DNA from: an uncultured Chthonomonas sp.
GTDB taxonomy: Bacteria > Armatimonadota > Chthonomonadetes > Chthonomonadales > CAJBBX01
Direction: 5' to 3'
Assembly: GCA_903951425.1 (NCBI GenBank)
Contig: CAJBBX010000039.1
Span: 1 to 50,477, forward strand
Length of the DNA: 50,477 nt
The notes beneath the pieces were generated by a model. That model was given only the letters and a program-made list of their open reading frames with translations. It made no database searches and was not told the origin of the DNA. Shown here piece by piece: positions 1 to 50,477 of the stretch (position 1 is its first letter; every line of letters begins with the position of its first letter). The position numbers and the translations under genes are program-made.

Positions 1-2
1 CG

Positions 3-701
3 CTGCAGGTGTTCCGCCCCGTGCCCGGCCGGAGCAACGGCGCCGCCATTCTGGTCTGCCCCGGAGGCGGCTACAGCATCCTGGCCGCCGGCCACGAGGG
101 CGCCGAGGTCTGCCGCTGGCTCAACTCCATCGGCGTCACGGGCATCTTGCTCAAGTACCGCGTGCCGGCGCGAAAGGGGCTTCCCCGCTGGGCACCGCCG
201 CTGCAGGACGCGCAACGGGCCATGGGCATCGTTCGGAAGCACGCCGCAGAGTGGGGCATCGATCCGCGCCGCGTAGGCGTGCTGGGCTTCTCGGCGGGCG
301 GGCACCTCTCGGCCATGCTCTCTACGGACTACCGCCAGAGGACATACCCGCACGTCGACGCAGCCGACACCGAGAGCTGCCGGCCCGACTTCAGCGTGCT
401 CATCTACCCGGCCTACCTCATCAAGGAGCGCGAGGTCACGAAGCTGGCGCCGGAGCTGAAGATCGACGCCGAGACGCCGCCGGCCTTCCTCTCCATGGCG
501 CTGGACGACCCGATCCGGGTGGAGAACGCCATCGGGTACGCCCTGGCCCTGAAGGCCGCCGGCGTCCCAGCGGAGCTGCACGTCTACCCCAGGGGCGGCC
601 ACGGCTACGGCCTCCGGGCCAGTGCCGGACCCGCCGCCACCTGGCCCAAGCGTGTCGACGAATGGCTCAAGAGCCAGGGCTGGCTTGAGCCGCGCCCGTA
701 G
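3..701 (+). CDS. Alpha/beta hydrolase (acetyl-esterase/lipase-like), 5' end outside window
   Basis: This is the C-terminal 232 residues of a serine alpha/beta hydrolase of the acetyl-esterase/BD-FAE type, which deacylates acylated sugars or other small esters. A GTG at 9 could be read as a start. The frame is open to the window edge, however, and begins LQVFRP, which in this family lies just before the first core strand, so the gene most likely starts upstream. Visible landmarks are the oxyanion-hole segment CPGGGYS near residue 20, the nucleophile elbow GFSAGG with Ser at codon 97, an Asp pair in ALDDPIRV at codons 168-169, and the catalytic His in GGHGYG at codon 200. Fold and catalytic triad are clear. 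The substrate is inferred only from the neighbouring carbohydrate-active genes. Confidence 0.88.
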   Translation: MQVFRPVPGRSNGAAILVCPGGGYSILAAGHEGAEVCRWLNSIGVTGILLKYRVPARKGLPRWAPPLQDAQRAMGIVRKHAAEWGIDPRRVGVLGFSAGGHLSAMLSTDYRQRTYPHVDAADTESCRPDFSVLIYPAYLIKEREVTKLAPELKIDAETPPAFLSMALDDPIRVENAIGYALALKAAGVPAELHVYPRGGHGYGLRASAGPAATWPKRVDEWLKSQGWLEPRP

Positions 702-744
702 AGGCGAGTACGTCGTCCTGCCCACACGGTGGAAGTCTGAACCG

Positions 745-1104
745 ATGCTGACGTGTCTCAAGCGGATAACTGATATGATTTGGTCGGTCTACAGCAGCGT
801 GATCTGTTTGGAGTGGGCAGACGGCCTTGAGCGCATTCGGCCCGGATTGTCCGATACGGTCATCATCGGTGCGCTCGGTGCGCTTCTCTGTTACGGCGCA
901 AAGTACCAATTGGATCCCCGCGTGGTGCTCATAGACCACCGCCACGGCAACGGCATTGTGAGTTGGCAACAGCGAGTGGTCAACGGCTGCCTGCTTCTGG
1001 CGCTGGCATCGGCATTCGTCGTCGGCACAGCGATCGCCCATCGGCGCGGCATCACCCGTCTATGGACCTCAGCACGCAAGCCGTCTCAGCGCACAGGCGG
1101 CTAA
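745..1104 (+). CDS. Possible small membrane protein, hypothetical
   Basis: This is a 119-residue reading frame that I do not recognise. It has two hydrophobic stretches, around residues 36-53 (TVIIGALGALLCYGA) and 79-97 (CLLLALASAFVVGTAIAH), so it could be a two-helix membrane protein with a basic C-terminus. GGAAG lies 9 bases before the ATG. An alternative ATG is at 775. Codon use is more AT-rich than the neighbours, which may mean an imported or weakly constrained gene. The following ~215 bases up to 1320 hold overlapping short frames but nothing I can support as a gene. Confidence 0.42.
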   Translation: MLTCLKRITDMIWSVYSSVICLEWADGLERIRPGLSDTVIIGALGALLCYGAKYQLDPRVVLIDHRHGNGIVSWQQRVVNGCLLLALASAFVVGTAIAHRRGITRLWTSARKPSQRTGG

Positions 1105-1319
1105 CCCCCAATCAGCCGCAGTCGCTGGGCGGGGCGGTCGCGACGTACCTGGTAAGCCGCGACCGCGACCTCCTCGACTTGCGCTCTGAACTATCGCCGG
1201 ATCGACGCCGGGCACGCGAACTGGCGCCCGAACTCGCTATGATGGAGCCGGTCCAGTTCGCCTTCGCGCTGGGCTCCGCCTGAGCGTCGGCGCTCGCCCT
1301 ACTCGCGGGCCAGCTCCGG

Positions 1320-2699
1320 CTACCGGTGGATGATGGCCTCGCGGTCGCGCGGTGGTAGCTCGGAAAGCCGCACCGGCTTGTCCTGCGGGCGGGTCTGCTT
1401 CTGGTTGATCTGGCCCATGAGGCTCCAGCGGCGCGTGGCGTCCTTCGGTTCGTGGGCCGGCAAGTCGTAGCGCGTGTAGTCAATGATGTGGGCCGGGCCA
1501 CCGGCCTGCCAGTCGCGCAGCAGGGCCAGCCGGAACGCCTTGTTCATGTACCAGCGGACCTCCATGTTCGGGTCCGACCCGCCGATCCCGCTGCCGCGCT
1601 GCCGAAACCGGTAGTCGATGCGGTCGTTGCTAGGGAACTGGCGGCGCCAGGCCAACCCGAACTCGCCCTGTGTGACGGAACGCGCGCCGGACCACCGGCG
1701 GCGGATCTCCGACAGCCAGTGGGTCAGCGCGTTGAGGTGCCCGAAGAGCGGGACGAGCGAGGCTTCCCAGCAGTTCGTTACCCATCCGAAGCGGTTCAGG
1801 TCGAAGCCGTCATCGAAGTGCGCCGCCGTGGTCGCCAGCATCTGCTTCACGCCGACCTCCGGACCGTAGGCGCCCACCGTCTCGATGGGGCCGACGCCCA
1901 TGCGGCTGTTGAAGCCGTCGCGGAAGCCTTCCCGTCGCGCCGCCAGGAAGTCGCAGGTCCAGCCGTCCAGGTTCACGCAGTCGATGAAGTCGGCCTTGCC
2001 CTGGGCCGGCTTGCAGAAGTGCTCGGTCGAGGGGTAGTAGGGGTAGCAGACTGAACCGTCGCCGTCCTGGTTGTCGATGGCGTACTGGCTCCAGATGCTG
2101 CCTTGGCAGACATGGACGCGCTCCTCGGCGGCCAGCCGGCGCTGGTTCTCCGCAGCCATGAAACCCGCCACCACGCTGGAGGGGCGGAAGCCTCCACCCA
2201 CGATCTCCGAGACCCTGGCGAGCGCCTCGTGCAGGTCGCGGCTCACCTGCTCGCGGGCGCCGTAGGCGTTCGCGAAGAAGCCGCCGGGTATGAAGGTGAC
2301 GTCGTCGCCATGCTCCGCGTGGAAGCCCGCCACCATCTCGCGGATGGCCACGTAGTTGGGGCGCGGGTCGCTCAGTGCCCGCCAACTGAAGGCCCATGTC
2401 ATGCGCCCGCCGGGCCAGCCCCGCTCGAAGGCGTCCCGCAGCGCCTGGACGTTCTCCGGCGTGTGGGCGGCGGCCTCGTCCGCCCCCTCGGTGCGGTCGC
2501 GGGTGACCTCGATCTGGTTCACGCGGATCACCGAGTTGAAGGTCAGGTAGCGGTGGCCAAGGAAGTCGGCAGAGGTGTCGCCCATGGCTCTCCTTTCGCG
2601 TGTGAGCAAGCCGGGGCCCGATGCCGCCGCAGCCGCGGACCCAAGCAGCAGGGCGCGGCGGGTGAGGGGAGGCAGGGAGCCCGAAGATGCTGCGTTCAT
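1320..2699 (-). CDS. Tat-signal DUF3863-like secreted protein
   Basis: A 459-residue protein beginning with a twin-arginine-type signal (LTRRALLLGSAAAAASG, residues 12-28). The mature part opens with FLGHRYLTFNSVIRVNQIEV, which I associate with the DUF3863 family (structurally characterised, function unknown). That assignment is from memory of the family and should be searched. Later features are a region rich in Trp, Tyr and Asp and a Cys pair (residues ~215-245) typical of secreted carbohydrate-active TIM-barrel proteins. The start is ambiguous. The ATG at 2699 gives the Tat signal but has no visible ribosome site. The ATG at 2585 has a good AAAGGAG site 5 bases upstream but would remove the signal. 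I keep the longer form because the signal is well formed. It is transcribed divergently from the toxin-antitoxin pair. Confidence 0.75.
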   Translation of the reverse strand: MNAASSGSLPPLTRRALLLGSAAAAASGPGLLTRERRAMGDTSADFLGHRYLTFNSVIRVNQIEVTRDRTEGADEAAAHTPENVQALRDAFERGWPGGRMTWAFSWRALSDPRPNYVAIREMVAGFHAEHGDDVTFIPGGFFANAYGAREQVSRDLHEALARVSEIVGGGFRPSSVVAGFMAAENQRRLAAEERVHVCQGSIWSQYAIDNQDGDGSVCYPYYPSTEHFCKPAQGKADFIDCVNLDGWTCDFLAARREGFRDGFNSRMGVGPIETVGAYGPEVGVKQMLATTAAHFDDGFDLNRFGWVTNCWEASLVPLFGHLNALTHWLSEIRRRWSGARSVTQGEFGLAWRRQFPSNDRIDYRFRQRGSGIGGSDPNMEVRWYMNKAFRLALLRDWQAGGPAHIIDYTRYDLPAHEPKDATRRWSLMGQINQKQTRPQDKPVRLSELPPRDREAIIHR

Positions 2700-2782
2700 G
2701 GCGATACCATGGTACCGGATAGCGCCGAGGTCGCCCCCCGCCGAGGGCACAGCCGGGCCGCGAAGAGCGGATCGGCGTCTGT

Positions 2783-2800
2783 TATAATACGTGTTGCAAC
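2783..2800 (+). promoter_or_regulatory. -10 element and palindrome upstream of the AbrB/Doc pair
   Basis: A perfect TATAAT lies at 2783-2788 and is followed at 2793-2800 by the self-complementary octamer GTTGCAAC. No good -35 hexamer is seen 16-18 bases upstream. The palindrome sits where the transcript would begin, which is where a self-repressing AbrB/MazE-type antitoxin usually binds. The operator role is inference. Confidence 0.5.
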
Positions 2801-2826
2801 GCCGTAGCTCGAAGGAGGATTGGCCC

Positions 2827-3051
2827 GTGACGAAGCTCAGGCTGACGACGATCGGCAACTCAACGGGTGTGGTTCTACCGCGCACGCTGCTGGATCGGCT
2901 CAGGGTCGGTCGTGGCGATACCCTGTACGTCGTAGAGACGCCCATGGGTTTCGAGCTTACGCCGTACGATCCAGAGTTCGCGGAGCAGATGGATGTAGCC
3001 GAACGCGTCATGCGCGAGGACCGCGACGCGCTTCGCCTGCTCGCCGAGTAG
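2827..3051 (+). CDS. AbrB/MazE-family antitoxin
   Basis: A 74-residue swapped-hairpin AbrB-type DNA-binding protein, the expected antitoxin for the Doc-like toxin six bases downstream. The N-terminal half (LTTIGNSTGVVLPRTLLDRL, then GDTLYVVE) is the characteristic AbrB/SpoVT core. The acidic C-terminal tail (residues ~48-74) would wrap the toxin. The GTG start is chosen because AGGAGG at 2813-2818 lies 8 bases upstream and because the protein then begins VTKLRLTTIG, as in related antitoxins. Such antitoxins normally repress their own promoter together with the toxin. The TATAAT and palindrome just upstream fit this. Confidence 0.92.
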   Translation: MTKLRLTTIGNSTGVVLPRTLLDRLRVGRGDTLYVVETPMGFELTPYDPEFAEQMDVAERVMREDRDALRLLAE

Positions 3052-3056
3052 GCGGC

Positions 3057-3470
3057 GTGCCACCAACGGAGCCGCCGCCCGAGCCGCGATGGCTACGCGA
3101 AGACGTTGTGCTGGCAATGCACCGGCGCCTGCTTGCCGAGCACGGCGGCTTGGCCGGAGCGCGCAGTGTCGACCTGCTCAGGTCGGCGCTGGAACGGCCA
3201 CGGAACCAGCTTGCGTACGCCGATCCGCCTCCTGATCTAGCGAGCCTAGCGGCCGCCTATGCGTACGGTATTGTCCGCAACCACCCGTTCGCCGACGGCA
3301 ACAAGCGTACCTCGCTTGTGGCCTGCAGGACGTTTCTGATCTGCAACGGCGTGGACATTGTTGCCACGCAGGCCGACAAGGTGGAGACCTGGCTCCAGGC
3401 CGCCTCAGGCGTTCTCAGCGAGACCGATCTGGCTGACTGGATACGCGGCAGACTGGTCTCTCTGATCTGA
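3057..3470 (+). CDS. doc: Doc/Fic-family death-on-curing toxin
   Basis: A 137-residue Fic-fold protein of the Doc subfamily. Known Doc proteins inactivate translation by phosphorylating elongation factor Tu. The signature HPFADGNKRT lies at residues ~76-85, matching the Fic/Doc motif HxFx(D/N)GNKR with catalytic His, acidic residue and phosphate-binding Gly-Asn-Lys-Arg all present. The upstream helix AGARSVDLLRSALERP matches the Doc N-terminal region. Start GTG 3057 lies five bases after the antitoxin stop, so translation is probably coupled. The length is slightly above phage P1 Doc (126 residues). The toxin appears intact. Confidence 0.93.
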   Translation: MPPTEPPPEPRWLREDVVLAMHRRLLAEHGGLAGARSVDLLRSALERPRNQLAYADPPPDLASLAAAYAYGIVRNHPFADGNKRTSLVACRTFLICNGVDIVATQADKVETWLQAASGVLSETDLADWIRGRLVSLI

Positions 3471-3558
3471 GCTACCGATGCCTGGCCATCCATTGACCGC
3501 CCGCCGCCGCATCACCTACACTGTTGCCGGGCCGCAATGGCCGGCAAGGGAGATGCGC

Positions 3559-4515
3559 ATGAGTTCGGAGATGATGCACGACGGCGAGGGCCGCATGGGT
3601 GAAGCCAGCCGCCGGGAGTTCATTGCCGGCGCCGTGGCCGCGGGCGTGACGCTGGCATGCGGCGAGGCCGCCGTCGGGCAAGCCGCCCAGGTTGCGCCGC
3701 TACCGCACGTCACCATCGCGGGCGTGCGCATCCCGCGCATGATCGTCGGGTGCAACCCCATCGGCGGCTGGAGCCACATGTCCCGCAACATGACGCTGGC
3801 CATGACCGACTACTTCACGCAGGAGCGGACCGTCAGCTTCCTGTCCGGCTGCGAAAAGCAGGGGCTCGATGTCTGGATCGGCTACTGGGACGACAAGCCG
3901 CGCAAGGCCCTCAAGCAGCTCTGGGCGCAGGGCTCGAAGATACGCCCCTACTTCCTCGGCCAGCTCGAGGAGGGCGGGAAGATATCCAAGGACCTTCTGG
4001 AGTACAAGCCGATCTGGTACGTACATCACGGCAACGTCACCGACACGCTCTTCCGTGCCGGCAAGCAGGAGCAGGTACACGACTTCGTGAAGCGCGTCCA
4101 TGATACGCTGGGCATTCCGGCGGGCATCTCGGCGCACAACCCGGACTGCATCAAGTATGCCGAGGACCATGGCTGGGAAGCCGATCTCTACCAGTGCTGC
4201 CTCTACTACGTCACCCGCCCGGCTGAAGAGATCCGCGCCAAGCTCGGATCCGCGCCGCTGGGCGAACCCTTCCTGGACGGCGACCGCGATCGGATGCTCG
4301 ACGTGATCCGCCAGGTGAAGAAGCCCTGCCTCGCCTTCAAGATACTAGGTGCGGGGCGGCTCTGCGACTCGGACTACTCGGTGGAGGAGGCGTTCCAGTA
4401 CGCCCTCTCGCGCATCAAGAAGAGCGACGCCATCATCGTCGGCATGTGGCCCAAGTACAAGGACGAGGTGGGCCAGAACATCGCCCTGCTCCGCAAGTAC
4501 GGTCGAACGGCGTGA
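3559..4515 (+). CDS. Tat-exported aldo/keto-reductase-like TIM-barrel protein
   Basis: A 318-residue protein with a Tat signal (SRREFIAGAVAAGVTLACG, residues ~16-34). It is followed by VTIAGVRIPRMIVGCNPIGG, which resembles the first strand of aldo/keto reductases, and alternating strands and helices through to VKKPCLAFKILGAGRL and DAIIVGMWPK near the end, also in the AKR pattern. I do not see the standard Asp-Tyr-Lys-His catalytic set, so it may be a degenerate, non-reductase member. ATG 3559 is preceded by AAGGGAG at about 7 bases; ATG 3553 is the alternative. It overlaps the cytochrome-like gene by four bases (GTGA), which suggests a shared extracytoplasmic role. Function unknown. Confidence 0.8.
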   Translation: MSSEMMHDGEGRMGEASRREFIAGAVAAGVTLACGEAAVGQAAQVAPLPHVTIAGVRIPRMIVGCNPIGGWSHMSRNMTLAMTDYFTQERTVSFLSGCEKQGLDVWIGYWDDKPRKALKQLWAQGSKIRPYFLGQLEEGGKISKDLLEYKPIWYVHHGNVTDTLFRAGKQEQVHDFVKRVHDTLGIPAGISAHNPDCIKYAEDHGWEADLYQCCLYYVTRPAEEIRAKLGSAPLGEPFLDGDRDRMLDVIRQVKKPCLAFKILGAGRLCDSDYSVEEAFQYALSRIKKSDAIIVGMWPKYKDEVGQNIALLRKYGRTA

Positions 4516-5189
4516 GGAGCCCGGCGCTCCTGGCCGCCTGTTGCGCCTCGTCGGCGTTGCTGGTGGCGGCGACCCTGGCCGCGCCCCCGGCCCCGTCCGC
4601 GGTGAAGCTCCTGTACCCCCTGGCCGGGACCGTCCGCAAGCCCGGGCCCGTTCGGGTTCTGCTGGCCGCGCCCAAGGGCGCCCCCATGCCCTCGGCCGCC
4701 TGGGACGGCAAGCCGCTGCGCCTGAGCCGCATGGCGTTCGACCCCGCGTGGACCGCCCCCACGCCCCTCCAGCGCACCTCCGACCTGCTGGGCGATCGGT
4801 CCGCGATGGATCTGTGGCTGGCCGCGCCCGTCGCGGCGGCGGGCAAGCATACGCTTCAGGCGGCGGGCCGGAGCCTGGCGCTGACGGTGAACGCCGCCGC
4901 CGCGAAGGGCCTCGCTCTCGCAGTGGCGCACCCGAAGCCGGCATCGGCCACCTGCTCCGGGTGCCACACCGTGACCCAGGGCCTCCTCGGCGACGCCGGC
5001 ACTCCCGGCGCCTGCGCTGGATGCCACGACGACGCGGCAGTGCAGACCATCCACAAGCACGTCACCGAGCCGCTCCGCCGTTGCGCCATGTGCCACGACC
5101 CGCACGAGGCCGCCCGCCCCAATCTGCTCTGCGCCACGAAAGAGAAGCTGTGCAGCCGTTGCCACGCCCTGGGCCACTCCAAGGGCTGA
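4512..5189 (+). CDS. Secreted multiheme cytochrome c-like protein, four CXXCH
   Basis: A 225-residue exported protein with a hydrophobic N-terminal signal (ALLAACCASSALLVAATLAA, residues ~5-24). A non-heme region of ~110 residues that looks beta-rich follows. The C-terminal third has four CXXCH heme-binding motifs: CSGCH, CAGCH, CAMCH and CSRCH. This matches the doubled-CXXCH family of periplasmic cytochromes. Each Cys pair would bind one heme c covalently after export. The GTG start overlaps the stop of the preceding Tat protein. No cytochrome maturation genes are in the window. An electron-transfer role is inferred from the motifs, and the partner is unknown. Confidence 0.85.
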   Translation: MRSPALLAACCASSALLVAATLAAPPAPSAVKLLYPLAGTVRKPGPVRVLLAAPKGAPMPSAAWDGKPLRLSRMAFDPAWTAPTPLQRTSDLLGDRSAMDLWLAAPVAAAGKHTLQAAGRSLALTVNAAAAKGLALAVAHPKPASATCSGCHTVTQGLLGDAGTPGACAGCHDDAAVQTIHKHVTEPLRRCAMCHDPHEAARPNLLCATKEKLCSRCHALGHSKG

Positions 5190-5310
5190 GCGGCCTATTC
5201 GCCGCATGCGTCCCATAGGTCCCGTGCCGCGGCCCACCCCCGCGCTGCCGGTCGCGGCGTATACTGAACTCACTGCCGCCTGCCGACACGGGCGGCCAAT
5301 GGAGCCTCCC

Positions 5311-7503
5311 ATGTGCATGAGTACCCGCCGGCAGAGGACGCGCCTGACCGGCCGCCTCCTTGGAGCGTTTGCCATGACCACAACAACAGCCCTCGCCGTC
5401 TCGCCTGCATCCGCCGGTCCGCCCACTGACTGGCTCGTCCGCCCGCCCGCCGAGATGGCCCGCGCCGACCGTTCGGCCGACGGCAAGGAGGTAGTCCTCC
5501 ACAACGGCCTCATCCGCCGCGTCTGGCGCCTGGGCCCCAACGCCGCCACCGTTGCGCTGGACAGCCTGATGACCGGCGCCTCGCTACTCCGCACCGCCTC
5601 GTCCGAGGGCTGGGTGGTGATCAACGGCGCCAAGGTGGCCGTGGGCGGCCTGGTGGGACAGCCGGAGCGCGGCTACATGCTTCCTGAGTGGATCGCCGAC
5701 ATGAAGGCCGACCCGGATGCGTTCCGGTTCGTGGACGCCACCAACCGGCCCACGGCTCAGCGCTTCGCCTGGAAGCGCACGGGTGCGCTACCCGACGTCC
5801 CGTGGCCCCCGCCGGGCATCGCCGTACACCTCCGCTTCGCGGCGCCGCCGAGCCTGCCCCAGGGCGTCGAGGTCGTCTCGCACACCGAGATGTACGACGC
5901 GATGCCCGTCACCGCCCGCTGGTTCACGGTACGCAACGGATCCAAGGCGCCGATCACGCTCAACGCCTACTCCGTGGAGCAGTTGGCGGCCGTTGAAGGC
6001 GAGTCGGCTGTAGGCGACCAGGGGCGGTGGACGTACCCGCCCGTCTACGTCGCCGGCGACTTCATGTGCGGCGGCGACACGGCCATGAACGCCAACAAGA
6101 TGGCGCGCTGGGTTCTCGACCCGGCCTACACCTCGCAGGTGAACTACACGCTCACCACGCCCTGCGTACTCGAGTGCGGGCCGGCGCTGGGCCCCGACGT
6201 CACCATCCCGCCCGGCGGCTCCTACGACACGCACCGCGCCTACGAGCTGGTACTGGACAGCGACGATCGCGAGCGCAAGGGCCTGGCCGTTCGGCGCATG
6301 TATCGCGCGCTGGCGCCGTGGACCGCCGACAACCCGCTGATGCTCCACCTCACCTCGGTGGACCCCAACGTGGTGAAGACCGCCATCGACCAGGCCGCCG
6401 AAGTGGGCTTCGAGATGGTCATCTTCAGCTTCGGCAGCGGCCTGAACATGGAGGACGCCTCCGAGCCCAACATCAAGCGCTTCAAGGAGTATGCCGACTA
6501 CGCCCATTCCAAGGGCCTTCGCATCGGCGGCTACTCGCTGCTCGCCAGCCGGAGCATCGGCCCCGATGTGGACGTGGTGAGCCCGAAAACGGGCAAGACC
6601 GACGGCGCCGTCTTCGGCTACTCGCCATGCCTGCAGAGCGCCTGGGGCCGCCAGTACTTCGAGCACGTAAAGGCATTCCTGACCGGCACGGGCTTCGACC
6701 TGCTCGAGCATGACGGCAGCTACCCCGGCGATGTCTGCGCCTCCACCATGCACATCGGGCACAAGGGGCTGGACGACTCGGTGCAGTCGCAGTACGCCCT
6801 CATCCAGGAGTTCTACCACTGGTGCCGGAGCCGGGGCATCTACCTCAACGTGCCGGACTGGTACATGCTGCAGGGCTCCAACAAGACGGGCATGGGCTAC
6901 CGCGAGGTGAACTGGTCGTTGCCCCGCGCCCGGCAGATCGTCCTGGGCCGCCACAACCTCTACGACGGCACGTGGGAGAAGACCCCCACCATGGGCTGGA
7001 TGTTCGTGCCGCTGGTGCAGTACCAGGGCGGCGGCGACGCGGCGACCATCGAGCCGCTGAAGGAGCATCTGGACCACTACGAGGCGCACCTGGCCAACAA
7101 CCTCGGATTCGGCGCCCAGGCCTGCTACCGCGGCCCGCGGCTCTTTGACGCGCCGCAGACCAAGGCCGTCGTGCGCAAGTGGGTCGCCTGGTTCAAGGAG
7201 CATCGCGCCATCCTGGAGTCGGACGTCATCCACCTGCGCCGGGCCGACGGCCGCGACTGGGACGGCATCCTCCACGTGAACCCGGCCCTGCCCACCAAGG
7301 GGCTGGCCATGCTCTACAATCCCCTGACGCTGGCCATCACCCGCGAGGTCGCGCTGCCGCTCCGTTACACCGGGCTCGCCGGCAAGGCACGGGTGCGGGT
7401 CGGCACGGGCCGCGCTGCCACGGTGAAGGCCGACGCCTCCGGCGCCGTCCGGGTGAAGGTGACGATCCCGGCGCAGAAGGCCGTCTGGGTGACGCTGGAG
7501 TAG
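5311..7503 (+). CDS. Secreted alpha-galactosidase-like TIM-barrel glycosidase
   Basis: A 730-residue secreted protein. The signal peptide covers roughly residues 1-35 and ends ALAVSPASAG. A beta-sandwich of ~300 residues follows. A TIM-barrel starts near residue 340 (MLHLTSVDPNVVKTAIDQAA, then FEMVIFSFGSG), and a C-terminal beta domain starts near 640. The layout and the strand DLLEHDGSYPGD (Asp near residue 467) resemble clan GH-D alpha-galactosidases and related families, in which an Asp at the end of such a strand is the nucleophile. This is fold-level inference; I cannot assign a family number. ATG 5311 follows GGAG by six bases; ATGs at 5299 and 5317 are alternatives. It begins the co-directional run with the ABC-2 permeases and the 940-residue protein. 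Confidence 0.78.
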   Translation: MCMSTRRQRTRLTGRLLGAFAMTTTTALAVSPASAGPPTDWLVRPPAEMARADRSADGKEVVLHNGLIRRVWRLGPNAATVALDSLMTGASLLRTASSEGWVVINGAKVAVGGLVGQPERGYMLPEWIADMKADPDAFRFVDATNRPTAQRFAWKRTGALPDVPWPPPGIAVHLRFAAPPSLPQGVEVVSHTEMYDAMPVTARWFTVRNGSKAPITLNAYSVEQLAAVEGESAVGDQGRWTYPPVYVAGDFMCGGDTAMNANKMARWVLDPAYTSQVNYTLTTPCVLECGPALGPDVTIPPGGSYDTHRAYELVLDSDDRERKGLAVRRMYRALAPWTADNPLMLHLTSVDPNVVKTAIDQAAEVGFEMVIFSFGSGLNMEDASEPNIKRFKEYADYAHSKGLRIGGYSLLASRSIGPDVDVVSPKTGKTDGAVFGYSPCLQSAWGRQYFEHVKAFLTGTGFDLLEHDGSYPGDVCASTMHIGHKGLDDSVQSQYALIQEFYHWCRSRGIYLNVPDWYMLQGSNKTGMGYREVNWSLPRARQIVLGRHNLYDGTWEKTPTMGWMFVPLVQYQGGGDAATIEPLKEHLDHYEAHLANNLGFGAQACYRGPRLFDAPQTKAVVRKWVAWFKEHRAILESDVIHLRRADGRDWDGILHVNPALPTKGLAMLYNPLTLAITREVALPLRYTGLAGKARVRVGTGRAATVKADASGAVRVKVTIPAQKAVWVTLE

Positions 7504-7533
7504 CATCAGGCCGCACAGAATAGGAGGCAGCCC

Positions 7534-8694
7534 TTGGGCCGCCACGGACCGGCCCGCATACGGTCGCGGGCCGAGGCCATCATGCACAAGGAGCTCATCC
7601 AGATCGCCCGCGACCCCCGGTCGCTGGGCGTGGCCCTGCTGCTCCCGGTGGTGATGCTCATCCTGTACGGCTACGGCGTCTCCGGCGACGTGCGGGACAT
7701 CCGCATGGCGGTGGTCGACTGGTCGCGAACCGCTGCCTCGCGGGACCTGGTGGGCGCCTTCACGCGGTCGGGCTACTTCACCGCCGCCTACCGGACCGAC
7801 CGCTACGCCGACGCCTGCGCCGAGCTGGACGGTCGCCGCGTGAAGATGGTCCTCGTGATCCCCGCCGACTTCGCCCGGCGCATGGCGGGCGGCCGCGCCG
7901 TCGCCGTCCAGTGCCTGCTGGACGGCAGCGACCCCACCACGGCGGGCGTCGCCGGCGGCTACGTGGAATCGGTGGCACGAACCTGGTCGTCGGCGCGCAT
8001 CGTCACGCGCCTGCGTAAGGCCGGCATGGGCTTCCGGGCGCAGGGTATCCCCCCACTGGACCTCCGGACGCGCGTCTGGTACAACGAAGAACTCCGGAAC
8101 ATGAACTACATCGTTCCGGGCCTCATCGCCGTGATCATGATGATGACCTCTGCGCTCCTCACCTCCGGCACGATCTCGCGGGAGCGCGAGCGCGGGACCA
8201 TCGAGCAGCTGATCGCCTCGCCGCTCCGCCCCTGGGAATTGATGCTCGGCAAGATCGCCGCCTACGCGCTGGTGGCCTGCCTCGACGTGGTCATCGTGGT
8301 GGCGCTGGGGCGCGCCTGGTTCGGCGTCCCCCTGCGCGGGAGCCTCTGGCTACTGGCGGGCGGCTCGGCGCTCTTCCTCATGTCCTCGCTGGGCCTGGGC
8401 CTGCTCATCTCGTCGGCGATCCCGTCGCAGCAGGCGGCCATGGTTGCGGCCATCATGGTCACCATGGTGCCGAGCATCCTCCTGTCCGGCTTCTACTTTC
8501 CCATCGGCAGCATGCCGCCCGTGGTGCAGGCGTTCACCACCATCGTTCCCGCCCGCTACTTCCTTGCGCTCGTCCGCGGCGTCTTCCTTAAGGGTTCCGG
8601 CATGGCCGAGCTCTGGCCCAACCTGGCGGCGCTGGGATGCATGGGCCTGCTGCTGATGACGGCCAGCATCCGGGCCTTCAAGAAGAGGCTGTGA
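7534..8694 (+). CDS. ABC-2 family transporter permease (YbhS/YbhR-like), first of pair
   Basis: A 386-residue integral membrane permease. It starts at TTG, fixed by AGGAGG at 7522-7527 six bases upstream. The N-terminal KELIQIARDPRSLGVALLLP runs into the first membrane helix. An extracytoplasmic segment of ~140 residues follows (VVDWSRTAASRDL, VKMVLVIPADFARRM). The C-terminal half has five hydrophobic helices and the family signature RERERGTIEQLIASPLRPWE, then LMLGKIAAYA. This is the type-2 ABC exporter permease pattern of the YbhS/YbhR group. The next permease starts one base after the stop, so the two probably form a heterodimer. No ATPase or membrane-fusion protein is adjacent. Confidence 0.93.
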   Translation: MGRHGPARIRSRAEAIMHKELIQIARDPRSLGVALLLPVVMLILYGYGVSGDVRDIRMAVVDWSRTAASRDLVGAFTRSGYFTAAYRTDRYADACAELDGRRVKMVLVIPADFARRMAGGRAVAVQCLLDGSDPTTAGVAGGYVESVARTWSSARIVTRLRKAGMGFRAQGIPPLDLRTRVWYNEELRNMNYIVPGLIAVIMMMTSALLTSGTISRERERGTIEQLIASPLRPWELMLGKIAAYALVACLDVVIVVALGRAWFGVPLRGSLWLLAGGSALFLMSSLGLGLLISSAIPSQQAAMVAAIMVTMVPSILLSGFYFPIGSMPPVVQAFTTIVPARYFLALVRGVFLKGSGMAELWPNLAALGCMGLLLMTASIRAFKKRL

Positions 8695-8695
8695 G

Positions 8696-9820
8696 ATGAG
8701 CGTCCGCGATGTCGCCCTCAAGGAGTTCCGCCAGGTCCGCCGCGACAGGCGCATCCTGCCGTTCATGTTCGCCGTTCCCGTGATCCAGCTACTGCTCTTC
8801 GGCTTCGCGGTGAGCACCGATATCAAGCGGCTCGAGCTGGTGGTGTGCGACATGGACCGCTCCAGCGAGAGCCGCCAACTCATCCGCATGGTGCAGGGCT
8901 CGGAGTACTTCCGGTACCGGGGCGATGTGCCGGACCTGCGCGGCGCCGGCCGCGCGCTGGACACGGGCGCGGCCAAGATCGCCCTGGTCATACCGCCCGG
9001 CTACCAGCGCGACATCGCCCGAGGCCGGACCGCCGTGGTACAGGCCCTCCTCGATGGATCGGACGCCAACGCGGGCTCCGTAGCGTCCGGCTACCTGGGC
9101 AGGCTCGCGCAGACGCGCTCGGCTGTGCTGCTCGAGAATCGCCTTGCAAGGCTGGGCGCCTTCAGGCCCACGGCCGGCGGACTGGAGCCGCGCCTCCGGC
9201 TCTGGTACAACCCCGGCCTGGAGAGCGCGCTCTTCATGATCCCCGGCGTCATGGCCATCGTCATGGGTCTGGTCGCCACCTCGCTCTCGTCCATGTGCAT
9301 CGTGCGGGAGCGCGAGATCGGCACCATGGAGCAACTCCTCGTCACGCCGCTCAGGGCCTGGGAACTCATGCTTGGCAAGATGCTTCCCTATCTGGCGGTA
9401 GGCTACGTGAACCTGACGGCCATCCTGGTCGTCAATGCCCTCGTCTTCCACGTGCCGCTGCGGGGAAGCCTCGGCCTCTTGGCGCTCCTTACGGGCGTCT
9501 ACCTCGTGGCGCAGGTGGGCCTGGGGCTCCTCATCAGCGTCACCAGCCGCACGCAGCAGCAGGCGCAGTACCTGACGGCCTTCTTCTTCATGCCCAACAT
9601 GCTGCTCTCAGGCTTCATGTTCCCCATCGAGAACATGCCCGACGCCCTCCAGGTGGTCACCTACGCCCTTCCGGCGCGCTATTTCATCGTGATCAGCCGA
9701 GCCGTCTTCCTGCGAGGCAGCGATGCCTGGACCCTCCTCGACCAAATCGTGCCGCTCTGCGCCCTCTCGTTGCTGCTCCTGGCAGCCGCAGCCCGCCAGT
9801 TCCACAAGCGCTCGGACTGA
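8696..9820 (+). CDS. ABC-2 family transporter permease (YbhS/YbhR-like), second of pair
   Basis: A 374-residue paralogue of the preceding permease with the same layout: a cytoplasmic N-terminus (KEFRQVRRDRRILPFMFAVP), one membrane helix, a large extracytoplasmic loop (VVCDMDRSSESRQLIRMV), and five C-terminal helices with REREIGTMEQLLVTPLRAWE and LMLGKMLPYL. It starts at ATG 8696, one base after the upstream stop, implying translational coupling. In known systems such pairs need a cytoplasmic ATPase and often a HlyD-type adaptor to export drugs or other hydrophobic compounds. Neither is encoded nearby, so either these are elsewhere in the genome or the operon has been split. Confidence 0.93.
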   Translation: MSVRDVALKEFRQVRRDRRILPFMFAVPVIQLLLFGFAVSTDIKRLELVVCDMDRSSESRQLIRMVQGSEYFRYRGDVPDLRGAGRALDTGAAKIALVIPPGYQRDIARGRTAVVQALLDGSDANAGSVASGYLGRLAQTRSAVLLENRLARLGAFRPTAGGLEPRLRLWYNPGLESALFMIPGVMAIVMGLVATSLSSMCIVREREIGTMEQLLVTPLRAWELMLGKMLPYLAVGYVNLTAILVVNALVFHVPLRGSLGLLALLTGVYLVAQVGLGLLISVTSRTQQQAQYLTAFFFMPNMLLSGFMFPIENMPDALQVVTYALPARYFIVISRAVFLRGSDAWTLLDQIVPLCALSLLLLAAAARQFHKRSD

Positions 9821-9946
9821 GGGTGGCCGTCAGCAACGACAACTCCGTCGTAGGCGTGGCCTTGCCGGCCGCACGGCCCAGACTGCCATGGCTCTCGAAG
9901 GACACTCCGCCGCCGCCGCCTAACTTACGACCCAGGAGAACCGCCC

Positions 9947-12769
9947 ATGCCTGCATTCAGCCTTGCCGCCGCCCTCATGCTCGCAGCCGCGCCGCCTGCC
10001 CTGCCCGCCGGCGCCATTCGCATCGAGAACGCCCACGTTCGATGGATCATTGGGCGCGACGGCCGCAACCTGGGCATCTGGGCCAGGCGCTCAGGCATGG
10101 AGATCATGCGGCGCGAGCCGACCTCCTGGTTCGCCGTGGCGCGCAAGGGCGACCGGGGCCTCACGCCGGATCGGGTGGCGATGGCAGACGGCAAGCTGAC
10201 GCTGGATTTCCCCGGCGGCGCGCAGGCCGTGCTGTCCGTCGTCACGAGGCCCGATGCCATTGTCTTCACCGTGGAGCGCTGGCGAGGCGACGCCGACGAG
10301 TTCACCTTCGCCAACGCCCCGCTGACGCTGGACCCAGAGAAAGACGAACCCTTCGCCGCCTGCGCTCTGGCGCTCAACGTGCGGACGAACGTGCTGCCGT
10401 TGCCCGGCCCGGCCAACGAGCTCGGCGCCCACGCCTACGCCCGGCTGGGCATCCAGGGCGCGTCCGCCGCGCTGGTGGCGGGCCCCACGGGCGGTCTGCG
10501 GGCCCAGCTCAAGCGCACCGTCTCCGCCGCGCCGGACCTGCCGCACTCGTCGGTCGGCGGCCCCTGGGCCATGGACGCCCGGGCCACGCGAGCCTCCTAC
10601 CTCTTCAACCACAACGGCCTGGGCGTGGCCGACGTGCCGAAGTGGGTGGCGACGGCGCGGGCAGTGGGCGCCACACAGATCGACTTCCACGGCGGGGAGT
10701 CCTTCCGGTTCGGCGACTTCGCGCCCAGCCCCAAGCTCTACCCGCGCGGACGCGCCGACCTGAAGGCGGTGATCGACGGCCTCCACGCCCAGGGGCTTCA
10801 GGCGGGCCTGCACACCTACGCCTTCTTCATCGACAAGAAGTCGCCCTACGTCACGCCCGTGCCCGACAAGCGGCTGGCTTTCGCCCGGACGCTGACCCTG
10901 GCGGAGCCGCTCACGGCCGATGCCGATACGGTGACAGTCGCCGAGAGCACGCAGGGGCTGAACGCCACCACGGGCTTCTTCGTGCCCAACAGCGCCACGC
11001 TGCGCATCGGCGACGAGCTGATCACCTTCACCGCGGCGAGCCAGTCGCCGCCCTGGCGCTTCACCGGCTGCACCCGCGGTGCGCTGGGCACGAAGTCCGC
11101 GGCCCACGCCGCCGGTGACAAGGCCGACCATCTGAAGGAGCTCTTCGGCCTCTTCCTGCCCGATCCCGACAGCACGCTCTTCACCGAGGTCGCCGACAAC
11201 ACGGCCCGCATGTACAACGAGTGCGGTTTCGACATGATCTACCTCGACGCGCTGGACGGCTCCTTCATCCTTGCCGGCGGCGAGTGGGCGTGGCACTACG
11301 GCTCCAAGTTCGTCTTCGAGCTGTGCAAGCGGCTCCAGCGGCCGGCCATCATGGAGATGAGCACCTTCCACCATCACCTCTGGTGCGTCCGGTCGCGCAT
11401 GGGGGCGTGGGACTGCCCCCGCACCGGCGTCAAGGAGTTCGTGGACATGCACCGAGTGGTGAACCGCGCCAACACCCGCATGTTCCTGCCGTCGCAGCTG
11501 GGCTGGTGGTCCATCTTCGGCTGGGACGGTGTTCAGCCCGACCGCACCATGCCGGATGACCTGGAGTACCTGCTCTGCAAGGCGGTGGCCGACGACGCGG
11601 GCGTGGCGATGATGGGCTTCAGCCCCGAGGTGCTGGCCGAGGCGGAGGGGCTCCAGCGGCACGCCGAGCTGATCCGGCGCTACGAGGAGATCCGACGCAC
11701 CGGCGCGGCGCCGCCCGCCCTCCGTCGCAGGCTGGGCGAGCCGAGGGCCGAGTTCACGCTGGTCGACGGCAAGCCCGGCAAGCGCGCCTTCGCGCCGGTC
11801 TCCTACGCCAAGCGCACGGTGGAGGGACCGAAGGCGGCGTGGCGCGTGGCCAGTCCCTTCCCTGCGCAACCCGCCCGTGTCCGCATCGAGGCGCTCCTGC
11901 AGGTCGGACCGAACAAGGACCCCAACCGCCTGCTCTCGGCCGCCACACTGGGCAGCCTCACCACGCCGAAGTGCGCCCCCGGCGTGACGCTAACGGTCGG
12001 CGTTGGTCCAGGTCCAGCCGCCGAGGGCGCCGTGCGGCTGACGGCGAAGAACGCCACGGCGGCCTCCAACGGCGCCTGGGGCATGGTGGAGCGCCTCTTC
12101 AACCCGGCCATCGACCTGACGCACAAGGCGCTGGGCGTCTGGGTCCACGGCGACGGCAAGGGCGCCGTCCTCAACCTGCAGCTACGCAGCCCGGAGAACG
12201 TCACGCCCGGCGCGGCCGAGCGCTACGTGAGGCTCGACTTCACCGGCTGGCGCAGGGTGGAGTTGCCGGAGCCCGAGAGCGAGCGGCTCAGCACCGTCGC
12301 CTGGCCCTACGCCGCCGATCGCGCCACGTGGGAGACGAACCGCACCGCCGCCTTCGGCGCCGCATACAAGCTCTACCACCCCTGGGTGGTCTACGGCAGC
12401 ATCGGGGCTCTCGGCGTCTGGCTGAACAACGTACCTGCGAACGGCGAGACCGAGGTGGTGATCGGCGCCGTGGAGGCGCTGCCGCTGGTCGACGGCGTGG
12501 TCACCTATCCCTCGGTCACGGTCGCCGGCCGCACCCTCACCTTCCCGGTGGAGCTTCAAAGCGGCCAGTGGCTGGAGTACGAGCCCGGCAAGCCGGCGCG
12601 GGTCTACAGCCCTTCCGGCAAGCCGCTCCGCCAGGTGGAGCCGACGGGCGAGGCGCCGACGCTGCAGTCCGGCGCCAACGAGGTCACGTTCAGCTGCCGC
12701 GAGAACCCCTCCACGCCGCCGCGCTGCCGGGTGACGCTCCAGACGCGCGGCAAGGATCTAAAGTTCTGA
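9947..12769 (+). CDS. Large secreted TIM-barrel glycosidase-like protein with inserted beta domain
   Basis: A 940-residue protein with a signal peptide (residues 1-21, ending PPALPAGA), preceded by AGGAG eight bases before the ATG. Residues ~22-200 form an N-terminal beta domain. A TIM-barrel starts near 215 (VPKWVATARAVGATQIDFHG) and continues to ~550 (FDMIYLDALDGS, LYLLC-type helices). The barrel is interrupted at ~316-395 by a beta insert (NSATLRIGDELITFTA, FTGCTRGALGT, HAAGDKADHL). The C-terminal ~300 residues are beta-sandwich and look like a carbohydrate-binding domain (ALGVWVHGDGKGAVL, YVRLDFTGWRRVELPEP). I do not recognise the family. A polysaccharide-processing role is inferred from architecture and neighbours. 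It converges on the sulfatase, with six bases between the stops. Confidence 0.72.
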   Translation: MPAFSLAAALMLAAAPPALPAGAIRIENAHVRWIIGRDGRNLGIWARRSGMEIMRREPTSWFAVARKGDRGLTPDRVAMADGKLTLDFPGGAQAVLSVVTRPDAIVFTVERWRGDADEFTFANAPLTLDPEKDEPFAACALALNVRTNVLPLPGPANELGAHAYARLGIQGASAALVAGPTGGLRAQLKRTVSAAPDLPHSSVGGPWAMDARATRASYLFNHNGLGVADVPKWVATARAVGATQIDFHGGESFRFGDFAPSPKLYPRGRADLKAVIDGLHAQGLQAGLHTYAFFIDKKSPYVTPVPDKRLAFARTLTLAEPLTADADTVTVAESTQGLNATTGFFVPNSATLRIGDELITFTAASQSPPWRFTGCTRGALGTKSAAHAAGDKADHLKELFGLFLPDPDSTLFTEVADNTARMYNECGFDMIYLDALDGSFILAGGEWAWHYGSKFVFELCKRLQRPAIMEMSTFHHHLWCVRSRMGAWDCPRTGVKEFVDMHRVVNRANTRMFLPSQLGWWSIFGWDGVQPDRTMPDDLEYLLCKAVADDAGVAMMGFSPEVLAEAEGLQRHAELIRRYEEIRRTGAAPPALRRRLGEPRAEFTLVDGKPGKRAFAPVSYAKRTVEGPKAAWRVASPFPAQPARVRIEALLQVGPNKDPNRLLSAATLGSLTTPKCAPGVTLTVGVGPGPAAEGAVRLTAKNATAASNGAWGMVERLFNPAIDLTHKALGVWVHGDGKGAVLNLQLRSPENVTPGAAERYVRLDFTGWRRVELPEPESERLSTVAWPYAADRATWETNRTAAFGAAYKLYHPWVVYGSIGALGVWLNNVPANGETEVVIGAVEALPLVDGVVTYPSVTVAGRTLTFPVELQSGQWLEYEPGKPARVYSPSGKPLRQVEPTGEAPTLQSGANEVTFSCRENPSTPPRCRVTLQTRGKDLKF

Positions 12770-12775
12770 CCGAGG

Positions 12776-14641
12776 CTACCACCTCCACTCGTGCGCCACG
12801 GCCCCGGTGCGGGACAGGAGCCGGATGTGGGCGATTTCCACGCGGCCAGGCGCCATGCATGGGTCCAGCCGCAGGCTCCTGATGGCCGTGGCCACCGGTA
12901 GCGCCACCTGGTAGTCGTACCACTCGCCGTCGTGCGTCACGGTGAAGAAGACCGATCGTGGGCGGGCGAAGCCGGGCTGGGCTTCGGTGGCCCAGAGCGC
13001 CTGGCCCTGCCCGGTCGACCGCGAGCGCATCCGTAGCTCGAGCACAAACGGGCCGGGCTGCTCAGGAACCTGTCGGGTCGTCATAGACGGATCGCCGCCG
13101 CTGCACTCGACCACCAGAGCCCCGCCCTGCACCGCCAGGTCGGCATTCGGGTTGCCGTACCAGCCCGCCACCGGCGCCCGGTAGGCCGGGTTCGGCTTCG
13201 GCACGAGGGCGTCGGTACCGCGCAGGTGGCGGTCGATGAGCGCATTCATCTTCTGCACGCGGTCGGGGTGCTGGACCGCCAGGTCGCGCGTCTCGCCCAC
13301 ATCTTCGCGGAGGTTGTATAGCTCGAACCGGTCCTCCTGCTTCGGCCCGTCGGCGTAGAAGCGGATCAGTTTCCAGTCGCCCTGTCGCACCCAGGTCGAG
13401 GGCAGGTTGCCCGTGGCGGGCACGTAGTGCGGGAAGTGGCAGAAGAGCGCCTCGCGCCGGAGCTTGCGCCCTGCCAGCGCGGGGAGCAGGCTTACGCCGT
13501 CCATCGCCTGGCCCCGCTTGCCGCGGGCGCCGCAGGACGCGAGCAGCGTCGGGTACCAGTCGATGCTGGAGACGACCTCTTCGGATCGGCTCCCTGGCCT
13601 CACCTTGCCCGGCCACGCGACGAGTAGCGGCACGCGGGTCCCACCCTCGTAGATGGTCGCCTTGCCGCCCCGGAGAGGCGCGTTGCTGGTGGGCGTCACG
13701 CCCTCGGGCCGATCATACATGTTGCCGCCGTTGTCGGACATGAAGACCACCAGGGTGTTCGCGGCCTTGCCTGTCCGGTCCAGCGCGTCCAGCAGCTTGC
13801 CGAGGCAGGCGTCCATGGTCTCCACCATGGCTCCCATGATGGGGCTCTTCTGCGGGTTGGCCGGGTCGACGCGGGGCCTGTACTGCTCCATCAGATCCGG
13901 CTTGCCCTGGAACGGCGCGTGCACCGAGAAGAGCCAGTAGTTCAGGAAGAAGGGCGCCTCGCCGGGCTCCTCGATGAAGCGCACAGCCTCGGCGGTGAGC
14001 CGGTCATCGATCTGCTCGCCGGCAGGGCCGTCGGCGAAGCCGGGCATGCGGTAGGGCGCGAAGTAGCTGGGAGGGCCGGGATAGCTGCCGCCGGGCTGGT
14101 TGCGGTCGAAGCCCTGGCTGGTGGGCAGGTAGGGGTCCCATCCCAGGTGCCACTTGCCGAAGTGAGCCGTGCGGTAGCCCGCGTCGCGCAGGGCCTCCGC
14201 GATGGTGTGGTATTCCAGCGGCAGGCGCGTACGCGTCTCCGGGCAGACGGCCTTCTGCTCCTGCGCGGCCCGCGGGGGTAGCTTGGGGTCCAGCACGACC
14301 TGCTGCAGGTGCCCCGCAGGCGTGGTGAAGCGGAGGCGGCAGGGGTACTGGCCCGTCATCAGGCTGGCCCGCGTGGGCGAGCAGAGCGGGTTGGCCGAGT
14401 AGGCCTGCGTGAACATCATGCCCCGGGCGGCCAGCCGCGCCAGGTTGGGTGTGCGGTAGAAGCGGCTGCCGTAGAGCGCGCTGTCCATCCATCCCAGGTC
14501 GTCCGCCAGGATGAAGAGGACGTTGGGCCGCTCCGGCGCAGCACCGGCCCGCTCGCCGGCGCCCATGCCGACCGCCGCCGCCGACGCCACGAACTGCCTG
14601 CGCGAGACGCCGCGCCCTTCCGATCCCGGTTGGCATGCCAT
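12776..14641 (-). CDS. Tat-exported sulfatase with C-terminal beta-sandwich module
   Basis: A 621-residue type I sulfatase. A Tat signal (VSRRQFVASAAAVGMGAG, residues ~12-29) is followed by PNVLFILADDLGWMDSALYG, the metal-binding first motif. The formylglycine site is CSPTR within NPLCSPTRASLMTG (residue ~93), matching C-x-P-x-R. HFGKWHLG and VVFMSDNGGN are further hallmark motifs, supplying active-site Lys/His and the Asp-Asn calcium ligands. After the core ends near residue 490 there is an extra ~125-residue beta-sandwich ending in HEWRW. ATG 14641 has AGGAGGG five bases upstream, and this site overlaps the stop of the preceding gene, so the two are probably translationally coupled. The substrate ester is unknown. 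Confidence 0.93.
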   Translation of the reverse strand: MACQPGSEGRGVSRRQFVASAAAVGMGAGERAGAAPERPNVLFILADDLGWMDSALYGSRFYRTPNLARLAARGMMFTQAYSANPLCSPTRASLMTGQYPCRLRFTTPAGHLQQVVLDPKLPPRAAQEQKAVCPETRTRLPLEYHTIAEALRDAGYRTAHFGKWHLGWDPYLPTSQGFDRNQPGGSYPGPPSYFAPYRMPGFADGPAGEQIDDRLTAEAVRFIEEPGEAPFFLNYWLFSVHAPFQGKPDLMEQYRPRVDPANPQKSPIMGAMVETMDACLGKLLDALDRTGKAANTLVVFMSDNGGNMYDRPEGVTPTSNAPLRGGKATIYEGGTRVPLLVAWPGKVRPGSRSEEVVSSIDWYPTLLASCGARGKRGQAMDGVSLLPALAGRKLRREALFCHFPHYVPATGNLPSTWVRQGDWKLIRFYADGPKQEDRFELYNLREDVGETRDLAVQHPDRVQKMNALIDRHLRGTDALVPKPNPAYRAPVAGWYGNPNADLAVQGGALVVECSGGDPSMTTRQVPEQPGPFVLELRMRSRSTGQGQALWATEAQPGFARPRSVFFTVTHDGEWYDYQVALPVATAIRSLRLDPCMAPGRVEIAHIRLLSRTGAVAHEWRW

Positions 14642-14652
14642 GGTCACCCTCC

Positions 14653-16884
14653 TCAGGGCACGATGCCCACGGTCGTCTGTCCCGAGCCGGCCGCCAGCGA
14701 GGAGCCACCGGCGTAGGATGCTCTTGCGGTGTGCGAGCCCACGGTCAGGCCGCCGGTGGCCGCGGCGCTGAAGGAGGCGACGCCGGATGCGTCGGTGACG
14801 GCGCTGCCCAGTCCAGAGCCGTCCAGGTTGAACGTGATGGTCAGGCCCGGCTGCCACGCGTAGTCAGGCAGGCTCCGGACGAAGGCCTTCAGCGCCATGG
14901 GCTGGCCCCTCTTGGTGGTGCGCCCGTAGAGCCAGATGTAGGTCGGCGCCGCGGTGAGGGTGGCGGTCGCGTTGCCTGAGGAGGCACGGAACCCCGCATC
15001 GCCGGGCCACTCGATGCGGATCGGGTAACTGCCCGCGGCCCAGCCGCCCGGCGCCGTCCAGACCACCTGCGCTCGCGGCGCGCCGAGGCTCGGGTCCAGT
15101 GTGACCCCGGTACCCACGACCGTGCCGTTCACCTTGAACGTGAGCGTCTTGCCGCCGATGCCGCTGCTGTCCATCTTGTACAGGTAGCCCTTGAGGTAGA
15201 TCGAGGTGCGGAGGGCGCCGCTGCGGTCGGGCACGTAGAGCTTGGTGTCCACGGTCTGCGCCGTCAGCACGGCCGAGCCGAACGCAGCGTCGTACCATTC
15301 ATCGCCGGCGAACGACGCGCCGATCGTCCGCGTGGCCGCACCGGCTGGGACGGTGTAGTTCCACAGTGCCGCGCCCGACGCATCCGTGACTGAGGAGCCG
15401 ACCAGCGAGCCGTCGATACGGAACGCGATGGCCTTCCCCGGCAGATACGCCCGATCCGAGAGCCGCCAGAGGAACGCCTTCAGCGCCACCTGTGTGGTGA
15501 TGATGCCGGTCCGCGCCGGTACGCCGATGCCCACGCCGGCCTTCGCCAGGGGCTCGTGGGATATCCAGGCCACCCGGACGCGGTCTCCGGAGGCGCCCTC
15601 AACCACCGGGTCGAACCGCAGGCAGCTCACGAAGCCCGTGTAGGCGGCGCAGGCGGCCATGTCCAGCTCATACGTGTGGTACTGGCCGTCGTTGATGACA
15701 TTGAACCGCACGCTCTGCGCCTCGCTGAAGGGCTTCGCGCCGTTCTCCAGCTCAAAGAAGATCTGTCCGGTCAGCCTGCCCGGCGGCGGGTTGCTGAGCG
15801 AGGCCGCCATGCGGATATAGAGCTTCGGCACGTCGGCGGCCCTGAACCCGCAGAAGGGCCCGATGAGCATGGGGTCGAGCCGGCCCACGTCGATATCGAG
15901 GCAGCCGTCGATGGGCCAGCCCGTGTCGGTGGCGTTGTTGTAGGTCCAGTGGGCCCGGTCGCTACGGAAGGCGTAGCTGGGGCGCGGGTCGAACCGGTTG
16001 GCGTAGACGTAGGAGCGGATGTTCGGCAGCGTGTCCAGGATCAGGTCGTAGCTGAACTCGTACGCGATGTTCCAGTCAAGAATCTCAGCATGGTTCGGCG
16101 CCATATAGCTCGTGGGACCGTCCTTGGGGCCCGCCAGAACCGTGTTCGCGTCGACCCGTGGGTAGAAGCCGCCGCTGGTCTGGCCGCATCCGGGCGCGTA
16201 GACGCCGAGGCCCCAGCCTGCATCGTTCACCTGGGCGGCCCAGCCCTCGGTGCTGCGCCATGACGACCACATGAAGGCGTTGGGCATCTCGGTGGCGGGC
16301 TCGCCCGCGAAGGGGTTCGTGCCCTTGTAGGTCCACAGGTGGTGCAGGGGGCCGTTCGTGTAGACGGCGGGTAGCTCCTGGTAGTAGGCGCCGTAGGCGG
16401 TGTGGTCCGTGCGGGCGTTGTTCAGGCGGTTGCGGACGTGCACCACCTTGCCCTCGAGCGTGACCCAGTTCTCGAACGTGCAGTCGCCGGGCGTGCCCGC
16501 GGGGTTGCTGCCTCCCCACTGCATGGGGATGATCTTGCTGTACATCGTGGTCCCGTCGGACGTGAAGGCGAGCACCTGCGAGTGGTTGCCCCATTGGTCG
16601 CCCACGGAGATCGGGTTCCAGGGCCACGCCTGCCCGGCCCAGTTCCCGAAGTCGTTGGGGCCCGAGTAGTAGGACTGCTGGATCTCGCGTCCGGCGTCCG
16701 CGCTGTTGACGACGTTGTCCGTCGTGCCGGACCGCGAGAGGTAGGTGATGGCGGCACCCAGCGCCAGATCGACGCCGACGCGCACCTGCCCGTTATCCAG
16801 GTACCGCATCGTGCCCTGCGCCGCCGCAGGCCGCGCAAGCGCCACCGCCAGAACTGCCAGAGCAACGCCCACAATCCGCAGCAT
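14653..16884 (-). CDS. Secreted protein: unknown beta domain, accessory module and three Ig-like domains
   Basis: A 743-residue secreted protein. The signal peptide is residues 1-23 (VGVALAVLAVALARPAAA). Residues ~25-300 are an unrecognised beta-rich domain starting TMRYLDNGQVRVGVDLALGA, perhaps of the galactose-mutarotase-like supersandwich type (inference). Residues ~301-455 look like the accessory module seen in the neighbouring sulfatase (NVINDGQYHTYELDM, CLRFDPVVEG). Residues ~459-743 are three tandem Ig-like domains that correspond segment by segment to those of the RCC1 proteins upstream (KLYVPDRSGALRTSIYLKGY, KAFVRSLPDYAWQPG). GGGAGGGG lies about four bases before the ATG. It is coupled to the sulfatase downstream and probably belongs to one transcription unit with the RCC1 genes. 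Confidence 0.85.
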   Translation of the reverse strand: MLRIVGVALAVLAVALARPAAAQGTMRYLDNGQVRVGVDLALGAAITYLSRSGTTDNVVNSADAGREIQQSYYSGPNDFGNWAGQAWPWNPISVGDQWGNHSQVLAFTSDGTTMYSKIIPMQWGGSNPAGTPGDCTFENWVTLEGKVVHVRNRLNNARTDHTAYGAYYQELPAVYTNGPLHHLWTYKGTNPFAGEPATEMPNAFMWSSWRSTEGWAAQVNDAGWGLGVYAPGCGQTSGGFYPRVDANTVLAGPKDGPTSYMAPNHAEILDWNIAYEFSYDLILDTLPNIRSYVYANRFDPRPSYAFRSDRAHWTYNNATDTGWPIDGCLDIDVGRLDPMLIGPFCGFRAADVPKLYIRMAASLSNPPPGRLTGQIFFELENGAKPFSEAQSVRFNVINDGQYHTYELDMAACAAYTGFVSCLRFDPVVEGASGDRVRVAWISHEPLAKAGVGIGVPARTGIITTQVALKAFLWRLSDRAYLPGKAIAFRIDGSLVGSSVTDASGAALWNYTVPAGAATRTIGASFAGDEWYDAAFGSAVLTAQTVDTKLYVPDRSGALRTSIYLKGYLYKMDSSGIGGKTLTFKVNGTVVGTGVTLDPSLGAPRAQVVWTAPGGWAAGSYPIRIEWPGDAGFRASSGNATATLTAAPTYIWLYGRTTKRGQPMALKAFVRSLPDYAWQPGLTITFNLDGSGLGSAVTDASGVASFSAAATGGLTVGSHTARASYAGGSSLAAGSGQTTVGIVP

Positions 16885-16977
16885 TGGACCCCTCCCGGCC
16901 AACCGCCGGCGCCGCGCCGGCCACGCAGTGACGGTACCACACATGCGGGGCGGGAAGGGTCGGGTTCGATCGCGTCC

Positions 16978-18957
16978 CTACGGCACCACATTGAAGGTCG
17001 TGTTCACGGATACCGCCTGGTACCACGCATCACCAGCGAACGCGGCGGTGGCTGTGTGCGCGCCGGACGGTTCGTCGGCTGGAATGCTCCACACGGCTGC
17101 CGCCCAGCCGTCGGCGCCCACACTGGCCGTCCCGATCTCCGTTCCCCCAACGCTGAACACGATGCTCTTGCCGGGTTGGATCACGTAGTCCGGCAGGCTG
17201 CGCACGTAGGCCCTCAGTGCGTGGCTGGTACCCACCTTGCCCGTTCGGATGTAGGGCCAGAGGTAGAGATCGCCGTGGGTGACGCTGAGTGTGCCGGTGG
17301 CAGACGACGCGGCATACCCCGCGCCGCCGGCGAAGTCGGCCATGATGGTGCGGGTACCAGCCCCCGCCGCAGCCGCCACGACGTAGCCGAACTGCACGTA
17401 CCCGAGGGCGTTGGTGTTGGCCGACCCGACCACCGTGCCGTCCAGCTTAACCGTCAGGGGCTTGCCGGTGAGCGGTGCGTTGCTGGTCAGGAACAGGTAG
17501 GCCTTCAGCACCACGTAGGTCTTTAGCTTGGCCGCGCGATCCACGACATAGGCCTTGGTGGCCGTCTGTGCACTGAGCGTGGCGGACGCAGACGACGCCT
17601 GGTAGGCGAGTTCGCCGGGGAACGCCACCTGTATGGCCCTTGTTACGGGTCCGGGCCCGATGGTCCAGTCGCAAGCCGCCAACCCGTAGGCATCGGTGGT
17701 GGATGTGCCGATGGGAACGCCGTCGACGGCGAACGTAATCGACCGCCCGGTCAGCCACGCGTTGTCACTGAGTCGCCTGAGGTAGGCCCTGGCCGTTAAC
17801 GAAGTTTGTATGGTGCCTGTTCTGTCGACCGCATGGATGGCCGTAGGGATCGGCGAGAGCAGGGCCATGCTGGTCATGAACCCAGCGGCCAACGACTGCA
17901 CGGCCATCATGCCTCGGATTTGCACGGGCCGGTAGTCGGCCGCGCTGGACGCCGTGGCGCCGGTCAAGCCCCACGCCCAGACCGTATGGTCCGATCTAAG
18001 CGCCAAGCCGTGCATGTAGCCGGCGGCGATGGCCTTGACACCAACCAGTCCGGGTACGGGGAGTGGCGACCAGCGATCCGCGGTGGTCCCGTCGCCGAGC
18101 TGCGCTGAGCCGTTATGGCCCCAGGTCCATACTGCGCCGTCTGACGTCAGCGCCATGCTGGCGTTGCCCTGCGAAGCGACCGCGACCGCCCCGGCCAGAC
18201 CGGGCACCTGAAAGGGCGTCGGCCGGTCTGTGGTAGTCCCGTCGCCCAACTGGCCGTAGCCGTTGTATCCCCAGGCCCAGACCGTACTGCCGGACCTGAG
18301 GGCCAGCCCATGGGCCGACCCGCCGGCGATGGCGGTGACGTCGGTGAGACCCACCACCTGGACGGGCGTGGTGCGAGACGTCGTCGTGCCGTCGCCAAGT
18401 TGCCCGGCGCTGTTGTCGCCCCAAGCCCACACGGCGCCGTCCGAGCTCAAGGCCAGGCTGTGCACTCCACCACCCGCGACGGCGGTGATGCCCGCTATGC
18501 CGGGCACCGGCACCGGCGCAGCGCGGCTCGTCGTGGTGCCGTCACCAAGCTGGTTGTACCTGTTGTCGCCCCAGGCCCAGACGCTTCCGTCGCTTAGGAG
18601 TGCCAGGCTGTGATAGAGCCCTGCAGCGACAGCTGTGGCACCGGCGAGGCCGACCACCTGGACCGGGGCTGCGCTGTAAACAGATGTGCCGTCGCCCAAC
18701 TGGCCGTGGTCGTTCATGCCCCATGCCCACACGGTCCCATCGGACCTGACTGCAAGGGTATGGTTGTAACTGCTGGCGACTGACCTGACGGTACCCAGAC
18801 TCGCAATATGAACCGGCTTCCCGCTGGCGTTCGTGGTACCGTCTCCGACATTGCTGCCCCACACCCACAGCGTTCCGTCGGCCTGCGCCGGAAGACCTGA
18901 GACGACCATGGCGCACAGCAATGCTATAGCGGCGATGCCGTGTTTTACGAGACTCAA
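16978..18957 (-). CDS. RCC1-repeat beta-propeller with three Ig-like domains (copy 1)
   Basis: A 659-residue secreted protein. The start is TTG at 18957, chosen because AGGAGG lies six bases upstream and because the frame then opens with a signal peptide (KHGIAAIALLCAMVVSGLPA). Seven RCC1 repeats of about 50 residues follow, each of the form DGTVWAWGxNxxGQLGDGT ... HSLALRS, enough for one complete seven-bladed propeller. Residues ~360-659 hold three Ig-like domains marked by AVDRTGTIQTSLTARAYL, YVVDRAAKLKTYVVLKAYL and WPYIRTGKVGTSHALRAYV, and the chain ends FNVVP. Known RCC1 propellers bind proteins or other macromolecules. Here an extracytoplasmic binding or adhesion role is inferred. Neighbouring copies lie 49 bases upstream and the Ig protein 93 bases downstream. 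Confidence 0.93.
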   Translation of the reverse strand: MSLVKHGIAAIALLCAMVVSGLPAQADGTLWVWGSNVGDGTTNASGKPVHIASLGTVRSVASSYNHTLAVRSDGTVWAWGMNDHGQLGDGTSVYSAAPVQVVGLAGATAVAAGLYHSLALLSDGSVWAWGDNRYNQLGDGTTTSRAAPVPVPGIAGITAVAGGGVHSLALSSDGAVWAWGDNSAGQLGDGTTTSRTTPVQVVGLTDVTAIAGGSAHGLALRSGSTVWAWGYNGYGQLGDGTTTDRPTPFQVPGLAGAVAVASQGNASMALTSDGAVWTWGHNGSAQLGDGTTADRWSPLPVPGLVGVKAIAAGYMHGLALRSDHTVWAWGLTGATASSAADYRPVQIRGMMAVQSLAAGFMTSMALLSPIPTAIHAVDRTGTIQTSLTARAYLRRLSDNAWLTGRSITFAVDGVPIGTSTTDAYGLAACDWTIGPGPVTRAIQVAFPGELAYQASSASATLSAQTATKAYVVDRAAKLKTYVVLKAYLFLTSNAPLTGKPLTVKLDGTVVGSANTNALGYVQFGYVVAAAAGAGTRTIMADFAGGAGYAASSATGTLSVTHGDLYLWPYIRTGKVGTSHALRAYVRSLPDYVIQPGKSIVFSVGGTEIGTASVGADGWAAAVWSIPADEPSGAHTATAAFAGDAWYQAVSVNTTFNVVP

Positions 18958-19006
18958 CGCGCACCTCCTCCGCCTGCCGGCAACTATGGCGCCGGACCGG
19001 CCTGCG

Positions 19007-21025
19007 CTACGGGACCACATTGAACTGGCTATTCACGGCAACCGGCCTGTACCACGCATCGCCGGCGAACTCGCAGGTGGCGGTATGGGCGCCGGCAGGC
19101 TCACTGGCGGGGATGGCCCAGGTCACGGATGCCCACCCGTCAGATGCCACGACCGCCGTGCCCACGTCAGACCCATCGACCTTGAACGCGACGGCCTTGC
19201 CCGGCTGCGTCTTGTAGTCCGGCAGGCTGCGCACATAGGCCTTCAGCATGTGGCCTGTGCCGGCCTTCCCCGTTCGAATGTAGGGCCATATGTACAGATC
19301 GCCCTGAGTCACGGTGAGGGTTCCCGTGCCGGACGATGGCTTGTAGCCGGCCGTACCGTCGAACTGCCCCGTGATGGACCGCGGGCCCGCGCCGGAACCT
19401 TCCGGGACGGTGTACCCGAACTGGACGTAGCCCGCTGCGTTGGTGGACAGCCTGCCTATGCTGGTGCCGTCCACGCGTACATTCACGCTTAGATTTGCCA
19501 CGGACTCATTGGTCAGCAGGAACAGATAGACCTTGAGCACGGTGTAGCCCTTCACCTTGGCTGTACGGTCCACGACGTACACCTTTGTGGCGGCGACCTG
19601 CGCCGTGAGTGTTGCTGATCCGCCGGCCGGGCTGTAGGCGGCGTCCCCGGAGAATGACACCGCGATCGCCCGGGTCGCGGCGCCCGCAGTGATCGCATAA
19701 CCGCACGCTGCCATGCCGCTGCTGTTGGTCTGGCCGCTGCCTACCAAGACCCCATCGATGCGGAACTCCAGCGGCCTGCCCGCGACCCAGGCGTCGTCCG
19801 GTAGACGGCTCAGGTACCCCTTCAGTTCAACGCCCTGCGTCACGATGCCGCTTCGATCCGGGACATAGACCGCCGTGGCGGAGCGCGGAAGCCAGGCGAA
19901 GCTGGACAGGCCCCCTGCGGCGATTCCCGTTACGCCGGTGATCCCGATGACGTGCACGGGCAACGACTGTGTAGTATGCGTGTCGTCGCCGAGTTCGCCG
20001 TCGGCGTTGCGGCCCCAGGCACGGACGATGCCATCCGAACACAAGGCAACCGAGTGCTCATACCCTGCGGCGATGGCAGCCACACCCTCCAGGTTCAGTA
20101 CCTTGGCGGGCGGGGCCCCGCTGACCCCAGTGGTGCCGGCCGTCCCGCGACCCAGCTGGCCCATAGCATTGCGGCCCCACGCCCAGGCCGTGCCGTCTTC
20201 TGCCAGTGCCAGGCTGTGCGCGGCGCCACAGGCAATCGCCGTCACAGGCGGCAAACCGGGCAATGCAGCCGGCTGGTACCCGGCGCCTGTGGCGGTGAAG
20301 CCGCACTGACCATCGGAGTTGGCGCCCCACGACCATACCGTTCCGTCGGACCGCAACGCAAGGCTGTGCCACCACCCGCCGGCGACCTGGACGATGCCAT
20401 CGAGGTAGGCCACGTGGACCGGCCTAAGGCGGGCAACGGAGGTGTCGTCGCCGAGTTGGCGGCTGGAGTTATCACCCCACGCCAGCACCAGACCGTCCGA
20501 ACGCACGGCCAGGCTGTGTTTCCATCCAGCGGCCACGGCCGTGATGCCGTCAAGGTCCCACACGCAGATAGGTACTGGTCGGTCCAGAGTCGTACCGTCG
20601 CCAAGCTGGCCGTACTGGTTGCTGCCCCAGGCCCAGACAGTGCCGTCGCTCTTGAGTGCCAAGCTATGGAATCGGCCGCACGCGATCGCCGCAACGTCCA
20701 CAAGGCCCGACACCTGCACCGGCGTGGTCCGGGTGATTACCGTTCCGTCGCCGACCTGACCATACTGGTTGCCGCCCCAGGCCCAGACGGTGCCGTCGGC
20801 AGCTAGCGCCAGCGCGTGAAGGTCGCCGCTGGTCACTGCCGTGATGTTGGCGAGGCCGACAACAGCCACCGGTGTGGATTTTGACTCGGTGGTGCCGTCC
20901 CCCAGATGCCCGTTGTTGTAACCCCAAGCACCAACCGAATCCCCGGCCAAGGCCCGCGAGCCCGCATTGATGCCGCCGAGAACCAGGCTCGCGATGGCAC
21001 AAGACATCCAAAGCCGATTTCGCAC
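19007..21025 (-). CDS. RCC1-repeat beta-propeller with three Ig-like domains (copy 2)
   Basis: A 672-residue paralogue of copy 1 with the same order: signal peptide (MSCAIASLVLGGINAGSRAL), seven RCC1 repeats and three Ig-like domains ending FNVVP. The start is GTG 21025, with AGGAGG seven bases before it. The repeats are more diverged than in copy 1. Blade 5 reads DGQCGFTATG where others have GQLGDGTT, and blade 6 carries a few extra residues (GRGTAGTTGVSGAPPA). Ig landmarks are VYVPDRSGIVTQGVELKGYL, KVYVVDRTAKVKGYTVLKVY and WPYIRTGKAGTGHMLKAYV. It lies 48 bases downstream of copy 3 on the same strand. Confidence 0.93.
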   Translation of the reverse strand: MRNRLWMSCAIASLVLGGINAGSRALAGDSVGAWGYNNGHLGDGTTESKSTPVAVVGLANITAVTSGDLHALALAADGTVWAWGGNQYGQVGDGTVITRTTPVQVSGLVDVAAIACGRFHSLALKSDGTVWAWGSNQYGQLGDGTTLDRPVPICVWDLDGITAVAAGWKHSLAVRSDGLVLAWGDNSSRQLGDDTSVARLRPVHVAYLDGIVQVAGGWWHSLALRSDGTVWSWGANSDGQCGFTATGAGYQPAALPGLPPVTAIACGAAHSLALAEDGTAWAWGRNAMGQLGRGTAGTTGVSGAPPAKVLNLEGVAAIAAGYEHSVALCSDGIVRAWGRNADGELGDDTHTTQSLPVHVIGITGVTGIAAGGLSSFAWLPRSATAVYVPDRSGIVTQGVELKGYLSRLPDDAWVAGRPLEFRIDGVLVGSGQTNSSGMAACGYAITAGAATRAIAVSFSGDAAYSPAGGSATLTAQVAATKVYVVDRTAKVKGYTVLKVYLFLLTNESVANLSVNVRVDGTSIGRLSTNAAGYVQFGYTVPEGSGAGPRSITGQFDGTAGYKPSSGTGTLTVTQGDLYIWPYIRTGKAGTGHMLKAYVRSLPDYKTQPGKAVAFKVDGSDVGTAVVASDGWASVTWAIPASEPAGAHTATCEFAGDAWYRPVAVNSQFNVVP

Positions 21026-21073
21026 CTCTACGCCTCCTATCACCGCAACGCTGTAGGCGCCTTGGCCACAGCG

Positions 21074-23092
21074 CTACGGCACCACATTGAACGCCGTGCT
21101 CACAGATGCGGCTTGGTACCATGAATCTCCTGCAAATGCTGCGTTGGCCGCGTGCGCGCCGGCTGTCTCATCGGCCGGGATGCTCCACGCCAGGGTGGCC
21201 CAGCCGTCGGACCAGACCGTCGTCGCGCCGATCACCGATCCGTCGACCTTGAACGTGATCTCCTTACCGGGTTGGATCACATAATCCGGTAGGCTGCGCA
21301 CGTAGGCCTTCAGTGCGTGGCTGGTACCCACCTTGCCTGTTCGGACGTAGGGCCAGATGTAGAGATCGCCGTGGGTGACCGTCAGGGCTCCCGTGTTGGC
21401 CGACGCCAGGTAGCCCGCATCGCCGGCGAACTCTCCCCGAATGACGCGCGCGCCGGCTCCGGCGCCTTCCGGGACCGTGTAGCCGACCTGCACGCAGCCG
21501 GATGTGTTGGTGTTTCCTGAGACGAGGACGGCGCCGTCCAGCTTCAGCGTCATCGGCTTGCCGGTCAGGACTGAGTTGCCGGCCGTGAACAGATAGGCCT
21601 TCAACACGGTGTAGGCCTTGACCTTTGCAGAGCGGTCGACCACGTAGACCTTGGTCGCCACGGTCTCTGCCGTGAGGGTGGCGGTGACGGGCTGCGCGGC
21701 CGCGTAGCCGGAGTCGCCCTCGAACTCCACCTTGATGGTCCGGGCGCTCGGGCCGGGATCGATGACCCAGTTCAGCGCCGCCATGCCGCCGCCGTCCGTG
21801 AGGGCGTCACCCAGCCAGACGCCATTGACTGAGAACCTCAGCGCTCGTCCCCCAAGCCATGCGAGATCCGGTAGGCGCCGCAGGTAACCCTTCAGCGCCA
21901 CGCCGGCGCCGATGACGCCGGCGCGGTTCGGCGCGTAGAGCGAGGTGCCGGGCCGGGTGTAGGTGATGCCGAAAGCGCAGGAGTAACCCTTGCCCAGCCG
22001 GGTCAGGCCGTCCAAGCTGGGAGTTCTACCGGGTGTCAGGCGCCCTATGTTCGTACCGTCGCCGAGCTGCCCATACGTGCTGTCGCCCCAACCCCAAGCT
22101 GTACCGTCCAATCCTATGGCCAGGCATGACACCCAAGGCATGGTGAACTGGCCAAGACCCGCCACACCCGACACCAGAACCGGCGAGTTGCGCTGCACTT
22201 GCGTGCCGTCACCAAGCTCGCCGAATCCGTTGTCGCCCCAGGTCCAGACCGACCCATCCGCACGGATGGCTCCGCTGTAGACGCAGCCGGCAGCGATGCT
22301 CCTCGCGTCCGAGATGCCCAGTACCTGCACGGGGGCGAGGCGCGTCGTGGTGGTCCCGTCGCCGAGTGTGCCATAGGCGTTGTATCCCCACGACCAGACT
22401 GTGCCGTCCAGCTTCAGCGCCATGCTGCTCAGCTCGTGACATGCGACGGCAACCACGCCTCGCAGGCCGGGAACCTCCTGCGGGCGTCGGGGATCGCCAT
22501 ACTCCGTTCCGAGGCCCAACTGGCCGTAGTAGTTCCAGCCCCACACCCAGACGGATCCGTCGGCCCGCCGGGCCATGGTGTGCCATATGCCTGCGGAAAT
22601 GGCTGTCACCCCGCCGTCAAGGAGCGCTCGGACCGGCACGGCGCTGGTGTCTGTGGTGCCATCTCCGATCTCACCATAGATGTTGGCGCCCCAGCACCAG
22701 ACCGTGCCGTCCGCCCTCAGCGCGACCGAATGGAAGCCGTAGCAGGCAACTGCAACTACATTCGACAGCCCGACAACCTGGACGGGGCTAAGGCGGTTAG
22801 TCCGCGTTCCATCGCCAAGCTGACCGTACCGATTCTCACCCCAAGCCCAGACCGTCCCATCGGACCGCAGCGCCACGCTGTGATAGTAGCCTCCAGCGGC
22901 TTCGATGACGTCCGTGAGTCCGGCGACCTGCACCGGCGACCACCGATCTGTCATGGTTCCGTCGCCGAGCTGCCCGGCGTTGTTGTAACCCCACGCCAGA
23001 AGTGTACTGTCTGCCCGGGCACCCGTCGCACCCGTCGCCAAAGCAAGTGCCGCGACCACAAGGACGTGCGCCACCCAGCCTCTGTTTGTCAC
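21074..23092 (-). CDS. RCC1-repeat beta-propeller with three Ig-like domains (copy 3)
   Basis: A 672-residue member of the tandem family. GTG 23092 is taken as the start because GGAGG lies five bases upstream and the protein then begins with a signal peptide (WVAHVLVVAALALATGATGA). Seven RCC1 repeats follow (first STLLAWGYNNAGQLGDGT), with a weaker sixth blade end where the usual HSLA motif is WVSCLA. Three Ig-like domains then run to FNVVP. Landmarks are LYAPNRAGVIGAGVALKGYL, VYVVDRSAKVKAYTVLKAYL and WPYVRTGKVGTSHALKAYV. Its last Ig region shares a highly similar DNA tract with copy 1. The deleted copy lies 47 bases upstream on the same strand. Confidence 0.93.
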   Translation of the reverse strand: MTNRGWVAHVLVVAALALATGATGARADSTLLAWGYNNAGQLGDGTMTDRWSPVQVAGLTDVIEAAGGYYHSVALRSDGTVWAWGENRYGQLGDGTRTNRLSPVQVVGLSNVVAVACYGFHSVALRADGTVWCWGANIYGEIGDGTTDTSAVPVRALLDGGVTAISAGIWHTMARRADGSVWVWGWNYYGQLGLGTEYGDPRRPQEVPGLRGVVAVACHELSSMALKLDGTVWSWGYNAYGTLGDGTTTTRLAPVQVLGISDARSIAAGCVYSGAIRADGSVWTWGDNGFGELGDGTQVQRNSPVLVSGVAGLGQFTMPWVSCLAIGLDGTAWGWGDSTYGQLGDGTNIGRLTPGRTPSLDGLTRLGKGYSCAFGITYTRPGTSLYAPNRAGVIGAGVALKGYLRRLPDLAWLGGRALRFSVNGVWLGDALTDGGGMAALNWVIDPGPSARTIKVEFEGDSGYAAAQPVTATLTAETVATKVYVVDRSAKVKAYTVLKAYLFTAGNSVLTGKPMTLKLDGAVLVSGNTNTSGCVQVGYTVPEGAGAGARVIRGEFAGDAGYLASANTGALTVTHGDLYIWPYVRTGKVGTSHALKAYVRSLPDYVIQPGKEITFKVDGSVIGATTVWSDGWATLAWSIPADETAGAHAANAAFAGDSWYQAASVSTAFNVVP

Positions 23093-23139
23093 TGCTGCCT
23101 CCCTCGGCACGCGCCCTGGCGCGTGCCGCGAACGCAATG

Positions 23140-23457
23140 CTACGGAACCACGTTGAACGCCGCGTTGACTAGTACAGGCTCGTGCCAAACATCGCCCGCG
23201 AACGCTGCGGTGGCCATGTGCGCGCCGGATGGCTCGTCGGTCGGGACATCCCACGTTAGCCCGGCCCAGCCGTTCGCGCCGCTCAGGTTGGGCGCTCGAT
23301 GCGGCACGAGCCGTTGCGTCGTGGTACCGTCGCCGAGCCGCCCGGAGTCGTTGAGGCCCCACGCCCAGACCGCGCCATCGGCGCATGTCGGTGCGTGCGC
23401 CGAAGCCAGCAGAGCCACCGCCGCTGCCGCCACCACCGTCGACTTGCGGAACGCCAT
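23140..23457 (-). CDS. Internally deleted RCC1/Ig family member
   Basis: A 105-residue frame that keeps only the two ends of the family. Residues 1-27 are a signal peptide (STVVAAAAVALLASAHAP). They are followed by the start of one RCC1 repeat (DGAVWAWGLNDSGRLGDGTT). The sequence then passes directly to the last ~45 residues of the third Ig-like domain (GWAGLTWDVPTDEPSGAHMA ... FNVVP). About 560 residues found in the full-length copies are missing, yet the frame is kept. ATG 23457 has GAGGAGG six bases upstream. It may be a deletion relic still being translated, or a small secreted product. It is the first gene of the minus-strand array, so the array's promoter should lie just upstream. Confidence 0.82.
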   Translation of the reverse strand: MAFRKSTVVAAAAVALLASAHAPTCADGAVWAWGLNDSGRLGDGTTTQRLVPHRAPNLSGANGWAGLTWDVPTDEPSGAHMATAAFAGDVWHEPVLVNAAFNVVP

Positions 23458-23572
23458 CCGTGTCCTCCTCACAGCTGGTCTGGGGCCCGCCCTTTTGATG
23501 CCGGCAGTAGACTGGCGGAGGAGTCCCGTGCCTGGTCTACCACTCGTCTACGACCGGTCCACTTGGAAACGT

Positions 23573-23600
23573 CGCGTGGTTTGCATAGATACCGCGTGGT
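23573..23600. promoter_or_regulatory. Direct repeat CGCGTGGT spaced 20 bases in divergent intergenic region
   Basis: CGCGTGGT occurs at 23573-23580 and again at 23593-23600, exactly 20 bases (two helical turns) apart. It lies in the 266-base region between the divergent RCC1 array and the NIPSNAP gene. A dimeric regulator could bind it, possibly the AraC-family protein encoded at 24575-25456. That link is inference. I see no other clear signal in this intergenic region. Confidence 0.3.
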
Positions 23601-23723
23601 AGCGCACCGGACCTGCCGCCCGCCTCTGCAGCCGGCCTCCTCGCCCCACCGCCCCCACAGCAGGTACCATGCCTCCACAGTTGCGGCCGCTGGGCCGGGC
23701 CGAGGGGAAGGGGATTGCCTACC

Positions 23724-24512
23724 ATGAATCGTCGCGAGTTCATTGGGAGTTCGGCGGTGGCCGTGGGAGCCGCGGGATCGCTGGCGCTGGAGCCTGAGGC
23801 CGAGGCGGCCGCCGTGATCCGGGAGGTCTATGAGCTGCGGCACTACCGGCTCAAACCCGATGCCGCGCCGGCCGGCCTGCTGGACTACTTCGGCCAGGCT
23901 CTGATCCCCGCGGCCAAGCGCCAGGGACTGGGCCCGGTAGGCGTCTTCGTGGAGCAGAAGCCCTCGGCCGAGCCGACGGTGACGCTGCTGCTGGCCTTCC
24001 CGGCCATCGCCGCCTTCTGGGCCTTCGGCGACAAACTGGCGGCGGACAAGGAGTACCAGCGCGCGGGCGAGGCCTACATCGGCGCGCAACCCCAGTCGCC
24101 CGCCTATGCGCGCATCGAGAGTTCGTTGCTATGCGCCTTCGCCGGCATGCCCCGCCTGGAGGCGCCCGACACGACCAAGCCGCGCCAGTTCGAGCTACGT
24201 ACCTACGAGAGCCACAGCGAGGCGGCTCACTCCCGCAAGGTCGGCATGTTTAACGACGGCGAGATCGCCATCTTCCGCCGTTGCGGCCTGGCGCCCGTCT
24301 TCTTCGGCAGCACGCTCATCGGTGCGCGCCGCCCCAACCTCACCTACATGCTCACCTACCCCGGCCCCGCCGAGCGCGCCGCCGCGTGGGGCAAGTTCAT
24401 CGCCGATCCGGAGTGGAAGACGCTGAGCAAGACGCCGGGCCTCACGGACCCCGAGGTGGTCTCGAGGATCACCAGCGTCACGCTGCTCCCAGCGCCCGGC
24501 TCGCAGATCTGA
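23724..24512 (+). CDS. Tat-signal NIPSNAP-family protein, two tandem domains
   Basis: A 262-residue protein with a twin-arginine signal at its very start (NRREFIGSSAVAVGAAGSLA). Two NIPSNAP-type ferredoxin-fold domains follow. The first (~35-140) opens VYELRHYRLKPDAAPAGLLD. The second (~152-255) opens RQFELRTYESHSEAAHSRKV and contains FFGSTLIGARRPNLTYMLTY. The tandem arrangement is common for bacterial NIPSNAP proteins, whose biochemical role is not established. ATG 23724 is preferred over TTG 23715 because AAGGGG lies at a workable distance and the signal begins there. It is followed by an AraC regulator in the same direction. Confidence 0.87.
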   Translation: MNRREFIGSSAVAVGAAGSLALEPEAEAAAVIREVYELRHYRLKPDAAPAGLLDYFGQALIPAAKRQGLGPVGVFVEQKPSAEPTVTLLLAFPAIAAFWAFGDKLAADKEYQRAGEAYIGAQPQSPAYARIESSLLCAFAGMPRLEAPDTTKPRQFELRTYESHSEAAHSRKVGMFNDGEIAIFRRCGLAPVFFGSTLIGARRPNLTYMLTYPGPAERAAAWGKFIADPEWKTLSKTPGLTDPEVVSRITSVTLLPAPGSQI

Positions 24513-24574
24513 CGGCGGACGCCCCGTCCGGCTCGCCTGATCAGCTGGACGGGGCATGTGCCGCAGCCCACTCC

Positions 24575-25456
24575 ATGGACCCACTGACGCGCCTATCGCC
24601 GTTCGTACGGCTCGCGCACCACTTCGCCGCCGGTCCCGACTGGCGCATCCCGCCGCGCGTCATCTTTGACCACCTGTTGCTCTACACGCGCGACGGCAGC
24701 GGCTGGCTGACGGTGGGCGATGAGCGGCGCCGCATCGGCCCGCGGAGCCTCTTCGTCGTGCCGCCCGGCATAGTGCACGAGACCACGCACGACCCCGGAT
24801 CGCCGAACCTCATGTACAACCTGCACTTCGATTTCATCGAAGAGGCGGACAGCGCCCTGGTCCCTGTGAACCTGGCCACGCCCGAGGAGACGCTGGCCCG
24901 GACAGACTGGCTGCGCACGCCCTTCGCCGGGGACGACCGCCTCCATCTGCCCACCCGCATCGAGGGCTTCGCACCGGCCGTCTACGAGACGCTCTTCTTC
25001 ACTATCCTCGGCTCTGCGCGGAGCCGGGCGCCCGGCGACCTGCTCCAGGCCAAGGGCGCCATGCTGCAGCTACTGGCGCACCTGTACCATGCGAACTCCT
25101 ACGCGGGACATCGGGGCACCGCATCGCCCGCATCGCTGCAGCGGCTGGACCAGATGCCCGCGCACATCGAGGAGCGCCTGGCCGATGCGCTCACCGTGGG
25201 GGCGCTGGCCGCTCTCTGCAACATGAGCGAGACCCACTTCCGGCGCTCCTTCCGGGCGCGGTTCGGACGCTCGCCCGCCGACTACATCGTGCAGTGCCGC
25301 CTGGCGCGCGCCCGGCACCTGCTGGTCTACGAGAACCTGCCGATCTGCCGGATCGCCGAGATGGCCGGGTACCAGAGCGTTCACTACTTCACACGCGCCT
25401 TCGCGGCCGCGTTCGGCGAACCGCCGGCCGCCTACCGCGCACGCCGCTCGGCCTGA
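24575..25456 (+). CDS. AraC-family transcriptional regulator with cupin sensor domain
   Basis: A 293-residue cytoplasmic regulator. The N-terminal ~150 residues contain a cupin-like sugar-sensing domain (GSGWLTVGDERRRIGPRSLF, then VVPPGIVHE). The C-terminal ~100 residues are the double helix-turn-helix domain: LADALTVGALAALCNMSETH and FRRSFRARFGRSPADYI, then ICRIAEMAGYQSVHYFTRAF. ATG 24575 has only a weak ribosome site. By family precedent it would activate nearby catabolic genes on sensing a sugar. The adjacent ThuA-like and dehydrogenase genes, or the divergent array, are plausible targets but no site is proven. Confidence 0.93.
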   Translation: MDPLTRLSPFVRLAHHFAAGPDWRIPPRVIFDHLLLYTRDGSGWLTVGDERRRIGPRSLFVVPPGIVHETTHDPGSPNLMYNLHFDFIEEADSALVPVNLATPEETLARTDWLRTPFAGDDRLHLPTRIEGFAPAVYETLFFTILGSARSRAPGDLLQAKGAMLQLLAHLYHANSYAGHRGTASPASLQRLDQMPAHIEERLADALTVGALAALCNMSETHFRRSFRARFGRSPADYIVQCRLARARHLLVYENLPICRIAEMAGYQSVHYFTRAFAAAFGEPPAAYRARRSA

Positions 25457-25572
25457 CCCGTAGCCACGCATTGGTCGAAATGTGCAACCGTCTGGTCACC
25501 TGATGCAAAGACCCGCTGCGCCGGGCTCGCCAGAATAGGGGCGCGCGTGCTACTCCGCCATCTGGAGAGATC

Positions 25573-26220
25573 ATGACCATAGCCACCGACCGTGCGCCGC
25601 TCCAAGTTGCTGTGGTGACCGGTAGCCATCCGTTCGACGCACCCAACTTCCAGCGCCTCTTCCTGGGCATGCCCGGTATCGAAGCCGTCGTGCAGGACTT
25701 CGAGAACTGGGTGCATGACTGGGGCCAGGTGCGCCGCAGCTACGACGCCGTCGTCTTCTACCACTTCCACCAGGGGACGCCGGGGGGAGCCTTCGCCGAG
25801 GCCGTCGAGGAGCTCGGCGCGACCGGCCAGGGCATCGTCGTGCTGCATCACGCCGTGCTCGCATGGCCGCAATGGCCCGAGTGGTCGGCCGTCTGCGGCA
25901 TCGAGGACCGCTCCTTCGGCTATCACGTCGGCCAACAGGTCCGCGTTGAGGTCGCCGATCCCGACCACGCCATCACACAGGGCCTGACGGACTGGGAGAT
26001 GGTCGACGAGACCTACACCATGGCCGGCCCCGGGCCGGACAGCGCGGTACTGCTCACCATCGACCATCCGCTCAGCATGCGTCCGGTGGCCTGGACCCGA
26101 ACTCACAAGGCAGCGCGCGTCTTCTGCCTCCAGTCCGGGCATGACCAGGCCGCCTGGGCCGCGCCCGAGGTTCAGACGGTGCTGTACCGCGGCATCCTCT
26201 GGGCGGCCGGACAGATTTGA
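25573..26220 (+). CDS. ThuA-like domain protein
   Basis: A 215-residue protein of the ThuA (trehalose-utilisation) family, a class I glutamine-amidotransferase-like flavodoxin fold. It reads LQVAVVTGSHPFDAPNFQRL, then YDAVVFYHFHQGTPGG, TGQGIVVLHHAVLAWPQWPE and HPLSMRPVAWTRTHKAARVF with LQSGHD. The HPITxG-type motif appears as DHAITQGL. ThuA proteins take part in oxidation of disaccharides and their derivatives and often sit beside dehydrogenases, as here. No signal peptide is visible. GGAGA lies just before the ATG. It is followed after 30 bases by the MDR dehydrogenase, so the two probably form one operon. Confidence 0.88.
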   Translation: MTIATDRAPLQVAVVTGSHPFDAPNFQRLFLGMPGIEAVVQDFENWVHDWGQVRRSYDAVVFYHFHQGTPGGAFAEAVEELGATGQGIVVLHHAVLAWPQWPEWSAVCGIEDRSFGYHVGQQVRVEVADPDHAITQGLTDWEMVDETYTMAGPGPDSAVLLTIDHPLSMRPVAWTRTHKAARVFCLQSGHDQAAWAAPEVQTVLYRGILWAAGQI

Positions 26221-26250
26221 CAACATAGGACCACGGATCGGAGGAAGACC

Positions 26251-27198
26251 ATGCGGGCACTCGTAACGCGACCGCTGCCGGACGGGCGCAGGGAGAAGCT
26301 CCTCGTGACCGACTGGCCGGATCCGCCGGCGCCTGTGGCGAACCAGGTGCGGACCCGGACGCTGTACAGCGGCATCACCAACGGCACCGAGCGCAACGAC
26401 CTGATCGGCGGCAACTACGCCACGCCCGACGATCGGCTGCCTGCCGGCTGGGGATACCAGAACGTCGGCGAGGTCGTGGAGTGCGGTCCGGACTGCAAGC
26501 TCCTCGCGGCCGGCGATGTCATCTACTCGAGCGCCGGGCACGACGAGTTCACCACCGTGGCCGAGGACTGGCTGCTGGTGAAGCTGCCGCCCGAGATCGA
26601 CCGCCGGGAGGCCGCGCTCTTCGGCATGGCAAGCGTGGCCATGCACACCTGCCGCAACGCCGACCTGCGCATGGGCGAGCGGGCGCTCGTGGTCGGCGCC
26701 GGGTTCATCGGCCAGATGGCCACGCAAATCGCCGCCGCCATGGGCGCTCGCGTCAGCCTCTGCGACGTCGACGAGCATCGGCTTTGCCAGGCTCGCGAGA
26801 TCGGCGCCGCCGCGTGCGCCTTCAACAGCGGCGGCGAGGGCTGGGCTGCCAACGCGCCGCCGGCTTCCTTCGACGCGGTGATCGACCTCGCCGGCGTGCC
26901 CGGCATGGAAGACCGGCTCATCGAGGCGGCACGCATGCGCGGCCGGGTACTCCTCATCGCCGGCCGCCGCAAGGTCGAATACACCTTCAACACGGGCCAG
27001 GGGCGCGAGATCGTCATCAAGCAGAACAGCCACTTCGACAACAGCGACCTGGCCATGCTCTGCGGGCTCGTGGCCAAGGGAGCGGTGCAGATCAAGCCGC
27101 TGCTGCAGCGCGTGGCGCCCGTGGCCGAAGCCGCCGGCATCTACGACACGCTGCGCGACGACCCGAACAAGCTCGGCGGCACCGTGTTCGAGTGGTAA
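26251..27198 (+). CDS. Medium-chain dehydrogenase/reductase lacking the usual zinc ligands
   Basis: A 315-residue MDR-superfamily oxidoreductase with GGAGGA six bases before the ATG. The N-terminal GroES-like domain runs to ~125. The Rossmann nucleotide-binding motif is ALVVGAGFIGQMATQIAAAM (residues ~145-165), followed by an acidic residue in CDVDEHRL that suggests NAD preference. Where catalytic-zinc enzymes have a Cys-Gly-(S/T)-Asp motif, this protein has YSGITNGTER, and the structural-zinc Cys cluster is absent. It therefore resembles the zinc-independent sugar dehydrogenases common beside ThuA genes. The reaction is probably oxidation of a sugar or sugar derivative (inference). Confidence 0.88.
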   Translation: MRALVTRPLPDGRREKLLVTDWPDPPAPVANQVRTRTLYSGITNGTERNDLIGGNYATPDDRLPAGWGYQNVGEVVECGPDCKLLAAGDVIYSSAGHDEFTTVAEDWLLVKLPPEIDRREAALFGMASVAMHTCRNADLRMGERALVVGAGFIGQMATQIAAAMGARVSLCDVDEHRLCQAREIGAAACAFNSGGEGWAANAPPASFDAVIDLAGVPGMEDRLIEAARMRGRVLLIAGRRKVEYTFNTGQGREIVIKQNSHFDNSDLAMLCGLVAKGAVQIKPLLQRVAPVAEAAGIYDTLRDDPNKLGGTVFEW

Positions 27199-27271
27199 CG
27201 GGCGCGTCCTGATCGACCGGCCCGCGGCCGCTAGCCGGTCGCTGAGCAGTGACACCCGCCGCTGGGCGCCC

Positions 27272-27300
27272 TTGACACAGGCGGCGGGTCGTCGTATACT
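27272..27300 (+). promoter_or_regulatory. Consensus-like sigma-70 promoter of the LacI gene
   Basis: A perfect -35 hexamer TTGACA at 27272-27277 and a -10 hexamer TATACT at 27295-27300 are separated by exactly 17 bases. This is the clearest promoter in the window. Transcription would start near 27306-27308, at the left edge of the palindrome described next. Confidence 0.85.
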
Positions 27301-27305
27301 GCAAA

Positions 27306-27320
27306 CGGTTACAGTAACCG
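27306..27320. promoter_or_regulatory. Palindromic LacI-type operator
   Basis: CGGTTACAGTAACCG is a perfect 7-base inverted repeat around a single central A. The symmetry extends to 10-base arms (27303-27323) with one mismatch. It lies immediately after the -10 box, so a bound repressor would block initiation. Odd-spaced palindromes of this kind are typical for LacI/GalR proteins, and the gene directly downstream encodes one. Autoregulation is therefore likely. I found no second copy of the palindrome in the window. Confidence 0.78.
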
Positions 27321-27351
27321 CTTGTGCCTCCTGTGACCGGGGAAGGAACCC

Positions 27352-28356
27352 ATGGCAACCCTGGCGGATGTAGCGAGCAAGGCAGGCGTATCGAAGGCGA
27401 CCGCTTCTCGTGTCTTGAGCGGGAGGACCACGATCCCCGTGGCGCCTGCCACCGCTGAGCGCATCCATGCCGCCGCTGCCGAGGTCGGCTACCGCCCCAA
27501 TCCGGTTGCCAGCGCACTGGTGACCGGGCGCAGCCGTGTGGTGGCCCTGCTGGTGCCGTACCTGGACCGGCCCTACTACTCGGCCGCCATCGGCCGGATG
27601 GAGGCGCTGACGCAGCAGTCCGGCTACGACCTGATCGTTATGGGCGGCACGCGCCACGGGACGCAGCACATCGCGGACTGCCGCTGGCCGGTCGACGGGC
27701 TCCTCGTACTCGACTCGTATGAAGTGCTGCTCAGGCTGGTACAGCGCACGGATGACCGTATGCGCCCCGTCGTCGCCCTGGGAGGTTGCCTACCCGAAGG
27801 CGTCGACGCCGTCCGGCTCGAGATGGGTGTAGCCGCTGAACAGGCCATCCGGCACCTCATCGGACAGGGATGCCGGAAGCTGGCCTACGCCACGTCGCCG
27901 GCGACACCGATCGCCACATCCGAGCGATGGAGAGCCTTCCTGCGTGTGACGGACGAGGCCGGCATTGAGCCCGTATCCATCCCGATCCCCGGCGAGTCAC
28001 GGCCTTCGGCAAGGGACGCGGTGACCGCCTACTGCATCGATCACCCCGACCTCGACGGCCTGTTCTGCCACAACGACGACATCGCCTGCGGGGCGATCCG
28101 GGCGTTGCTGGACCTGGGGCGCAGGGTGCCCGATGACGTTGCCGTGGTGGGATGCGACGGAACGGTGGCGGCTGAGTTCGCTGAGCCGCCCATCAGCACG
28201 ATCGCGCTACCCATCGCTGACATGTGCGCCGAAGCCTGGACCATGCTGTTGCGCCGGATGGAGAACCCGGACCTGCCGATCTGCTCATCAACCTTCTCGG
28301 GACGGTTCATACAGCGTCGATCTTCATGCCGTGACCGGGCGCACATCGGGCTATAG
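27352..28356 (+). CDS. LacI/GalR-family transcriptional repressor
   Basis: A 334-residue repressor. The N-terminal helix-turn-helix ([20 protein letters not shown]) and hinge region ([14 protein letters not shown]) are typical. The remainder is the periplasmic-binding-protein-like sugar-sensing domain, with [37 protein letters not shown] and [17 protein letters not shown] lies four bases before the ATG. It has its own strong promoter overlapped by a palindromic operator, so it probably represses itself. Its other targets may include the pseudopilin and sulfatase genes that follow, but no matching operator is seen in front of them. The effector is unknown. Confidence 0.95.
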
Positions 28357-28415
28357 GCCCAGCCGCCCATTGCCGGGGACACCGGCCGACCTTCGGGTCA
28401 AGGAGGGTTCATCCT

Positions 28416-29207
28416 GTGAAACGACGTGCATTCACACTTATCGAGCTGCTGGTAGTCATCGCTATCATCGCGATCCTGGCAGCGATCCTGTTCCCGGTTT
28501 TCGCCCAGGCCCGCGCCAAGGCCAGGCAGGCCACCTGCCTGTCGAACCAGAAGCAGCTCGGTCTGGCCATCCTCGCGTATGCGCAGGACTACGACGAGAC
28601 CCTGCCGCCGGGGAACTACTCCGCGGCGCCGCTGGCGGGCAACGTTGGATGGATGTACATGATCGATCCGTACGTCAAGGCCAACGTGCCGTACAGCAAT
28701 GCCAACCTCGGCGCCGCGAAGCTGAGCATCTTCGTGTGTCCGGACTACGGAGCCACTCCGTACGCAAGCACCTTCCTCAGCCCGACCAGAAGCTACCTGG
28801 TGAACCGCATGATCTTCGGGGGCTACGAACGCAACCTGCCGTCAACCTACTGGGAGGCGCCTAAGTCGCTGGCCGCGATGCAGGCGGTGGCGCAGGTTGT
28901 GATGCTGGCCGAGGGCGCCGGCGGATGCGTCTGGGCGCAGGGGTTGGACGATCCCGCCATTCTGTCCGGACAGCACGCGACGTTCCAGGCGTGCAATCGG
29001 TACTACATCCTGGGGCGCGGCCGCCACGGCGGGGGCTCCGACTACCTTCTGGGCGACGGACACGCGAAGTTCTACCGGGCGCCAGACCCGAGCTTCGCAG
29101 ATCCGGGGACCGGCCCGACGAACGTAGTCCCGGCGATCAGCAGCGGTACCGTTGCCTTCCAGAAGAGCGTCAGTCCGAACGCTGCTGCGTGGTTCTGGGA
29201 GAACTGA
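28416..29207 (+). CDS. Type II/IV pseudopilin-like protein with N-methylation signal
   Basis: A 263-residue protein with a prepilin-type N-terminus. A short basic leader (KRRA) precedes [20 protein letters not shown], with the conserved Glu at position 5 of the mature protein. Prepilin peptidase would cut between Ala and Phe and methylate Phe. The mature part resembles the H-type/DUF1559-like pseudopilins that are greatly expanded in Armatimonadota and Planctomycetota, including the [13 protein letters not shown] motif and a C-terminal [16 protein letters not shown] segment. The start is GTG 28416, with AGGAGGG eight bases upstream. It stands alone, without secretion machinery, as these paralogues usually do. 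Role: pilus-like fibre or surface protein, not resolved. Confidence 0.93.
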
Positions 29208-29216
29208 CCGACTGAG

Positions 29217-29262
29217 TTCCTCGCTCCCCGGCGAAACAGGCCCCTGCCGGGGAGCCGAGGAA
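29217..29262 (+). terminator. Strong hairpin after the pseudopilin gene
   Basis: TTCCTCGCTCCCCGGC pairs with GCCGGGGAG plus CGAGGAA, forming 16 base pairs with one bulged C and a 13-base loop, starting nine bases after the stop codon. There is no T-run after it, so it could be a processing or stability hairpin rather than a classic intrinsic terminator. Confidence 0.6.
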
Positions 29263-29394
29263 CGCGAGGGAGCGACGGGCGAAGCATAGGGGCAGCATCA
29301 CGCCGAGGACAGCCCGCGTTCGACCTGTCCGACGTCGGCCGCACCGGCGTCGTCTCAGGCGCCGTGACGAACGAGGCGTTCGCTGAGGAAGCCC

Positions 29395-30888
29395 ATGGGT
29401 GCAACTATCGATCGCAGGGCCTTTGTAGAGACGGTCGCGTCAGGCATGGCGGCGCTTATCGCGCCCGGGACCATACACGCGCAAGACCGGCAATCACGAC
29501 GGAAGCCCAACATCCTTCTGATCCTCGCCGACGATCTTGGCTGGGGAGATGTCGGCTACCAGAGCCAGGGGCGTTTCGTCACGCCGAACATTGATCGCCT
29601 GGCCCGCGAAGGCGCCGTCTTCACGAACGCCTACGCGTGCGCGGCCAACTGCGCGCCGAGCCGCGCCTGCCTTCTGTCGGGGGCCTATACTCCGCGTCAC
29701 GGGGTCTACGCAGTTGACGCCACCGATCGTGGGCCACGGGATCAAATGCGCATGGTCCCCATCCCGAACACTCCCGGCCTCAACACGTCCTTTGTGACGA
29801 TGGCCGAGGCACTCAGGGGCGCCGGATACGCGACCGGGCACTTCGGCAAGTGGCATCTCACCGGTGGCCCGGGTACTTTGCCCTCCGAACAGGGGTTTGA
29901 CGTTACGCACGACTCCTTCGGCGACGGTCCGGTCACAGAAGGCTCCGAGCAGAACCTGCCCGGGCCGGAGACCGATCCCAAAGGTGTCTTCACCTTGACC
30001 CGCAAGGCAGTTCAGTTCATGGCCGCCAACCGTGAGCGCCCGTTTTTCTGCTATCTCGCCCATCACGCCATCCACGGGCCGCTTCAAGCCAGGACGAGTA
30101 CACGCGTTAGGATGGAGCAGCACGCGAGGGAAGCCGGTGTGTCGTCCGAGTACATGGGATGCACCTACGACTTCGACGATAGCATCGGACGGCTGCTAGC
30201 CGACCTGAAGCAGCTCGGGCTTGAGGAGAACACCCTGGTCGTCTTCACATCGGACAACGGAGCCTTACGGGCCCAGGAGCCCTTGCGCGGCTCCAAGGGT
30301 TGCTACTACGAGGGCGGCATTCGCGAGCCCTTCATCGTCCGTTGGCCCGGTGTGGTCCGACCACGTACAGTCTGTGAGGCGCCCATTGCCCTTGTGGACC
30401 TCTATCCCACGTTTCTGGCTGCCGCCGGCGTCGTGCCGCATGCAGGGACCAAGCTGGATGGAGTGAGCCTTGTGCCGCTCCTGCAGCGCAGAGGGGGACT
30501 CCGGCGAACATCAATCTACTGGCACTTCCCGGGGTATCTCGACCGCCCAGTCAGTCGCGGGCGCGATCCGGTGTTTCGAACGCGTCCTGTCAGTGTGATC
30601 CGCAAGGGAGACTGGAAGCTGTTCCTCTACCACGAGGAGTGGCAGCTCGATGGTGGGCGTGATGCGCTTGCGTCCAACAACGCGGTTGAGCTCTACGATC
30701 TGGGGCATGACGTCGGTGAACGTGACAACCTCGCACTGAGGAATCCGGCCAAGCGCGACGAGTTGCTCGGCGACCTGCTACGCTGGATGACCCGAGTCCA
30801 GGCGCCGATGCCCACCAAGAGAAACCCGGGCTATCGTCCGGCGACCGGGGCAGCAAAGGCTCCAGAGAGGCCGAGATGGAGGACTTAA
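29395..30888 (+). CDS. Sulfatase, first of three-gene cluster
   Basis: A 497-residue type I sulfatase. An N-terminal signal with a double Arg (DRRAFVETVASGMAALIAPG) points to Tat export. Core motifs are PNILLILADDLGWGDVGYQS, the formylglycine site CAPSR in ANCAPSRACLLSG (residue ~86), HFGKWHLTGG, and LVVFTSDNGA with the Asp-Asn metal ligands. The C-terminal part contains GDWKLFLYHEEW and VELYDLGHDVGERDN, standard for the family. AGGAAG precedes the ATG. It overlaps the next sulfatase by 13 bases. Sulfate-ester hydrolysis is confident; the substrate is not known. Confidence 0.95.
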   Translation: MGATIDRRAFVETVASGMAALIAPGTIHAQDRQSRRKPNILLILADDLGWGDVGYQSQGRFVTPNIDRLAREGAVFTNAYACAANCAPSRACLLSGAYTPRHGVYAVDATDRGPRDQMRMVPIPNTPGLNTSFVTMAEALRGAGYATGHFGKWHLTGGPGTLPSEQGFDVTHDSFGDGPVTEGSEQNLPGPETDPKGVFTLTRKAVQFMAANRERPFFCYLAHHAIHGPLQARTSTRVRMEQHAREAGVSSEYMGCTYDFDDSIGRLLADLKQLGLEENTLVVFTSDNGALRAQEPLRGSKGCYYEGGIREPFIVRWPGVVRPRTVCEAPIALVDLYPTFLAAAGVVPHAGTKLDGVSLVPLLQRRGGLRRTSIYWHFPGYLDRPVSRGRDPVFRTRPVSVIRKGDWKLFLYHEEWQLDGGRDALASNNAVELYDLGHDVGERDNLALRNPAKRDELLGDLLRWMTRVQAPMPTKRNPGYRPATGAAKAPERPRWRT

Positions 30889-32228
30889 CACGTCGGCAGT
30901 TTGTCGGTCGCTGTTCCTCTTTGGTCGCAGCCGCAGCCGCCGAAGTCGGCAGCCCTGCCGTGCGCAGACCGAACATCATCGTCATCCTCGGCGACGACCT
31001 TGGGTACGGTGACCTCGGCTGCTTCGGGCAGAAGGTGATCCGGACGCCGAACATCGACAGGCTGGCCGGCGCGGGCACCCGGTTCACGCACTGCTACTCG
31101 GGCAGCACGGTCTGTGCGCCGTCGCGCAGCTGCCTCATCACCGGGCAGCATACCGGGCACACGCGTGTGCGAGGCAACGACTATGTCCCGCTACGGCCGG
31201 AGGACCCTTCCCTCGGCTCCCTGTTCCAGAAGGCCGGGTACCGCACCGCCATCATCGGGAAGTGGGGCCTCGGTGAGCCCGGAACCACGGGCGTCCCCTC
31301 AAGGCAGGGCTTCGATGAGTTCTACGGCTACCTGAACCAGGTCCACGCGCACGACAGCTATCCGACGATGCTCTGTCGTGGCGACCGTGAGGAGCCGATC
31401 CCCCAGAACGAAGCCGGCAAGCAGGGCGCCTACTCCAACGACCTCTTCTTGCGCGAATCGCTGGGCTTCATCGAGCGCAACCGCACGCGCCCCTTCTTCC
31501 TGATGTTCTGCCACACGATCCCGCACGCATTTCCCGCCAAGAAGACCATCGAGGTGCCGGAGATCGAGCCGGAGTACCGGGACAAGCCCTGGCCGGAGAT
31601 TGAAAAGCGCTACGCATCGGCCGTCACGCGTCACGACAGGCACGTCGGCCGCCTCATGGCCAGGCTGAAGGAGCTGGGGATCGAAGACGACACCCTCGTC
31701 ATCTTCACCAGCGACAACGGACCGCAGAACGTGACGCCGCACGACCCGGAGTTCTTCCAGAGCCGGGGCGGGCTACGCGGCATCAAGCGCGACCTGTACG
31801 AGGGAGGCATCCGCGTGCCCACCATCGTCCGCTGGCCGGGCAAGGTAAAGGCCGGGGCCGCAAGCGCAACACCCTGGGCGTTCTGGGACATCCTGCCGTC
31901 GTCGGCGGAGCTCCTCGGCCGGCCTGCCCCGCGTGGCATGGACGGCGTCTCGGTGCTACCGGTCTGGCTCGGGCGGGCCGCCCGGCCCCATCCGGCCTTC
32001 TACTGGGAGTTCCATGAGCGAGGCTTTGAGCAAGCGGTCCGCATGGGCGACTGGAAGGCGGTTCGGCATAGCCTGCGGGGCCCACTGGAGCTCTACGACC
32101 TGCGATCGGACCCGAAGGAAGCCGTGGATGTTTCGGCGAAACACAGGGACGTCACCGCGCGAATAGAGACCTACCTGGCAACGGCGCGTAGCGGGTCCGC
32201 CGAGTTTCCCATACGCGAGAAGCCATGA
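30876..32228 (+). CDS. Sulfatase, second of three-gene cluster
   Basis: A 450-residue arylsulfatase-like enzyme. It starts with a Tat-like signal (LTRRQFVGRCSSLVAAAAAE) and then PNIIVILGDDLGYGDLGCFG. The formylglycine site is CAPSR in STVCAPSRSCLITG (residue ~86). Further motifs are IIGKWGLGEPG, LVIFTSDNGPQNV and GDWKAVRHSLRGPLELYDLR. The start codon lies inside the end of the preceding sulfatase gene, with GAGAGG five bases upstream, so translation is coupled. The overlap with the next gene is four bases (ATGA). Confidence 0.95.
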   Translation: MEDLTRRQFVGRCSSLVAAAAAEVGSPAVRRPNIIVILGDDLGYGDLGCFGQKVIRTPNIDRLAGAGTRFTHCYSGSTVCAPSRSCLITGQHTGHTRVRGNDYVPLRPEDPSLGSLFQKAGYRTAIIGKWGLGEPGTTGVPSRQGFDEFYGYLNQVHAHDSYPTMLCRGDREEPIPQNEAGKQGAYSNDLFLRESLGFIERNRTRPFFLMFCHTIPHAFPAKKTIEVPEIEPEYRDKPWPEIEKRYASAVTRHDRHVGRLMARLKELGIEDDTLVIFTSDNGPQNVTPHDPEFFQSRGGLRGIKRDLYEGGIRVPTIVRWPGKVKAGAASATPWAFWDILPSSAELLGRPAPRGMDGVSVLPVWLGRAARPHPAFYWEFHERGFEQAVRMGDWKAVRHSLRGPLELYDLRSDPKEAVDVSAKHRDVTARIETYLATARSGSAEFPIREKP

Positions 32229-33586
32229 ACCGTCGAGACCTGCTGATGGGAGCCGCAGCCACTGCCGCCGGGCTGGGGCCGCGCACTCCGACGCGTCGCC
32301 CAAGCTTCCTCTGGCTCGTGGCCGAGGACATGGGGCCCACATGCCTGGGATGCTACGGCCAGTCTGCGGCGCAGACGCCGAACCTCGACCGCCTGGCCGG
32401 CCAGGGCATGCGCTACGACCGGTTCTACACCACCGCGCCGGTCTGCTCCGCTTCGCGCTCGGCGTTCATGACAGGCATGTACCAGACATCCATCGGCGCC
32501 CATCACCACCGCTCGCACCGCGGCAAGCCCTTTCCCCTGCCCGACGGCGTGCGGCTGCTTACGGGCTGGCTTCGCGATGCGGGTTACTGGTGCGGCAACC
32601 TCGTGGAGCTACCCGACGCCTGCGGTTTCCGAGGCACGGGCAAGACCGACTGGAACTTCGCGCCCGCCGACCGGCCCTTCGACTTCAGCGGCTGGTCCGG
32701 TATGCGCGGCGGCCGGCCCTTCTTCGCACAACTCAACTTGTGGGAGACGCACCGCAAGTTCGCCGCGCCGAAGCGCATCGACCGCGCCGCCTTCGCCCTG
32801 CCTCCCATCTACCCCGAGCACCCCGTGGTTCGGGAGGACTATGCCCGGTACCTCGACGCCGCCGCCGAACTGGACCGCAAGGTCGGCCTCGTCCTGGCGC
32901 AGCTTGAGGCAGACGGCCTGGCCGACAGCACGGTCGTCCTCTTCATGGGCGACAACGGCGAGGCGCACATCCGCGGCAAGCAGTTCTGCTACGAGGAGGG
33001 GCTCCGCGTGCCCTTCATCGTCCGGTGGCCGAATGGCCTGTCCGCGCCCAGGGGATACCGCCCCGGCGCCGTCGAGCGTCGGCTTACCGAGGCCATCGAC
33101 GTGGCGCCCACGCTTATGAGCCTGGCGGATGCGCCCGTCCCGGCCAGGATGCAGGGCCGCGCGTTCCTCGGCCCCAAGGCCGCGCCGCCGCGACGGTACG
33201 CGTTCGGCGCCCGCGACCGATGCGACGAGACCGCTATGCGGATCCGGACCGTGCGCGACGACCGGTACCGCTACATCCGCAACTTCACGCCCGAGAAGCC
33301 CTTCCTCTCACCCAACGCCTACAAGGCCGCCGAGTACCCGCTCTGGACGCTCCTGCCCGGGCTCAACGCCGAAGGTGCCCTGACGCCCGCTCAAGCCGCC
33401 CTCTGCGCTCCCTCCATGCCGCCGGAGGAGCTGTACGACATGCGCGCGGACCCCCACCAGATCCGCAACCTGGCCACCGATTCCCGGCACAAGGCGACCA
33501 TGGCCCGCCTCCGCGCCGCGCTGGAGGGGTGGATCACGGAGACCGATGACCAGGGCAGGTTCCCGGAGGAGGCAGGGGCGGGATAG
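32225..33586 (+). CDS. Sulfatase with CSASR formylglycine motif, third of cluster
   Basis: A 453-residue sulfatase with a short Tat-type N-terminus (NRRDLLMGAAATAAGLG). Core motifs are FLWLVAEDMGPTCLGCYG, APVCSASRSAFMTGMYQTSI, VVLFMGDNGEAHIRGKQFCY and PEELYDMRADPHQIRNLATD. The active-site Cys (residue ~75) is in CSASR, so the Pro of the common C-x-P-x-R consensus is Ala. This variant is known in heparan-sulfamidase-like sulfatases and in substrates of the anaerobic maturase, which accepts Pro or Ala. It is the last gene of the overlapping trio and converges on tspO with 23 bases between the stops. Confidence 0.95.
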   Translation: MNRRDLLMGAAATAAGLGPRTPTRRPSFLWLVAEDMGPTCLGCYGQSAAQTPNLDRLAGQGMRYDRFYTTAPVCSASRSAFMTGMYQTSIGAHHHRSHRGKPFPLPDGVRLLTGWLRDAGYWCGNLVELPDACGFRGTGKTDWNFAPADRPFDFSGWSGMRGGRPFFAQLNLWETHRKFAAPKRIDRAAFALPPIYPEHPVVREDYARYLDAAAELDRKVGLVLAQLEADGLADSTVVLFMGDNGEAHIRGKQFCYEEGLRVPFIVRWPNGLSAPRGYRPGAVERRLTEAIDVAPTLMSLADAPVPARMQGRAFLGPKAAPPRRYAFGARDRCDETAMRIRTVRDDRYRYIRNFTPEKPFLSPNAYKAAEYPLWTLLPGLNAEGALTPAQAALCAPSMPPEELYDMRADPHQIRNLATDSRHKATMARLRAALEGWITETDDQGRFPEEAGAG

Positions 33587-33609
33587 GCGCGAACCTTGCC
33601 GTGTCCGGA

Positions 33610-34086
33610 CTACGCGTTCATCTGCCATATCCGGAAGTTCAGCGCCGCCGCGAAGGTGACCCATGCCACGTAGGGAACCAGGAGCGCACCCGCCAGGGGC
33701 CGGACGCTCCAGAACGCCATCGTGGTGGGGATCAGCACCAGCCACAGCGCCGTAATGTCAGCAAACGCCAGCCCCGGCCTGTGCGCTCCGAAGAACAGCG
33801 GGGTCCAGAGCGCGTTCAGGAGTAGCTGGCATCCAAACAGCCCGAGCGCAACCCGGTGGGCCGCGAAGCCGCCCTCGCGCCATACAAGCCACGCCGCAAC
33901 GCCCATGGAAGCGTAGAGCACGGTCCAGACGGGTCCGAACACCCAGCCAGGCGGGTTCCATGGCGGCTTCCGCAGGCCCTGGAACCAGGCATCGGGCATG
34001 AACCGCGCACCCAGCGCGGCAACCGCAAAGGGCGCCGCTATCCAGACCACCAGACCCGCTACCGCCACCACCGTTGATCTACCCAT
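33610..34086 (-). CDS. tspO: TspO/MBR-family membrane protein
   Basis: A 158-residue protein of usual TspO length with five hydrophobic helices. The diagnostic loop WFQGLRKPPWNPPGWVFGPV and the following WTVLYASMGVAAWLVW match the tryptophan-rich sensory protein family, which binds porphyrins and related ligands in the membrane. Later motifs NALWTPLFFGAHRPGLAF and NFRIWQMNA also fit. ATG 34086 has AGGAGGT five bases upstream. It shares no evident operon with the toxin-antitoxin genes 86 bases upstream. Confidence in the family is high; its physiological role here is open. Confidence 0.96.
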   Translation of the reverse strand: MGRSTVVAVAGLVVWIAAPFAVAALGARFMPDAWFQGLRKPPWNPPGWVFGPVWTVLYASMGVAAWLVWREGGFAAHRVALGLFGCQLLLNALWTPLFFGAHRPGLAFADITALWLVLIPTTMAFWSVRPLAGALLVPYVAWVTFAAALNFRIWQMNA

Positions 34087-34172
34087 TGCGGACCTCCTGA
34101 GTGCGGTGTTGCAGGTGCTGCGGCCGTCTGATACGCGCTACGTGGTCCGGGTGCCGACACTCGCGCCGTTGC

Positions 34173-34550
34173 CTACGGCAGCACCTCCACGGTGATGCCG
34201 ATGTCCAGCTGGGCCCAGACGCGGTCGGCCGTCACCGCAGGTCGGCCGCGCAACTGGGCCAGCGCCAGACAGGCCCGGTCCCCGATGCCAAGCCCATGCG
34301 AGCGCACTGCACGCGTCAGCGTTGCCGCCGCCCTGGCTGCCGCCTCGTCGAACGGAACGATCTGCACTCCCGTTCGCCGGATCTGCTCAGCCGCTGCGGC
34401 GACATCATGCCCATCGCGGGCCAGCCGAGCGAGTACCTCCGACAGGTTCACGCAGGACATGACCGCCTCGGGCAAGCGCGGCCCGACACTCGAGCAGCCC
34501 GGTTCGCCAGAGATGAACCCCAGAAGGGCAGACGCATCGATAACGATCAC
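34173..34550 (-). CDS. vapC: PIN-domain ribonuclease toxin (VapC family)
   Basis: A 125-residue PIN-domain toxin, of the normal length for VapC. The N-terminus MIVIDASALLGF supplies the first catalytic Asp (residue 5). A Glu in CVNLSEVLARL (~38) is the second acidic ligand. GLGIGDRACLALAQLRG (Asp ~91) and AVTADRVWAQL (Asp ~108) complete the metal-binding cluster. VapC toxins cleave tRNA or rRNA. It overlaps the antitoxin gene by four bases (ATGA), a standard arrangement. All four acidic positions are kept, so it is probably active. Confidence 0.95.
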   Translation of the reverse strand: MIVIDASALLGFISGEPGCSSVGPRLPEAVMSCVNLSEVLARLARDGHDVAAAAEQIRRTGVQIVPFDEAAARAAATLTRAVRSHGLGIGDRACLALAQLRGRPAVTADRVWAQLDIGITVEVLP

Positions 34551-34798
34551 TCCCGCGCCGCCTCGCGTCGCCGTTCAGCGATCAGGTCATCCACGGCGCC
34601 GGCTGGAGGATGGCCTCCATAGAGCGATCGACACCATGCCTGAAGCTCGGCGCCGGTTATGGGTGCCTCGATCTGAGTGCAAGCGTCAGCGAGAATCGCC
34701 CGTGCCTCTGCTTCCATGCTGCGGTGCGCCTTGGCCGCGCGAACCCGTAGCCCGCGATGGACGTCGTCAGGAATGTTGCGTACCGTAAGCACCGACAT
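34547..34798 (-). CDS. FitA/VapB-like ribbon-helix-helix antitoxin
   Basis: An 83-residue antitoxin for the overlapping PIN toxin. The N-terminal SVLTVRNIPDDVHRGLRVRA with AKAHRSMEAEARAILADA is the ribbon-helix-helix DNA-binding domain of the FitA type. The C-terminal half would bind and inhibit the toxin. ATG 34798 is chosen because AGGAGGT lies seven bases upstream; the in-frame ATG at 34807 has no such site. A palindrome overlapping the promoter is present upstream and fits self-repression by the antitoxin-toxin complex. Confidence 0.93.
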   Translation of the reverse strand: MSVLTVRNIPDDVHRGLRVRAAKAHRSMEAEARAILADACTQIEAPITGAELQAWCRSLYGGHPPAGAVDDLIAERRREAARE

Positions 34799-34827
34799 GG
34801 GTTCCACCTCCTTGCGGCGAGCGCGAT

Positions 34828-34856
34828 ACTATGGTGCATGACAGCATTGCTGTCAA
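34828..34856 (-). promoter_or_regulatory. Promoter and palindromic operator of the PIN/RHH toxin-antitoxin operon
   Basis: On the minus strand a perfect TTGACA (34856-34851) is followed after 17 bases by CATAGT (34833-34828), a 4-of-6 match to the -10 consensus. The 17-base sequence TGACAGCATTGCTGTCA at 34839-34855 is a perfect inverted repeat of 8-base arms around one base, and it covers most of the -35 box and spacer. The antitoxin ATG lies 30 bases after the -10. The layout fits autorepression. Confidence 0.75.
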
Positions 34857-34931
34857 CCGCAGCGAGCGTTGGCGGGGCGACCTTGCCAGAGCCGCGAGCC
34901 CGGCAGGTTGGGCAATGAGCGCCGCTCTCGG

Positions 34932-36311
34932 TCACCCTCCTGAGCGCTTGCCTGCACGCGCCTTGCCCGCTGCCGCCGGCTTCGGCGCGGCGGGGAGCGT
35001 CTCGATCAGGTTGGCGGACACGACCTTGCGGCACTTGGGACCGGCGTTGTCGCAGATCGGCGGCGCGCCGGAGAGCGTGTTCGATGTGACGAGGTACGAC
35101 TCGACGCCGGGGTCCACGAGGATCGCCGGCCGCCCTTCGGCGCCGCGGAGCAGGCACCCGCGGATGTTGGCCCGCGTGGCTCCGGCCAGCAGGCGGATGG
35201 CCGGGGCGCCGCCCACCACGTGGCAGTCCGAAATCGTCAGGTTGTTGCGCAGGTCGGGTTGCCAGATGTCGTGCTTGATGCCGTACTCGATGCCGCGGAA
35301 GGGCTCGCCGAACCCGCGCACCGTGATGCCGCTGATGTACGCGTTGTAGCCCAGGCAGTCGGCCGCCACGCGCACGCCGATGCCGCCCTTGGTGACCAGG
35401 ATGTTCGTGGACGAGAGCGCGATGCTGCAGTGCCCCTCGAACACGAAGCCCTGCTGCACGGCCTCGACCCAGCAGTTGCTGATGTGGTAGCCCAGCGAGA
35501 TGGTCCACTTCTTCTGGCCGTCGGCGCGGTCCTCGAACGGAAGCTGCCGCAGGAAGGTCTTGCCGCCGATCATGAAGCAGTTGGTCATGATCACGCCGTC
35601 CTGCCGGCCGAACTCGAACCCCACGCGGTTGGCGTTGAAGTACTCCGGCTCCGTGCCCGGCGTAGCCACACGCGAAACGAACCAGTGGATATCCTCGAAC
35701 CGGCTGACATCCATTCCGCCCGACAGGTGGAAGCCCATATGATGTACGAAGCCCGTGATGTCGCGGAACAGGCTCTGGCCCGTGTTCGAGCCGCCCGGCG
35801 CGCTGGAGATGCCCATCCACGCGCCGTCGAAAACGATGCTCTCGATGCCTACGTTGCTCCCGAGCAGCTCGATGGCCGCCGGGTAGCGCTCGGGCTTCCG
35901 CGTGTTCAGGTTGTCCGGGTAGAGGATGGCCAGGCCCTTCAGGCCGCAGTAGCTGCTGAGCCGGAACGCCGGCCCGGACTTGTGGCGAACCAGCACCTTG
36001 GTGACGCTGCCCTCCCAGGCCGCCCCTTCGCCCTGGATGCGCACGAAGTTCGGCGCCTCAATGGTCCCGGTCAGCACGTAGCTCCCTGCGGGCACATTCA
36101 CGAGGCCGCCGGCCGCGGGCAATGCCGCCACAGCCGCCCGAAAGGCCGCGGTGTCGTCGCGCAAACCGTCGCCCGAGGCTCCGAAGGCGGCCACCGACAC
36201 GCTCCGTGCCGGTTCCAGCAGCTGTGCGGCGCCCCGGCGGCATGGCGCCGCGGACAGGGTTGCCCCCACGGCCAACGCGGTCATCCAGGACATAGATCGA
36301 GTGCGGCGCAT
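34932..36311 (-). CDS. Secreted pectate-lyase-superfamily beta-helix protein
   Basis: A 459-residue exported protein. After a signal region (SMSWMTALAVGATLSAAPCR, residues ~6-25) comes the opening motif of the pectate_lyase_3 superfamily, VSVAAFGASGDGLRDDTAAF, then VNVPAGSYVLTGTIEAPNFV. The remainder is a right-handed beta-helix with repeating short strands (NVGIESIVFDGAWMGI, GYHISNCWVEAVQQGFVF, NNLTISDCHVVGGAPAIRLL). The C-terminus is Lys- and Ala-rich. GGAGGAGG lies seven bases before the ATG. Relatives include polysaccharide lyases, hydrolases and epimerases, and I cannot choose among them. It is divergent from the GH42-like gene, with 140 bases between. Confidence 0.86.
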   Translation of the reverse strand: MRRTRSMSWMTALAVGATLSAAPCRRGAAQLLEPARSVSVAAFGASGDGLRDDTAAFRAAVAALPAAGGLVNVPAGSYVLTGTIEAPNFVRIQGEGAAWEGSVTKVLVRHKSGPAFRLSSYCGLKGLAILYPDNLNTRKPERYPAAIELLGSNVGIESIVFDGAWMGISSAPGGSNTGQSLFRDITGFVHHMGFHLSGGMDVSRFEDIHWFVSRVATPGTEPEYFNANRVGFEFGRQDGVIMTNCFMIGGKTFLRQLPFEDRADGQKKWTISLGYHISNCWVEAVQQGFVFEGHCSIALSSTNILVTKGGIGVRVAADCLGYNAYISGITVRGFGEPFRGIEYGIKHDIWQPDLRNNLTISDCHVVGGAPAIRLLAGATRANIRGCLLRGAEGRPAILVDPGVESYLVTSNTLSGAPPICDNAGPKCRKVVSANLIETLPAAPKPAAAGKARAGKRSGG

Positions 36312-36451
36312 GGCTGAGCCTCCTCCGGTCGCCGGGTCCGAGACACCGGCGCCGCATGAACCATAGCATAAGCCGCGGTGCGGTGTCCCGCATCGGCCAT
36401 CAAGCCTGACTCCACGGAGGAACCGGGCGCTCCGGCGGGGAACAAGCGCCT

Positions 36452-39109
36452 ATGAACACTCGCATCCTTGCGGCGTTTGCCGCCTGCCCGATCTGCCTGC
36501 CGGCACTGGCCCAGCAGGCGGTGGCGCCCTCGCCGGCCGCCATTCGCACCTACCCGATCCACGCCGACGGCGGGCTGGTCTACACCCCGCTTTCTGACGA
36601 GGCGGCCAGGACCGGGCGACTCACCCGCTACGACCGTGCGCCCCGACGCACGGTGAGCGTGAAGCTGGGCGGATGCACGCTCACGGCCTCCGTGCCTGCC
36701 GCGGCCCGGGCGTATGACGTGGTGCCTATCCCATACACGCTGAGCTGGCAGGGCGCGCCCGCCTTCCCGCTGGCCGCCGAGGCCGTGGCCTTCGAGGATG
36801 AGGGCCGCCGCAAGGGGCGCGACCTCTTCGACCTCGCCCTGCCGGGTCGGCTGGACCTGAAGGTTGAGTACCTGGGTTCGATCACCGCCCATATGAAGCC
36901 CGGCGGCCGCCACAACCTGAAGCCGGACAGCAGCGACAAGCCTGCCGTCTACCCGCCCTTCACGCGCAACCCCATGGTCCGCTCCGGCGTGGTCGAGGCG
37001 GGCGATATCCTCTGGTTCCGCTTCCGGGTGACGAACACCGGCGACACCATCCTCGATCCCGAGGGCTTCGGCGGCTGGGGCCTCTACCCGGAGTTGCAGC
37101 GCCGCAAGGGCGACAAGTACGAGGTCTACAGCCACCACTACAACCTCTACATCCGCGACAAGCAGGCCCTCTACCCCGGCGAGACGCGCGACTTCTGGGT
37201 GGACTTCACGTCGGACCGCAGCACGGACTCCTACCGGATCGAGCCCGGCGAGTACCGCATCGACTTCCGCTCCTACTTCCGCTTCTACCGCGACTGGAAC
37301 GACTGGGTGAACAACTGGGAAGGCGCCTGGATGACCATCGCCCAGATGCCCGTGACCCTGGCCGACAAGCCGCGCCAGGCGCCGGTGGAGCCGCTGAAGG
37401 TGACGATGACCGACGCCGCCGTGCCGGACAAGCTGACCCGCTATATCCACACCTTCCAGGAGTTCATGACCGCCTTCGACGCCTGGCAGAAGCCGCCCGC
37501 AGCTGGGGCGAGCTCGGTCCGCGGCACGCTCTACCTCCAGGTCGCGCCATGGACCCGCCACGTGGTGCTGAAGCTCGTGGCAGCCGGGCCCGTGCGCTGC
37601 AAGACACTGGCCGTGCCGATCCGCCTGGAGGGCGGCCTTCCTGCGCTCAAGCCCAACCTCAACGCCGCCAACTGCATGGTGCAGGATGGCCGCCGCGTGC
37701 CGGTGGTCTACTCGCAACTGATGTCCGACATGCGCGCCAACATCCAGACGAGCCCCACGCCGGAGACGCAGATCATCGCCGACATCCGGCGCATGAAGGA
37801 GTGCGGCATCAACGTCTGCGCCACGACGGCCATGCCCTGGCTCTACGCCGACGCCGCCACCCCGCGCGAGAACCACCCCGGCGATGCCATGAAGTACTCG
37901 CTGGATGTGGCCCGGCGCGAAGGGATGAAGCTGGAGGCCTGGGGCAGCTATCCCTACGACCGCAGCACCGTGGCCGACATCTACAACTGGGTCACGGGCT
38001 CGTCGTTGCAGATGAACACCTACATGACGAACGGCTACCCCGCCGTCAGCCATGCCGAACCGGCCATCGCGCGGGCCAACGCGGCCATCTGGCTCTACCA
38101 GTTCCGGCGGTGGGGCGACGGCTACGCCCAGTTCGAGAACGGAGCCATACCATTCGGCACCGAGGACACGCGGGGCTGGATGCGGCAAGACGTGCACATC
38201 CGCTTCCCGGTCGGCGACCTGACCAAGGGCGCCTTCCGCGCGTGGCTACGCGAGCGGTTCGTGACCGTGGAGCGCATGAACGCCGCCTGGGGCTCGCGCT
38301 TCGAGAGCTTCGACAGCGTGGACCCCGAGGCCGGCGCCGCCGTGAACATGTTCGGCCACCGCTTCGAGTACCTGAACGCGGCCAACCTGTTCCACGACTG
38401 GAGCCCGGCCATGGCCGACTACGACGCGTACCGGACCTGGATGCGCTGCAAGAACTACGCCGAATCGCGGGAGATCATCCGCCGTGAGGTCCCGCAGGCA
38501 GCCATGTTCCTCCGCACCGAGGGCGCCAACGCCATCGTGGAGGGGCTGAGCCCCGCCGATCCCAACCCGCACTTCCGCCATGCCTACTACAGCCAGCGGC
38601 GCGTGGGCGCCGAGGCGGAGATGATCCGCAAGTCCGGCGCCTTTGCCTACCACTCCGACTACACGACACTCCCCTACACGCCAAGCGAACTGCGCAAGCT
38701 CACCGGCATGGGAGTGAAACAGGGCATCGTGCCTGCCTGGCTCCCGCAGTTCGACAACATGCGGGACATCGCCGTCAACGGGAAGTACGGCACTGACTAC
38801 ACGGTGAACTTCAACACGGACCGCCCCGTGAAGGGCGCCATGATGCACGTGCTCACGGCAGTCTATCCCTGGTTCCAGGCTGTCTCCGAGGCGGGCGGCA
38901 TCCCGGGCATCCTCTGGGACGACCTCCAGTGCGACGGTTTCGCAACGGAGACCCAGCAACGCGAGTTGCTTCTCTACAAGCAGGCCATGGCCCGCTACCT
39001 GGCCACCCCGGCAGGCCGCAAGGCGGCGACCAAGGGTGTCCAGAAGCCCGACAGATCATGGCTGAAGAAGGTGACGCCCAGGCGGTGCTACGTGCTGCCC
39101 AAAGGCTGA
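36452..39109 (+). CDS. Secreted GH42-like TIM-barrel protein
   Basis: An 885-residue protein with a signal peptide (residues 1-20, ending CLPALAQQ). The first ~430 residues are beta-rich, with DILWFRFRVTNTGDTILDP, YHTL-type strands and a repeated FRSYFRFYRDWNDW segment. The C-terminal half is a TIM-barrel-like region with strong likeness to family 42 beta-galactosidases around FRAWLRERFVTVERMNAAWG, followed by SRFESFDSVDP, and LWDDLQCDGFATETQQ near the end. Catalytic Glu residues are not assigned with certainty; the ENGAIPFGTED segment near residue 560 is one candidate. The ribosome site is weak. Glycoside hydrolysis is the likely role (inference). Confidence 0.75.
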   Translation: MNTRILAAFAACPICLPALAQQAVAPSPAAIRTYPIHADGGLVYTPLSDEAARTGRLTRYDRAPRRTVSVKLGGCTLTASVPAAARAYDVVPIPYTLSWQGAPAFPLAAEAVAFEDEGRRKGRDLFDLALPGRLDLKVEYLGSITAHMKPGGRHNLKPDSSDKPAVYPPFTRNPMVRSGVVEAGDILWFRFRVTNTGDTILDPEGFGGWGLYPELQRRKGDKYEVYSHHYNLYIRDKQALYPGETRDFWVDFTSDRSTDSYRIEPGEYRIDFRSYFRFYRDWNDWVNNWEGAWMTIAQMPVTLADKPRQAPVEPLKVTMTDAAVPDKLTRYIHTFQEFMTAFDAWQKPPAAGASSVRGTLYLQVAPWTRHVVLKLVAAGPVRCKTLAVPIRLEGGLPALKPNLNAANCMVQDGRRVPVVYSQLMSDMRANIQTSPTPETQIIADIRRMKECGINVCATTAMPWLYADAATPRENHPGDAMKYSLDVARREGMKLEAWGSYPYDRSTVADIYNWVTGSSLQMNTYMTNGYPAVSHAEPAIARANAAIWLYQFRRWGDGYAQFENGAIPFGTEDTRGWMRQDVHIRFPVGDLTKGAFRAWLRERFVTVERMNAAWGSRFESFDSVDPEAGAAVNMFGHRFEYLNAANLFHDWSPAMADYDAYRTWMRCKNYAESREIIRREVPQAAMFLRTEGANAIVEGLSPADPNPHFRHAYYSQRRVGAEAEMIRKSGAFAYHSDYTTLPYTPSELRKLTGMGVKQGIVPAWLPQFDNMRDIAVNGKYGTDYTVNFNTDRPVKGAMMHVLTAVYPWFQAVSEAGGIPGILWDDLQCDGFATETQQRELLLYKQAMARYLATPAGRKAATKGVQKPDRSWLKKVTPRRCYVLPKG

Positions 39110-39126
39110 GTGGAGGGCGGAAGCCG

Positions 39127-39404
39127 ATGGGCGAGGCGATGGCCTACCTGCATGTGCATGCCGTCTGGGCGACCAAGCAGCGGCAGCCTCTCCTGACCGG
39201 CGAGGTAGGAACGATCGTCTACGCCTGTGTCCGTGAGAAGTGCCGGCAGATGGGCTGTACGGTGATCGCCATGGGCGGCGTCGAGGACCACGTCCATCTG
39301 CTTGCTCGCATACCAAGCACACTCCCGGCAGCCGAACTGGTTCGAGGCGCCAAGGGCGCCTCATCGCGTGCGGTGACCCATGGTCGACTCGCGGCGGTTC
39401 GCCT
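39127..39404 (+). pseudogene. Truncated IS200/RAYT-type Y1 transposase
   Basis: About 87 residues of a Y1-transposase (HUH single-strand transposase) frame remain: AYLHVHAVWATKQRQPLLTG, then MGGVEDHVHLLARIPSTLPA and GAKGASSRAV. The HUH metal-binding motif is present as HVHLL. The C-terminal helix that carries the catalytic tyrosine (Y-x-x-x-Q) is missing: the reading frame runs into the REP-like hairpin at 39406 and stops at 39513. The likeness to REP-associated tyrosine transposases is reinforced by the adjacent palindrome. It is probably inactive. It lies between two convergent genes. Confidence 0.82.
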
Positions 39405-39405
39405 A

Positions 39406-39456
39406 TGGTCTCGGTGCGACGGCCCGCCTCGCGGCGGGCCGTCACTCGACCGACGG
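39406..39456 (+). repeat. REP-like palindromic element, copy A
   Basis: A 51-base element with a perfect 11-base stem (39418-39428 with 39433-39443) and a four-base TCGC loop. It is followed by the conserved tail ACTCGACCGACGG. A second copy in inverted orientation is at 48743-48793, and 46 of 51 positions match. It directly follows the truncated Y1 transposase. Confidence 0.85.
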
Positions 39457-39502
39457 GGTCGGGCCTGGGGCGACGTTCTAGCCGCGACCCGCCGGCGCCG
39501 CC

Positions 39503-42238
39503 CTATCTCGTGATCGCGATCCTCGATATCTGGATCTTCACCTCCGGCTTGTTGCAGGCGTCGATGCGCAGGCTTGTGATGACGCCGCGCCAGCGCTGGT
39601 TCTTGCCTACGGGCAGGGCGTAGGTGTGCCACTGGCCGTCTACCTTCGACGGCGCACGGACGCTGGCCTCTTCGCTGGTGCCCGCCGAGCGGGTGCTCCA
39701 GAAGACCTGAAGAGTGTCGTCGGACTGGGCGCCGGCTTTGCCCGTGAGCTTCATGCGGATGGTCACCGACCGTCGCGTGGTGGCTCGCACCTGCACCGGC
39801 GGGCCGAAGAAAGCCGGGTCGCGGCCGGTCGAGCGGACCGTCAGTGCGCCGTCGGTCAGTTCGGCCTTCGTGATGTCCATGCCGCTCTCCCAGCCGCCGA
39901 TGTCCTTGGAGAGGTCCCACACGCCGCCCGTTCCAGCCAGCACGTCGACCTCGGGGGTCACGGCGCCAACGTCGGCCGGGGTCAGGTCGGTGTGCTTCTC
40001 GGGCGCCTCGGTGAAGACGCGGCGGATGGCGTCCAGGTAGCCGAAGCCGAACTCCTGCTGCGGCTCGACGTAGGAGCCCTCGCCAAGCTCGTTCCAAGCT
40101 TCGATCAGGGTCACGGGAAGCGCCTTCTTCGGGTTGGCCTCGATGAATGCCTTGGCATCGCGCAGGTGCCGCTCGAAGTTGGCGGGGTTGCGGCCGTAGC
40201 GCACCAGGGCCGCGTCGCCGTGCCACGGTCGCGAGTCCCAGCCGCCGGAGACGGGCGTCATGATGGGGATGCTGCACTGCGAGACGGCCACGTCCCACTG
40301 CTTGCGGTAGGGCTCCAGCAGATCGTCGAAGGAGGCCCACTTCTCCGAGCCGCGCAGGCCAAGGCCCGGCCAGTTGTACGCGGTGATGGCGTCGTAGCCC
40401 TCCTCTTCGGCCACCTTCGCCTCGCCGGGGCTGCCGCCGACGCAGGCGATCATGTAGAGGCCCTTGAGGCCGGCGGCCACGCACATGCGGCGCATTTCCG
40501 TGAAGGCGCGCTTCACTTCGGGGCTGCCCATATCGGCGCGGAAGCGGTGCGGGGTGAAGATGATCATCACCGGCTTGCCGTCGATGGTGTAGTGCTCGGG
40601 CCGCTTGAAGTAGTTGTCGATCCAGTAGCGCGTCACCTTCTGCATGTCGGCGTAGGACGAGGTGCCCTCGGCGTTGTGGTTCGCCCAGAGCAGGCAGAAC
40701 TTGATCTGCTTACCGTACTTCGACTTGAAGAGGCCGTCGTGCAGACCGTGCTCCAATGAACGGGAGCCCTGGCTCCAATACCAGTCATAGGCGAAGAAGG
40801 TCACGCCGTGCTCCACGGCCCACTTCACCTGCCAGTCGGCCACCGAGGGGTCCCCCTCGCGGTACCAGCCCAGGACGGGACGCCGCTCGGGGAAGCGCAT
40901 GATGGGCGCCCACTGCCCGGCCGATCGCCAGCCGGGGAAGTAGTAGATGCCCACGTCGATTTGCTTCGGACGGACAGGCGTCGGCGCGGGCATGACGCCG
41001 GTGCGCGCAACGACCGGAGCCGCTGTGACCTGCACCTGCGTGGTCGTGCTGACGGCCGGCGCTCCCGGCCCGCCCACGGTGAGGCCCACGCGATAGGAGC
41101 CCGGCCTCGGGAATCGGAGGCTCCAGCGCCAGGTGGCATCCTCGTCGAAGCCGATGGCCTGCTTCGGAGCGGCCGCCGTCCGCGAGGCTGAAACGCCTGC
41201 CGGCAGTGTGAGTCGTGCGCTGACACCCTTCGCCTCGGCGCCGCCGGCGTTGCCCACCCGGGCGGTCAGCGGCACGTCGCGCCCGCTACGCGGAAGGGCC
41301 TGCTCGGCGCCGAACCATGCGATGCGGAGGTCGGCCGCACCGGCAGGGAGGGCCGCCGGGGCAATCGAGTGGACCGTCACCGCGTCGCCGACCACCGTGC
41401 CGGGGCGCACTCCGAGGCCGACGATACGTCCCGCCCAGCCTGGCTGCGACATAACATCGACGTTGTAGACGTGGGGCTTGCCGTCGGGCGTCAGCTTTAC
41501 GGAGACCTCGCGGAGGCCGTTCACCTTGTCCGACGCATAGACGAGCGCCGCCCGTGAGGTCTTGCTGGACGTCAGGCGGAGGCAGACGTATGGCAGCGTC
41601 TCAGAGTCGGCGGGCGTGATGGGCGCCAGCGCGAAGGCCTCGGGCTCAGCCACCCGTAGCGTCGCGCCGCTCCGTCCGGCCTCGGCATCCACACCCTGCC
41701 GCAGCGTCCAGGCGGCGCCGGAACCGACGGCCGGTCCGGCGGACGCGCCCATGGGCAGTTGGACGATGCGCACGGCGCCCATCTCGAACCGGGTGGCGTC
41801 GTAAGGGTCCAGCCGCATTTGGATGATCTGCCCCTCGGCCTGCCAGAAGGGGTAGACACGGTAGGTGCGCCACTTGCCGTCGCCGACGACGCCTAGCGAA
41901 CTCGACTTCTCGCCGGAGAAGCCGCCGTAGGCGCCCTCCTTGGTGCCGGACCAGAAGATTTGCATCAGACCGTCGCGGTCGGCCTTCATCGGTATCTCGA
42001 TCACCTGCCACGCGTTGGCCTTGATCTGGAAGGCAGGCCTGTAGATGAGAATCGGATCGCCGCCTACGGTGCGGAAGCGGGCCCGGTCCCCGGCGGCCTC
42101 CAGGTCGGCCATGTCCTGGTTCACGGTCCACTGCGCAGCCGCGCGGCTGACGTCCAGTTCGACCAGTGTGGCGGGCCCGGGTGGCTGCGCCTGCAGCCCG
42201 GCGGCGAGCCAGACGAGTGCGGCGGCGAATGCGAGCAT
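39503..42238 (-). CDS. Secreted GH99-like-domain protein flanked by beta-sandwich modules
   Basis: A 911-residue protein with a signal peptide (LAFAAALVWLAAGLQAQPPG). Residues ~25-160 are an accessory beta-sandwich (VGDGKWRTYRVYPFWQ, MRLDPYDATRFEMG). A second beta region contains Ig-like strands to ~415. Residues ~423-745 are a GH99/WbsX-like TIM-barrel domain: DVGIYYFPGWRSAGQWAPIM, GWYREGDPSVADWQVKWAVE, FFAYDWYWSQGS, EAWNELGEGSYVEP. Residues ~763-911 are another accessory module (KVDGQWHTYALPVG, ITSLRIDACNKPEV). Known GH99 enzymes act on alpha-mannosides, but the GH99-like group is broader. ATG 42238 has AGAGGGA upstream; the in-frame ATG at 42277 has none. It is divergent from the next enzyme gene. 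Confidence 0.85.
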   Translation of the reverse strand: MLAFAAALVWLAAGLQAQPPGPATLVELDVSRAAAQWTVNQDMADLEAAGDRARFRTVGGDPILIYRPAFQIKANAWQVIEIPMKADRDGLMQIFWSGTKEGAYGGFSGEKSSSLGVVGDGKWRTYRVYPFWQAEGQIIQMRLDPYDATRFEMGAVRIVQLPMGASAGPAVGSGAAWTLRQGVDAEAGRSGATLRVAEPEAFALAPITPADSETLPYVCLRLTSSKTSRAALVYASDKVNGLREVSVKLTPDGKPHVYNVDVMSQPGWAGRIVGLGVRPGTVVGDAVTVHSIAPAALPAGAADLRIAWFGAEQALPRSGRDVPLTARVGNAGGAEAKGVSARLTLPAGVSASRTAAAPKQAIGFDEDATWRWSLRFPRPGSYRVGLTVGGPGAPAVSTTTQVQVTAAPVVARTGVMPAPTPVRPKQIDVGIYYFPGWRSAGQWAPIMRFPERRPVLGWYREGDPSVADWQVKWAVEHGVTFFAYDWYWSQGSRSLEHGLHDGLFKSKYGKQIKFCLLWANHNAEGTSSYADMQKVTRYWIDNYFKRPEHYTIDGKPVMIIFTPHRFRADMGSPEVKRAFTEMRRMCVAAGLKGLYMIACVGGSPGEAKVAEEEGYDAITAYNWPGLGLRGSEKWASFDDLLEPYRKQWDVAVSQCSIPIMTPVSGGWDSRPWHGDAALVRYGRNPANFERHLRDAKAFIEANPKKALPVTLIEAWNELGEGSYVEPQQEFGFGYLDAIRRVFTEAPEKHTDLTPADVGAVTPEVDVLAGTGGVWDLSKDIGGWESGMDITKAELTDGALTVRSTGRDPAFFGPPVQVRATTRRSVTIRMKLTGKAGAQSDDTLQVFWSTRSAGTSEEASVRAPSKVDGQWHTYALPVGKNQRWRGVITSLRIDACNKPEVKIQISRIAITR

Positions 42239-42362
42239 GGTGGTTCCCTCTTGCGGTGGCGATTCGTGCGGTATCACGTTACCCCGAGACGCGAGACATG
42301 AGGGCGCAGGCGGTGGGGTAGCCTATTGGGACTGACGCGGTCTGGGGATCGGCACGGCTCGC

Positions 42363-42414
42363 CCTCCTGCAGGAGGCGCTTGGACCATCTCACGCACGTG
42401 CGCTTCTGCGCACG
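42363..42414. promoter_or_regulatory. Two palindromes in the divergent promoter region
   Basis: CCTCCTGCAGGAGG at 42363-42376 is a perfect 14-base palindrome. CGTGCGC and GCGCACG at 42397-42403 and 42408-42414 form a 7-base stem with a TTCT loop. Both lie in the 210-base gap between divergent secreted-enzyme genes and are candidate operators. No clear -35/-10 pair is visible. Confidence 0.4.
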
Positions 42415-42448
42415 GCCGGCGGCGGTGGCTGCCCGGAGGCTAGAGACA

Positions 42449-45400
42449 ATGGCAAGGTGGTGGCCGGCTCCGCTCCTGGCGGCGCTTGGAGTTGCGGCGC
42501 TGGGCGATGTTCGTATCGCCAATCCTGGCTTTGAGCAGGACGGCGCCGCCATTCAGGGCGTCGGCTACCTCGGCCAGGGCAACAGCCTCGCGGGATGGCG
42601 CGCCAGCTTTGCCATGGGTGTGGGGCGCAACGCGGCTTCGTCAGCCTTCTTTGACAACGGCCTGCTGCCCGAGGGTCGTTGCGTGGCGGTGCTTCAGAAC
42701 CCGAACTGGATCGAGCAGGTCGCCCCCGGAGCCGAGGCCGGTCGCGTCTACCGCCTTTCGGTCCGCGCCAACGGCCGCGCCGCCGACGGGGCGAAGCGGG
42801 CAGCGTTGCGCGTTGAGGTCAACGGCACAGCCCTGATCAACGAAGCAGCCGTGGCTCCTGTGGGCGCCGGGAAGCCGTACCACACTTACGCCGCCTGGTT
42901 CCGCGCCGGTTCGGGTTCGCTGCACCTGCGCTTGAGCCAGACCTCCGCGGAGGAGGGCGTCTCCGTTCTCGTCGACGATGTTCGCATCGAGGCCGCTCCT
43001 GCGGGCGAACCGCCGCCGGCCGTCGTCGATGTGAACCCGGCGTTGGTTGTTTCCGAGCCCGTGATCCGCCCCGATTCCGACCTGACCGATGTGCAATGGA
43101 TCTGGACCAGCGAGGTACGCACAGCACAGGACAACGCGCCGGTCTGCGTCCGTTACTTCCGGAGGTCGTTCACGGTACCCGCGGGCGCTCGAGTGCGTCG
43201 CGCCACCCTGACCTTCACCTCTGATAACACCGCGCAGGCCTTCGTCAACGGCGCCCGGTGTGCCTGGAACGACGACCACAGCCGCCTCTTTCGAGCCGAC
43301 GTAACGCACCTGATCCGGGCCGGAGCCAACGCGCTGGCCTTCCGCGTGGCCAATCTGGGCGACAAGCCCAATCCCGCCGGCCTCGTGGCTGTCCTGCAAG
43401 TGGAGACGGTCGCCGGGCGTCCGCTCCGCATCGCCACCGGCGCCGACTGGCTCTGCTCGGACACCGCCCCCTCCCACTGGGCGTCTGCCAGCTTCCGTGC
43501 GGCGGGCTGGCGTCGCGCCACGCCCCTCGGCGAGTTCGGGGGCGCGCCCTGGGGATGGGTGGGCCCGCCGTCGCCGCGCGTGCCGCGTGCTTTCCCCGAC
43601 TTCATCGTCCCCGGCCACGAGCGTGAGATGGGCCTTTTGCGGCGCCTCTTCGCGCTCCATCTACCCGGCGCGCGGCCCGTCTCGACGCTCTGGGACATCT
43701 GGCTCCCCATGTCGTCGCTATGGGCGGCGGCGGAGGCCGACCTGAGCCGGCCCCGCTCACCGGAGCAGTGGAGCCGCGCCCTTGAGAACGGTCGCCGTAT
43801 CTCCGCGGAGGGCTACGTCTCCACGCACCAGCACCGCGGGTACGGCCACAGTGAGGGCTGGCCCATTCCGCTCTATATGCAGACCGGCGGCTTGGGCTTC
43901 CACTTCTCGACAGCGGGCGATGTCTTCGCCACCTGGGTTCCCCTAAAGGCCAGGCCCGAGGATTGGCAGACGGAGGGCCTCCGCCGCGGCGCCCTGGAGC
44001 CTGACCGAGGATGGCATCTCGCGCTGGATGCCGGCCTCGGCAGTGTGACCTCCCCCGCATTCGATATCCCCATGGCCGCGGCGCCCATGGCCCGCCTGGA
44101 GTGGGCGCCGGGACGCGTTCGATCGGGCACGGTCCAGTGGACCACCGCCGACCGGCCCGAGTTCGACGAGGCCCGGAGCATGGCCTTCGAGGCCCCGGTT
44201 GAGGCGCCCGGCATGGGCTACACCAACGTGCTGCTCTACCGCTGCCCGGCATGGAGCGACGAGGGCCGGATGACGCGCCTTCGGGTCACCCTCAAGGGCG
44301 AACCCGACGACCAAATCGTGCTCAAGGAGCTCATTACGCCGGCCGACACACGCCACAACGTGAACAACCCGGCCTACCTCATCGGCTGCGCGGACTACGT
44401 GGAGTGGACCGGCGACGCCGCATTCGTCAAGCGTAACATCGAACGGATGCGCCTCGCCATGCGGTTCGCCATCTCGGAGTTCCGCCTTCGCGAGAGCCGT
44501 TGCGTCGATATGTCCTGGTATGGCCACGATGGCCGAGGAGGCTTCACGCGGGATGCTTCGGGCAAGAAGCTCCCGCGCTACGCGGGCGGCGTGGGATGCA
44601 ACTACTGGGACCTGCTCCCCTCCGGCGGGAAGGATACGCTGGCCACCGTCTACTGCCACGAGGCCCTGCGCCGCATGGCCGGCCTGGAGCGAGCCGTAGC
44701 CGCGCACCCGGAGTGGGCGGTGTCCGCGGCCGGTGCGCTGGACCCGGCCGACCTCGAAGCCCTTGCCGCGGCCATGAAGGCCGAGATGAACGCCTCGCTC
44801 TGGAACGCCGAGACGGGCCGCTTCCCGGCATCAGTGGACTGCAACGGCGTGTTCCACGACTTCGGATACACCTACGTCAACTGCGAGGCGGTGGCCTACG
44901 GCGTGGCCTCGCCGCAGCGTGCCCGGTCGATCTACGAGTGGCTCGACGGCAAGCGCACGGTGCCGGGCGACACATCGCAAGGGGCCGATATCTACCATTG
45001 GCGCTTCGGGCCGAGGGCCAGCACCCGGCGCAATCTGGACTGGTACAGCGGCATGTGGGACCCCGAGAACGTGCCCTTCGGCGACCAGGTGCAGGACGGC
45101 GGCAGCGTGTTGGGCTTCTCCTACCACGACCTGCTGGCTCGCCTGAAAACGCTGGGACCGGACAACGCCTGGCGCCGCCTCCAGCAGCTGCTCGCCTGGT
45201 TCGCCGACGTGCAGGCTGAGGGCGGCTACCGGGCCTACTACGGCAAGGGCGGCCGGGGCACGATGCAGGGCGGAGGACCTCCCGGCGGCCTCGGAATGGA
45301 TAACGAGTTCTTTGAGAGCGTCCTCGTGCCGCAGATCATGCTCTACGGCTTCATGGGCGCCCGTCCGAGCCTCGCCGGGCTCGCGCTGAACCCAACGCTG

Positions 45401-45622
45401 CCCGCCTCGTGGCCATATCTGACCATCACGCGGGTCCGGTGCCACGGCGTGACGCTGAGCCTCCACGCCACACGGACGCGGATACGGGTGACAGCGCTCG
45501 GCGGCAAGGGAGCTGCGGCGCTCCGAGTCGTTGCCGGGTCAAGCGCATGGCGTGTAGTGGGTCCGCGCAACTCCGTGCAGCGTCCGGGTGACGTGGTGGA
45601 GTTCGTGCGCGCGGGCAAGTGA
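42449..45622 (+). CDS. Secreted six-hairpin-glycosidase-like protein with N-terminal binding domains
   Basis: A 1057-residue exported protein; ATG 42449 follows GGAGG by nine bases. A signal region (WWPAPLLAALGVAALG) is followed by a CBM4/9-like jelly-roll (RIANPGFEQDG, VLVDDVRIEA, to ~190). A second beta-sandwich at ~220-370 resembles the N-terminal domains of alpha-L-rhamnosidases (DVQWIWTSEVRTAQDNAPVC, FTSDNTAQAFVNG, DVTHLIRAGANALAFRV). From ~430 on there are helix pairs typical of (alpha/alpha)6 barrels, including YLIGCADYVEWTGDAAFVKR and MDNEFFESVLVPQIMLYGFM. A C-terminal beta domain ends the chain. The overall order resembles GH78-type enzymes, but the catalytic region is diverged and no family is assigned. 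Confidence 0.75.
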   Translation: MARWWPAPLLAALGVAALGDVRIANPGFEQDGAAIQGVGYLGQGNSLAGWRASFAMGVGRNAASSAFFDNGLLPEGRCVAVLQNPNWIEQVAPGAEAGRVYRLSVRANGRAADGAKRAALRVEVNGTALINEAAVAPVGAGKPYHTYAAWFRAGSGSLHLRLSQTSAEEGVSVLVDDVRIEAAPAGEPPPAVVDVNPALVVSEPVIRPDSDLTDVQWIWTSEVRTAQDNAPVCVRYFRRSFTVPAGARVRRATLTFTSDNTAQAFVNGARCAWNDDHSRLFRADVTHLIRAGANALAFRVANLGDKPNPAGLVAVLQVETVAGRPLRIATGADWLCSDTAPSHWASASFRAAGWRRATPLGEFGGAPWGWVGPPSPRVPRAFPDFIVPGHEREMGLLRRLFALHLPGARPVSTLWDIWLPMSSLWAAAEADLSRPRSPEQWSRALENGRRISAEGYVSTHQHRGYGHSEGWPIPLYMQTGGLGFHFSTAGDVFATWVPLKARPEDWQTEGLRRGALEPDRGWHLALDAGLGSVTSPAFDIPMAAAPMARLEWAPGRVRSGTVQWTTADRPEFDEARSMAFEAPVEAPGMGYTNVLLYRCPAWSDEGRMTRLRVTLKGEPDDQIVLKELITPADTRHNVNNPAYLIGCADYVEWTGDAAFVKRNIERMRLAMRFAISEFRLRESRCVDMSWYGHDGRGGFTRDASGKKLPRYAGGVGCNYWDLLPSGGKDTLATVYCHEALRRMAGLERAVAAHPEWAVSAAGALDPADLEALAAAMKAEMNASLWNAETGRFPASVDCNGVFHDFGYTYVNCEAVAYGVASPQRARSIYEWLDGKRTVPGDTSQGADIYHWRFGPRASTRRNLDWYSGMWDPENVPFGDQVQDGGSVLGFSYHDLLARLKTLGPDNAWRRLQQLLAWFADVQAEGGYRAYYGKGGRGTMQGGGPPGGLGMDNEFFESVLVPQIMLYGFMGARPSLAGLALNPTLPASWPYLTITRVRCHGVTLSLHATRTRIRVTALGGKGAAALRVVAGSSAWRVVGPRNSVQRPGDVVEFVRAGK

Positions 45623-46071
45623 AGGGTGCCGGCTCGAGGCCCTCTGGACCGGCGAAATGAGGGAGGGTGGATAGACCGCCCTCCTGCCGATGGAAGTCCG
45701 GAGCGGCCAAAGCGGTTCGCTCACGTGAGAGAGAGAGTACATGGAGAGCCGGTGCGGTCCCCGGTTGGTGAGCCCCGACACCGCAGCGTCGCCATCCCAG
45801 ATAGTCGGCACACCAGGCCTCAGCGGGCGGAAGCTCGCCGGGCCGGGACCGTGCACTCCACTCCGGTATAGAGCTGTTACTCGAAGTGCCGCACGATTTG
45901 CGCCGCCCGTGGGTCCGCGATCTTGCCTGCGATGCTGTTGGGCTCACGATGTCTCACCAGCCGATGCCGTTTCGATACGAGAGGTCCAGAGGGTACTGAT
46001 GCAGGGGATGATCTGTCTGTCGTGGCGCGCCGGCGACGCGCGTCCTGCGGTTGGTTACGTTCAACAGGCAA
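45623..46071. other. 449-base gap without a supported gene; one strong hairpin
   Basis: No reading frame here has a credible start, composition or family likeness. At 45661-45685, GGGAGGGTGG pairs with CCGCCCTCCT (10 pairs as RNA, counting two G-U) around an ATAGA loop, 38 bases after the stop of the preceding gene. It may end or stabilise that transcript, though no T-run follows. A purine-rich run (GTGAGAGAGAGAGTAC, 45725-45740) and a second short stem near 45747-45766 follow, so a structured RNA is possible but unproven. Confidence 0.45.
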
Positions 46072-47100
46072 ATGGCGCCGTCCGTGGCTAGCCCGCGTGC
46101 CGGCAAGCGTCGCGCGGGCTGCGGTACGCGCGCTTTGGGGTGGCTCGCCTCCATCTACTCGGTTGCCCTGGTGGCGCTGGGCATCCTCGGCATGGGCGTC
46201 GCGGAGCAGTGGTGGCTGGGCACGCTGGCGGCCTACCTGCCGCAGTGGCCTTTCGCGGCGTGCGGACTGGCGTTGGCGGCGCTCTGTGCGTTGCTGCGGA
46301 CCTGGCGGCCGTCGGTGGCTGTAGCCTTGAGCTCTGCTATCTTCTACGCTGTCTGCTGCGGCTTCGCGGTGGGTTCTCCGCAGCCCTCCGAACCCGGCGC
46401 GTTACGGGTGCTGACCTACAACATCCACGGCGGCCGAGGAGGCCTTGACGCGCTGGCGGAAACGATCCTCCGAGAGCGCCCGCACATCGCCTGCCTTCAG
46501 GAGGCCGACTGGCCCGATAGGGTGAGGGGTTTCCCCCAGGAGATGGCGGGTCGCCTGAAGGGCTACCGGTGCTTCAGTTCCCGGGGGCTCATGGTCGCGT
46601 CTCGCATACCCATGCTCAGCAGCCGCACCGTCCTGCTCTCCAAGCAGTCGGAGTTCCGACCAGCGCTCGTCGTCACGGCCAAGCTGGCAGACGCAGAGGT
46701 TACTGTCATCTGTGTCCACTTCGCGAACGGCCGCGCCAACCAGACGCTGTTCAAGCACACGAACGGCCTGGAGGAGTACTTCGACGCGGCGGCCGATATC
46801 CGTGAGGCCCAGGCTGTCAGTATCACCAATCTGGTGGGGAAGATCGACGGGCCGCTGGTGGTCTGCGGCGACTTCAACACGCCGCCGAGGGGTCAGGTCT
46901 ACGAGCAGATTGCCGCGGCCCTGACCGACAGCTACCGCGAGTCGGCTCTGGGCTTGGGTTGTACCTACCCGAGCAACCTGCCCATGCTGCGCATCGACTA
47001 CATCTGGCACAACCGCCACGCCGAGGCGCTGCAGGCGCGGGTTATCAACACGCGGGCGTCCGACCACCGGCCCGTCGTCGCGGAGATCGCCCTGGACTGA
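46072..47100 (+). CDS. Membrane-anchored endonuclease/exonuclease/phosphatase-family protein
   Basis: A 342-residue protein. Three hydrophobic helices lie in residues ~22-105 (ASIYSVALVALGILGMGV, FAACGLALAALCALLR, SAIFYAVCCGFAVG). They precede an EEP-fold catalytic domain: LRVLTYNIHGGRGG with the metal/active Asn, CLQEADW with the catalytic Glu, VVCGDFNTPPRG with Asp-Asn, LRIDYIWHN and ASDHRPVVAEI with the final Asp-His. The full catalytic set is present. The topology places the catalytic domain after the helices, probably extracytoplasmic. Family members cleave phosphodiesters in nucleic acids or lipids; the substrate here is unknown. The start is uncertain: ATG 46072 has a weak ribosome site and TTG 46051 is the alternative. 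Confidence 0.88.
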   Translation: MAPSVASPRAGKRRAGCGTRALGWLASIYSVALVALGILGMGVAEQWWLGTLAAYLPQWPFAACGLALAALCALLRTWRPSVAVALSSAIFYAVCCGFAVGSPQPSEPGALRVLTYNIHGGRGGLDALAETILRERPHIACLQEADWPDRVRGFPQEMAGRLKGYRCFSSRGLMVASRIPMLSSRTVLLSKQSEFRPALVVTAKLADAEVTVICVHFANGRANQTLFKHTNGLEEYFDAAADIREAQAVSITNLVGKIDGPLVVCGDFNTPPRGQVYEQIAAALTDSYRESALGLGCTYPSNLPMLRIDYIWHNRHAEALQARVINTRASDHRPVVAEIALD

Positions 47101-47185
47101 GCCCCTGCCGGAGGCGCCCGTGGGGTAGTCTGAGACCGGCGGCAGGCCCCCGTGTGCCGCCGAACCCGACCGAGGAGAGACCGCC

Positions 47186-48697
47186 ATGCCCCAGACCGAG
47201 AGGCGCCCGAACCGTGCCGAGAAGCCGGAGAAGGAGGTCCCCGCGCCGCCCAAACCGGTGAGCCCATTCGACAAGGCGCCCGTCGTCAGCCGCAGCACGG
47301 TGACCGTGGGCGGCAAGCAGGTCCGCTACGCCGTGCATACGGGCATCATGCCCATGCGCGACGACCAGGGCGAGGATGAGGCGGGCATCTTCTACATGGC
47401 CTACATCCGCGAGGACGCAGCCAAGGGCGCCGACCGGCCCCTCATGTTCTCCTTCAACGGCGGCCCCGGCTCGGCCTCGCTCTGGCTCCACCTGGGCGCC
47501 CTGGGTCCCCGCCGCGTCGAGACGCTGGAGGACAGCCTGCCGCCGCCGCCCTACAAGGTGATCGACAACGAGTACACCTGGCTCGACGATACCGACCTGG
47601 TCTTCATCGATCCCGTGGGCACCGGCTTCAGCAAGCCGAAGACGGCCGAGGTCGGCAAGAAGCACTGGGGCTTGGAGGGCGATGTACGCTCCATCGGGGA
47701 GTTCATCCGGCTGTTTCTGACGCGGTTCCAGCGCTGGTCGTCGCCCCTCTTCATCGTCGGTGAGAGCTACGGCACCACCCGCGCGGCCGGGCTGGCGGGG
47801 CACCTCATCGACCGGGGCATCGCGCTTAACGGCATCGTCCTGGTCTCCTCCATCCTGAACTTCCAGACCGCCCGCTTCTGTCGGGGCAACGACCTGCCAC
47901 ACGTCCTCTTCCTGCCCACCTACACCGCAACCGCCTGGTACCACGGCAAGCTGGCCCCCGAGCTTCAGGCCGACCTCAAGGCCACGCTGGCCGAGGCCGA
48001 GGCCTTCGCCGCCGGGCCCTACAGCGAGGCGCTTGCCAGGGGAGACCGGCTCACCGCCGACGAGCGCGCCGAAATGGTGCGCCGCGTGGCCCGCTACACC
48101 GGCCTCAGCGAGGAGTACATCGACGAGACCGACCTCCGCGTGCAGATCCACCGCTTCTGCAAGGAGTTGCTCCGGCGCGAGAAGCGCTCCGTCGGCCGCC
48201 TCGACAGCCGGTTCAAGGGCATCGACGCCCTGGCCGCCACGGAGTACCCCGACCACGACCCCGCCATGACGGTCATCATGCCGCCCTACACCTCGGCCTT
48301 CAACGCCTATGTCCGCGGCGAGCTGAAGTACGAAACGGACGAGGTATACAACGTCCTCGGAAGCGGCATCAAGAGCCCGTGGGACTGGGGCTCGGCCGGC
48401 AACGGCTACCCGGACACCAGCGAGGCGCTCCGCTCGGCGTTCAGCAAGAACCCGCACATGAAGGTGTTCGTCGCCAGCGGCTACTACGATCTGGCGACCC
48501 CCTACTTCGCCACCGAGTACACCCTGAGCCACATGGGTCTCGACCCCGAGGTGCGCGGCAACATCAGCACCGGCGAGTACCGCGCGGGCCACATGATGTA
48601 CGTCCACGCCGACTCGCTGGCTGCCCTCAAGGCCGATGTGAGCCGCTTCCTGAGGAAGGCCCTCCCCTCCGCGGCAGGCGAAGCGCCGCAGGGATGA
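47186..48697 (+). CDS. Peptidase S10 (serine carboxypeptidase-like)
   Basis: A 503-residue serine carboxypeptidase-family protein. FSFNGGPGSASLWLHLGALG is the oxyanion-hole region. The nucleophile Ser is in FIVGESYGTTRAAGL (residue ~191). The catalytic Asp is in VASGYYDLATPYFATEY (~433), and the His is in EYRAGHMMYVHADS (~472). All three are in the expected order. No signal peptide is visible: the first ~40 residues are charged and proline-rich (PNRAEKPEKEVPAPPKP), so it may be cytoplasmic or exported by another route. GAGGAGAG lies just upstream of the ATG. It follows the EEP gene by 85 bases. Confidence 0.95.
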   Translation: MPQTERRPNRAEKPEKEVPAPPKPVSPFDKAPVVSRSTVTVGGKQVRYAVHTGIMPMRDDQGEDEAGIFYMAYIREDAAKGADRPLMFSFNGGPGSASLWLHLGALGPRRVETLEDSLPPPPYKVIDNEYTWLDDTDLVFIDPVGTGFSKPKTAEVGKKHWGLEGDVRSIGEFIRLFLTRFQRWSSPLFIVGESYGTTRAAGLAGHLIDRGIALNGIVLVSSILNFQTARFCRGNDLPHVLFLPTYTATAWYHGKLAPELQADLKATLAEAEAFAAGPYSEALARGDRLTADERAEMVRRVARYTGLSEEYIDETDLRVQIHRFCKELLRREKRSVGRLDSRFKGIDALAATEYPDHDPAMTVIMPPYTSAFNAYVRGELKYETDEVYNVLGSGIKSPWDWGSAGNGYPDTSEALRSAFSKNPHMKVFVASGYYDLATPYFATEYTLSHMGLDPEVRGNISTGEYRAGHMMYVHADSLAALKADVSRFLRKALPSAAGEAPQG

Positions 48698-48742
48698 GGG
48701 GGTCGGCATCGACCTAGTGACTCCCCGTCCGGCCCAGCCCAA

Positions 48743-48793
48743 CCGTCGGTCGAGTGACTGCCCGCCGCCAGGCGGGCAGTCGTATCGAGACCA
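48743..48793 (-). repeat. REP-like palindromic element, copy B (inverted)
   Basis: This is the second copy of the 51-base element at 39406-39456, in the opposite orientation. It has an 11-base stem (48756-48766 with 48771-48781) and a four-base loop. Relative to copy A one stem pair is changed on both sides (G-C to T-A), so pairing is preserved. It lies 45 bases after the S10 peptidase stop. No transposase is adjacent. Confidence 0.85.
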
Positions 48794-48830
48794 CGGTCGC
48801 ACCGCACCGATCCGCCGTTGGTGGCTGGCC

Positions 48831-48870
48831 CTCCGTGCCCGTCCGTGCCCGTCCGTGTCTGTCCGTGTTC
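48831..48870. repeat. Four-unit 10-base tandem repeat
   Basis: Four successive 10-base units share TCCGTG at the same position (CTCCGTGCCC, GTCCGTGCCC, GTCCGTGTCT, GTCCGTGTTC). They lie in a ~320-base intergenic stretch after the S10 gene that otherwise holds only the REP-like element. Confidence 0.8.
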
Positions 48871-49019
48871 CGTGTGAGCTCTACGCCACCAGGAACGCAC
48901 ACGGACATGCGCCCGCACCGGCCGTCGTACTGATGAGCTACTCCCGTACCATGTCGAACCTGCGGTTCCTTGCACACATTGCCGTGATGCCAGGGGGGGT
49001 CTTCTGCCCGGGCGAGCCG

Positions 49020-49520
49020 TTAGTCGGCGACCCTCACACTATCGATGACGCGCATCAGCTCGGGTTTGGCGACGTCCCACTCTGTGGCCGGTGCATAGGC
49101 CATTGCGCTTAACACGATGCCCTTGGCAGGACTCAGACGCGCCATGCCGCGGATTGCCTGACCACGGGTGGTCTGACCGTGCCAATCCAGCTCGATCACG
49201 TCCATGCCGGACCAAACACGTCGGCGTGAAGCGTCAACCGCCCGGTCGCGGCTACCGAATACCGCCGCCATGAATGCCGCCGTATTGTTGGGTGGCGCCG
49301 AACCCACCGCAACCTGATCCACCGCCAGGAACCGCACCACCGCACCGGCGGACTTGGCCCTGAAGGCCAGTTCGCCCGGCTTCTACTCCCAGGCCGCCGG
49401 GACCTCCAGCGACAGCCGTCCAATCGTCACCGTCTTGCCCGTAGGACCAGGCTTCCCGCAACCGCTCACCACTGCCAGTGCGAGTATGGCCATCAGCGCC
49501 CATGCCGGTACTCGACTCAT
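49020..49520 (-). pseudogene. Lipoprotein gene interrupted by an in-frame amber codon
   Basis: Read from ATG 49520 (AAGGA seven bases upstream), the frame encodes a lipoprotein signal, PAWALMAILALAVVSGCGKP, with a VSGC lipobox. It then gives VTIGRLSLEVPAAWE, after which codon 46 (49385-49383) is TAG. The frame continues open for another 120 codons: KPGELAFRAKSAGAVVRFLA, VFGSRDRAVDASRRR, ELMRVIDSVRVAD, ending with TGA at 49020. The two halves read as one small lipoprotein, perhaps of the PsbP/DUF1795-like type (inference). Options are a nonsense-mutated pseudogene, a sequencing error or amber readthrough. A 106-residue frame starting at 49340 would lack the signal. Confidence 0.72.
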
Positions 49521-49569
49521 GTCCCGTCCTTGTCCAGGTAAGCGTCGACCCGCCCGGTCGCGGCTGTGC

Positions 49570-50040
49570 TCATGGCCCGGGCCTGTCAGCGCCGCGAGCC
49601 GTGCCGGCAGAACCCAGTTGCAGGCGGATTGCCCGGGCGCGCGGCTGCAGGCCGGCCCCGCCGATCATCGCCTCGGCAGCGCTGAGTTGCTCCAGGGCAA
49701 GCCCCGCGTCTGCCCTGGGTGTGCTGCCGCTGGACCCGGCAACCTGCCTGAACGCCTCGAAGCTCACTGAGCCCGTGACGGTCGGGCTGGAGCTGGTCAC
49801 CGTCCGCTCGGACCCGTGCCCGTCAAACATCGGGTACTCAGAGCCCCGGCACAGGAGGCCGTTGCCCTGGGTGTAGGCCTGGGTGGTACTTCCGCCTTGC
49901 TTTCCCAGGACCATGTCACCTGCGCCGTAGACGAACTCGGTAGGGGTGCCGCCCGCAGTGCGGCTGAGCCTTCGACCGAGCGCCTCGTAGGCGAAGTCGG
50001 TGGTGCTCTGGCCCGAGGCCTGGGCCTGAAGCGCGGCGGT
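49570..50040 (-). pseudogene. Rhs/YD-repeat protein fragment
   Basis: In the minus frame ending at 49570, residues encoded at about 50010-49720 are typical Rhs sequence: TTDFAYEALGRRLSRTAGGT, FVYGAGDMVLG, AYTQGNGLLCRGSEYPMFDG, HGSERTVTSSSPTVTGSV, FEAFRQVAGSSGST. In intact Rhs proteins this would lead to the conserved core end (SGYRxxxGLxxxxARYYDxxxGRF), which is absent. The frame instead continues with unrelated sequence and stops. Upstream the frame passes into palindromic repeat-like DNA and meets a stop near 50208. Neither end is intact. Confidence 0.75.
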
Positions 50041-50180
50041 TGAAACGGCAGCAACGAACCCCGGGAAGTCGCCCTTTGGCGGCTCGGCGAGGACCTCGGT
50101 GCGGTGGCTGTTCGAAAGTGCCCGGCGGGGCGCTTCGTGCCGTTCGTTGCCCGCGACTTCAGTCGCCGGGCCCCGAGGCC
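50041..50180. repeat. Candidate dispersed palindromic repeat next to the Rhs fragment
   Basis: This 140-base GC-rich stretch does not fit Rhs sequence although the frame stays open. It contains the hairpin GCCCGCGACT-TC-AGTCGCCGGGC at 50149-50171, a 10/11-base stem with one bulge. Its style resembles non-coding dispersed repeats in high-GC genomes. Only one copy is in the window, so its repetitive nature is inferred. Confidence 0.4.
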
Positions 50181-50301
50181 CACCTCTGGTTCGGTCCTAT
50201 AGTAGGCATCCCGTGTCCTCGCCGCCAGGGCCGGAGAGCGGCCCGGCCAGCCATCGTGCGATGCGCTGAAGTCTGCAGATGGAACGGATCATTCACTCCC
50301 T

Positions 50302-50325
50302 CCTTCAGGGCGGTCGGCCTGAAGG
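50302..50325. other. Hairpin near the right edge
   Basis: CCTTCAGG (50302-50309) and CCTGAAGG (50318-50325) form a perfect 8-base stem with an 8-base loop. It lies in the last ~270 bases of the window, where I see no supported gene. Confidence 0.5.
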
Positions 50326-50477
50326 CGTACCCGGTACTAGCCCGGCTTCCGCAGTTAGGCCCCGAATCCGGTGGTCCTGTGATCTTAACTAGGCGACAGA
50401 TGTCTGTGCGAAGTCTACACTACATCCTCGGTGATTCTTAGCTGCTCCGGCAGCCTCATTCGGAGGCGTTCGAGCAG

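What the first reader, a model, noticed from the sequence alone, without database searches (positions are those of the whole stretch)
39406..48793. Two inverted REP-like hairpins with a compensatory base change
Seen: 39406-39456 (forward) and 48743-48793 (reverse) match at 46 of 51 positions. Both have an 11-base stem with a 4-base loop. One of the five differences is in the loop, two are outside the stem, and the other two form a G-C to T-A swap that keeps pairing. Inference: selection on the folded form, as expected for REP elements recognised as single-strand hairpins.
Basis: seen in the sequence. Interest (0 to 1): 0.62.

Follow-up and report, generated by a model that had tools for sequence, protein, structure and literature searches.

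The report
Scattered REP-like hairpins without a transposase
The two hairpins belong to a family of about 22 short, mostly intergenic palindromes in this bacterium whose paired bases change together; the same outer sequence frame recurs in other bacterial phyla, but no intact enzyme that could move them was found in this genome.

Summary
The family is real: about 22 copies in this 6.08 Mb genome, also in both other species of the genus, and essentially absent from the other relatives searched; 18 of 19 copies tested are intergenic. Stem covariation is well supported (three pairs with double changes; all four combinations of two swaps occur). A sister subfamily shows it in the outer helix too (GGTC/GACC to GGTT/AACC). 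The outer frame GGTCTCGATAC-G[stem]C-TACTCGACC (reverse strand: GTAG at the stem foot) recurs with unrelated stems in Actinobacteria, Chloroflexi and a distant family of the same phylum: a GTAG-type REP by anatomy. The window's family has lost one base of that tag. The transposase part is not supported: the genome's only Y1 gene is a truncated remnant beside copy A that scores as IS200, not RAYT. A closed genome with 23 frame copies and all 12 actinobacterial carriers tested have no Y1 gene. Best reading: formerly mobile, now relic REP elements of a patchy cross-phylum class whose mobilising enzyme is lost or unidentified. New variant of a known kind; moderate interest.

The parts
39406..39456 (+). 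REP-like element, copy A (arms 39418-39428 and 39433-39443, loop 39429-39432); lacks the 5' flank TGCGRCCG of other copies and has GGTGCG where the consensus has GATACG
48743..48793 (-). REP-like element, copy B (on the minus strand: arms 48781-48771 and 48766-48756); match to the family model spans 48739-48801; lies where synteny with both sister species ends
39127..39399 (+). Truncated Y1 (HUH) transposase pseudogene, PF01797 positions 4-82 of 121 at 39145-39381, DHVHLL motif kept, catalytic-tyrosine end missing; ends at copy A; IS200-like

Best explanation
Copies A and B are two of about 22 dispersed copies of a GTAG-type REP element (the 'alpha' family) in this genome. The element is a 10-11 bp hairpin inside a constant frame that also pairs (GGTC..GA ... 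TC..GACC). Shown: the frame, the multi-copy and mostly intergenic distribution, covariation in the inner and outer helices, restriction of this stem to one genus, and differences in occupancy between species. Inferred: the copies spread as folded single-stranded DNA handled by a hairpin-recognising enzyme, most likely a Y1/HUH transposase acting in trans as proposed for REPs; that enzyme is now missing from this genome, so the copies are relics under relaxed constraint. Which enzyme moved them is not shown.
For: About 22 copies scoring above 50 bits; stem 95% paired with double changes at three pairs, above shuffled and slid controls; 18 of 19 intergenic; sister subfamily beta with compensated outer helix; GTAG at the stem foot in the wider class; inverted doublets 10-50 bp apart in Actinobacteria, as in REPINs; species-specific occupancy; a decayed Y1 gene beside copy A.
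Against: No intact Y1 gene in G000. Y1 genes in sister species are not flanked by the hairpins. Carriers G126 (closed), G198, G011 and 12 Actinobacteria have no Y1 gene at all. No clean insertion boundary could be read. The GTAG tag is damaged in the window's family (GTG).
Confidence: 0.6

Rival explanations
1. The frame class is moved by an enzyme that is not a Y1 transposase and that reads the outer frame rather than the stem; this enzyme is still present but unrecognised.
For: Frame letters are constant across phyla while stems change completely; frame-rich genomes without any Y1 gene.
Against: No recurrent gene family was found next to the frame hairpins; no transposase-like gene recognised between close hairpins in G126. 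The GTAG tag points to the Y1/TnpA-REP mode.
Confidence: 0.2
2. The hairpins are host functional elements (transcription terminators, RNA stabilisers or chromosome-organising sites) spread by duplication and kept for that role.
For: Strong hairpins, nearly all intergenic; one locus keeps a copy in all three species.
Against: Copies lie between divergent as well as convergent genes; occupancy differs between sister species; no Rfam match; patchy distribution across phyla.
Confidence: 0.1
3. Copy A is the right-end hairpin of the IS200-like element whose transposase remnant adjoins it, and the family is a set of miniature derivatives of that element.
For: Copy A begins where the transposase homology ends; the remnant scores as IS200; IS200/IS605 ends carry hairpins (PMC6006769).
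Against: The Y1 gene is cut about 40 profile positions before its end; in G001 the same pseudogene stands without the hairpin, though with a larger deletion; copy A is a diverged member lacking the 5' flank of the others; no other copy adjoins a Y1 gene.
Confidence: 0.1

Closest known systems
GTAG-tagged REP super-family (Di Nocera et al. 2013, PMC3733652)
   Same: Short intergenic hairpins with GTAG at the stem foot, stems of 6-13 bp, subfamilies with compensated stem changes, inverted doublets, several families per genome.
   Different: Long constant pairing frame on both sides of the stem; in the window's family GTAG is reduced to GTG; no adjoining RAYT; Actinobacteria are not mentioned in that survey.
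REPINs and RAYTs (Nunvar 2010, PMC2817692; Bertels and Rainey 2011, PMC3116915)
   Same: Dispersed palindromes, inverted doublets in actinobacterial carriers.
   Different: RAYT genes flanked by the repeats are obligatory there; none found here. Window copies A and B are single, 9.3 kb apart, not a REPIN.
IS200/IS605 insertion sequences
   Same: The remnant beside copy A is an IS200-like Y1 transposase; such elements have hairpin ends.
   Different: The gene is a truncated pseudogene, and the other hairpin copies have no such gene.

Membership tests
REP element (repetitive extragenic palindrome) | Short imperfect palindrome in many copies | tested here: met
   About 22 alpha copies plus at least 7 beta copies in G000
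REP element (repetitive extragenic palindrome) | Extragenic location | tested here: met
   18 of 19 by a simple codon-usage gene caller
REP element (repetitive extragenic palindrome) | Compensated changes in the stem | tested here: met
GTAG-tagged REP | GTAG or GTGG at the foot of the hairpin | tested here: inconclusive
   Met in subfamily beta and in the wider class (191 of 198 matches have CTAC); in the window's alpha family one base is missing
RAYT-mobilised REP (REPtron) | Y1 (RAYT) gene in the genome flanked by the same REPs | tested here: not met
   Only a truncated IS200-like remnant in G000; sister-species Y1 genes not flanked; closed carrier G126 has none. G000 is in 188 contigs, so a gap cannot be excluded
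RAYT-mobilised REP (REPtron) | Cleavage of the folded strand by the transposase | not testable with these tools
   Needs biochemistry
REPIN | Two inverted REPs within about 100-150 bp | tested here: not met
   Copies A and B are 9.3 kb apart; alpha-beta inverted pairs occur in the genus and frame doublets in Actinobacteria
Intrinsic terminator | Hairpin followed by a T run downstream of genes | tested here: not met
   No T run follows the stems; copies also between divergent genes

The most novel reading that the evidence does not exclude
A cross-phylum class of single-strand hairpin elements, defined by an outer pairing frame (GGTY-TC-GA-TAC-G[any stem]C-TAC-TC-RACC) with a freely changing stem, is mobilised by an enzyme other than a Y1 transposase, because frame-rich carrier genomes, one of them closed, have none.
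Probability: 0.2. Interest if true: 0.72.

Novelty: new variant of a known kind. Interest (0 to 1): 0.45.

Why it matters
REPs are thought to depend on a dedicated Y1 transposase (RAYT). A REP-like class with one constant frame in at least three phyla, freely changing stems and no visible transposase asks what spreads it, and offers a natural experiment on which part of a REP hairpin is read. For the window itself it explains two odd hairpins and the transposase pseudogene beside one of them.

Tried and rejected
Recurrent gene next to frame hairpins in 137 loci: only long spurious frames and ordinary genes. Genes between close hairpins in closed genome G126: nothing transposase-like recognised by eye. 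Clean empty sites in sister species: flanks break near the elements, often at contig ends or synteny breaks, so insertion boundaries could not be read. A PF01797 match beside frame hairpins in an Anaerolineae contig (L277) is a long protein without an HUH motif seen by eye, not a RAYT candidate; the intact Y1 gene in L273 is about 1.2 kb from the hairpins. Literature by motif: no paper with TGGTCTCGATACG; the listed hits of six shorter motifs look, by title, like primers and unrelated sequences. Actinobacterial sample: of 119 genomes only the Nocardioides centre has many copies, single hits elsewhere look like chance.

Full report
Observation. The two 51-base segments are as described: 46/51 identity in inverted orientation, 11-bp stem, 4-base loop, differences at positions 9, 11, 16, 25 and 35, of which 16 and 35 are paired. 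Random sequence of the same composition gave at most 34/51. As single-stranded DNA both fold well (z -3.1 and -4.5).

The family. A genome-wide search with a 71-base consensus-like query finds about 20 full copies. A covariance model built from 19 of them gives 31 hits in the genome; about 22 of these score above 50 bits and belong to what I call the alpha family, the others are truncated or belong to a sister subfamily, beta. Eight copies lie within about 310 bp of a contig end, so the true number is probably higher. In 19 alpha copies the stem is 95% paired; three pairs show double changes (C-G/A-T in 4 copies, T-A/G-C in 3, T-A/C-G in 5), with covariation above shuffled and slid controls. 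All four combinations of the first two swaps occur (CCTG, CCGG, ACTG, ACGG), so this is not one inherited change. One pair is unpaired (C.A) in 6 copies, so the constraint is not strict. By a simple codon-usage gene caller 18 of 19 copies are intergenic, between convergent, divergent and co-directional genes.

Relatives. Among 81 genomes of the phylum the model finds the family in the genus only (G000 31 hits, G001 9, G002 18); two other genomes give one weak hit each. One locus (G000 C12:64264) carries an alpha copy with the same CCGG-type stem in all three species, so some copies are vertically inherited. At four other G000 copies the flanks are found in sister species without an intact alpha hairpin at that place; near one of them a partial, inverted alpha-like segment lies about 250 bp away. 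Subfamily beta, GGTTTCGATACG-GYCCGCGC...GCGCGGRC-CTACTCAACC, occurs in all three species and repeatedly sits within about 200 bp of an alpha copy in the opposite orientation. Between alpha and beta the outer helix has changed on both sides (GGTC/GACC to GGTT/AACC).

A wider class. The frame GGTCTCGATAC-G[stem]C-TACTCGACC occurs far outside the genus. Fifteen viral contigs carry it with unrelated stems; in 13 of them 98.6% of cells pair and covariation is far above controls. More than 120 stretches of named genomes hold it, mostly Actinobacteria (Rathayibacter, Agromyces, Nocardioides, Aeromicrobium, Agreia) and Chloroflexi (Anaerolineales), before the scan stopped at its limit. Of 198 matches 61% have a perfect stem of at least 5 bp, against 2% when the interior is shuffled. 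In the window's phylum the frame is patchy: 6 of 201 genomes, no hit of the backwards control; G126, a closed 3.29 Mb genome, has 23. Twenty-five distinct copies from G126 and its congener G198 show covarying stems. In the viral and named-genome loci the outer 4-mers are GGTC/GACC 226, GGTT/AACC 16 and mixed 4, so the outer helix covaries as well. Neighbouring hairpins are mostly inverted, many 10-50 bp apart. On the other strand the frame reads GGTCGAGTAG-stem-CGTATCGAGACC, with GTAG at the stem foot as in GTAG-tagged REPs (PMC3733652). The window's alpha family has lost one base there (GAGTG-stem).

The transposase question. ORF 38929-39513 holds a Y1 (HUH) transposase fragment, PF01797 positions 4-82 of 121, ending about 25 bp before copy A. 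It is the only such gene in the genome. NCBIfam places it with IS200 (61.3 bits, cut-off 55), not with REP-associated transposases (17.9 bits, cut-off 80). In G001 only about the first 26 codons remain at the same place, without a hairpin of this family, so the gene is an old pseudogene that predates the split of these species. [quoted passage not shown] here the C-terminal part is missing. Intact Y1 genes of G001 and G002 have none of these hairpins in the flanks held (one flank is cut by a contig end). G126, G198 and G011 have no Y1 match even at E 10, and none of 12 actinobacterial carriers has one at E 0.001. Chloroflexi carriers do have Y1 genes, but those examined are not flanked by the frame. 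The RAYT link is therefore not met wherever it could be tested, although REPtron loss after spread is documented for other bacteria (PMC3733652).

Conclusion. In anatomy and distribution it works like a REP; membership as a RAYT-mobilised REP is not shown. The more interesting point lies outside the given coordinates: a constant pairing frame with a free stem, shared patchily among phyla, without a recognisable transposase. I found no published description of this frame in the open-access papers searched, which is weak evidence of novelty, because most subscription papers are not held.

Noticed in passing
G000 C83, C139, C17, C145, C12, C86 (e.g. L009, L013, L003, L032): A third hairpin family, GTCATCCTGA-[palindrome]-GAAGGACCCCC, is interspersed with the alpha and beta hairpins and in C17, C83 and C139 follows directly on truncated alpha copies.
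   Followed up: partly
48600-48800: Synteny with both sister species ends within about 130 bp of copy B, just after the S10 peptidase gene; other alpha copies also lie at synteny breaks or contig ends.
   Followed up: partly
L130 (G001:C135, about 9020-9045): In G001 the transposase pseudogene is cut and followed by a different short palindrome, GGGGGAGCCGGGGGGCTCCCCC, where G000 has copy A.
   Followed up: no
16978-23400: Successive genes with long direct repeats (300-nt segments 72-80% alike, spaced about 2 kb) and arrays of about 150-nt units on the minus strand; related segments occur in many places of the sister genomes.
   Followed up: no
48823-48880: Short tandem-like run of (CACGGACGGG) units upstream of copy B on its strand.
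   Followed up: no
L192/G097 (Nocardioides terrae): Many copies of the frame have an interior CTCGCTGGCGCTCGC that pairs only with TC/TC mismatches, so the inner stem is not always a perfect palindrome while the frame is kept.
   Followed up: partly
L277 1465-2688 and similar loci L274, L275, L278, L289, L290: PF01797 matches in long (about 400-555 aa) Chloroflexi open frames; in L277 no HUH motif is seen by eye, perhaps a domesticated or unrelated domain.
   Followed up: no
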